The notes under the pieces: model-generated
What the model saw: only the letters and a program-made list of their open reading frames with translations
The model's database searches: none
What the model was told of the DNA's origin: nothing
Source: Gammaproteobacteria bacterium
GTDB taxonomy: Bacteria > Pseudomonadota > Gammaproteobacteria > SZUA-140
Assembly (NCBI GenBank): GCA_003230085.1
Contig: QIGV01000072.1
Location: 1-46,458, forward strand
Reading direction: 5' to 3'
Length of the DNA stretch: 46,458 bases
Program-made: the position numbers and the translations under genes
Shown: positions 1 through 46,458 of the stretch, in pieces
How positions within the stretch are numbered: position 1 is the first letter of the stretch
Layout: every line of letters starts with the position of its first letter

Positions 1-156
1 ATATTAAAATGGGTTTACTGAAAATTATACAACGCCTGATTTGTTAACTGCCAAGATCACCTGTTTATTATGCGGCTTTTATTCTTGACCTTGGTGTACC
101 ACACAGGCTGAGCTACACTATCAACCCTTAAAAAACAGAATAACAATCAAATTACC

Positions 157-834
157 ATGAAAAATAACCGCTGGCATATATTGCCGGACCCGCAAACCCT
201 GGCTGAAACTGCCGCAAAAATAATTGAAGAATGTTCACAGTCCGCACTTACAGAAAAAGGCGCGTTTAAAATCGTACTGGCAGGAGGTACGACGCCAGAG
301 AAAATTTACCAGCATCTTGCTAAAATTAAAACAGACTGGTCCTGCTGGTCCATATATTTTGGAGATGAACGCTGCCTGCCGATTGATGACCCGCAGCGAA
401 ACAGCATAATGGCCACCCACAGCTGGCTGAAACACGTCTCCATTCCAGAAAACAATATACACCCCATTCCAGCAGAATTGGGGCCTGAAGCGGCTGCCCA
501 ACGCTATGCTGGAGAAATTGAAAGCGCTCTCCCTTTCGACCTGGTTCTGCTGGGTATGGGTGAAGATGGGCACACAGCCAGTCTGTTCCCAGGCCAGCAC
601 CATAATACGACGGAACTGGTGCATCCGGTACATGAAGCACCCAAGCCGCCTCCAGAGCGCGTCTCTCTCAGCCTTGAGGCGCTAAATAATAGCAACACCG
701 TCATCATACTTGTGGCGGGTGCTGCTAAACGCAAGGCGGTACAGCAATGGCAAGCCGATGAGGATTTACCGATTGCATCGATTCATGGTCGTAACGGCTG
801 TGAAATCTATCTGGATCTTGCAGCACAGCCGTAA
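157..834 (+). CDS. pgl: 6-phosphogluconolactonase
   Basis: 225 aa; motifs VLAGGTTPEKIYQHL, YFGDERCLP and LLGMGEDGHTASLFPG are typical of the DevB/Pgl family. Confidence 0.93.
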   Translation: MKNNRWHILPDPQTLAETAAKIIEECSQSALTEKGAFKIVLAGGTTPEKIYQHLAKIKTDWSCWSIYFGDERCLPIDDPQRNSIMATHSWLKHVSIPENNIHPIPAELGPEAAAQRYAGEIESALPFDLVLLGMGEDGHTASLFPGQHHNTTELVHPVHEAPKPPPERVSLSLEALNNSNTVIILVAGAAKRKAVQQWQADEDLPIASIHGRNGCEIYLDLAAQP

Positions 835-891
835 TAAATCGTACATAAAACTATCAACTCTTCCCTGTAGTGACACAAATTTCTCCTACTC

Positions 892-2976
892 ATGACAAAT
901 ATACTTAAACAACACTACGACATCCTCCCTGGCAAGCAGTATCCCGGTGGCGCAACATTCGCCCCTGAAGGCATTAACTTCTCCATCTTCAGTCACCACG
1001 CTACCAGCGTCGAACTACTGCTTTTTGAAAACGCTGACAGCACCCAGCCCTTCCAGATCATTTCTCTCGAACAGCGTTATCATCGCACTTTCTTTTTCTG
1101 GCATGTATTGGTCAAGGATTTACCTGTGGGCGCCTATTACGCCTGGCGTATCGACGGCCCGGGTGATGTGGAGCATACGGGATTTCGCTTCAATCGCAAC
1201 AAGGTGCTGCTGGATCCCTGGGCACGCGCCATTTCCGACAAGCTGTGGAATCACCAGCACGCCTGTGATGAAGATGATAATACAACCACTTCAATGCGCG
1301 CCATCGTGGTCGATAACCGCTACGACTGGGAGGATGACCAACCATCGCAGGTTCTCCCGGAACATACGATCATCTATGAAATGCACGTGGGTGGTTTTAC
1401 CCGCCATAGTAGTTCGAGCGTTACCCACCCCGGCACCTTTCAGGGGCTCATAGAGAAAATCCCCTATCTCAAGGCACTGGGCATCACGCATGTAGAACTC
1501 CTGCCTATCATGGCCTTCGATGAACAGGATGTACCGCCTGGAGTGGCAGCCCTGGGACTTAATAATTATTGGGGTTACAGCACCCACAGTTTTTACAGCC
1601 CGCACCCTGGTTACTGCGTCACACCCGATGATGGCAGCCATGTACGGGAGTTCCGCGACATGGTCAAGGCGCTGCACAAGGCTGACATCGGCATCATTCT
1701 TGATGTCGTTTTCAACCACACTGCCGAAGGTGGCGTAGATGGCCCGACCATCAATTTCAAAGGTATCGGCAATGAAGCCTTCTACCACCTTGAGCCTGAA
1801 GACCGTAGCCAGTACCGCGACTATACTGGCTGCGGCAATACCGTAAACTGCAATCATCCACTGGTAGCAAGATTCATCGTAGACTGCCTGGAATACTGGT
1901 CCAAGGAAATGCATGTAGATGGATTCCGCTTTGACCTGGCAAGTGTTCTTTCGCGTGGTGAGGATGGCAAACCGCTGTATCACGCGCCAGTATTATGGAA
2001 TATAGAATTCTCAGAAGCATTGATCAATAAACGCATCATCGCCGAGGCCTGGGACGCAGTAGGTCTTTATCAGGTGGGCGACTTTCCGGGGTACCGCTGG
2101 GCTGAATGGAATGGCCGCTACCGGGATACGATACGAAAATTTATCCGCGGTGATAGCGGTCTCATTGAGGAAGTCGCGTCACGCATTGCCGGTAGCAGCG
2201 ACCTCTACCAGCCCCGCGACCGGCTGCCAGCCAATAGTATCAATTTCGTCACCTGCCACGATGGATTTAGCCTGCTCGATCAGGTCAGCTATGATCACAA
2301 GCACAACGAATCGAATGGGGAGGATAACCGTGATGGCTCTGACAATAACCTGAGCTGGAATTGTGGTATCGAAGGCCCGACAGACCAGGAAGAAATCCTT
2401 ACACTGAGACACCGCCAGGCCAGGAATTTTATGGCCATACTGTGCCTCAGTCAGGGCGTCCCCATGATGCACGCCGGCGATGAACTGCTAAGAACCCAAC
2501 AAGGCAACAATAACGTCTATTGTCAAAACAACGAACTGGGCTGGTTTGATTGGAATCTGGTTGATATCAACAGCGACATGCTGCGCTTCACCCGCGAAAT
2601 AATTGCATTTCGCAAGCGCCATCCCTGCCTCATGCAACCCCGCTTTCTGACGGGTGTCAAAAATGAAGGCGCAGATATTACCTGGCATGGGCTCCACTTG
2701 CACCAACCCCTGTGGGGCGACCCTGCCGGCCAGATCCTGGCCTTTACTTTGACAGAACTGGCGCCTGGTAATAGCCATCTTCATATCATGCTGAACATGG
2801 GCAAGGAGGAACAGCAATTACAGCTGCCACTGATTCCCGAGCGTTATTGGCATCTCGCCATCGATACGTTTCTGGAACGGCCCAATGATATCCTGGCAAT
2901 TTCTGAACAGACAGCTATGACAGAATCCAGTTATCGTATCCAGGCACACAGCATCGCTGTCTTTGAAAGCCGTTAG
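892..2976 (+). CDS. glgX: Glycogen debranching enzyme (isoamylase type, GH13)
   Basis: 694 aa; YEMHVGGFT, DVVFNHTAEG, VDGFRFDLASVL, NFVTCHDGFSLLD and MMHAGDELLRTQQGNNN match GlgX. Confidence 0.93.
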   Translation: MTNILKQHYDILPGKQYPGGATFAPEGINFSIFSHHATSVELLLFENADSTQPFQIISLEQRYHRTFFFWHVLVKDLPVGAYYAWRIDGPGDVEHTGFRFNRNKVLLDPWARAISDKLWNHQHACDEDDNTTTSMRAIVVDNRYDWEDDQPSQVLPEHTIIYEMHVGGFTRHSSSSVTHPGTFQGLIEKIPYLKALGITHVELLPIMAFDEQDVPPGVAALGLNNYWGYSTHSFYSPHPGYCVTPDDGSHVREFRDMVKALHKADIGIILDVVFNHTAEGGVDGPTINFKGIGNEAFYHLEPEDRSQYRDYTGCGNTVNCNHPLVARFIVDCLEYWSKEMHVDGFRFDLASVLSRGEDGKPLYHAPVLWNIEFSEALINKRIIAEAWDAVGLYQVGDFPGYRWAEWNGRYRDTIRKFIRGDSGLIEEVASRIAGSSDLYQPRDRLPANSINFVTCHDGFSLLDQVSYDHKHNESNGEDNRDGSDNNLSWNCGIEGPTDQEEILTLRHRQARNFMAILCLSQGVPMMHAGDELLRTQQGNNNVYCQNNELGWFDWNLVDINSDMLRFTREIIAFRKRHPCLMQPRFLTGVKNEGADITWHGLHLHQPLWGDPAGQILAFTLTELAPGNSHLHIMLNMGKEEQQLQLPLIPERYWHLAIDTFLERPNDILAISEQTAMTESSYRIQAHSIAVFESR

Positions 2977-2982
2977 AAAATT

Positions 2983-3780
2983 AATTAAGGGGACAGTATA
3001 CTTAATTAAAATCCAGCACAGCCGTCAGACTTGGTTATGTCTTGGGCCCCGGGCGAGCGGGTCTCAGGGGTCTGCCTGCTAGCACCTCGGCTGTTTGTAT
3101 AAACCGATTATCCCCAAGTGGCCTACCGGTGCGTGAATGTTTTCGCAGAGCGTCAAGTCTCTGTTCAGTTTCAGCATCACCCAGGTAACCTTGCCAGTCC
3201 TTTATTCTCCCAAGCAGAGGAGATACACGGACAAAAACATCGTCTCGGCCACGGAGATGTGCACGCGCACTTGACCAAGGCCAGTCCTGAGCATTTTTCA
3301 CCATGCTTGCCCGAACCGGATTTAGTTCGACATAGCGGACCGCAGCAAGTAAATGTTCCTCATCCATTGGGAAGGAATGAAACCGCTCCTGCCAAAGATG
3401 GCCTCGCCAGTCATTCCTTAAATTGATCATTCGTGTATAGCGCCGATGGGCCTCGGCAAGCGATTCACGCAACCCTTCCGCTGCTTGAGGAACGAGTATC
3501 AGATGAACATGATTGGGCATCAGGCAATAAGCCCAGCATTCCGTCCGAGCAGCACTGCAAGCCTTGGCTACAAGACCCAGATAAATCTGGTAGTCATTCC
3601 GGGAAAAAAATATCTTCTGTCGCCGGTTCCCCCGCTGCGTTACATGATGAGGATACCCGGGCAAAACCACCCGTGGAATACGTGGCATACCGTTCCTCCT
3701 TGAACAGTTTTATTTATATACCGCCAGCCAATTCTAACAGAATTCTTGATCGGATAATTAAGTATACTGTCCCCGTAATT
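2983..3780. mobile_element. RAYT/IS200-like element bounded by 26-bp imperfect inverted repeats
   Basis: Left AATTAAGGGGACAGTATACTTAATTA (2983-3008); right TAATTAAGTATACTGTCCCCGTAATT (3755-3780), whose reverse complement matches 25/26. They flank the Y1 transposase ORF. Confidence 0.8.
3035..3688 (-). CDS. REP-associated tyrosine transposase (Y1_Tnp family)
   Basis: 217 aa; GYPHHVTQRGNRRQKIFF, YCLMPNHVHLILVP (HUH motif) and AVRYVELNPVRA are typical of RAYT proteins; ORF looks intact. Confidence 0.92.
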   Translation of the reverse strand: MPRIPRVVLPGYPHHVTQRGNRRQKIFFSRNDYQIYLGLVAKACSAARTECWAYCLMPNHVHLILVPQAAEGLRESLAEAHRRYTRMINLRNDWRGHLWQERFHSFPMDEEHLLAAVRYVELNPVRASMVKNAQDWPWSSARAHLRGRDDVFVRVSPLLGRIKDWQGYLGDAETEQRLDALRKHSRTGRPLGDNRFIQTAEVLAGRPLRPARPGPKT

Positions 3781-3793
3781 CGCTCAGAATTCC

Positions 3794-5317
3794 TCAGGCG
3801 AGTCTGTCATCCGCCACCCGGTAGCTGGGGTCTTCAATCACATTGGCCTCCACCAGATTACCTGCTTTTTCCAGTAGTACACGACATTCCACGCTCAGAT
3901 GACGTATATGTAATGTCTTGCCGGCATTGACGTAGCGCTCCGCAAGGGAATCAATCGCCTCCAGGCCGGAATGATCGTAGACTCGGGTATTTTTAAAATC
4001 GACCACGACGTCTTCAGGATCATTGCGCGGGTCAAACAAGTTTCGAAAACTGTGAATGGAACCGAAAAACAGGGGGCCGCGTAGCTCATAGACCTTGGTG
4101 CCTTTCTCATCAATATGATGGTCGCAATCCATGCGCTTGGCGGCAGCCCAGGCGAACACCACTGCAGAGACAATCACTCCCACAACAACCGCGACCGCTA
4201 GATCGGTTGCCACGGTAACCCCTGACACCAATACCAGGACAAAGGCATCCGCCTTGGGCACTTTGCCCAGGATACGCAGGCTTGACCATTCAAAGGTACC
4301 GACCACGACGATAAACATCACGCCGATCAGAGCGGCCAGGGGGATCATCTCAATCAATGGTGAGGCAAACAGAATGAAGGCGAGCAAAAATAGTGCGGCC
4401 GAAATCCCGGATGCCCGCCCACGCCCGCCCGAATTCACATTGATCATGCTCTGGCCAATCATCGCGCAACCACCCATGCCACCAAAAAAACCGGTCACCA
4501 CATTGGCCGTACCCTGCCCGATACATTCACGATTGCCACGGCCACGGGTTTCAGTCAGCTCATCGATCAGGGTCATGGTCAGCAGAGATTCAATCAGGCC
4601 AATAGCCGCCAGGATCGCGGCATACGGCAAGATGATCCATAATGTCTCCCATACAAGCGGGACTGCGGGTATATGAAAATCAGGCAATCCGCCGGCGATA
4701 GAAGCCATGTCGCCCACCGTCCGCACATCAAAGCCGAAAAAATACACCAGCAGGGTCACGACCACTATCGCCACCAGGGGAGCAGGCACCGCCTTGGTGA
4801 AACGCGGCAGAAAATGAATGATCGCCATCGTCAGGCCAATCAAGGCAAGCAGGAGCCACAGTGCCGAGCCGCTCAGCCACTCACTACTGTCCCCGGGCAT
4901 TTTGAAGTGCTGTAACTGGGCGAGAAAGATCACAATTGCGAGACCGTTCACAAAACCCAGCATAACCGGGTATGGCACCAGGCGAATAAATTTCCCCAGT
5001 TTCAGCAAGCCGACACTGACCTGGATTATTCCCATCAGCACCACGGCGGCAAACAGATACTCCACACCATGCCGGGCAACCAGATCGACCATGACAACCG
5101 CCAGGGCGCCGGTAGCGCCCGAAATCATGCCCGGACGACCGCCGATAGCCGCCGTGATCAACCCCACCATAAATGCGGCATACAATCCGACCAGGGGTCC
5201 GACACCTGCCACAAAAGCAAAGGCAATGGCCTCGGGAACCAGGGCCAGGGCCACGGTCAAACCGGATAATAGATCATTTTTCAGATTGGAGGTGGGCATC
5301 GCCCTTAGTTCAAACAT
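3794..5317 (-). CDS. SulP family anion transporter with C-terminal STAS domain
   Basis: 507 aa; [34 protein letters not shown] and [28 protein letters not shown]-terminal [15 protein letters not shown] resembles STAS. Confidence 0.9.
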
Positions 5318-5521
5318 TCACGGTATTCCAGGGTCAGTTGACAAAAACAAAGAGGAAAAAAGCGCTGAAGTATATAACAGATTGAATCAAGCACCAATAA
5401 CCCATGGAAGAATACCTGAGAATGGCCTGCTGAACTTGCGTCGCAATACTCCCTTGTGTCAACATCAGGGGTTCATTTTCGATCACGAATAACATGGTCA
5501 CTATTCAAGGAAGTCACTGAT

Positions 5522-5887
5522 ATGAACAAAGTTGATTTTGGAGTCATCAAGGCCTTTCAGTTTCTGGCTCTGCTGTTTTTTACCTTTACCGTATTTCTTT
5601 ATTACGGCTCTATACTGCTGATTGCCCTAACTATCTTGCAATATCTCGCGATGATCTTTTCCCTGTTTGGTTCGTTTCTATCGGGCATCATCTCATTCGC
5701 AGCGCTTATCGGGCTGTGCTATTACATATACAAGCTTCCGGGACTAGTGGGTGCCTTACTGGAGATAGGAATGGAGATCATCAAACTGGGTTATAAAACC
5801 ATCTGCCATTTTGGTGAATTAGCGGAAAAAGCTAAGGGCGAACAAACGACAGAAAAGCAGGACTCTGACCAAGCCAGCGCCCAGTAG
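5522..5887 (+). CDS. Small hypothetical membrane protein
   Basis: ORF 5456..5887; internal ATG at 5522 follows AAGGAAGTCACTGAT; hydrophobic N-terminal segments. Confidence 0.6.
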   Translation: MNKVDFGVIKAFQFLALLFFTFTVFLYYGSILLIALTILQYLAMIFSLFGSFLSGIISFAALIGLCYYIYKLPGLVGALLEIGMEIIKLGYKTICHFGELAEKAKGEQTTEKQDSDQASAQ

Positions 5888-5962
5888 CTAGCTCCAGGGA
5901 TAAAGCAGACCCAACTATACTCTCGTACGTCTAAACCCGTAGGCAATTATGGCTGGGTGCGC

Positions 5963-8474
<2,512 letters not shown>

Positions 8475-8553
8475 TTTGAACCAGTCGTGATTTAAGGGTA
8501 GCAGGTATATACGCTGCTATTGTCCGGGCAGAATATTAAACCAGAAATAAAAA

Positions 8554-8739
8554 TCATCTTAACAGATACAATAGCAGGACACCGACAACCATACTGGACA
8601 AGCCGGCAAAGCGTAATGTCTGATCATTTATTTTAAGCATACTGACGACTATCCGACGCATAAGCGCTGGATTAAGAAAGGGGATCATCCCCTCGATTAT
8701 CAATAGCAGGGCCAGGGCTGCTAACAGATCGTGCCACAT
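8554..8739 (-). CDS. DUF2065 (YjeT-like) small membrane protein
   Basis: 61 aa; LAALALLLIIEGMIPFLNPALMRRIV...LRFAGLSSMVVGVLLLYLLR; conserved position downstream of hflC. Confidence 0.8.
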   Translation of the reverse strand: MWHDLLAALALLLIIEGMIPFLNPALMRRIVVSMLKINDQTLRFAGLSSMVVGVLLLYLLR

Positions 8740-8768
8740 GCAGTTGCCTTAGCAATACTGGTCGACAC

Positions 8769-9647
8769 TCATTTAGGAGCATTCCCCTTCGCACTCTTGA
8801 AGTACTTGAAGAAGTCTGAATCAGGCTCGAGCACCAGAATATCATTCTCCGTCCTGAACGTGGCTTTATAGGCATTCAGGCTCCTGTAAAATGAATAGAA
8901 TTCAGGGTCATTATTGTAGGCCTTGGCATAGATCTCTGCTGCCTTGGCGTCTCCCTGACCACGGGTCTGCTCGGCTTCTCTAAAGGCCTCCGCAACAATG
9001 ACCGTGCGCTGGCGATCGGCATCTGCACGAATTCGCTCAGCAGCTTCTGCGCCCTTTGAACGCAGGTCTTTAGCAGTACGCGCCCGCTCCGCCTCCATGC
9101 GCCGGTATACAGAGTTGCTGATATCCTCTGGTAAGTCGATACGTTTGATTCGCACATCGACTACCTCTATACCGAATTCTGTTGCCTGGATTTCTGTATT
9201 GGCGAGCAGGATATCCATGATTTTCTTGCGATCACCGGAAATAACATTCTGGATCGTACGCTTACCAAACTCGCTCCGCAGACCGTCCTTGATAATCTGG
9301 GACAGGCGGATATTAGCACGGAGAGTATCACCACCCATGGTCGTGTAGTACAAGCCAACATCATCGATACGCCATTTCACAAATGAATCGACGATGACAT
9401 TCTTTTTCTCCGCAGTCAGATACCTTTCCGGATCGGCATCCAGCGTCTGTATCCGTGCATCAAACTTCTTGATATTGTTAATGACAGGAATCTTGAAATG
9501 CAGTCCGGGCTCGTAATCCGTACGGACGATTTCACCAAATTTAAAAAGTGCGGCACGCTCCCATTCCTTCACGGTAAACAGGGATCCCCATGCGAGAACC
9601 AGGATCAAAATTAAAACAATGCCGATGAGTGGCTTACTGTTTCCCAT
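8769..9647 (-). CDS. hflC: Protease modulator HflC (SPFH/band 7)
   Basis: 292 aa; single N-terminal TM plus SPFH domain, ends in ...DNDILVLEPDSDFFKYFKSA; start codon shares one base with the hflK stop (TAATG). Confidence 0.95.
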   Translation of the reverse strand: MGNSKPLIGIVLILILVLAWGSLFTVKEWERAALFKFGEIVRTDYEPGLHFKIPVINNIKKFDARIQTLDADPERYLTAEKKNVIVDSFVKWRIDDVGLYYTTMGGDTLRANIRLSQIIKDGLRSEFGKRTIQNVISGDRKKIMDILLANTEIQATEFGIEVVDVRIKRIDLPEDISNSVYRRMEAERARTAKDLRSKGAEAAERIRADADRQRTVIVAEAFREAEQTRGQGDAKAAEIYAKAYNNDPEFYSFYRSLNAYKATFRTENDILVLEPDSDFFKYFKSAKGNAPK

Positions 9648-10867
9648 TAGCGTGTCTCCCTGCTACGCAAAGCTCTGCGCGAGCGCTGCGATGTGTTTTG
9701 TTGTGGCGCCGTTGACGTCAGGCTATCCAGCTGATTGTTCTGTAGCAAAGACCTTGGTGAGAAATTGCGCCCGGAATCCTGCATGATCCGGTCAAGCGGG
9801 AGATACAGTAGATTATTACCCCCCTCGACATCCAGCATGACTTTTCTGGATTTGCTCAGCACTTCTTCAATAGCATCCAGATACAAACGCTCACGGGTCA
9901 CTTCAGGGGCTTTTTTATACTCCGCCAATAACTGGGTAAACCGGCTGGCCTCACCCTCGGCTCGATCGACAACCTGGGATTTATAGGCATCCGACTCCGC
10001 CAGCATGCGGGCAGATTGCCCCCTTGCCTCAGGCAATACACCGTTGGCATAGGCTTCCGCCTCATTTTTAAGGCGGTCCCTGTCTTCACGGGCCTTGATG
10101 GCATCGTTAAAGGCGCCCTGCACCTCTTCAGGCGGCTGCGCATCTTGCATGTTGACGCTGGTTATAATCAAGCCAGCACCATAGCGGTCCAGGATTTCCT
10201 GTGTAATCGTCTCAGTGCGGGAGACAATTTCACTACGTCCTTCCGTCAATACAAAATCCATCTTGCTTTTACCAATCGTTGTACGCAGTGCACTTTCTGT
10301 AGCCTGATGCAAAGTCAGATCAGGGTTGCGCACATTGAATAAATAATTCTTGGCATCCTTGATCTGGTACTGAACTGCCAATTTGATATCAATAATGTTT
10401 TCATCCTGCGTCAGCATCAAAGCCTCACGCGGTACATTCTGTACGCCCTGACCATTGCCACCGGCAGAACGATAACCAATCTCGACGTTACGAATCTCTT
10501 CGACATTCACCACTTCAACGGTATCGACGGGGAAAGGGATGCGCCAGTGAAGACCGGCCTCGGTCGTTTCAAGATATTTTCCCAGACGCAGTACAACGCC
10601 ACGGTTTCCCTGATCAACGGTATACAGCCCGGTTGCAGCCCACAGCGTCAGGATGATTGCAGCAATGATACTCAAACTGGTTGCACCAGCCTTGAATCCA
10701 CCGCCTCCCGATCCGCTGCCGCCTTTGCCGCCTTTGCCGCCGAATATCCCGCTCAGTTTTTCCTGCAGCTTGCGGACTACTTCATCAAGATCAGGTGGGC
10801 CCTGTTCATTTTTTTGATCGCCCCACGGATCTTTATCTTTTTGACCTCCCGGTTCATTCCAGGCCAT
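9647..10867 (-). CDS. hflK: FtsH protease activity modulator HflK
   Basis: 406 aa; Gly-rich N-terminus MAWNEPGGQKDKDPWG, GLYTVDQGNRGVVLRLGKY, MQDAQPPEEVQGAFNDAIKAREDR. Confidence 0.95.
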   Translation of the reverse strand: MAWNEPGGQKDKDPWGDQKNEQGPPDLDEVVRKLQEKLSGIFGGKGGKGGSGSGGGGFKAGATSLSIIAAIILTLWAATGLYTVDQGNRGVVLRLGKYLETTEAGLHWRIPFPVDTVEVVNVEEIRNVEIGYRSAGGNGQGVQNVPREALMLTQDENIIDIKLAVQYQIKDAKNYLFNVRNPDLTLHQATESALRTTIGKSKMDFVLTEGRSEIVSRTETITQEILDRYGAGLIITSVNMQDAQPPEEVQGAFNDAIKAREDRDRLKNEAEAYANGVLPEARGQSARMLAESDAYKSQVVDRAEGEASRFTQLLAEYKKAPEVTRERLYLDAIEEVLSKSRKVMLDVEGGNNLLYLPLDRIMQDSGRNFSPRSLLQNNQLDSLTSTAPQQNTSQRSRRALRSRETR

Positions 10868-11086
10868 TTGCTACTCCATTTTCTCAGTATTGATCTAAAT
10901 CATGTAAACCAGCTTCACATGATACCTCTACAAGGGAAACACTTTCACTACGCAACTAGGCGAATGCTACTACAATATTACTAAAGGCGCTGATTTTATG
11001 GCTCTCAGCGCCTCATCGCAAGTATTTCCAGGGGACTCATACCCCAGGGGGTTCTGAATATAGTCCAGCTCGACCAAGTCTGCACC

Positions 11087-12412
11087 CTATTTCGAGACGA
11101 GTCGACATCCGCGCTGTTTCTTTAAGTAGCCCAGCACACCCTGCCTTACGACCACGTCGACTACCCATCCTCCATTCTCGCTCATTGACTCGCTTTCTAC
11201 CACCTTCCATTTAAACAGTTTATCACGCAAACGTGCGGCCTGAGGGTGAAGATATAACCGCTGTTGTACCGTCCCTGATTCTTCCAGCCCCGTCTTAACA
11301 TCAGAGTCTGTAAGTGAATAACCCGCAGTCAAATACTCTGATAGTGCCTGGCGCAGCAAATCGATCCCCGCGCCAGTTTGCGCCGAAATCCACACCCTGG
11401 TGGGCAAGCCATTTGCCCCTCGGTCGATATGGGGTTCCACATCTTCCAGCAAATCAATCTTGTTGTAGATCTCGATTTTGGGAACATCGTCCGCCTTAAT
11501 CTCTTTCAAAACCTGCTCAACCTGGTTAATCCTCTCATGCCGCTCCTCATCGTGAGCATCTATGACGTGGAGCAGCAATGCAGCCTCCGCAGTCTCCTCC
11601 AGCGTCGACCGGAATGCGGCCACTAACTGATGGGGCAGTCCACGGATAAAACCGACGGTATCCACCATCACCAGTTGATCCAGAGGTGGTAACTCCAGAC
11701 GACGCAAGGTCGGATCCAGCGTGGCGAACAACTGATCCGATGCATATGTCTTCTCACCCGTCAAAGCATTAAACAATGTCGATTTACCGGTATTGGTATA
11801 CCCGACCAGGGATATAGTCAGCACATTAGACTTGTTTCGAGATTGACGCTGAAGTGAGCGTTGTTTTTGCACCTTGTCCAGGCGCTTTTTAAGATGCCGA
11901 ATTCTTCCCGTAATTAAGCGCCGATCAGTTTCCAGCTGAGTTTCACCTGGCCCGCGCAGGCCGATCCCCCCTTTCTGTCGCTCCAGGTGGGTCCAGCCTC
12001 TTACCAGGCGCGTTGACAGGTGCCTTAGTTGCGCCAGTTCCACCTGCAGTTTACCTTCAAAGGTACTTGCTCTTTGAGCGAATATATCCAGAATAAGGCC
12101 AGTTCGATCGACAACACGACAGCCAAGAAATTTTTCAAGATTACGTTCCTGGATAGGTGACAGGGCATGATTGACTAGAACCAGTTCGGCACCTTCCTGC
12201 TGAACAATGGCGCTTACCTCTTCCGCTTTGCCCGACCCCATAAAATAACGTGGATTGGGAACTTTCCGCGACCCCCGTACTACGGCAACTACTTCAATAT
12301 CCGCCGAGGTTGCCAGTTCGTTAAATTCATCCAGGCACTCTTTTTTCCCCCGCGATGTAAAATCAATATGTACCAGTACCGCGCGCGTCCCGCTTTGAGG
12401 TCTATCAAACAA
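11087..12412 (-). CDS. hflX: Ribosome rescue GTPase HflX
   Basis: 441 aa; SLVGYTNTGKSTLFNALTG, VDTVGFIRGLPHQLVAAFRSTLEE, KGGIGLRGPGETQLETDRR. Confidence 0.96.
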   Translation of the reverse strand: MFDRPQSGTRAVLVHIDFTSRGKKECLDEFNELATSADIEVVAVVRGSRKVPNPRYFMGSGKAEEVSAIVQQEGAELVLVNHALSPIQERNLEKFLGCRVVDRTGLILDIFAQRASTFEGKLQVELAQLRHLSTRLVRGWTHLERQKGGIGLRGPGETQLETDRRLITGRIRHLKKRLDKVQKQRSLQRQSRNKSNVLTISLVGYTNTGKSTLFNALTGEKTYASDQLFATLDPTLRRLELPPLDQLVMVDTVGFIRGLPHQLVAAFRSTLEETAEAALLLHVIDAHDEERHERINQVEQVLKEIKADDVPKIEIYNKIDLLEDVEPHIDRGANGLPTRVWISAQTGAGIDLLRQALSEYLTAGYSLTDSDVKTGLEESGTVQQRLYLHPQAARLRDKLFKWKVVESESMSENGGWVVDVVVRQGVLGYLKKQRGCRLVSK

Positions 12413-12447
12413 GCTCGCAATATCCTCCTGAAACCAGAGGGGGTACG

Positions 12448-12699
12448 TCAGTGGTCATTATTGCTGGGTTCGTGGTCATCCATCAAGGGTGTTTTAACAT
12501 TGCGCGCGGGAACAATCGTTGAAATTGCATGCTTATACACCATCTGGCTAACTGAATTCTTTAATAAAACGACAAACTGATCAAATGACTCAACTTGCCC
12601 CTGAAGTTTAATGCCATTGACGAGATAAATTGAAACTGGAACATGCTCCTTGCGCAAAGCGTTCAAAAAAGGGTCTTGCAGTGTCTGCCCTTTGGCCAT
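12448..12699 (-). CDS. hfq: RNA chaperone Hfq
   Basis: 83 aa; [47 protein letters not shown]...[10 protein letters not shown]. Confidence 0.98.
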
Positions 12700-12830
12700 T
12701 ATTATTCTCCTTATAATTCGCCGACACTCCCTCCGGCATTATAATTATTGTTAATATATCAATCTCTTGCAACACATTTCGCAAATTTCTATCCCTGATT
12801 TGTGATTGTATCACTAACCACTGTTGCAGG

Positions 12831-13805
12831 TTAATTAATTGTGGCGTCTGCAAGCAATTTCAATGTTTTCACCAAATTATTTTTATTTTCGCTCGCCAAT
12901 ACATTGACTGCCTGCTCCGAACGCAACCATGTCATCTGACGCTTGGCCAGTTGCCGGGTCGCGATAACGCCCCGAGTCACTGCCTCATGATAGCTGTATT
13001 GTCCGTCTAGATAGGCCCAGAGCTGACGATATCCAACTGCCCGTATGGCGGGCAGCCCAGAGTTCAAGTCACCGCGCTGATGCAGCGCCTCCACCTCACA
13101 AAGAAACCCATGATCAAGCATTTCCTGAAATCTGTTCTCGATACGCTGATGCAGGATTTTTCGATCTGTTGTCATCAGTCCAATTTTAAGCACGCGGTAC
13201 GGTAATTTTACTTTATCTTTACTATCAATTAGTTCCGTCATTGTTTTGCCGCTTAACTCAAAGACTTCAAGCGCACGCTGAATACGCTGCGGATCGTTAG
13301 GGTGAATCTGACTGGCGGAACGCGGGTCAATCCGCCGCAATCGCTCATGCATCGCCGGCCAGCCCTTTTGCTCGGCTTCTTTTTCGAGCGCAGACCGTAC
13401 TGCTTTATCGGCTCCAGGCAAACTAGACAAGCCCTGCTCTAATGCACGGAAATACAACATCGTGCCACCCACCAACAGCGGGAGTCGCCCCATTCGGGTA
13501 ATTTCTGCCATTTCCACAAGGGCATCAGCACGAAACTGTGCAGCAGAATAGGATTCCGCCGGATCACGAATATCAATCAGCCGATGAGGGGCCTTAGCGA
13601 GAATATCCTGGTCTGGTTTTGCTGTACCAATATCCATTCCCCGATAAACCATCGCGGAATCGACACTGATAATCTCGCAGGGCAATTGTGCCGCCAGGCA
13701 CACTGCTAAGGCAGTTTTGCCACTGGCTGTCGGGCCCATTAAAAAAATAGCTGGGGGTAAGGACGGCTTCACCTCAAGCCTCGATCTGGAACAGAAGCAT
13801 TGCAT
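12831..13805 (-). CDS. miaA: tRNA dimethylallyltransferase
   Basis: 324 aa; [48 protein letters not shown]. Confidence 0.97.
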
Positions 13806-13949
13806 TGATTTCCATAAAGAATATCTTCACTACTGACAGGAACGCCGTCAACAGGCCATAAAACCCAGGAATGATGTTGGTTTTTCTAAATAATTGATCA
13901 TTTTAGCCGAAAAGTTAAATAGTTCTTCGATTCCGAATGTTAGGTAATA

Positions 13950-16900
13950 ATGGCCCACAGATCCATGACACAGGTTCATCAGGCAGACAGTAACGCAGAA
14001 AAGCGCGCCTATAAACGTAACCCCATCTATTTACGTGCCGTGTGCGTCGTAGGCGGGGATGTTGCTTATAATTGCGTCATTCGCGATTTTTGCAGCGGCG
14101 GATTGTATCTCGAATATGATCCAATTCCCCACTCTAGCTACCCGGCTCCCGGTACGCTCGTCACCATTAGCTGTACTGTACCCACATCGGCGCAGCGCAT
14201 CGACCTGTCAATGCAGGCACGCATTGCCCGCTCGACAGACAGTTTCAGCGGTATTTCCTTTCTCAAGCCCGACCCGAACGTGGTCATCATTCTGCAGGAT
14301 TATGCCAGCTCCCTGCAGACCAGAAAGCATCATCAGCAGAGCGCTACCCACCCTTCCCCTGATACGGACGACACCCACGAGGACTTGATCAGGGTCTGTC
14401 AGGACATGGTCGTAGAGCAGAGTATGGAATTAGCTACTAAATTTCTCGACGACTGTACCCAGCACCTGAAAAACCGCATCGATGTTGAAAAGGATACCCC
14501 GGTGCTGAATGCCCTTTTCGCCGCGCAAGGAGTATTTGATCTATCGGGATCCGCTTTCGCTAACAACTTATGTGACGCCATTCAAGAGAATTTAAATAAT
14601 TTCTCAATCACAACACACCAGACCAACCCCCAACAACCGGATCAGCAACCCGTTACTGAACTCAAGCTGGTAGAAGATGATGCTTTCGATCAATGGCTCA
14701 CGATGGTAGAGCTAAGTAACCCGGCTGAAATACACAACAAGCACCAACTTGCCTTGCTTGAACAGCGTCTAGCGATAATATACGAAATACCGGTACAGAA
14801 TGAGAACAATCCATTCAGCCCCACCTTGCTGGCAAAGTCATATCTCATCGCTATCGAGCAGACAGACATTGACAGCCTGGCGCTCCATGACTGTCATATC
14901 GTATTTAAAAAGATTCTTACCGATTTCCTGGCATCACTCTACGAGAATCTCAATCAATTGCTGATCAAGCATCACATCCTGCCTGACCTTGAGAATACAA
15001 TCAGCAAACCCCGGCAAGCTGCGCCTACCGAAAAAGAAGCGCCTCAGACTGAAGAGGTCCTGCCCTCTCAGACGGTGCAAAACCAGGTCGCACATAGACA
15101 GAGCGGCCAGCAAACATTCTATGATTTGGCCAGCAACCTGAGATCACTGCAGGACGGTATTAGCTCCCAGCAGAGCATGCCGTCTACAGCGACTCATGGT
15201 AACGCTAAGCCACCTGAAAACGCCCATGGTCCTGTTTCCTATTTCAATACGGATGAGGTGCTGCAGGCGCTCTCCAGGCTGCCACAACACAATCAGGCCC
15301 AGAACACACAAAACACTGACGCACGAGACTACTGTAGCCAGGTAAATGACCTACTTGCAGCGCAGGATGACAGCAATGGGGAACGCTACATCAGTCGGCG
15401 TGAGCAGAACATCATGGGTATCGCAGGGAACCTGTTCAACTCCCTGCTACAGGACATGCTGATTGCAGCCAATGTCCGGGGCTGGCTGCAGCAACTCGAG
15501 ATCCCCTTGCTCAAACTGGCGATCGTGGATGAATCCCTGTTTCACGACAAAGACCACGCGGCACGTCAAGTCGTCAACAAGCTGTCACAACTTGAACTCT
15601 ACAAGAGTACCGGCAGTGATCTCGGGGAAAGTGCCATCTGCCGCAAGATCAATTCACTGCTGGACAAGATCACGGAAGAAACGGCGCTGGATATCGATGT
15701 GTATAAGCATATATCACAGGAACTGGGACTACTCATCAAGATCCAGGATGAGGCCTACGATGCAAACCTGGGTGACCTGGTAAAGACCTGTGATGCAGAG
15801 CAGCAAATTCTCATCACTCAGGATAGTGATGAGAACAGTGAAACAGCAGATAACCACACGCTCAACACCAGTCATAGTGAACATTTACAACACTGGGTCG
15901 AAAAAGTTAATCGCTTAAAAATCGGTGACTGGCTGTTGTTCAGCGAAGACCCGGAAAACCTCCATCGCCTGCGCCTGGCATGGATTTCAAAGAAACGTGA
16001 TCGCTATGTATTCGTCAACTTGCGTGGCCTGCGGGAATGCACCCTGACCCAGCTTGAACTGGCGGGACAGTTAGCCGAGCAAACCGTTATCCCCCTTGAT
16101 AATGCCGACGATCCTGCACTTGATCGTGCTCAATATACGATGCTCCAGAACCTCCACAAACAGCTCCTTCATGAAAGTAGCCATGACCAGTTGACCGGAC
16201 TATTAAACCGCAGCAATTTTGAAAACTGCCTGAGGGTCATTCTGAATGATGATAAAAGTCAGATGGCTAATAATACCTTGTGTTACCTGAAGATCGGGCA
16301 ATTCGATGTGATCAATGCCACTTGCGGATATGAAGGAGGAGACAAGCTCCTCTCAGAAATCGCCGAAAACATGAAAAATGGCATCAATAAAGATACCGAG
16401 CTAGCGCGACTTGGTGGCAATAAATTCGGGATTCTCTTAAAAAACTGTCCCCTCGAGGAAGCCCGGCAAATAATTCTGGAATTCAGTAATGAGTTGCAGA
16501 GCACCCATTTCTGCTACGACGAAAGGGAATTCACAATCACATTCAGCATGGGTTTGGTCTCCGTCAGGGATCACAAAAATATTACGACGCTGCTACAGGC
16601 CGGCGAAGCAAGCTGTAAGGTAGCTGAAGAAAAAGGTAATAACTGTATCCATGTATATCGGGAAGATGACCAGGAGTTGTCACGCCAGCAGAACTCTATT
16701 TACTGGCTTGAGCGGGTTAATGACGCGCTCGAAAACGATACACTGGCAGTGCGCTGTCAGCCCATCGTGCCCATTACAGCGGATGGCTTTGGCGCCACAC
16801 ATCACTCTGAAGTACTGCTGTGCATGACTGACGAAAATGGTGATCCAGTCTCGCCGGAGGAATTTATCCTGGCCGCTGAACACTATAATAAAATGCCGGA

Positions 16901-17447
16901 AGTCGACAAATGGGTTATTAATCATATTTTCCAGTGGCTGAGTGATAATCAGGATAGCCTGCCCAGCATGGGCTCATTTGCCATCAACCTTTCGGGAAGA
17001 TCCTTGAATGATAGTGGATTTAGAGATTTTATAATTGAAGCTTGCAGCAATAGCGATATTTCAATGGAACATATCTGTTTCGAAGTCACTGAAACCGCAG
17101 GCATCACTAACCTGTCAAGTGCAGCAGACTTTATTCTAAAACTCAAAGAGACCGGCTGTAGTTTCTCCCTGGATGATTTTGGCAGCGGGATGTCATCCTA
17201 CGGTTATTTGAAAAACCTGCCAGTTGACTATTTGAAAATTGACGGCTCATTCGTCAAAGAAATGGACAAGAACCCCAATGACTTTGCAGTAGTCAAATCC
17301 ATTTGTGAAATTGGACATTTTATGGGCAAAAAGATTATTGCCGAATACGTCGAATCAGAAGCCATCCTGGAACAACTGCGCACTATTGGAGTAGATTATG
17401 CGCAGGGATACGCCGTGGGCAAACCCAGCCTGCTAAAGAAGCTCTGA
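13950..17447 (+). CDS. PilZ / DUF1631-like / GGDEF (degenerate) / EAL multidomain protein
   Basis: 1165 aa; N-terminal EKRAYKRNPIYLRAVCV...DFCSGGLYLEY (PilZ-like); middle region resembles DUF1631; DQLTGLLNRSNFE...ARLGGNKFG (GGDEF changed to GGNKF); EAL motifs SEVLL, INLSGRSL, FEVTET, SLDDFGSG, YLKIDGSFV, AEYVES. Confidence 0.88.
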   Translation: MAHRSMTQVHQADSNAEKRAYKRNPIYLRAVCVVGGDVAYNCVIRDFCSGGLYLEYDPIPHSSYPAPGTLVTISCTVPTSAQRIDLSMQARIARSTDSFSGISFLKPDPNVVIILQDYASSLQTRKHHQQSATHPSPDTDDTHEDLIRVCQDMVVEQSMELATKFLDDCTQHLKNRIDVEKDTPVLNALFAAQGVFDLSGSAFANNLCDAIQENLNNFSITTHQTNPQQPDQQPVTELKLVEDDAFDQWLTMVELSNPAEIHNKHQLALLEQRLAIIYEIPVQNENNPFSPTLLAKSYLIAIEQTDIDSLALHDCHIVFKKILTDFLASLYENLNQLLIKHHILPDLENTISKPRQAAPTEKEAPQTEEVLPSQTVQNQVAHRQSGQQTFYDLASNLRSLQDGISSQQSMPSTATHGNAKPPENAHGPVSYFNTDEVLQALSRLPQHNQAQNTQNTDARDYCSQVNDLLAAQDDSNGERYISRREQNIMGIAGNLFNSLLQDMLIAANVRGWLQQLEIPLLKLAIVDESLFHDKDHAARQVVNKLSQLELYKSTGSDLGESAICRKINSLLDKITEETALDIDVYKHISQELGLLIKIQDEAYDANLGDLVKTCDAEQQILITQDSDENSETADNHTLNTSHSEHLQHWVEKVNRLKIGDWLLFSEDPENLHRLRLAWISKKRDRYVFVNLRGLRECTLTQLELAGQLAEQTVIPLDNADDPALDRAQYTMLQNLHKQLLHESSHDQLTGLLNRSNFENCLRVILNDDKSQMANNTLCYLKIGQFDVINATCGYEGGDKLLSEIAENMKNGINKDTELARLGGNKFGILLKNCPLEEARQIILEFSNELQSTHFCYDEREFTITFSMGLVSVRDHKNITTLLQAGEASCKVAEEKGNNCIHVYREDDQELSRQQNSIYWLERVNDALENDTLAVRCQPIVPITADGFGATHHSEVLLCMTDENGDPVSPEEFILAAEHYNKMPEVDKWVINHIFQWLSDNQDSLPSMGSFAINLSGRSLNDSGFRDFIIEACSNSDISMEHICFEVTETAGITNLSSAADFILKLKETGCSFSLDDFGSGMSSYGYLKNLPVDYLKIDGSFVKEMDKNPNDFAVVKSICEIGHFMGKKIIAEYVESEAILEQLRTIGVDYAQGYAVGKPSLLKKL

Positions 17448-18540
17448 TTTAGCCCCGCCGCTTCCTGCCATATCATACAAACGGCTGGCTGCCCGCTTAA
17501 AGCTGAACCTCATACGCCTCCCACGATAGAGTTTATCCGGCAATACAGCAATCGTGGTTATCAAGCAGATATTATTATCGTATAACGCATCGATGAGATG
17601 AATAAAACGTTGCGCGGCAGCATCCGCCGCTTCCTTCATTACAGGGATATGCGTGATGAGCAGTGTGTCAAAATTTTCAGCTATTTCCAAATAGTCACCA
17701 GACGAACGATGTGTGGCACACAACTCATGAAACCCGGCCCATAACACCCGGTCATTTCTCGCCATAATCTGGATATCTCTGTTATTGATAGACAGGTTTT
17801 CCGCCTGGCCAGGAGAACCCAGACCAGTCAGCGTCATATATCTTTGCAGTATATAAGCATGGGCATCTGTATCTGCCATGACGGGATAGACATGCCTGCC
17901 CTCTGCCACGTTCTCAACTCCATGCCTGCGGTAATCGATTCCACTATTGAGTGATACCGTGGTGGTGTATTGCTTTATCAACTCGATGGCTGGAAGAAAT
18001 CGCTGGAAGAAATCGTTCTCTTTGCAAACCATTCTTATAAAGTACGTCCGGCACTACATTGGACGTCATCACCAGCGCCACACCATTTGAGAACAACCCC
18101 TCCAGCAATCCACTGAGCAACATGGCATCGCCAATATCGTTGACGTGAAATTCATCAAGGCATAGTAGCTTTATATCGCTGGCCAATCGCCCGGAAATGA
18201 TCTCAAGAGGATTGGGGACAGAGGATAACTTTCCGATTTCTTTATGGATATACTGCATGAAAGCACTGAAATGAAAACGCTGTTTATCACAGATGGGAAC
18301 GCTATCATAGAAGCGATCCATCAGATACGTTTTTCCACTACCTACGCCACCCCATAAATATAATCCAGCATATGGCCGTGGAGCACGCCCTCTCAAGCGA
18401 TCAAAAAAACCTGCCGCTGAACGTGGTTGCATAAGGTCATCGTATAAAACCTGCAGCTGAGAAACAGCCTTTTCCTGATCAGGATCGGCAAAAAAGTGAT
18501 TACGCGATAGATCGATTTGATATAGATGTTTAGGCGTCAC
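17433..18540 (-). pseudogene. zapE: ZapE/AFG1-family cell-division ATPase, frameshifted
   Basis: Two overlapping ORFs in different frames: 17944..18540 carries LYLWGGVGSGKTYLMDRFY, LCLDEFHVNDIGDAMLL and LYKNGLQRERFLPAI; 17433..18032 carries RFLPAIELIKQ...GIDYR to the C-terminus. Frame changes at a 13-bp tandem duplication. Confidence 0.88.
17989..18015. repeat. 13-bp perfect tandem duplication within zapE
   Basis: + strand CTGGAAGAAATCG at 17990-18002 repeated at 18003-18015 (coding strand CGATTTCTTCCAG x2). 13 is not a multiple of 3. Confidence 0.95.
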
Positions 18541-18680
18541 AGGGGTATGGCTACATATAGTACGTACTATTATATATCGGCATCACCACCGCAATGGATT
18601 AATGCCAGGGGCGTAAACCGGCGCCTAACAAAGAGATTTCTTGTCTGTGTATATGGTGAGAAAACCCCGACACAAGACGA

Positions 18681-19355
18681 TTATCGCTCTTCATCACCGG
18701 GTACTTCTACCGTTAAAAACGCTTTCCATTGATTCAGCGGCGGGAAAAAAGCCGGTGTCTTCCGAACATAATCATTGTATGACTCATCAAACTCCACCTC
18801 GGCACGTCGCTCTTCGAGCCTGGCCAGGCGCACATAAGCATAGAGCAAAATGGGAGCCATCAAAATGGTAAGTAACGTGGGCCATTGCACCAGAAACCCG
18901 ACAATGAAAAAGAAGAGCCCCGTATATTGCGGGTGACGGACGTAAGCGTATATGCCATCGGTGACCAGACCACCACGAGCGGCATGAATCTGCGCCCATC
19001 CCTTTGATAATAGTGTGTAACCCATAATCAGAAATACCAGACTCAACCCCATTACAATAGCCCAAGCCAGAGTTGAGCCACCGAATACCACCACCCACAA
19101 ATGACCAAACTTATGGCTGAAGGGCTGCAATACCGGATAAGCATCGCCTAGCCAACCAGTGAGCAGATAGATAGTCAAAGGAAAACCATACATCTCGGCA
19201 AAGAGGGCCACCAAAAAGGCGGTCACCACCCCCATGCTACGCCACTCGTCACTGCCCCGCGGCTTGAGAAAACCTAGAATAAAAAAGAGGAAAAGACCGA
19301 CATTAAAGGCTGCTACGACCCACAAACCGTAAAAATACCCGGTATTACCATCCAT
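18681..19355 (-). CDS. Isoprenylcysteine carboxyl methyltransferase / PEMT-like membrane methyltransferase
   Basis: 224 aa multi-TM; YAYVRHPQYTGLFFFIVGFLVQWPT and LARLEERRAEVEFDESYNDYVRKTPAFFPP are typical of ICMT/PEMT-like proteins. Confidence 0.8.
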   Translation of the reverse strand: MDGNTGYFYGLWVVAAFNVGLFLFFILGFLKPRGSDEWRSMGVVTAFLVALFAEMYGFPLTIYLLTGWLGDAYPVLQPFSHKFGHLWVVVFGGSTLAWAIVMGLSLVFLIMGYTLLSKGWAQIHAARGGLVTDGIYAYVRHPQYTGLFFFIVGFLVQWPTLLTILMAPILLYAYVRLARLEERRAEVEFDESYNDYVRKTPAFFPPLNQWKAFLTVEVPGDEER

Positions 19356-19396
19356 CTATATTTATTTTCTCTAGTTCCGTAGAAACAACACCCATC

Positions 19397-21940
19397 TCAT
19401 AACTTGAGGCGACGCAGGCGCAAAGCGTTCATGATCACCGAAACCGAGCTGAAACTCATGGCTGCGGCGGCGATAATCGGTGACAGCAGGATGCCGAAAA
19501 ATGGATACAGGATACCCGCCGCCACTGGCACCCCGGCTGTGTTATAGATAAAGGCAAAAAACAGGTTCTGGCGGATATTGCGCATGGTCGCATGGCTCAG
19601 GTGCCTGGCCCGAACGATGCCGCGCAGGTCACCCTTGACCAGCGTCACGCCGGCACTCTCCATGGCCACATCGGTACCGGTACCCATCGCTATTCCGACA
19701 TGAGCCTGGGCCAGGGCGGGAGCATCGTTGATACCGTCACCGGCCATGGCAACAATATGGCCTTCGGCCTGGAGCTGTTTCACGACCTCGGCCTTCTGGT
19801 CCGGCAACACTTCGGCCTGAATCTGATCAATATCGAGCTTGGCAGCCACCGCCTCTGCAGTCGCCCGGCTGTCACCGGTAAGCATGACAACCTTGATACC
19901 GGCGGCATGCAGATCACGAATGGCCTCAGGGGTCGTCTCCTTGACTGGATCGGCTACGCCGATCAGTCCGGCCGCCTTATTGTCTATCGCCAGTAGCATC
20001 ACCGTTTGACCATCGGCACGCAGGGTATCCGCCTGCTGGGGCAGATCTCCGACCTCGATCCCCAGGCTTTCCAGTAACTTGATATTTCCCAGCGCCACCG
20101 GGTGGCCATCCACTGTGCCAGTAACACCCTTGCCGGTCACCGACTGAAAATTCTCAGTCTTGACCAGCGTCAATTCTCTCTCCTCGGCGCCCCGCACGAT
20201 GGCCTCAGCCAAAGGATGTTCACTGGCCCGCTCCAGGCTGGCGGCCAGCCGCAATGCCTCGTGCTCGTGAATGCCATCGGTCGCCACCACAGACACCAGC
20301 TTCGGCTTGCCTTCAGTCAGGGTGCCAGTCTTGTCCACCACCAGGGTGTCCACCTTTCTCAACACTTCCAACGCCTCGGCATTCTTGAATAACACCCCCA
20401 TCATCGCCCCTTTACCGGTGCCGACCATGATGGACATGGGTGTTGCCAGCCCCAATGCACAGGGACAGGCGATGATCAATACCGCTACGGCATTGATCAC
20501 GGCGTAGGCGATAGCAGGCTCCGGCCCCCAGATACCCCAAACAATGAAGGTAATCACTGCGACCGCTACCACGACCGGGACGAAATAGCCCGCCACAAGA
20601 TCCACCAAGCGCTGGATTGGCGCCCTCGAACGCTGCGCATCGGCAACCATCTGCACGATCTGTGACAACAATGTATCAGCGCCAATTTTTTCGGCTTTCA
20701 TCAGCAGACTACCCGTACCGTTGACCGTGGCACCGATCAGACGCTCCCCCGCCATTTTTTCTATTGGCATTGCCTCACCCGTCACCATGGACTCATCCAC
20801 GTTGCTTTCCCCATCGATCACCGTACCGTCCACCGGCACCTTTTCACCGGGACGCACCCGCAGCGTATCGCCAACCTGAACATGTTCCATCGGAATGTCT
20901 TCTTCAGTGCCATCGTCCCGGATGATGCGCGCGGTCTTGGGTGCCAGCCCCAGCAATAGCTTGATGGCCGCATTGGTCTGACTGCGCGCTCGCAGTTCCA
21001 GCACCTGTCCAAGCAATATCAATGCGGTGATCACCGCTGCCGCTTCAAAATAGACCGGTACAACGCCAACATCATTGAACACCTCGGGCGGGAAAACACC
21101 GGGGAAGATTGTAGCAATAATACTATAGGTATAGGCAACCGATACACCGAGCCCAATGAGGGTAAACATATTCAGGTTACGCGTGATAATCGACTGTATG
21201 GCGCGCACATAGAATATCCAGCCTCCCCAGACGATCACCGGGGTTGCGACTATCATCTCAAGCCACTGGCGCAAACCGGGATTGATCAGCTCCGCCATGC
21301 CTTCGGGCCAGAACTCGGCGGCCATGGCGCTGAATAACACCGGGATGGCCAACGCAGCACTGACCCAGAAATGTTTGGTCATATAGTCGAGTTCGCTGGT
21401 GTCCTCCTCTGCCTCTACCGTGACGGCCTCCAGGGCCATGCCACACTTGGGACAACTGCCCGGTTCGTCCTGTACGATTTCCGGGTGCATGGGGCAGGTG
21501 TATTCGGTCTTGCTCGGTGCAGCGGTAACCACCATGGGATCCAGCGCCATGCCGCACTTGGGACAACTGCCCGGTCCTTGTTGCTGGACTTCCGGATGCA
21601 TAGGGCAGGTATACATCGCCGTATCCGATGTCGCCGCCGGCGTGCTTGAAGATGGGTGATCATGTTTACCTTTACCACCACAACAGCTATGCGCCTTTTC
21701 CGTTTGTCCGTGCTTCGATGCCTCGCCAGGATGCTGTTGTTGCTTGCCACCACAGCAGCTATGTTTTTTCTCCGCATGTTCAGGCTTTGATGCCTCGTCA
21801 GGCTGGAGATACTGTGCCGGTGATTCCTTGAATTTTCCCAGACAGCGTGCGCTGCAGAAATAGTAGTGCTCATCTTCATGAACCTGATGAAACTCCGAAT
21901 CGGAAGCCACCTCCATGCCGCATACAGGATCTCGTGCCAT
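19397..21940 (-). CDS. copA: Cu+-type P1B ATPase with N-terminal YHS domain, Cys/His-rich repeats and two heavy-metal-binding domains
   Basis: 847 aa; DPVCGMEV...FCSARC (YHS), two x HSCCGGK, two x YTCPMHPE...[47 protein letters not shown], and C-terminal YN / MSFSS, as in Cu+ ATPases. Confidence 0.93.
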
Positions 21941-22006
21941 TATTCTTTTCCTTTTATTCAGAATATAAGATTTATTTCATAAATTTCAGACAAAATCTGT
22001 CAAAAT

Positions 22007-22429
22007 CTACAGTGGTTCTATCACCGTCTCAATCAGATGACAGATCTCATCACCGTCTGGTTCTCCGTCCGGCATGGCTTTCCATTTTTCCAATGCCTCC
22101 TCCATACGGTGTTGCAGAGCATTCAGTTCAGCCAACCTGATACGGTTATCATCGATACGCTGGCAAATAATATCACGGACAGCGGGACAGGGTGATTGCC
22201 CCTGGCTTTCGTGCCTGAAAATTTCCTGGATATCGTTCAGGGAGAAACCCAGTCCCTTCGCCTGGCGGATAAATTTCACCTTTTTGATATCACTACCATT
22301 GAACAACTTGTAGTCGTTGTGAGGGTCCCGCCTTGGGTTTAGCAACCCGATCCTTACATAGTGACGTATGGCATCGGATGTCACCTGGGCTGATTTGGAT
22401 AATTCGCTGACTGTCATCATCATAATCAC
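22007..22429 (-). CDS. MerR family transcriptional regulator
   Basis: 140 aa; TVSELSKSAQVTSDAIRHYVRIGLLNP...FIRQAKGLGFSLNDIQEIF; directly upstream of copA. Confidence 0.9.
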   Translation of the reverse strand: MIMMMTVSELSKSAQVTSDAIRHYVRIGLLNPRRDPHNDYKLFNGSDIKKVKFIRQAKGLGFSLNDIQEIFRHESQGQSPCPAVRDIICQRIDDNRIRLAELNALQHRMEEALEKWKAMPDGEPDGDEICHLIETVIEPL

Positions 22430-22475
22430 CTATGAAATAGTGTATTACGTTTCTTCTTCCTGAGCATTCTACCGC

Positions 22476-22507
22476 AGTCTAATACCCAGGTGTCACACAC
22501 AGGTCAA
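22476..22507 (-). promoter_or_regulatory. MerR-type promoter/operator upstream of merR-copA (site S1)
   Basis: Minus strand TTGACC-TGTGTGTGACACCTGGGTAT-TAGACT: 20-bp spacer holding the dyad ACCTGTGTGTGACACCTGGGT (ACCnnnGTGTnACACnnnGGT). Confidence 0.75.
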
Positions 22508-22511
22508 GCTT

Positions 22512-23249
22512 TTAATCACAATTCAATTTAAATACCATCACCCGGTAGAAACCGTCAAATATTTGATGGTTCTCAGTCAATTCAACGCGCTTCCCGAGAG
22601 CCAGCGCCTCGGCCTGCAACATGGCCACGATATCTTCACGCCAGAACTCCTGCAGGAAGGGCTCATAGCGGGTCAATAACTTGCGGACCGGCCAGCAGCG
22701 ATACAGCCAATGTGTACTCGGCTCCATGCCGTATTCTGTCACTACCAGGCTTCCTCCCGGTTGCAACACCCGAATAGTTTCACTCAAAACATGCCGCCGG
22801 GCTTCGGTCGGCATTTCGTGCATGAGAAAAAAGATCAGCACAGTGGCAAAACCATTATCCCTAAGCCCAAGATATTCGGCGTTCATGCGCATGGGCAACA
22901 AACCATATCGTTTCGCAGCAAGTTTTGACCGACTGGCCTTTAGCTGAGCAGAAGACACGTCAAGAAGAAAGAGCGGTTCATCTCCCAAATGATGCACCAG
23001 ACTCGGTGTCAGCTTGCCATACACACAGGTTAGCTGCAAAAAACGCCCGGCAGGACGTTCCACCAGACAGGACATGGTCTTTTTCAATAGGCGGTTATAC
23101 TGCCCGAACAAAATAATATTGATGATTGGCTGATGATCAAAAAACCAGATCGCGGGTCGCCACAAATATGCCCACCAATAATGGCGCGCCAGATAAACCG
23201 GTGTGCCATCCAGAAAATAGCGCCAAAAAGATAGACCAAATTTCAGCAA
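22512..23249 (-). CDS. RquA-like class I SAM-dependent methyltransferase-fold protein (candidate rhodoquinone biosynthesis)
   Basis: 245 aa; HYWWAYLWRPAIWFFDHQPIINIILFGQYNRLL, RFLQLTCVYGKLTPSLV in place of the usual DxGxGxG, and IFFLMHEMPTEARRHVL recall RquA family motifs. Confidence 0.6.
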   Translation of the reverse strand: MLKFGLSFWRYFLDGTPVYLARHYWWAYLWRPAIWFFDHQPIINIILFGQYNRLLKKTMSCLVERPAGRFLQLTCVYGKLTPSLVHHLGDEPLFLLDVSSAQLKASRSKLAAKRYGLLPMRMNAEYLGLRDNGFATVLIFFLMHEMPTEARRHVLSETIRVLQPGGSLVVTEYGMEPSTHWLYRCWPVRKLLTRYEPFLQEFWREDIVAMLQAEALALGKRVELTENHQIFDGFYRVMVFKLNCD

Positions 23250-23324
23250 GCGTAAAATACCATCTAATAAGAATGCCTCATCCTACGTGATGGCAGGACA
23301 ACAATCCAGATCCGCCAATGGTGC

Positions 23325-23352
23325 TTGACAACACAAAAATACGGGGTATTGT
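23325..23352 (+). promoter_or_regulatory. Putative sigma70 promoter for the cytochrome c gene
   Basis: TTGACA (23325-23330), 16-bp spacer, TATTGT (23347-23352), 38 bp upstream of the start codon. Confidence 0.45.
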
Positions 23353-23389
23353 TGAGATTAATCGGGATATAGTAAGGAGCAATAATGAC

Positions 23390-23674
23390 ATGAATAAAAA
23401 ATACCTCGCAGCCCTGTTAACCACGACCATACTCAGCATACCGTTTATCGCATCCGCCAACCCGGATGGTGAATCACTATTCAAAAGCAATTGTACAATG
23501 TGTCATGATATCGACCAGAAAAAAATGGGGCCCTCTGTAAAATCAATGAACACTGATCCCAAAGTTTTGCACGCAACCATCACCGCAGGCAAAAATGCAA
23601 TGCCAGGCTATGATGGAAAATTAAGCGGCGCCGAGATTGATGCACTGGTCAAATACCTGGTGGCAAACCAATAA
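23390..23674 (+). CDS. Small periplasmic class I cytochrome c
   Basis: Start at the internal ATG of ORF 23318..23674; signal peptide MNKKYLAALLTTTILSIPFIASA; CTMCH heme site; distal Met in KNAMPGYDGKLSGAEIDALVKYL. Confidence 0.88.
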   Translation: MNKKYLAALLTTTILSIPFIASANPDGESLFKSNCTMCHDIDQKKMGPSVKSMNTDPKVLHATITAGKNAMPGYDGKLSGAEIDALVKYLVANQ

Positions 23675-23783
23675 AAACATGACTATCGATAACAGACTGA
23701 GATCTGTCACAGGTATTGTTATGAACTGACATCCTGTGTATCACCTTCTTCATACGGACAATAATAATTAAGGGGAATCCGAG

Positions 23784-24974
23784 ATGAAAATGAGATATCG
23801 TTATTTTAAAATCGCAGGCACAATTGGGCATTCCAGATTAATCTGGCTAATATCAGCCACCCTCATCGTCAATTTTTTTCTCATCAGCACTGCAAATGCG
23901 ATCCCTGCCTTTGCCCGAAAATATCAGGCTGAATGCAGTACCTGCCACAATAACTGGCCTGCACTGAATGCCACTGGCCGCAAGTTCAAGGAACAGGGCT
24001 ACCGCATGTCTCGCGCAGAGGAACAGGGCTTTCTGAACTGGGACAAAACCCTGCCCGTTACCGCCATGATCAAGGCCCGACCCTATGAAAAAGAAGATAA
24101 CGGCGACAAAAAAATACGTGCGCTGCACGAGGTAGAAATCATGATAGGGGGCGTGATGGCCAAGGATATTTCCGGCTTTTTCGAACTCGAGGCAGAGGAT
24201 GACAATGATTTTAATGTTGAGGTGGGATCAGCCTCAATTGCCTATCACCCTATGGATGCGCTCAATGTCCAGTTTTCATGGGGAGCGATCACCTGGAACG
24301 ATCCCTATGACGTCTATTCCAATGCCCGCAAGTTAACCCGTAACCGTGCCTCAGTTATCAATGAACGCTTTGGTGGCGCAGATAATAATGGGCGCGTGCG
24401 TGATTCACGGCAAAACGTCACCCTCTATGGTCGACCAAAGGAAATGATCTACTATAGCATTGGTATCAGCGGTCTTGCAGATGACTCAAACGGTGAGGAC
24501 AGCGACGTTATCAACGGCCGCCTGGCCTGGGATATCAAACAGAATATCATGGTAGGGCTCACCGCCATGAGCGGCTCTTGTGAGAACACCGCAAGCAATT
24601 GTGCCGTTAAACGAGATTTTACCCGGGTCGGAATCGATGCACAGGCAGACTTCGACAATATTCGCGTGATGGGCGCCTTACTGAGCGCCAAAGATGACAA
24701 TGCCGCGGGTACGAACGAGGATGAAAATTTAGCGCTATACGTCGAAGCCAGCTATGCCTTCAAGAAGGACGGTCGCACGACCTTTGTCCCTCTACTGCGT
24801 TTAGACAGCTATGAGAGAAATGACGGCAAGGATGATTTCACTGAACTCACTGCCCAGGTCAGCTATTACTTAACACAAAACGCGCGTGGCTTCATTGAGT
24901 TCTGGAATCAGGACGCACCGGGCTCAGGTAATAATAACAATATGCTGACTTTGCAGGGTGAGGTCACATTTTAG
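23784..24974 (+). CDS. Monoheme c-type cytochrome fused to a predicted outer-membrane beta-barrel (Cyc2-like architecture)
   Basis: 396 aa; signal peptide then IPAFARKYQAECSTCHNNWPALNATGRKFKEQGYRM, a single CxxCH, followed by about 300 aa of alternating barrel-like sequence ending in ...MLTLQGEVTF (C-terminal aromatic). Confidence 0.7.
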   Translation: MKMRYRYFKIAGTIGHSRLIWLISATLIVNFFLISTANAIPAFARKYQAECSTCHNNWPALNATGRKFKEQGYRMSRAEEQGFLNWDKTLPVTAMIKARPYEKEDNGDKKIRALHEVEIMIGGVMAKDISGFFELEAEDDNDFNVEVGSASIAYHPMDALNVQFSWGAITWNDPYDVYSNARKLTRNRASVINERFGGADNNGRVRDSRQNVTLYGRPKEMIYYSIGISGLADDSNGEDSDVINGRLAWDIKQNIMVGLTAMSGSCENTASNCAVKRDFTRVGIDAQADFDNIRVMGALLSAKDDNAAGTNEDENLALYVEASYAFKKDGRTTFVPLLRLDSYERNDGKDDFTELTAQVSYYLTQNARGFIEFWNQDAPGSGNNNNMLTLQGEVTF

Positions 24975-24977
24975 TCG

Positions 24978-25010
24978 CTATGAAATAATTTTCTGAAAAT
25001 TATTTCATAG
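24978..25010 (+). terminator. AT-rich perfect hairpin after the cytochrome-barrel gene
   Basis: CTATGAAATAATTTT-CTG-AAAATTATTTCATAG, 15-bp perfect stem, 4 nt after the stop; no following T-run, so termination is not certain. Confidence 0.45.
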
Positions 25011-25060
25011 GAGGGACTTATCCAGTTCATCCGGGCCAGGCTCTGATCATTATATTTTAA

Positions 25061-25089
25061 ATTTCCCGCGGCTTACCGTCGCGGGAAAT
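25061..25089. terminator. Hairpin between convergent genes
   Basis: ATTTCCCGCG-GCTTACCGT-CGCGGGAAAT, 10-bp perfect GC-rich stem; followed on the minus strand by TTAAAATATAAT. Confidence 0.5.
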
Positions 25090-25149
25090 AAACCACCCCG
25101 CAGCAAGCTGACGGGGTATTATTGTAGGAGCCCACCAATCCCGTCAGTT

Positions 25150-27501
25150 TCACGCTGTAGAAATATTCTTCTCCCGGCAGGTGGCGCAATCACATTGCTT
25201 ATCTTTGTCCATAAACATCAACAATGCTGGCAGTAGCAGAAAATCCATCGCCAGAGCCACGCTGACTGCTGTGGCTGTGAGAACCCCCATGTCTACATTA
25301 AGTTTGTAGCTGGAGAAGGCCAGCACGGAAAAGCCGGCAACCATGATCAGGGTGGTCACCCACAGTGCCTTACCCACATGCGAAAAACTATAGCGAATAG
25401 CATCGTGAGTGCCCAGACCTTGTGCTTGTTTGGCACGGCGGTATTTGCTGAGTATGTGCACCGTATCATCGACGATCAGACCCATACTGGTGGCAGTGAT
25501 CATGGATGCGATGATACCGATTTCACCAACAAAAACTGCCCACAATCCAAAGGTAATCAATACCGGGATAAAGTTGGGGATCAGGCTGATCAGACCCAGG
25601 CGGATACTGCGCAGGGCGATGACGAGTATTAAGGAAATCAGCATGAACGCCAGCGCAGTACCACTCAGCATGCCAATAATATTTCTCATAGCAAGATTCA
25701 CAAACATGACAATCGTGCCTGTTGCCTTAGCTTGCATGGCTGGCGGCATGTTTTCCGTCAGCCATGTCTCGGCGCGCTTAATCACTCCAATAATCTGTTT
25801 TTGCGGGAGGGTATCCAGGGTCACCGTCAGTCTGGATGCAGATTTACCCAGATCGATCTGGCTGTTGAGATCAAGCCCGTAGGGCAAGGACATTTCATAT
25901 AACAACAGGTACTGAGCCGCCAGGTCGCGCTTGTCCGGCAGACGGTACCAGGCGGGATCATCTGCGTGCATGGATTTATTCAGCCGTTTCATGATATCGG
26001 TGAAGCTGTTGACATGGGTGATCTCAGGCTGTGCACGCAGCCAGTTAGTAAAGGCCTCCAATCGTTGCAGATACCCAGGCTCAGAAATACCACCGGATTC
26101 GCCGGAGTCGATAGAAAACTCCAGAACATAGGGACCCGTAAGGTTGGCGGTGGCGAAATCTGTATCGACCCGAAACGGAATGCTTTCATCAAACCACTGG
26201 ATGAAGCGGTCATCTAATTCAAGACGGGGGATGAAAGATATCAAGACCAGGCTAATGATCATCATACCCCAGAATACTGGCACGCGCCGACTGACTACAA
26301 AGTCGCCAAAGCGATCCATGGCCAGGCGTCGGCTCACTACCTGTGGTCGAAGTCGCAATGGCAAGACTGACATCAATGCCGGCAGAAAAGTCATGGAGAA
26401 TAACCACGCCGCGACAACACCGATGGCCGTGATATTGCCGAGCTCATTAAAAGGTGGTGAATCGGAAAAATTGAGGCTCAGAAAACCGATACTGGTCGTC
26501 AACGTGGTCAGAAACACAGGCTCTGCAGTGATACTCAGACTTTTCACCAGCGCATCATGTTTCGAATGACCGTCCCGCATTTCGTCGAAGGTGGCCAGCA
26601 GGATGTGCACACTGTCGGCGATGGCGAGGGTAAGAATGATAATCGGTGCCAACGCGGTCGATGCATTCATCTTGATACCCAACCAGGACATAAGTCCCAA
26701 CGCGGTGACCACAGACAGGCTTACAACAAATAGTGTCGCCACGGTACCAGAAACCGAGCGCAAGAAAATCAGCAGGAGCAAAATCATCAGGCCATACATC
26801 ACTGGCACCAGGATGTACGAATCTGATTCGCTGACCTGAATCTCAGCCGCACTGAAAATGGCGATTCCGGTGAGCGCCACTGTCAGGTCAGGATAAGCGG
26901 CGCGCAACTCTTCTGTCAGTTTTTCGGCATAGGTCACTGATGCCGGCAAGTGCCCGGTGTGATCCTTGCCGGGAAACTGCAAAGTGACTGAAACACCAGT
27001 AGTGCCGGCATCATAGGAGATCAGGCGTCCCGCCAACGCCGGTTCTGCCAGTGCAACGGCCTTAATCCTGTCCAGACCGATGGCATCAAGCGCCTGAGGA
27101 TTTTCCACCAGGTCGGCCACGGTCAAGTCATCGCCATCGGCCTCGGTATACTGGTAGTTGGTGATAGAATCCACACGAATAGAATAAGGAATTTGCCAGG
27201 CCTTTTTAGTTAGTTGCCTGACGACCTCCAGGGTCTCGCGGGTAAAGATGTTTTTGTCCTTCGGCTGGAGGACGAAAAGAATATTCTCGGAACTGGTATA
27301 GGTGTCCTCGAATTTTTCGAAGGCGATCAGTTCGGCGTTGTTTTTACCGAAGTACACTTTGTAATCGGCAGTGAATGAGAAATTACGTAAACCCAGGCTG
27401 GCAGCCAGGGTCGCAAGCAGGCACGCAATCAGCACCGGCCAGCGCCAGCGTATCGCCCAACGTGCATAGGCAGGAACAAGATGTTCAGTCAGTTTTTGCA
27501 T
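25150..27501 (-). CDS. RND superfamily / MMPL domain exporter
   Basis: 783 aa; two TM blocks with periplasmic loops, ALAPIIILTLAIADSVHILLATF and ATSMGLIVDDTVHILSKYRRA. Confidence 0.88.
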   Translation of the reverse strand: MQKLTEHLVPAYARWAIRWRWPVLIACLLATLAASLGLRNFSFTADYKVYFGKNNAELIAFEKFEDTYTSSENILFVLQPKDKNIFTRETLEVVRQLTKKAWQIPYSIRVDSITNYQYTEADGDDLTVADLVENPQALDAIGLDRIKAVALAEPALAGRLISYDAGTTGVSVTLQFPGKDHTGHLPASVTYAEKLTEELRAAYPDLTVALTGIAIFSAAEIQVSESDSYILVPVMYGLMILLLLIFLRSVSGTVATLFVVSLSVVTALGLMSWLGIKMNASTALAPIIILTLAIADSVHILLATFDEMRDGHSKHDALVKSLSITAEPVFLTTLTTSIGFLSLNFSDSPPFNELGNITAIGVVAAWLFSMTFLPALMSVLPLRLRPQVVSRRLAMDRFGDFVVSRRVPVFWGMMIISLVLISFIPRLELDDRFIQWFDESIPFRVDTDFATANLTGPYVLEFSIDSGESGGISEPGYLQRLEAFTNWLRAQPEITHVNSFTDIMKRLNKSMHADDPAWYRLPDKRDLAAQYLLLYEMSLPYGLDLNSQIDLGKSASRLTVTLDTLPQKQIIGVIKRAETWLTENMPPAMQAKATGTIVMFVNLAMRNIIGMLSGTALAFMLISLILVIALRSIRLGLISLIPNFIPVLITFGLWAVFVGEIGIIASMITATSMGLIVDDTVHILSKYRRAKQAQGLGTHDAIRYSFSHVGKALWVTTLIMVAGFSVLAFSSYKLNVDMGVLTATAVSVALAMDFLLLPALLMFMDKDKQCDCATCREKNISTA

Positions 27502-27520
27502 GACAATTCCCGTGACTGGT

Positions 27521-27573
27521 CACTGCTGTCCCGGCTATCCCTTCTCCCACAGGGATTTAAAGGGACAGTAGTG
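27521..27573. repeat. Nested palindrome in the MMPL 5' region
   Basis: Outer arms CACTGCTGTCCC (27521-27532) / GGGACAGTAGTG (27562-27573), 11/12 complementary; inner ATCCC (27537-27541) / GGGAT (27552-27556). Confidence 0.65.
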
Positions 27574-27597
27574 TTGACTGACAGTTCAAGCGGTAGC

Positions 27598-29316
27598 TTA
27601 GCTGGTGGCGCAAACTCCCTGAATTAATCCGGGTAGATCAGGATTGTCCATCGGATCATCTTGTTCGATAAACAGGTGGCGATATAAATCAATCATCAAA
27701 CTCTTCCCGGACTCGATGTTCTGGCTGAGCTCCCAATCGAGTTCGAGCAGCAGACTCAGGTAGCTATTGAGCACGCACATACGATCGACAACACTGCGAA
27801 TATGAAGGCTGGCATAATCAGTATCGCTTGATAACAAGTGCTCTATGCGTGACGTCACATCATCTAATAGCTGGGCCGCACGAGAACGATGCGCTGTCAG
27901 AGATAAATGTCCGATTGCCGCAAGCACATCGCGCAATTCAGCCAACCAGGGGAGATGCAGGCTGCGGCTAGCAAAGTCTCGCAGCACCTGGGCACACAAG
28001 GTGTTGTGGGTGCCCTCCCAGCTCTCCAGCACGATCGCATCTCGGTAGAGACGTGGCAGCACTGAAAACTCCTCGATAGTGCCATTGCCACCCAGCACCT
28101 CGATGGCATCACGGACCACCTGGGTACACTGGACTGCGGTCCAGTATTTGTTGATATTGACGTGGGTTCGCCTTGCGCCTTTAACATCACTCGATGGCTG
28201 GCCGGCAGCAAGCCGGTCATTCATGGCAAGAATGCGAAACGTGGTGGACACGGCGGCGCTGGTAATGACCTTCATACGGGCAAGAATCTGTGCGAGTGTG
28301 GGATGCTCGATAATTGCCTTGCCGAAAGCAGTGCGGTGCCGGGCATAGCCTTGTGCTTCAATACAGGCACGCCGCATCAAGCCACAGGTGGCTACAGCAT
28401 TGTTAACTCGTGAGGTGTCGAGCACGATGCCCATCAGATTCTTGAAACCTTCTTCCAGCGGACCAATGGGTTCGCCAAGCGCGCCATTGAAATCAACCTC
28501 AGCAGAGGCCATCGAGCGTGTACCGAGTTTGTATTTCAAACGGCGAATCGTGAAATCATTGACCTCCCCGTCCACTGCCCTGGGAACGAGGAACAAGGCA
28601 AGGCCTTGCGTCCCTTGCGGTGCACCCTCAGGCCTTGCCGTCATCACAAAGAAGCTCGCATCGATGACCGAGCAAAACCATTTCTCTCCGCTGATACGGT
28701 ACAGTCCCTTGCGCCTGGCATCCGGGGTGGCAACACAACTGTTCGCAGCGACGTCCGAGCCACCCTGTACTTCAGTGACAAACTGCGCGGCGTGCAAGCG
28801 CCTTTCATAATCTGTCTCTAGCAACTGTGGTAAATAGGATTTTTTTTGTTCGGCTGAGCCGACTTGCTGCAGCAGCTTGATCAGCCCTGCTGTACACGCC
28901 ACCGGGCAGGCGTGCCCACCCTCACCATTGTGAGCAATAAAATAACCCAGAGCGCCACTAAGAATTTCATTGCCCGGTTCTTTCAATACCGCGAGTACAC
29001 CGGTACCCCAGACACAGGCGCCAAGTTCGTGATAGCTCGGGTGAAACACCACTTCTTCTGTACGTTCGCCGATGCCGTTGAAACGGCTCAGGTATGGCAG
29101 GTTCTCATCACGATTGGAGACAATGGCCAACTCATCCATTCGGGTAGCCGACAGGCTTGCGGCCTTGCTTAGCATGGCCTTATGGCGTTGATAGCCTTCG
29201 CCCATATGCATCATTAGAATCCGCTGGAAATTGGGATCGGCCTGCAGGTAATCTGTGGGCTTATGCTCCCGCCATGCGGCGAGTGAAGCGCGAGCCTGAT
29301 CGTTTTTTTCAGACAT
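27598..29316 (-). CDS. Acyl-CoA dehydrogenase, AidB-like
   Basis: 572 aa; FVTEVQGGSDVAANSCVA, GEKWFCSVIDA, LGGNGTIEEFSVLPRLYRDAIVLESWEGTHNTL. Confidence 0.85.
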   Translation of the reverse strand: MSEKNDQARASLAAWREHKPTDYLQADPNFQRILMMHMGEGYQRHKAMLSKAASLSATRMDELAIVSNRDENLPYLSRFNGIGERTEEVVFHPSYHELGACVWGTGVLAVLKEPGNEILSGALGYFIAHNGEGGHACPVACTAGLIKLLQQVGSAEQKKSYLPQLLETDYERRLHAAQFVTEVQGGSDVAANSCVATPDARRKGLYRISGEKWFCSVIDASFFVMTARPEGAPQGTQGLALFLVPRAVDGEVNDFTIRRLKYKLGTRSMASAEVDFNGALGEPIGPLEEGFKNLMGIVLDTSRVNNAVATCGLMRRACIEAQGYARHRTAFGKAIIEHPTLAQILARMKVITSAAVSTTFRILAMNDRLAAGQPSSDVKGARRTHVNINKYWTAVQCTQVVRDAIEVLGGNGTIEEFSVLPRLYRDAIVLESWEGTHNTLCAQVLRDFASRSLHLPWLAELRDVLAAIGHLSLTAHRSRAAQLLDDVTSRIEHLLSSDTDYASLHIRSVVDRMCVLNSYLSLLLELDWELSQNIESGKSLMIDLYRHLFIEQDDPMDNPDLPGLIQGVCATS

Positions 29317-29393
29317 ACCTTCTCTCTACACGAGCGCCGCTTTGATAGCCGCGCAGATAACAGTGATTGGAAACATCATGCTACACTACCACC

Positions 29394-30287
29394 ATGAATC
29401 CTGCAATTTCACCGGGGAAGCGTTTACGTGCAGCGCTGAAACAGGAACACCCTCTGCAGATCGTTGGGGTGATAAACCCTTATTGTGCCCTCCTCGCCGC
29501 ACATAGCGGATTCCGCGCCCTCTATCTTTCCGGTGCCGGTGTTGCCAATGCATCCCATGGCCTGCCCGATCTCGGCATGACAACCTTGAACGATGTCGTG
29601 GAAGATGTTCGCCGCATCACCCGGGCCTGCGATCTGCCCCTGCTGGTGGATGCCGACACGGGTTTCGGCCACCGCCTGATGATCGAACGCACGGTGCAGG
29701 AACTCACCGCAGCGGGTGCAGCGGGCATGCATATAGAAGATCAGCAAAATGACAAGCGTTGTGGTCACCGCCCCAACAAACGTCTGGTTTCCACCGAGGA
29801 AATGGTGGCTCGCATCAGTGCTGCGACAACAGCACGACCTGATCCTGAATTTGTCATCATGGCACGCACAGATGCGCTTGCCAGTGAAGGACTCGATGGC
29901 GCATTGCAACGGATGCAGGCCTACAGCGCAGCAGGTGCCGACATGCTGTTTGCCGAAGCCTTCACCACCCTGGAACAATACCGCACCGTGACGGCGGCAC
30001 TCACTGTACCAGTGTTGGCGAATATCACCGAGTTCGGCAAGACACCGTTGTTCAGCGTGAACGAATTGCGATCCGCTGGCGTGGCGCTGGCGCTTTATCC
30101 TTTATCTGCGTTTCGTGCCATGAGCTCGGTGGCCGAGCAGGTATACACCACGATCCGGCAACAGGGTAGCCAGAAAAGCACGCTGGATCTCATGCAAAGC
30201 CGCGATGAATTATACACACACCTGAATTATCTCGAATCTGAACGCAAACTGGATCAGGAGGGGCCGGACGATGAGCGAGAGGAATAA
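29394..30287 (+). CDS. prpB: Methylisocitrate lyase (isocitrate lyase/PEP mutase family)
   Basis: Internal ATG of ORF 29367..30287; GFRALYLSGAGVANASHGLPDLG, LPLLVDADTGFG, MHIEDQQNDKRCGHRPNKRLV. Confidence 0.92.
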   Translation: MNPAISPGKRLRAALKQEHPLQIVGVINPYCALLAAHSGFRALYLSGAGVANASHGLPDLGMTTLNDVVEDVRRITRACDLPLLVDADTGFGHRLMIERTVQELTAAGAAGMHIEDQQNDKRCGHRPNKRLVSTEEMVARISAATTARPDPEFVIMARTDALASEGLDGALQRMQAYSAAGADMLFAEAFTTLEQYRTVTAALTVPVLANITEFGKTPLFSVNELRSAGVALALYPLSAFRAMSSVAEQVYTTIRQQGSQKSTLDLMQSRDELYTHLNYLESERKLDQEGPDDEREE

Positions 30288-31392
30288 TAGTGGCTTGGCC
30301 GGTGTGGTCGTAGGCCAAAGTGCGATCGCCAGCGTTGAGTCATCCGGTAACGGCCTAAGCTATCGAGGCTATGACATTCTAGAGCTTGCTGAACAGGCGA
30401 ATTTTGAAGAAATCGCCTATCTGTTAATCCACGGCAGGCTGCCAACAGAGGTCGAACTGCGTGATTACCAAAGCGACCTCATGCGACACAGAAACCTTCC
30501 CGAAGCATTGAAGACAGTACTTGAGCAGTTGCCACCCGAGACGCAACCCATGGATGTACTGCGAACAGGCTGTTCGGCGCTGGGCTGCCTTGAGCCGGAA
30601 TCGGATCAGCGGACAGTGACATCGATCGCCGATCGTTTGCTGGCAAGCTTTGCCTCAATGCTGTTGTACTGGCACCATTTTCATGTCAACGGCCAGCGCA
30701 TCGAGACCATGAGCGATGAGACATCGGTCGCCGGTCATTTCCTAAGCCTGCTTAAACAGGAGACCCCGGACGAGCTGACGCGGCGCGCAATGGATGTATC
30801 GCTGATCCTGTATGCAGAGCATGAACTCAATGCATCAACCTTCGCTGCCCGGGTCGTCGCCTCCACCTTGTCTGATACCTATTCGGCGATGACCGCGGCG
30901 ATTGGCGCACTGCGCGGCCCCTTGCACGGTGGTGCAAATGAAGCTGCCATGGACATGATCGCGCGCTACGCAACCGTTGAAGATGCCGAACGAGGCATGC
31001 ATGAGGCCTTGTCGAACAAACAATTGATCATGGGCTTTGGTCATCGCGTCTACAAACAGGGAGACCCGCGCTCACCGATTATCAAAGCCTGGTCGAACAA
31101 GCTGGCAGTAGCAACAAATAAGACCCGCCTGTTCGAAGTCTCCGAGCGCATTGAGCAGGTGATGATGCGCGAAAAGGGATTATTTCCCAATCTCGATTTC
31201 TATAGCGCCTCAACCTATCATTCCTGCGGCATCCCGACAGCATTTTTCACACCATTATTTGTCATTGCACGGTGCACAGGCTGGGCGGCCCATATTATCG
31301 AACAACGCGAAAACAATAAGTTGATTCGCCCTCTAGCCGAATATACTGGTCCCACGCCGCGGTCGTATATCCCGATTGAACGGCGTCATTAG
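30271..31392 (+). CDS. prpC: 2-methylcitrate synthase
   Basis: 373 aa; GLAGVVVGQSAIASVESSGNGLSYRGYDI, GALRGPLHGGANEAAM, FGHRVYKQGDPRS; overlaps the prpB 3' end by 17 bp. Confidence 0.92.
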   Translation: MSERNNSGLAGVVVGQSAIASVESSGNGLSYRGYDILELAEQANFEEIAYLLIHGRLPTEVELRDYQSDLMRHRNLPEALKTVLEQLPPETQPMDVLRTGCSALGCLEPESDQRTVTSIADRLLASFASMLLYWHHFHVNGQRIETMSDETSVAGHFLSLLKQETPDELTRRAMDVSLILYAEHELNASTFAARVVASTLSDTYSAMTAAIGALRGPLHGGANEAAMDMIARYATVEDAERGMHEALSNKQLIMGFGHRVYKQGDPRSPIIKAWSNKLAVATNKTRLFEVSERIEQVMMREKGLFPNLDFYSASTYHSCGIPTAFFTPLFVIARCTGWAAHIIEQRENNKLIRPLAEYTGPTPRSYIPIERRH

Positions 31393-31418
31393 AAAATATT
31401 CGTCTACCCGGACACCCA

Positions 31419-32852
31419 ATGACCACTACCGATCTGACACCCTACGCCAGCGCAGATCCACTGTTACGCGACATCGCCGATTATGTTATCGACTATACCA
31501 ATGACAGTGCTATTGCCCGTGAGACGGCGCGTTATTGTCTGATGGATGCTTTGGGCTGCGCGATCGCCGCCCTGAACAGTAGCGAATGCCGGCGGCGTCT
31601 GGGGCCAATCGTCCCCTGTGCAGTATTACCCAACGGCGCACGGGTACCGGGCACGGACCTGGAGCTCGACCCGGTACGTGCCACCTTTAACCTCGGCTGC
31701 ATGGTGCGCTGGCTGGATTATAATGACACATGGCTAGCGCAGGAATGGGGCCACCCGTCCGACAATCTGTGCGCCATCCTGGCCTGCGCCGACTATATCA
31801 ACCGCAATCAAGCCCCGGCACTGACCATGGGAGATGTTCTGGGTTACCTGATCAAGGCCTACGAGATCCAGGGTATTCTCGCACTGGAAAACAGCTTCAA
31901 CCGCATCGGGCTGGATCATGTGATTCTGGTCCGGATCGCATCGAGCGCGGTGGCAACTGCCCTGTTGGGTGGCAGCAAGGATCACATCGTCAATGCGCTC
32001 TCCAATGCCTGGCTCGATGGCGGTGCACTACGAACCTACCGTCATGCACCTAACACGGGCTGGCGTAAATCCTGGGCCGCCGGCGATGCCGCCGCGCGCG
32101 GTGTACAGCATGCGCTGGCATCAATGGCAGACGAGATGGGCTATCCCACAGCCCTGTCAGCGGCTCACTGGGGGCTTGAAGATGTTTTATTATCAGGCCA
32201 ACCACTGAAGATGCCTCGTTCCCTGCAAAGCTATGTGATGGAAAACATCCTGTTCAAGCTTGCCTCGCCAGTGGAATTTCACGCCCAGACCGCCGTCGAA
32301 TGCGCACTGGAACTACATAAAAAAGTGGCCAACCGGCTCGACAAAATTGAGCGCATCGTTTTGGAAACCCAGGAATCGGCCCTGCGTATCATCGATAAAA
32401 CGGAGCCATTGCGCAACCCCGCCGACCGTGATCACTGCCTGCAATATGCTGTGGCAGTCGCGCTGATTTTTGGTGAACTCACCAGCCGACACTATGAAGA
32501 GGAGACGGCAAAAGATCCGCGTATCGACAAACTGCGCGATAAAATGGAAGTCTTGGAAAATCCGGCCTACAGTCGTGATTACCTCGATCCCGACAAACGC
32601 GCCATTGGTAATCGGGTGACGGTCTATTTTACCTCCGGAGACACAGCGCAATGTGAGATGGACTATCCACTCGGCCACCCTCGCCGCCGGGAAGAGGCGC
32701 TGCCACTGCTGATCGATAAGTTCCGTACAAATATTGCCGACCATTTCTCCTCTCAGTGGGCCGACAAAATGGTTCAACTTCTGACCGATCAGGCACGGCT
32801 CGAACAGATGCCTGTGCATGAGTTTATTAATTGTTGGGTCGGCTCTACATAG
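31419..32852 (+). CDS. prpD: 2-methylcitrate dehydratase (MmgE/PrpD family)
   Basis: 477 aa; YCLMDALGCAIAAL, WLDYNDTWLAQEWGHPSDNLCAIL, WAAGDAAARGVQHA; third gene of the prp operon. Confidence 0.93.
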   Translation: MTTTDLTPYASADPLLRDIADYVIDYTNDSAIARETARYCLMDALGCAIAALNSSECRRRLGPIVPCAVLPNGARVPGTDLELDPVRATFNLGCMVRWLDYNDTWLAQEWGHPSDNLCAILACADYINRNQAPALTMGDVLGYLIKAYEIQGILALENSFNRIGLDHVILVRIASSAVATALLGGSKDHIVNALSNAWLDGGALRTYRHAPNTGWRKSWAAGDAAARGVQHALASMADEMGYPTALSAAHWGLEDVLLSGQPLKMPRSLQSYVMENILFKLASPVEFHAQTAVECALELHKKVANRLDKIERIVLETQESALRIIDKTEPLRNPADRDHCLQYAVAVALIFGELTSRHYEEETAKDPRIDKLRDKMEVLENPAYSRDYLDPDKRAIGNRVTVYFTSGDTAQCEMDYPLGHPRRREEALPLLIDKFRTNIADHFSSQWADKMVQLLTDQARLEQMPVHEFINCWVGST

Positions 32853-32856
32853 CACT

Positions 32857-32995
32857 TACTTATAATATCTGCCCATAAGTCCCCTCTCCCACAGGGAGAG
32901 GGCTAGGGTGAGGGGGATTCAAACAAAAAAATTCCTTAGTTTAAAATCACCTCACCCCAACCCTCTCCTGCAAGGAGAGGGGGTTTATATAAGTA
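32857..32995. repeat. Inverted pair of REP-like palindromes (REPIN-like)
   Basis: CCCCTCTCCCACAGGGAGAGGGCTAGGGTGAGGGGGATT (32881-32919) and inverted AATCACCTCACCCCAACCCTCTCCTGCAAGGAGAGGGGG (about 32945-32983), with outer TACTTATA/TATAAGTA arms at 32857 and 32988. Confidence 0.85.
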
Positions 32996-33041
32996 CCATT
33001 CAGAGCTGGACCCAACTAACCAGGATTAAAAAGCAGCGCTA

Positions 33042-33821
33042 TTGAATATCATAAAATGGCTTAAAAATCGGCGTATTCGTTATACACTCAGGCACCACCC
33101 GATCCCTTTCGATTTGTGGAAAGCGGTGACCCGCAAGTTGGTATTGCTACATGACTTGAGTTCGGTGGAAAAAGCCCACTTGCGTGTATTGGCGACTTTG
33201 TTTATTCGTAGTAAAACGTTTACTGGCGCACACGGTTTTCAAATCACAGATGAGATGCTCGTCATTATCGCCACCCAGGCGGCACTGCCGATTCTGAAAC
33301 TTGGACTGGATTATTACAATGGCTGGATCGAGGTTATCGTTTATCCAGGTGCTTTCCGGACAAACCATAACAATATCGATCCGAGTGGACTGGTTTCAAG
33401 CGAATCAAATACCTTGAGTGGAGAATCCTGGTTACGCGGCCCGTTGATTCTCTCCTGGCAAGATGTTGAACATGATCTACACGCACCACACCTGGGGCAT
33501 AACGTCGTGATACATGAGTTCGCGCATAAACTCGACATGCTGGACGGCAGCGCAGACGGCTTACCCCCACTTCATCCCCAAATGAAAATCAAACAATGGG
33601 CAGATGCACTCAGTACTGCCTACGAAGTTTTACGCCAGCAGGTCGCCCACCATCACCGCACACGTATCAACGCCTATGCCGCCACAACCCCCGCCGAGTT
33701 TTTTGCTGTCGTCAGTGAATATTTTTTCGCTGCGCCAGATATCCTTAAACAGCACTGCCCGAGTGTATACCTCCAATTAACGAAATTTTATCTTCAGGAT
33801 CCTCTTGTTCGCCGAAAATAA
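33042..33821 (+). CDS. mtfA: MtfA-like M90 family zinc peptidase
   Basis: 259 aa; HNVVIHEFAHKLDMLDGSADG (HExxH) and TTPAEFFAVVSEYFF. Confidence 0.9.
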   Translation: MNIIKWLKNRRIRYTLRHHPIPFDLWKAVTRKLVLLHDLSSVEKAHLRVLATLFIRSKTFTGAHGFQITDEMLVIIATQAALPILKLGLDYYNGWIEVIVYPGAFRTNHNNIDPSGLVSSESNTLSGESWLRGPLILSWQDVEHDLHAPHLGHNVVIHEFAHKLDMLDGSADGLPPLHPQMKIKQWADALSTAYEVLRQQVAHHHRTRINAYAATTPAEFFAVVSEYFFAAPDILKQHCPSVYLQLTKFYLQDPLVRRK

Positions 33822-34082
33822 AAAAGATATTAGAAAGTTAACCCATCAATTATACATATAATATAACCTACTCTGACTAGCTTGGCACGAATAGCAGACC
33901 ACACACAAACTTACGCATACTGACAGGCAACGGTTAACAGTCCTTGAAACTATATTCTCAATTCACTACTATTCCAACGAGCATCAATAATGCAAGAAGC
34001 TAACGATGTTAATTAGCTATGCACGTATCCCGGTCCACGGTCAAAAACTGAAAAAGAGGAATCTTCCCATGCCTTCCGAATC

Positions 34083-34553
34083 ATGAAAAGACTTACTGTT
34101 CACACTACAAAATTACTGACCTGGACTAATCGCCTGACTCACATCGTGATAAGCCTGGCACTCGTCAGCGCCACGATCCTACTGGCCGCACTCTTCTTTA
34201 ACGATATCTACCTGGCAATTAAAAGCCACTCTCTGATAAAGGGATTTCTACATGCCCTGGGTATTCTGTTATTGCTTTGGACCATGGTGGAGCTAATCAA
34301 TACAGAACTCGATCACCTGCAAGGAGGAACCATTGACGTGGCGATATTTATCGAAGTCGCACTGGTTGTCGTGGTACGTGAAATTATTATGTTACCCGTG
34401 TCAGAAATACACCCCTCCTGGATTGAATTGAGTATGTGGGCCGGTGCAGCCACCTTGCTGGGTTTAACATACTATCTTGTTCGTTCTGGCCAATACCTCT
34501 TGAGAAAAACGGCTGTATTACAGAACATCAATAAGTCACCACCGAACAAGTGA
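34083..34553 (+). CDS. PsiE-like phosphate-starvation-inducible membrane protein
   Basis: 156 aa; FLHALGILLLLWTMVELINTELDHLQGGTIDVAIFIEVALVVVVREIIM. Confidence 0.8.
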   Translation: MKRLTVHTTKLLTWTNRLTHIVISLALVSATILLAALFFNDIYLAIKSHSLIKGFLHALGILLLLWTMVELINTELDHLQGGTIDVAIFIEVALVVVVREIIMLPVSEIHPSWIELSMWAGAATLLGLTYYLVRSGQYLLRKTAVLQNINKSPPNK

Positions 34554-34684
34554 ATATTTCAAGTGTATATCCGGGGCCACTGCGTCGAGGAATTTGACGC
34601 CCATGCCAGTGGCATGGTTACTATTTCATTCAAATCGCCTCGGCTCTGCAAAGACTAAAAATATGAACATCTTGCACTCCAGCA

Positions 34685-35152
34685 TTATGGCTTAACAGGC
34701 GCCACATTAACACCAAGACTATACACCAGTTCACCTCCAAAATAGGCTGCTGTCAGCAGGACACCAGCTCCTGCCAGAGTGATAACGAAGAACAGCCAAC
34801 CCATGGTTGCATTGAGCCGTATACCACGCCAGCGCGCAAATACCTGCCATATGGCAAGACCAATCAGCATCCAAAGTGTTGTAAGACCCAATTCCTCATG
34901 CTTCTCCAGCGGCGCTTTGTCAAAGCCAAGATCAACCGCTTTATCTAAAGCGATATCACCAAATACAGCAGCAGCAGCTGCTGCTAATGCGGCCAGCAGC
35001 AGCGCACTCAATCCGACAGATGGCAAACAATTTTTTGCTGCCAGATCTCCTCCTTTCAGCAACACCAGAAAATCAATGAAAACGGCCAACAGAAGCAATA
35101 CAATAGGAAAATGAACCAGCATTGGGTGAATGTGTGCAATATCTATCATCAC
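34685..35152 (-). CDS. DUF2231-like integral membrane protein
   Basis: 155 aa; IAHIHPMLVHFPIVLLLLAVFIDFL, KHEELGLTTLWMLIGLA, GGELVYSLGVNV. Confidence 0.7.
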   Translation of the reverse strand: MMIDIAHIHPMLVHFPIVLLLLAVFIDFLVLLKGGDLAAKNCLPSVGLSALLLAALAAAAAAVFGDIALDKAVDLGFDKAPLEKHEELGLTTLWMLIGLAIWQVFARWRGIRLNATMGWLFFVITLAGAGVLLTAAYFGGELVYSLGVNVAPVKP

Positions 35153-35286
35153 TTTTCTCTCTTTTCATTTATACATGAACGAAGTAGATTTCTTCAGCAG
35201 TCTGAGACTGCTTTCATACTCCATTTAGAAGGTTAAATACAGTATACCGAATCCCAAATATTAGTTTTGTAGCGTTTAGAAAAGAT

Positions 35287-35925
35287 ATGTCAGAGTTCTT
35301 ACAATCCCTCATGACAGTGGCAAACAACTACGAGCCATTACTCGTAGAGTATGGCCTGATAATTATTCTCACTGCCATCGCGATAGAGGGTTTCGGAATA
35401 CCTGCACCAGGTCAAAGCCTGCTTATCGCGGGTGCACTACTAAGCACACGCGGTGAATTCGATATCCGCCTGTTACTTATATCGGCCTCGCTTGCCACGA
35501 TAGCCGGAAGTACGCTGGGCTATATTATTGGCAGAATCGGCGGCAGAAAACTGCTGCTTCGTCTACCACTACGTCCCTCCAGACTTGAACGTATGGAGGC
35601 ATTCTGTCAACGCTATGGCACACTACTCGTCATCCTCTCGCGCTTCATCGACGGCCCCCGGCAACTCACTGGTATTTTCGTCGGCAGCCTGAAAATGCCG
35701 GCCATAGTGTTCCTCCTGGCAACCAGTGCAGGTGCAGTGTTATGGGTTGGTTTTTGGGGGATCAGCAGCTACTACCTTGGCCAGCATATACATGCCATTG
35801 CACAGGTTTTCGAATCTATTGCGCCTTACACCTGGATTACTACAGGGATTTTAATCCTCGCAATATGCATATATCTGTTCCGAAGACACCATCACCGTAA
35901 TAAGTCAACGCCAGGGGAACACTAG
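35287..35925 (+). CDS. DedA family membrane protein
   Basis: 212 aa; AIEGFGIPAPGQSLLIAGALLS, GSTLGYIIGRIGGRKLL, ILSRFIDGPRQLTGIFVGSLKM. Confidence 0.85.
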   Translation: MSEFLQSLMTVANNYEPLLVEYGLIIILTAIAIEGFGIPAPGQSLLIAGALLSTRGEFDIRLLLISASLATIAGSTLGYIIGRIGGRKLLLRLPLRPSRLERMEAFCQRYGTLLVILSRFIDGPRQLTGIFVGSLKMPAIVFLLATSAGAVLWVGFWGISSYYLGQHIHAIAQVFESIAPYTWITTGILILAICIYLFRRHHHRNKSTPGEH

Positions 35926-36740
35926 CCAAAAAATTCCCCGGATAGCCAAAGTCCTCCTGCCAAAAAACCAAATGTAATTATAATTACGACTATGACAGTG
36001 CCCGACCCTGGTCGTTCACCACCGCCATGATCGTCGTGACCACCTTCGCCCTGGTCAACAGGGCTGCCATGTTCAGCGCCATGTTCCAGCTCTGGGCGGA
36101 CAGTCAACATACCGTGTTTCATGTTGTTGACGACCAACCACCAATTGATTGGGTAGGCTAGTGCGAACCCTACCACCAACGCCATCGACATGGTAAACCA
36201 GAAGGCGAGTTGAAAGGGGTCACCGGCGCCCTCAATCCGATGCATCAGGAATTTCATGGTCGGGATCATACCGGTCATCAACAGGTTCATCGACACCAAC
36301 TCGGGGATGAACGTTTCCTTTAGCGACCGTGTGTACGAACCGCCAACCATATCACGCATAGCGAAGGCCTGGAAATAGGCCCATCCAAAACCAAATCCAA
36401 GTGTGTACTCAAGCGCGAAATCACCCCATGCCGAGAGGCCCAGGTAGGCGCCGATTGCAGCGCCAGTAATGATACCGATACCGTCTCCGGCAGCACAATG
36501 CATGGTTGAACCAAGTACCTGGCGCCACGTTGCAGAAACATACTGCTCATGGGTGCCTTTCAGCGGTTCGCGGCAGCCAAGCACATAGAAGAATGCGCCA
36601 AGCGGACCGGTAAAAACAACCAGGATAACGAACGCCCACTTGAGTACCGTCGACTCAGGCGTCTTTGGTATATCAATGACGACAAAAGCCACCGACAGGC
36701 CGGTCAAAACAAACCAGGCGATCATAATACCTTCAATCAT
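35922..36740 (-). CDS. DUF4396-like membrane protein
   Basis: 272 aa; MHCAAGDGIGIITGAAIGAYLGL, EYTLGFGFGWAYFQAFAMRDMVGGSYTRSLKETFIPELVSMNLLMTGMIP, ALAYPINWWLVVNNMKHGM. Confidence 0.7.
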   Translation of the reverse strand: MIEGIMIAWFVLTGLSVAFVVIDIPKTPESTVLKWAFVILVVFTGPLGAFFYVLGCREPLKGTHEQYVSATWRQVLGSTMHCAAGDGIGIITGAAIGAYLGLSAWGDFALEYTLGFGFGWAYFQAFAMRDMVGGSYTRSLKETFIPELVSMNLLMTGMIPTMKFLMHRIEGAGDPFQLAFWFTMSMALVVGFALAYPINWWLVVNNMKHGMLTVRPELEHGAEHGSPVDQGEGGHDDHGGGERPGSGTVIVVIIITFGFLAGGLWLSGEFFG

Positions 36741-36825
36741 AATATCTATCCTTGCACAATGCTTTTATTGATTATGAGTTTTTCTTCTTTTTTCGACCAG
36801 GGCCTGCGCTCGCCGACATACATTT

Positions 36826-36894
36826 TCAACAATGACGACCCAGCTTCATTGATATCGGAGCAATCCCTCGTTCTGAGAGCAGCTGCATTGACAT
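36826..36894 (-). CDS. Putative 22-aa leader ORF upstream of the DUF4396 gene
   Basis: Minus strand TTTTGAGGAGGCACACC-ATG... encoding MSMQLLSERGIAPISMKLGRHC*; strong Shine-Dalgarno. Confidence 0.35.
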   Translation of the reverse strand: MSMQLLSERGIAPISMKLGRHC

Positions 36895-37028
36895 GGTGTG
36901 CCTCCTCAAAATAATACACTTCTCACTTTACCCGGATGACGACACAGGCTGCAACCCATCCCGGTAAAGACCATTTTTTCCGCAGTGGTATCGGCATGTG
37001 AAACTGCAATGGTGTTAAGCTTGAGCAC

Positions 37029-37060
37029 AATGTAAAACCTGTGTGCAGCTTACGGGTCAA
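37029..37060 (-). promoter_or_regulatory. Weaker MerR-type promoter/operator (site S3) upstream of the DUF4396 gene
   Basis: Minus strand TTGACC-CGTAAGCTGCACACAGGTTT-TACATT, 20-bp spacer; 23/32 identity to site S2; half-sites 7/10 complementary. Confidence 0.45.
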
Positions 37061-37247
37061 GCGATTTTACCTTACATTGCACGTTCCGATGCTGGATGTC
37101 GCCTGGAAAGAAAACGAGTGCTTGCTGCTGATCGCACCTCCCCTGACCACTCTGTCAACAGCTGGGGTTTCGGTCAAGGAATATAATGGCAGTAGCCAAA
37201 CATGGCATTGAGGTTCTGTTACCATCGGGAGATAATGAGATTCATAC

Positions 37248-38456
37248 ATGAATAAAATCGACACCGACAGTAAGTACAGAACCCTGACCCCGAGCCAGAT
37301 TCTCTCCTGGGTGGAGGATGAGACACAGGTTATGCGGTTGCGTACCGATCTTGACGTCATCCCCGGGGGATACATGGCGGCAGCGATCCCGGTACTGGTC
37401 GACTGGCCTGCCAGCAAACCGCACGGTGATCAGGCGTTTATCGTTCTGCGGCACGTCAACTATGGCGGTAACCCGTTTGAGAAATCCACCATACTGCACA
37501 GTGTGCGGGTCCCGCTTGATGGGCTGGCGAGTGTTGAGCTCACGCTGGTACCCTTTGGCGAGGGCGGGCGGCTAGGGCCCTTGCAACATGTGCAGTTGCG
37601 TTTCATTTTTGAATCGGGCAAGGAGCCTGAGCTGCTTAACCTTGCTGGTGCAGAAACCGGTGCAGACCCGCGAATTCCCGACCTTGTGTTTAGCTGGGTA
37701 TCCTGGCGACGCCCGGATGTCAGCTGGAACTTACGCAAAGGCATGGATGACGAATCACAGATTTACTGGCTGAGTCTACGTGCCTTCGCCGGCTCACAGA
37801 AATTTCTGGAGGATGTGCTGGAAGGACGCGACTGGTATTGTTATCCCTTGCGCTTACCGGGCGGGAAAGAAGGCTTGGCTGAACTGTTCATGTCGACGGT
37901 AACACTGGGAGATGGTGTTGCACGCGATACACTGGCGCGCATGCTTGCGGGTGGAGAGGAAGCTTGGTTGAAGCATGCGCCTCCCGATAATAACGCAGAG
38001 CAGGATATTCGCAGCCAGTGGAACGAACTTCTCGTACACATCAAGAAATCAGATCCACAGGCATTGGCAGAGGTGCTTCTTCCCCCGGAGCAGGACACCT
38101 ACCACCCACTGGTACGTTCCTGCGCTACTCTGGCGCGCCATACTGTGTTACTGACAGTAAAGCGGTTGATTGCCAACGGACAGGGAGAAGGTGTGGTACT
38201 GGATAAACTGCCCGAACCGTTTCTCGGTACCACAGAAGTCTGGATGAAGGAATTCGCCCATGCCGGCCTGAGAGGGCTGTTTCTGTGTGCACCAATCGCC
38301 ATACGTTACGTGATGAGGCACCACGAGACAGTACCTAAAGACATCCCTGCTGAGCTCGATGCTGCCGGTCTCATTCAGCGGCACAACGGCAAGCGTTGCC
38401 GGATTCATTACAGTCATAAGGGTACAACGCCCTATGGCCCTGCATTTTTTGTCTAG
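37248..38456 (+). CDS. Uncharacterised protein (402 aa)
   Basis: Long ORF with good codon structure, ATG after GGGAGATAATGAGATTCATAC; no family recognised. Confidence 0.75.
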   Translation: MNKIDTDSKYRTLTPSQILSWVEDETQVMRLRTDLDVIPGGYMAAAIPVLVDWPASKPHGDQAFIVLRHVNYGGNPFEKSTILHSVRVPLDGLASVELTLVPFGEGGRLGPLQHVQLRFIFESGKEPELLNLAGAETGADPRIPDLVFSWVSWRRPDVSWNLRKGMDDESQIYWLSLRAFAGSQKFLEDVLEGRDWYCYPLRLPGGKEGLAELFMSTVTLGDGVARDTLARMLAGGEEAWLKHAPPDNNAEQDIRSQWNELLVHIKKSDPQALAEVLLPPEQDTYHPLVRSCATLARHTVLLTVKRLIANGQGEGVVLDKLPEPFLGTTEVWMKEFAHAGLRGLFLCAPIAIRYVMRHHETVPKDIPAELDAAGLIQRHNGKRCRIHYSHKGTTPYGPAFFV

Positions 38457-38471
38457 ACCTTACCTGTTGAC

Positions 38472-39251
38472 ATGCGTTTTTTAAGCTGGCTGACAGACAG
38501 GCTTATTCTTCAATCCAGCCGGCATGATATCCAAGTGCCGGAAAGAAGTCCTGCGCGATTCATACATGGTGATGGTGAACTGGAAGTATGGGTGCACCGC
38601 GTTGGACAGGACACGCAGGGAACGCCGGACCTGTACCTTCTCGAGTTTCCCGGAACGGCCAGTCGCGCCGAGCACAAGACTGATTTTATCGAGGACTGCT
38701 GGTCGCTAAGGTGCGTAGAAATCTGGGCAGTTAATCCTCCCGGTTATGGTAATAGCAGCGGCACGGCGAGTCTGCAGAAACTGCCGGCAATGGCCGAATG
38801 TGCCCTGCAGGAAGTTCGGCAGGTTGCCGGAGAAACCCCCGTGATTGTTGCCGGCGGTAGTCTCGGTAGCGTAAGCGCACTTTACCTTGCTGCACATCAC
38901 CCGGTTGATGGTCTGCTGGTACAAAATCCACCGGCCCTGCGCGAGGTGATTTTGTCACTATCGGGCTGGTGGCACTTCAAGTGGCTAACCCGTATGATTG
39001 CCAAACAGATACCACGTGAACTGGACAGCCTTGCAAATGCCCAGAGGGTGACAGCTCCCGCTGTCTTCGTCACTGCGCAGCAGGACAAGGTTGTACTGCC
39101 CCATATCCAGAATCAGATCATCAAAGCGTTCAATGGACCGTTAAAAATATTTTCCATGCCGGAAGCAGAACATGATACCCCCCTGACGGAGAGCGACTTT
39201 GAACAACTACGCCCCCTGGCAAGCTGGCTATTTGATACCGTTACTCATTGA
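38472..39251 (+). CDS. Alpha/beta hydrolase
   Basis: 259 aa; nucleophile elbow VIVAGGSLGSVSALYLA, VNPPGYGNSSG, C-terminal PAVFVTAQQDKVV and EAEHDTP. Confidence 0.78.
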   Translation: MRFLSWLTDRLILQSSRHDIQVPERSPARFIHGDGELEVWVHRVGQDTQGTPDLYLLEFPGTASRAEHKTDFIEDCWSLRCVEIWAVNPPGYGNSSGTASLQKLPAMAECALQEVRQVAGETPVIVAGGSLGSVSALYLAAHHPVDGLLVQNPPALREVILSLSGWWHFKWLTRMIAKQIPRELDSLANAQRVTAPAVFVTAQQDKVVLPHIQNQIIKAFNGPLKIFSMPEAEHDTPLTESDFEQLRPLASWLFDTVTH

Positions 39252-39259
39252 ACAATAAC

Positions 39260-39997
39260 TCAGCGATCACGACCCTCCAATTTACGCCAGGTAAAATGTT
39301 CGTACACACCCGACCAGTACATACCGAAGCCGATAGCAAACAACAGCTCCTCAATGGGCATATAACCAATATTTATCCCGGATAACACTCCCAGATTCCA
39401 AACCCGATCAATATAACCCGGGGCACTCCATTCCAGACCTGCTAAAAAGATGGCGTAATAGATCAAAAACAGCAAACCTCCAATCCAGGTTTTTGATTTC
39501 AGATCCGGCCGACAGAGAACAGTTGCCAAAGCACCGGCAAACATGGCAAGAATTGAAGGGTAAATCGGGTTCCAGGGGAATAAATAGAGCGCAATAAAAA
39601 CAAAAAATGGCGTGGCCAGTGCTTTGTAATGATGCCGGTGCAAAGAGTGATGGCGTTCACAAGCGCCCACAGCCTGAGGAATTTTTTGGGTTAGAAGGTT
39701 ATAAAATACGGAGCCAATACCACCAATACCAAAACAGAAAATCAGGCTTTCGATATCAAATCCTGTATTTTCTGCCAGATCAAACAGGCTGGGTGGCATC
39801 CAGTATTCCGGTACAAACAGCGGTTCGCTCAGGCCGAATGGCATCGTAAACAGGCTCGCCCATAGCATAGCCCGGCGCTGCGCGGGAAACACCATATAGA
39901 CAAGCGCCCAAGGTATCAGAAATGCGCTCGACCAGAGCAACCAGACGTATTGATCAGGATTCATTGCAGACAGCGCCTTATAACCATCGCCTGACAC
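39260..39997 (-). CDS. Lycopene-cyclase-domain-like membrane protein
   Basis: 245 aa; YVWLLWSSAFLIPWALVYMV, EPLFVPEYWMPPSLFDL, NLGVLSGINIGYMPIEELLFAIGFGMYWSGVYEH (P-x-E-E motif as in the CrtYc/CrtYd-type fold). Confidence 0.7.
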   Translation of the reverse strand: MSGDGYKALSAMNPDQYVWLLWSSAFLIPWALVYMVFPAQRRAMLWASLFTMPFGLSEPLFVPEYWMPPSLFDLAENTGFDIESLIFCFGIGGIGSVFYNLLTQKIPQAVGACERHHSLHRHHYKALATPFFVFIALYLFPWNPIYPSILAMFAGALATVLCRPDLKSKTWIGGLLFLIYYAIFLAGLEWSAPGYIDRVWNLGVLSGINIGYMPIEELLFAIGFGMYWSGVYEHFTWRKLEGRDR

Positions 39998-41105
39998 TCC
40001 ATCCCAAAAGCTCTGCTAATCGCGGTATCCAGCGGCGATTCCGCCAACGTGTGGCACACACCGCTGAAGCTTCTGCCACGTCAAGCTCAAATTGTGCTTG
40101 TAAACGACTGCAGAGGTCAGGGTCTCGACTGACCAGGTTCAATTCATAGTTTTGAAACAGACTGCGATAATCAAGGTTGGCAGTACCCAATGTCGCCCAG
40201 TTTCCATCCACGATGGCGACCTTGGCATGCAACATTCTGGGCAGGTACTCATAGATCCTGACACCCGCATCTAACAGATGTGCATATACGGCATTGGCTG
40301 CCCAGCCCGCCAGGCGTACATCACTGGTACGCGGCACTAATAATCGAACATCAACACCCCGTTTTACCGCCGCAAGCAATGCTTTCTGCGTACGATGATC
40401 GGGCACAAAATAAGGCGTCGTCAGACAGACCTGTTTTTTGGCGCTGCTTAATAAGTCTTTATATAAACAGGCCAGTCGCCGCCGACAAGAGCGGGTCTGA
40501 TTGGGTACCAGCACACTGCTTTTCCGGCCATCGTTATAGGGCAACCAGCGTCGATCACCGCGCCAGAATGCGTCAAACAACTCGGCAGCCTGGCGGGCCA
40601 GAAGCCCTTGAAAAGAAGCGTGAGTATCACGCCAACGTTCAGCGCCAAAATAGCGCCGTGAACTTTGCCGATGTATATTAAAGCCACCCAGAAAGGCCTG
40701 ATGACCATCTACCACCAGTAGTTTACGATGATCACGGCGGTTGTAGCGCAACGGTTCACGCCAGTGCCAGGGATGAAAGTGACGTACCTGCACCCCCGAT
40801 TGACCTAGCTCAGGTCCCAATGAGCGGTAAAACTGAAACAACGATCCTAGCGCATCTACCAACAGACGCACCTCTACTCCAGCCCTTGCCCGCTCCGATA
40901 AAGCACGGGCAAAACGACGGCCCACCTCATCATCGGCGAAAATGTAAGTCTCCATCCACACCTGCTCTTGCGCACCTTCGATAGCTGCGAGCATCGCCTC
41001 AAACAAATGGTCACCTTCCGTATACAGCTGAATGGTGGCGCCAATAGTGCCTGGCTCCGGCAGTGGGTTGCATGAACAAGGATCATCCACCATGCTATTT
41101 CGCAT
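39978..41105 (-). CDS. Cardiolipin synthase / phospholipase D-like protein
   Basis: 375 aa; two HKD motifs, HRKLLVVDGHQAFLGGFNI and HAKVAIVDGNWATLGTANLDYRS. Confidence 0.9.
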   Translation of the reverse strand: MRNSMVDDPCSCNPLPEPGTIGATIQLYTEGDHLFEAMLAAIEGAQEQVWMETYIFADDEVGRRFARALSERARAGVEVRLLVDALGSLFQFYRSLGPELGQSGVQVRHFHPWHWREPLRYNRRDHRKLLVVDGHQAFLGGFNIHRQSSRRYFGAERWRDTHASFQGLLARQAAELFDAFWRGDRRWLPYNDGRKSSVLVPNQTRSCRRRLACLYKDLLSSAKKQVCLTTPYFVPDHRTQKALLAAVKRGVDVRLLVPRTSDVRLAGWAANAVYAHLLDAGVRIYEYLPRMLHAKVAIVDGNWATLGTANLDYRSLFQNYELNLVSRDPDLCSRLQAQFELDVAEASAVCATRWRNRRWIPRLAELLGWSVRRWL

Positions 41106-41116
41106 TCAATCCCTGA

Positions 41117-41908
41117 TCAGCGCCGCGACACATGCGCCAGTGCTTCTCGAACATCGAGTTCCCGAGTCCCGTTACCAGTACGTAAGAAATAGCGAGGGAC
41201 CTTACCATCGACACAATATACGGGCTCTGGTGAATGCTCCACAACGATACGGCAAACATCTTTTTCATCTATTCCATAAAACATGCAATGCACAAGTGCA
41301 CAAAGATCCCCTCCCAGACGTGTTTTTACGATGTCTGTGATACACCGCTCAAACCCATCCCGGCCTTTATGTTTAAGCGTCTGGTAATCGTTTGCTAATC
41401 CGACGATGTCTCCATCGTCATTGACACCCACCAGCAGGCTTCCGCCCTTATGGTTCATAAATCCCGCGATCGTTTTTGCAATCACACTCTCGAGCGCGCG
41501 ATTAGGCTTGTCCTGCTGGTGGTCCCACCGCACCGAGGACTTAAATTCAAGGTGCTCGCTTTCGCCACTTTTGATCAAAAACGGCAGGTCCACGGCCAGT
41601 TCTTTTTCAAGAGACCGAACGGTTCGATGCTGCCTGATAATGGCAAGATGATACAAGCCAAACCAGGAACCAATGCCACCACCAATAAGGCCGAAAATTA
41701 TGCTCATGGGGATCATCTCAATTGAAAAAGAGGTTTCCAGTCGAAATAGCAAAAACTCCCACAGACTTCCTACACCTGTCGTCATCGTATCCTTAAATTC
41801 AAACCAGTAGACAGCTTTGGTCAGGGGGTGCAAGACAATGATCCCTATCACTGCGCCAAGCAGAAAATGACGCGTCAATGACCACATGTCAGAAGATGTT
41901 ACTTTCAT
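41117..41908 (-). CDS. Membrane-anchored AlbA_2 (Schlafen-like) domain protein
   Basis: 263 aa; N-terminal TM segments, then ESEHLEFKSSVRWD...ESVIAKTIAGFMNHKGGSLLVGVNDDGDIVGL. Confidence 0.82.
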   Translation of the reverse strand: MKVTSSDMWSLTRHFLLGAVIGIIVLHPLTKAVYWFEFKDTMTTGVGSLWEFLLFRLETSFSIEMIPMSIIFGLIGGGIGSWFGLYHLAIIRQHRTVRSLEKELAVDLPFLIKSGESEHLEFKSSVRWDHQQDKPNRALESVIAKTIAGFMNHKGGSLLVGVNDDGDIVGLANDYQTLKHKGRDGFERCITDIVKTRLGGDLCALVHCMFYGIDEKDVCRIVVEHSPEPVYCVDGKVPRYFLRTGNGTRELDVREALAHVSRR

Positions 41909-41937
41909 GGCCTGCTACAATAATCTGGCATTGATGT

Positions 41938-42666
41938 CTAGCATGTTTTGTGGGGCGAACGCCTGAACCACATCTGATACAGGGAACTGAATATCTGTAT
42001 CGCTAAACATAAACCCAGCACCCCGCCAGCAATAACTACGGTATAAGCGTAAACAGGATCCCACTTGGTGAGAAACCAGGCCAGGATATCCACGAACATG
42101 GCAACAAAGGGTAATACAATCAGGGTAGACTTCAGCCCACTGTGCATCTCGACACGCCGGAACACCATACCCACGCCGAACAGAATAAGACCAATACCAA
42201 ACAAGTGTATGTGTGATACTTTCATCAGACTATGAATCGACATGCCGGTATCAATGCCGGTTACCTCCTGGATACCCTCATAGGTGGACAAATTCGGAAT
42301 ATCCAACCCGGACTCGGGACTATGACAATCCAGACAGCGCTCGGCCAGTATCGGTCTAACAACCGATTTATATCCGCTTTCGGGTGCTCCGGATTGAATC
42401 CAGGCAACAATTTTTCCACGCGCCTTGATCTGGATATATCCCGACATCGGACCTCGCATTGCCGCCTCCAGGCGACTACCACTACGGTTACCATAATAAT
42501 CTTCTGCAATATCCTCTACCGAAAGACCAGGCTTGCCATCGACATTTTCAAAACTTGTATAGAGAAAAGCCAGCGCCATCAAATACCCCAGCCCCATCAG
42601 TAAAACAAATGAGGTATAGAGCAATCGTTCACTGAATTCACATTCACAAATAGGTCGTAATTTCAT
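41938..42666 (-). CDS. Membrane-bound cytochrome c-like protein
   Basis: 242 aa; N-terminal TM, VVRPILAERCLDCHSPESG (CxxCH), then multiple TMs including SHIHLFGIGLILFGVGMVF. Confidence 0.75.
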   Translation of the reverse strand: MKLRPICECEFSERLLYTSFVLLMGLGYLMALAFLYTSFENVDGKPGLSVEDIAEDYYGNRSGSRLEAAMRGPMSGYIQIKARGKIVAWIQSGAPESGYKSVVRPILAERCLDCHSPESGLDIPNLSTYEGIQEVTGIDTGMSIHSLMKVSHIHLFGIGLILFGVGMVFRRVEMHSGLKSTLIVLPFVAMFVDILAWFLTKWDPVYAYTVVIAGGVLGLCLAIQIFSSLYQMWFRRSPHKTC

Positions 42667-42680
42667 TTTCTAATTCCAGT

Positions 42681-43169
42681 TTAATGATGGTGGGAAGAGG
42701 TGACTTCCAGACTTTCGATCTGTAGTTCCTCGCTTTCTTGTAAAAAAGCGCGACGCAAGCGCTCTGACCAGCCTCCTCCCAGTTGAATGCCAATCTCAAC
42801 CAGCTTTTCCTCAAGCTGCTTCAATGTCACCTGCAGCAAGTCATAGGTGATCTCTATGGTGTCTTGCGATACCTTGAGATCCTTGATACCCATCATCGCC
42901 TGCAGTGCCTCACTGACCTGCGTGGTATCCTCCGACGACAAAGGCTGGGACAGGCGAATGCGGCGCCGCTTGACCACTTCCCGACCCTCCTGCTTGGGCG
43001 CCTTGTGCCCGGGTGTACCGATATATAAATGGGGATTGGTCAAAAAACGTGCCTTGCACTGCTTTGAACAGAATGCGAAAGACATCTGTAAATATTCAAT
43101 CGCATTGTCCTGCGAGTCCACCATCATCCCACATACCAAATCCTTGACCCGATCATCATCTTGGCTCAT
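42681..43169 (-). CDS. YHS domain protein with a C-terminal heavy-metal-associated-like region
   Basis: 162 aa; VKDLVCGMMVDSQ...FAFCSKQCKARFLTNPHLYIG; C-terminal SHHH. Confidence 0.8.
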   Translation of the reverse strand: MSQDDDRVKDLVCGMMVDSQDNAIEYLQMSFAFCSKQCKARFLTNPHLYIGTPGHKAPKQEGREVVKRRRIRLSQPLSSEDTTQVSEALQAMMGIKDLKVSQDTIEITYDLLQVTLKQLEEKLVEIGIQLGGGWSERLRRAFLQESEELQIESLEVTSSHHH

Positions 43170-43182
43170 ACCTCACCTCCTT

Positions 43183-44883
43183 CTAGTGTATATACGCCTC
43201 GGTCACATAACGCCGCATCATGCGGTGGGTATTGAAAAATGAAGCATTCTTGCAGATAGCACCTTTCATGACCTTGACCCATTTGTCCTGGTGATTGTGA
43301 TACAGGGGCAAAACAACATGTTCCAGTTTATGGTACAGAGATTGTTCATCCGCACCATTATCGGATTCTGCACTGTCACCGATTGACCAGCCGGTCACCC
43401 CTTCAATGCAGCCCTCGATCCACCAGCCATCCAGAATACTCAGGTTGGGAACACCATTGAATGCCGCCTTCATGCCGCTGGTCCCGGAGGCTTCCATTGG
43501 ACGTAGTGGCGTATTCAGCCACACATCTACACCCGCCACCATTAAACGGGCAATCTCCATATTGTAACCCGGCAGAAAGGTCATATTGACGATGCCGTCA
43601 AGTTCATGAATGTGGCGATGGAGCATCTCTATAAGCTGCTTACCGCCCTCGTCATGGGGGTGCGCTTTACCTGCCAATACAATTTGAAAAGGGTATTTTT
43701 GCGCAATCCTCTTCAAACGTTCCAGGTCGGAAAAAAGTAAATCGGGGCGTTTGTAAGCCGTCATGCGGCGCGCGAAACCAAAGGTGGGAAGATTACTATC
43801 AAACGTCGCCCCGGTCAGCGTCTTGATTTTATCTATCAGCGAAGCTTTCGCAAGCTGGTGTGCGTTTAGGACTTCCTCATCTGAAATACAACATTCGGCG
43901 CGCACCAACAGCTCCGGTTCATGACACCAACCACTCAGGTGGTGATCAAAGAGTTTAGCAAAACCCGGATGGGTCCAGGTATAGGGATGCACCCCGTTGG
44001 TGACTGCATTCACCCGGTAACCGGGAAACATCTTGCGGGAGATTTCGGCATGGCGCTTGGCCACGCCGTTGACGTATTCACTCAGATTAAGTGCCAGGCG
44101 CGTCATATTGAGCTCGTCCTCCCCGGCAAGCTGTTTCAAAGTAGGCAGATCGATAAAATCACCCAGAACACTTTTCACCAGATCATAGGAAAACCGGTCA
44201 TGCCCGGCTTCCACCGGCGTATGTGTCGTGAAACAGCACAGCTCCCGCACCAGCGGAATATCATAGGATGGCTCACCGGGGCGCCTGTCCTCGGGGTGAT
44301 AGGCAAAGCGTTTCAATAATTCCAGGCCCAGCAAGGCAGAATGACCTTCATTCATATGGTGCTGGCGGACTTCAAAACCCAGTGCCTGTAGCAAACGCAT
44401 GCCGCCAATGCCTAAAATAATTTCCTGTTTGAAACGATAGCTTTTATCTCCCCCATACAGTGTATGAGTAATCTTCCGGTCTTCACTACTGTTCTCGTCC
44501 AGGTCCGTATCGAGTAACAGAACAGGTTGCCTGCCCCCCATATGGCCTTCAAGGATATAGAGCCAGGCACTCACCCAGACGGGGCGTCCTTCAATCGTGA
44601 CTGAAACCTTGGCGCCCAGTGGAGTTGCATGATCCGCCGGATCCCAAAACGCGGGCTGCTCGGTCTGACGCCCCTGTTCATCAAGCGCCTGACGAAAGTA
44701 CCCTGCCCTGCTGACCAGACTGACCGCCACCATCGGCAGATTCAGATCGGTAGCTGAACGCATGGTATCGCCGGCCAGCACCCCCAGACCGCCACTATAG
44801 GTGGGAATATCATTGCGTAGTGCAATCTCCATCGAAAAATAGGCGATCCGCGGTTCGTGGATAAATTCATTCAACATGGCCAA
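43183..44883 (-). CDS. glgP: Alpha-glucan (glycogen) phosphorylase
   Basis: 566 aa; [79 protein letters not shown]. Confidence 0.92.
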
Positions 44884-44905
44884 ATCCTTTTATTTATTGT
44901 TCTAC

Positions 44906-44937
44906 AGTCTAAAACCTTTGTGTAACACCCAGGTCAA
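44906..44937 (-). promoter_or_regulatory. MerR-type promoter/operator upstream of glgP (site S2)
   Basis: Minus strand TTGACC-TGGGTGTTACACAAAGGTTT-TAGACT; 26/32 identity to S1; dyad ACC-TGG-GTGT-T-ACAC-AAA-GGT. Confidence 0.72.
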
Positions 44938-44946
44938 TTGCTTACT

Positions 44947-46458
44947 TCAGTGGCTCCATTTCCAGTTGCGAATCTCGGGCATATCTTCCCCGTAAGTGGT
45001 GATATAGGTTTTATGCTCAATGAGTTTATCGCGCATTTGCTGCTTCAGATAGGCGGCCGATGGACCCAGCTTTGCGACACGGTCAATCACATCCTGCACC
45101 AGGTGATAGCGATCCAGATCATTCCTGACCACCATATCAAATGGTGTGGTAGTGGTGCCCTCCTCCTTGAAACCCCGCACATGCAGATGATGATGACACA
45201 GGCGTCGGTAAGTCAGGCGATGGATCAACCAGGGGTAACCATGATAGGCAAAGATCACAGGAACATTAGAGGGAAACAGATCATTAAAATCAGCATCTGG
45301 CAAACCATGGGGATGTTCACTGGACGGCTGCAATGTCATCAAGTCCACGACATTAATAACCCGCACCTTTAAATCCGGTAGATGGTGGCGCAGTATATCC
45401 ACTGCGGCCAACATTTCGATGGTGGGCACATCCCCTGCCGCTGCCATCACAACATCCGGGATGCCGTCCTGATCATTACCCGCCCACTCCCAGATGCCGA
45501 TCCCGGCGATGCAGTGCCTGACGGCCTCATCCATATCCAGCCACTGAAGTTGGGGCTGCTTACCGGCCACAATAACATTCACAAAATTTCGGCTGCGTAA
45601 GCACTTATCCGTGACAGCCAACAACGTGTTGGCATCCGGTGGCAGATAGACCCGAATGATATCCGCTTTTTTATTGACCACATGATCGATAAAGCCGGGG
45701 TCCTGGTGAGAAAACCCGTTATGGTCCTGGCGCCAGACGTGAGAGGTCAGCAGATAGTTAAGTGATGCAATGGGCTGTCGCCAGGGAATTTCAGTGCTGG
45801 TCACCTTGAGCCATTTGGCATGCTGGTTAAACATGGAATCAATGATATGAATAAAGGCCTCATAGCAGGAAAACAGGCCATGCCGTCCGGTGAGCAAATA
45901 ACCTTCCAGCCATCCCTGACAGGTATGTTCACTAAGAATCTCCATCACCCGACCGTCAGTGGCCAGATGATCATCCTCGGGCAGTGTCTCAGCCTGCCAG
46001 GCCCGGCCGGTCACCTCAAACAAGGCACCGAGACGGTTGGAGGCCGTTTCGTCGGGGCCAAAAATACGGAAATTACGACTTTCCTGATTGAGCTGCATCA
46101 CATCCCGTAACAACTGCCCCATGGCTCGCGTCGCCTCACCCAGGCACTGACCGGGATGATCTACCGCCAGCGCATATGCCCTGAAGTCCGGCATCCTGAG
46201 ATCCTTCAACAGCTTGCCGCCATTGGTGTGCGGATTGGCGCCCATCCGCAGCGCTCCCTGTGGCGCCAGCGCTGCCAGTTCCGGGATCAGAGCCCCACGT
46301 TCATCGAAAAGTAATTCAGGCTGGTATGACTTCAACCATTGCTCAAGCAGTTTGAGGTGTTCGGGTTTGCTAGCAAGTTCTCCAAAAGGCACCTGATGGG
46401 AACGCCAGTAGTCTTCGGTTTTTTGGCCATCCACTTCCCTGGGACCGGTCCAGCCCTT
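44947..46458 (-). CDS. xfp: Phosphoketolase (5' end beyond the window)
   Basis: Reading frame is open to the window edge ([25 protein letters not shown]...); [59 protein letters not shown]. Confidence 0.93.

Follow-up and report, generated by a model that had tools for sequence, protein, structure and literature searches.

A promoter/operator of the MerR type lies directly upstream of glgP, a gene for a short alpha-glucan phosphorylase, in a gammaproteobacterial genome bin (GenBank assembly GCA_003230085.1, lineage SZUA-140), and closely resembles the operator of a merR-copA pair on the same contig. In our judgment it is highly probable that the MerR protein encoded beside copA fires three operons in response to a metal, with copper as the most likely inducer, and that copper export, carbon flow, and membrane repair are joined in this way. 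The site before glgP (S2) would then be a working operator of this regulator. The extension of a metal regulon to glgP appears well supported by sequence comparison, because the pairing of the site with glgP recurs in other genomes; the regulation of glgP itself is without expression or binding data in any species.

The operators and their promoter layout

The window, i.e., the whole stretch of DNA that was analysed (46,458 nucleotides), is an entire contig (C14, QIGV01000072.1) of a 2.9-Mb genome bin that is 81% complete. An initial annotation, made from the sequence alone, had quoted a 32-mer before glgP, which matches the minus strand exactly, and the likeness that it had seen between this site and the merR-copA site (S1) was reproduced in each respect: an identity of 26/32, a common layout of TTGACC, 20-bp spacer, and TAGACT, and a 21-bp dyad ACC...GTGT-N-ACAC...GGT. 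A dyad between the -35 and -10 hexamers, separated by a 20-bp spacer, meets the layout of metal-responsive promoters of the MerR family, and the operators of relatives include variants with a 19-bp spacer. S2 lies in a gap of 63-67 bp between the stop of the phosphoketolase gene xfp (44947) and the start of glgP (TTG at 44883 or ATG at 44879), 22-26 bp from the latter. S1 is 47 bp from merR, so that the regulator gene stands behind its own operator and beside an efflux pump gene, as it does in many relatives. While both of these sites were borne out, a third one (S3) had been missed. All features are collected in Table 1.

Table 1. Operators and genes discussed in the text, with their positions in the window.
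Feature	Position	Strand	Basis
S1, operator of merR-copA	22476..22507	-	Matrix score 37.0; S1 absent from training
S2, operator before glgP, TTGACCTGGGTGTTACACAAAGGTTTTAGACT	44906..44937	-	Matrix score 38.6, null maximum 20.9
S3, third operator, TTGACCCGTAAGCTGCACACAGGTTTTACATT	37029..37060	-	Matrix score 28.7; genome-wide pattern scan
merR, distinct subfamily (SPCPxVR ... CHLIE)	22007..22429	-	PF13411, PF09278; alignment
copA, Cu(I)-type P1B ATPase, N-terminal YHS domain and CPC motif	19397..21940	-	TIGR01511, 596.8 bits (cut-off 397); sequence
ICMT, isoprenylcysteine carboxyl methyltransferase-like membrane protein	18681..19355	-	NF040696 below cut-off; 79-85% orthologues adjoin copA in relatives
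DUF4396 membrane protein, presumed target of S3	35922..36740	-	PF14342; 289-bp leader
xfp, phosphoketolase, cut by contig end, directly upstream of S2	44947..46458	-	XFP domains
glgP, short alpha-glucan phosphorylase	43183..44883	-	NCBIfam TIGR02094, 546 bits (cut-off 192); likely start ATG 44879
YHS-domain protein, C-terminal His tail	42681..43169	-	Pfam PF04945; orthologues behind sites in L098, L119, L125
Membrane protein with one CxxCH haem motif (CLDCH)	41938..42666	-	Sequence; 59-64% orthologues in merR-copA operons
Membrane protein with Schlafen/AlbA_2 domain	41117..41908	-	PF04326
cls, cardiolipin synthase-like, two PLD domains	39978..41105	-	PF13091; TIGR04265, 245.7 bits (below 290 cut-off)
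LycCyc, lycopene-cyclase-domain membrane protein, last gene of the directon	39260..39997	-	PF18916

Behind S2, the genes are closely packed on the same strand, as the initial annotation had described; they are separated by 13, 14, 29, and 11 bp, and in one case overlap by 20 bp. The glgP, YHS, cytochrome, and cls genes had been recognized correctly; the upstream neighbour xfp, the AlbA_2 membrane protein, and the terminal lycopene-cyclase-like protein had been overlooked. The complete order is glgP, YHS, membrane cytochrome, AlbA, cardiolipin synthase, and lycopene-cyclase-like. Among the loci compared, the AlbA_2 protein was seen in the window only.

S3 precedes the DUF4396 gene. This gene was found in only two other genomes, neither of which has the site. 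The leader (36740-37060, minus strand) contains two very short open reading frames, one with a CxxC motif and one with a good ribosome site, and these could be small regulated genes. A fourth candidate (S4, TTGACCTTGGTGTACCACACAGGC, 85-116, plus strand) is located 41 bp 5' of pgl-glgX. Both of its half-sites are near the operator consensus, a pair that was seen in 0/100 shuffles, but about three extra bases separate them from TACACT. Its matrix score of 12.5-16.1 falls inside the null range and no such site is conserved 5' of relatives of glgX; it was left undecided, and is possibly a decayed or variant site. It should also be mentioned that the region adjoining S1 (22512-24974) carries genes for a UbiE-like methyltransferase, a cytochrome c, and a porin-like protein, which in the window are not downstream of a site; their relatives lie inside merR-copA operons in three genomes (G003, G009, and G012).

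Specificity of the operator and its link to the regulator

Orthologues of the window merR were found in 63 of 369 genomes of the class, and their promoters share the pattern TTGACCTGTGTGYARCAC..GG...TA.ACT; the operators of this subfamily read ACCTGTGTGNNRCACACAGGT or close to it. A matrix was trained solely on the merR promoters of other genomes, with S1, S2, and S3 left out. In 3 Mb of order-1 Markov sequence, scanned on both strands with the same matrix, the maximum score was 20.9 (for the three sites, see Table 1). At a score of at least 22, the matrix yielded 65 forward and 0 reversed matches in 1.19 Mb of fetched loci, some of which overlap. The genome-wide claims rest on degenerate patterns and not on a full matrix scan. 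The genome-wide search that had been proposed at the outset, carried out with such a pattern, returned S1, S2, and S3 and nothing else in the 2.9-Mb bin, against 0 for the reversed control, and all three sites are on the window contig.

The operator tracks the regulator. In 42 genomes that belong to the family or bear the MerR, the pattern gave 44 matches against 5 in the reversed control, and the corresponding figures for 43 genomes that lack the MerR, of which 14 have glgP, were 3 and 3, all poor. The site, with at most one mismatch, occurs in 21 genomes of the unbiased set of 369 from the class, and 19 of these 21 have the MerR (p=3e-14).

A distinct subfamily of MerR regulators and its likely signal

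Alignment revealed two marks of the subfamily, SPCPxVR and MPDGxPDGxxxCHLIE. The window MerR stays below every NCBIfam equivalog cut-off, including those for CueR (TIGR02044, 63.6 vs 147.4), ZntR (68.4 vs 168), and MerR (72.7 vs 151). CueR carries a serine at the first metal position, a mark of monovalent-ion sensing. The CueR marks Ser77 and the C112-x7-C120 loop are not met in the window protein, which has a cysteine at the aligned position and a single C-terminal cysteine, conserved in the subfamily within PDGxPDGxxxCHLIE. Compared with solved structures, Cys81 stands where Tn501 MerR has C82 and where CadR has its cysteine, and Cys130 corresponds to the final cysteine of a MerR (4ua1); a counterpart of the middle MerR cysteine is missing. 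Nor do the subfamily operators meet the CueR operator ACCTTCC-N7-GGAAGGT. Because of Cys81, the lack of C112, and the operator of its own, this regulator is not CueR. The earlier description of a copper-efflux regulator is corrected on two points: the protein belongs to a separate subfamily, and its copper signal is only inferred.

That inference is drawn, with reserve, from the Cu(I)-type partner pump and from a merR-copA cluster of Alteromonas macleodii that is reported to be copper-induced; on these grounds, copper is the most likely inducer. Sequence rules alone would not predict a copper sensor here, since Cys81 is placed as in the sensors of divalent ions. The regulon could be real while answering another signal, either a divalent metal (for example Cd, Pb, Hg, or Zn) or a mix. 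The cysteine shared with MerR and CadR, where CueR has a serine, and the best NCBIfam scores, which are those of zinc and mercury regulators (all below cut-off), agree with such a signal. We nevertheless consider it unlikely, given that in 21 genomes the pump paired with the regulator is an ATPase of the Cu(I) type, that CusCBA stands behind a site in G040, and that the copper-induced A. macleodii cluster has the same signature and operator.

A second MerR of the same subfamily (51%) is encoded on another contig of the bin, C140. On the stretch concerned (L213, G000:C140:1-6171), it is accompanied by a second YHS protein, two HMA proteins, a cytochrome c, a small YHS protein, and a transaldolase. 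This protein could share S2 with the window MerR or have it to itself. Its shared signature and these neighbours would allow the idea that this paralogue, and not the MerR linked to copA, mainly regulates S2, so that the glgP operon answers a different signal. We regard this as quite improbable. The paralogous merR lacks a good copy of the operator (the best, between merR and the next gene, is weak and scores 17.8), whereas S1 and S2 are alike and lie on the contig of the window merR; moreover, where glgP is found inside merR operons, copA is usually there too.

Recurrence of the site and its downstream genes in other genomes

In the fetched loci, 65 distinct sites with a score of at least 20 were compared for their downstream directons, with cluster names checked with Pfam on representatives. 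These directons contain copA in 21 genomes or plasmids, merR in 18, and ICMT in 15, followed by cyclopropane fatty acid (CFA) synthase and a DUF5676-type small membrane protein (11 each), cytochrome c (8), the one-haem membrane protein of the window type, YHS, and glgP (7 each), UbiE-like methyltransferase and glutamate dehydrogenase (5 each), patatin (4), cls, G6PDH, and 2-oxoacid oxidoreductase (3 each), and transaldolase and LycCyc-like proteins (2 each). Since most loci were fetched for the site or the MerR and not for glgP, the content of glgP, YHS, and cls is not built in; the counts are approximate, because they depend on a simple directon rule and on mechanical calls of open reading frames. 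In other words, the YHS, cls, membrane cytochrome, and LycCyc genes of the window each reappear behind this operator in other genomes. For example, cls is behind a site in G204 and G323, and transaldolase or G6PDH in G098 and G204.

The absence of the site upstream of orthologous glgP genes had been named as a result that would refute the link, and where this test is applicable the link passed it, with sites in G322 and Methylophaga pinxianii. In G322, which has the closest glgP (79%), the site is followed by a DUF2934 gene and then glgP, with ackA-xfp-transaldolase upstream. On the M. pinxianii plasmid pWTT2411, the site is 107 bp 5' of glgP, with merR next, and its core, GGTGTAACACAAAGGTTT, is nearly equal to that of S2. 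In G149, the site precedes porin, cytochrome c, a small open reading frame, and glgP. The most extensive case is a directon of 17 genes in G162, with one site and gaps of at most 151 bp (merR-MetHis-copA-ICMT-DUF2934-glgP-...-CFA synthase-P-type ATPase-xfp-YHS-FAD enzyme-LycCyc-ackA), which contains orthologues of seven window genes (merR, copA, ICMT, glgP, xfp, YHS, and LycCyc). The merR-copA-ICMT-glgP arrangement is also present in G259, G010, and G055. The extended metal regulon proposed earlier is thus upheld by a pairing that recurs, both as a site before glgP and as glgP within merR-copA directons.

Within 300 bp 5' of all glgP orthologues, S2-like sites are mostly absent, including those of G005, G006, G007, and G011. 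This scarcity seemed to refute the link until the presence of the MerR was considered; G005 was searched for the MerR, which is absent. A congener (G001) was dropped as a witness for conservation, as it has neither the short glgP nor a good site. A copper-type gene lies no more than 10 kb away in 15 of the 34 glgP loci that were scored; the other 19 have none in the fetched stretch, and the site, too, is missing from most orthologues of this kind. Many chromosomal glgP orthologues are without a copper link, and this link is accordingly frequent but not universal.

The link extends to the Alphaproteobacteria. In Ancylobacter, glgP is part of an operon of copper ATPase-cueR-DUF411-DUF2934-glgP; in Pseudorhizobium, it lies near cueR, copper ATPase, cls, type II GAPDH, and multicopper oxidase genes; and in Indioceanicola, it occurs with ICMT, YHS, CFA synthase, and type II GAPDH. 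On a Microvirga plasmid, glgP is found with glgX and no copper gene in the fetched stretch. On the first three of these alphaproteobacterial stretches (L232, L233, and L234, all from plasmids), glgP is accompanied by DUF2934 or CBS proteins and belongs to a copper cluster or lies close to one; a cueR is annotated in two of them, and type II GAPDH, UbiB, cls, or CFA synthase genes are nearby. As a separate observation, a copper operon on a plasmid of Methylophaga thalassica (L205, NZ_CP143310.1 200141-220551) continues into genes for a thymidine-phosphorylase-family protein, PRPP synthetase (prs), an MBL protein, and a PLD protein.

It could be objected that the operator merely moved with a block of mobile DNA and is functionally unrelated to glgP metabolism. 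The block is indeed accessory, as seen from the congener, and related clusters are found on plasmids and genomic islands. The reappearance of the site directly 5' of the same types of gene in different gene orders, together with the alphaproteobacterial case in which glgP is tied to copper genes under a regulator annotated as CueR (Ancylobacter), makes such hitch-hiking very doubtful. S2 does contain plain -35 and -10 hexamers, but the reading of it as a common sigma-70 promoter that resembles S1 by chance is refuted by its score of 38.6 against the null maximum, the genome scan, the scan of the fetched loci, a 20-bp spacer that is poor for plain sigma-70, and the recurrence of the site 5' of glgP elsewhere. 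On another note, a housekeeping block at 5963-13805 of the window recurs in G076 (L195, G076:C18), where it lies directly upstream of a glgP (71%), and this may be a recurrent integration neighbourhood.

A proposed copper-responsive switch

In the reading that we prefer, a regulon under the window MerR with copper as its likely signal, the metal-loaded protein would sit between the -35 and -10 hexamers and untwist promoters with the over-long 20-bp spacer, like other MerR regulators. S1 would drive merR-copA-ICMT and hence the pump, S2 the operon from glgP to LycCyc, and S3 the DUF4396 gene. From the S2 operon, the cell would gain glucose-1-phosphate, released from glycogen at no cost in ATP, together with a YHS protein that binds metal, a membrane cytochrome, and cardiolipin. 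An ATP-sparing carbon route could then run from glycogen through glucose-1-phosphate to the pentose phosphate, phosphoketolase, and acetate kinase steps, while copper is pumped out and the membrane is repaired or remodelled. In relatives, the same operator would bring in G6PDH, transaldolase, and CFA synthase as well; xfp and ackA are frequent at glgP loci. Whereas the sites, their specificity, the MerR link, and the recurrence before the same genes were computed, binding, the induction of glgP, and the purpose of the regulon are inferred, as is the signal.

These carbon enzymes contain no iron-sulphur cluster and could by-pass copper-poisoned steps. Some regulon members in relatives (2-oxoacid oxidoreductase and a GltD-like protein) normally use iron-sulphur clusters, which speaks against a pure by-pass. 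In Staphylococcus aureus, copper inhibits the PRPP synthetase Prs, a pentose phosphate enzyme (PMC10249872). I would speculate, as a tentative idea that is possible rather than probable, that this undescribed MerR subfamily is a copper-triggered metabolic switch. Besides the pump, it would provide spare copper-tolerant carbon enzymes (glycogen phosphorylase, G6PDH, transaldolase, phosphoketolase, and acetate kinase; elsewhere PRPP synthetase or type II GAPDH), which by-pass the poisoned steps, and membrane repair by cardiolipin and CFA synthases and patatin, and the same module would be wired to different copper regulators in different bacteria.

The common picture of metal resistance consists of pumps, oxidases, and chaperones controlled by a regulator of narrow scope. 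In the present case, a single switch of the MerR type would extend, via operators dedicated to it in many genera, to glycogen breakdown, pentose phosphate and phosphoketolase enzymes, cytochromes, and the lipids of the membrane. Such a reach suggests that metal stress makes these bacteria rewire their central metabolism and their membranes. It offers a testable answer to how carbon and energy flow persist when copper poisons central metabolism, and it gives a likely signal and context for unannotated genes, such as those for the YHS protein, the one-haem membrane protein, the LycCyc-like protein, and DUF2934.

Relation to known systems

The initial annotation knew of no described regulon with this content, and a search of the literature on glgP, copper, and MerR regulons (open-licence papers and few subscription journals) likewise found only the core cluster. 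What appears to be new, judged from the sequences, is a MerR metal regulon of a distinct subfamily that extends into carbon and lipid metabolism; the core merR-copA cluster was already known. The nearest system is the merR-copA-cupredoxin-DUF2933-ICMT cluster of A. macleodii, which is copper-induced and located on plasmids and genomic islands (PMC8478169). Induction was measured in strains CUKW and KCC02, and the signature and operator compared here are from strain HOT1A3. The window shares with this cluster the MerR signature (PCPxVR ... CHLIE), the operator 5' of merR, and the copA and ICMT partners, and in these respects corresponds to an Alteromonas-type cluster; induction by copper is published for A. 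macleodii and not for the organism of the window. The available part of that publication mentions neither a second operator nor targets such as glgP, xfp, cls, or YHS, and it does not take the regulon beyond the cluster.

The Ancylobacter plasmid cluster is similar in having glgP and its DUF2934 partner in a copper operon; its regulator is annotated as a canonical CueR with a CueR-type operator, and its glgP is about 58% identical. With MerR (Tn501 and Bacillus) and CadR, the window regulator has Cys81 in common, and with MerR also the last cysteine; in contrast, it lacks the middle cysteine of MerR, has no mer or cad genes nearby, and scores far below the family cut-offs. Finally, the CueR regulon of Escherichia coli (cueR, copA, and cueO) likewise combines a MerR-type activator and an over-long spacer with a Cu(I) ATPase as target, and in the window copA adjoins merR in a CueR-like manner, although this is adjacency only and activation has not been shown. 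The two systems differ in the operator (ACCTGTG-type, not ACCTTCC...GGAAGGT) and in the regulator (a cysteine in place of Ser77, and no C112), and the targets of the window type extend to carbon, redox, and lipid genes.
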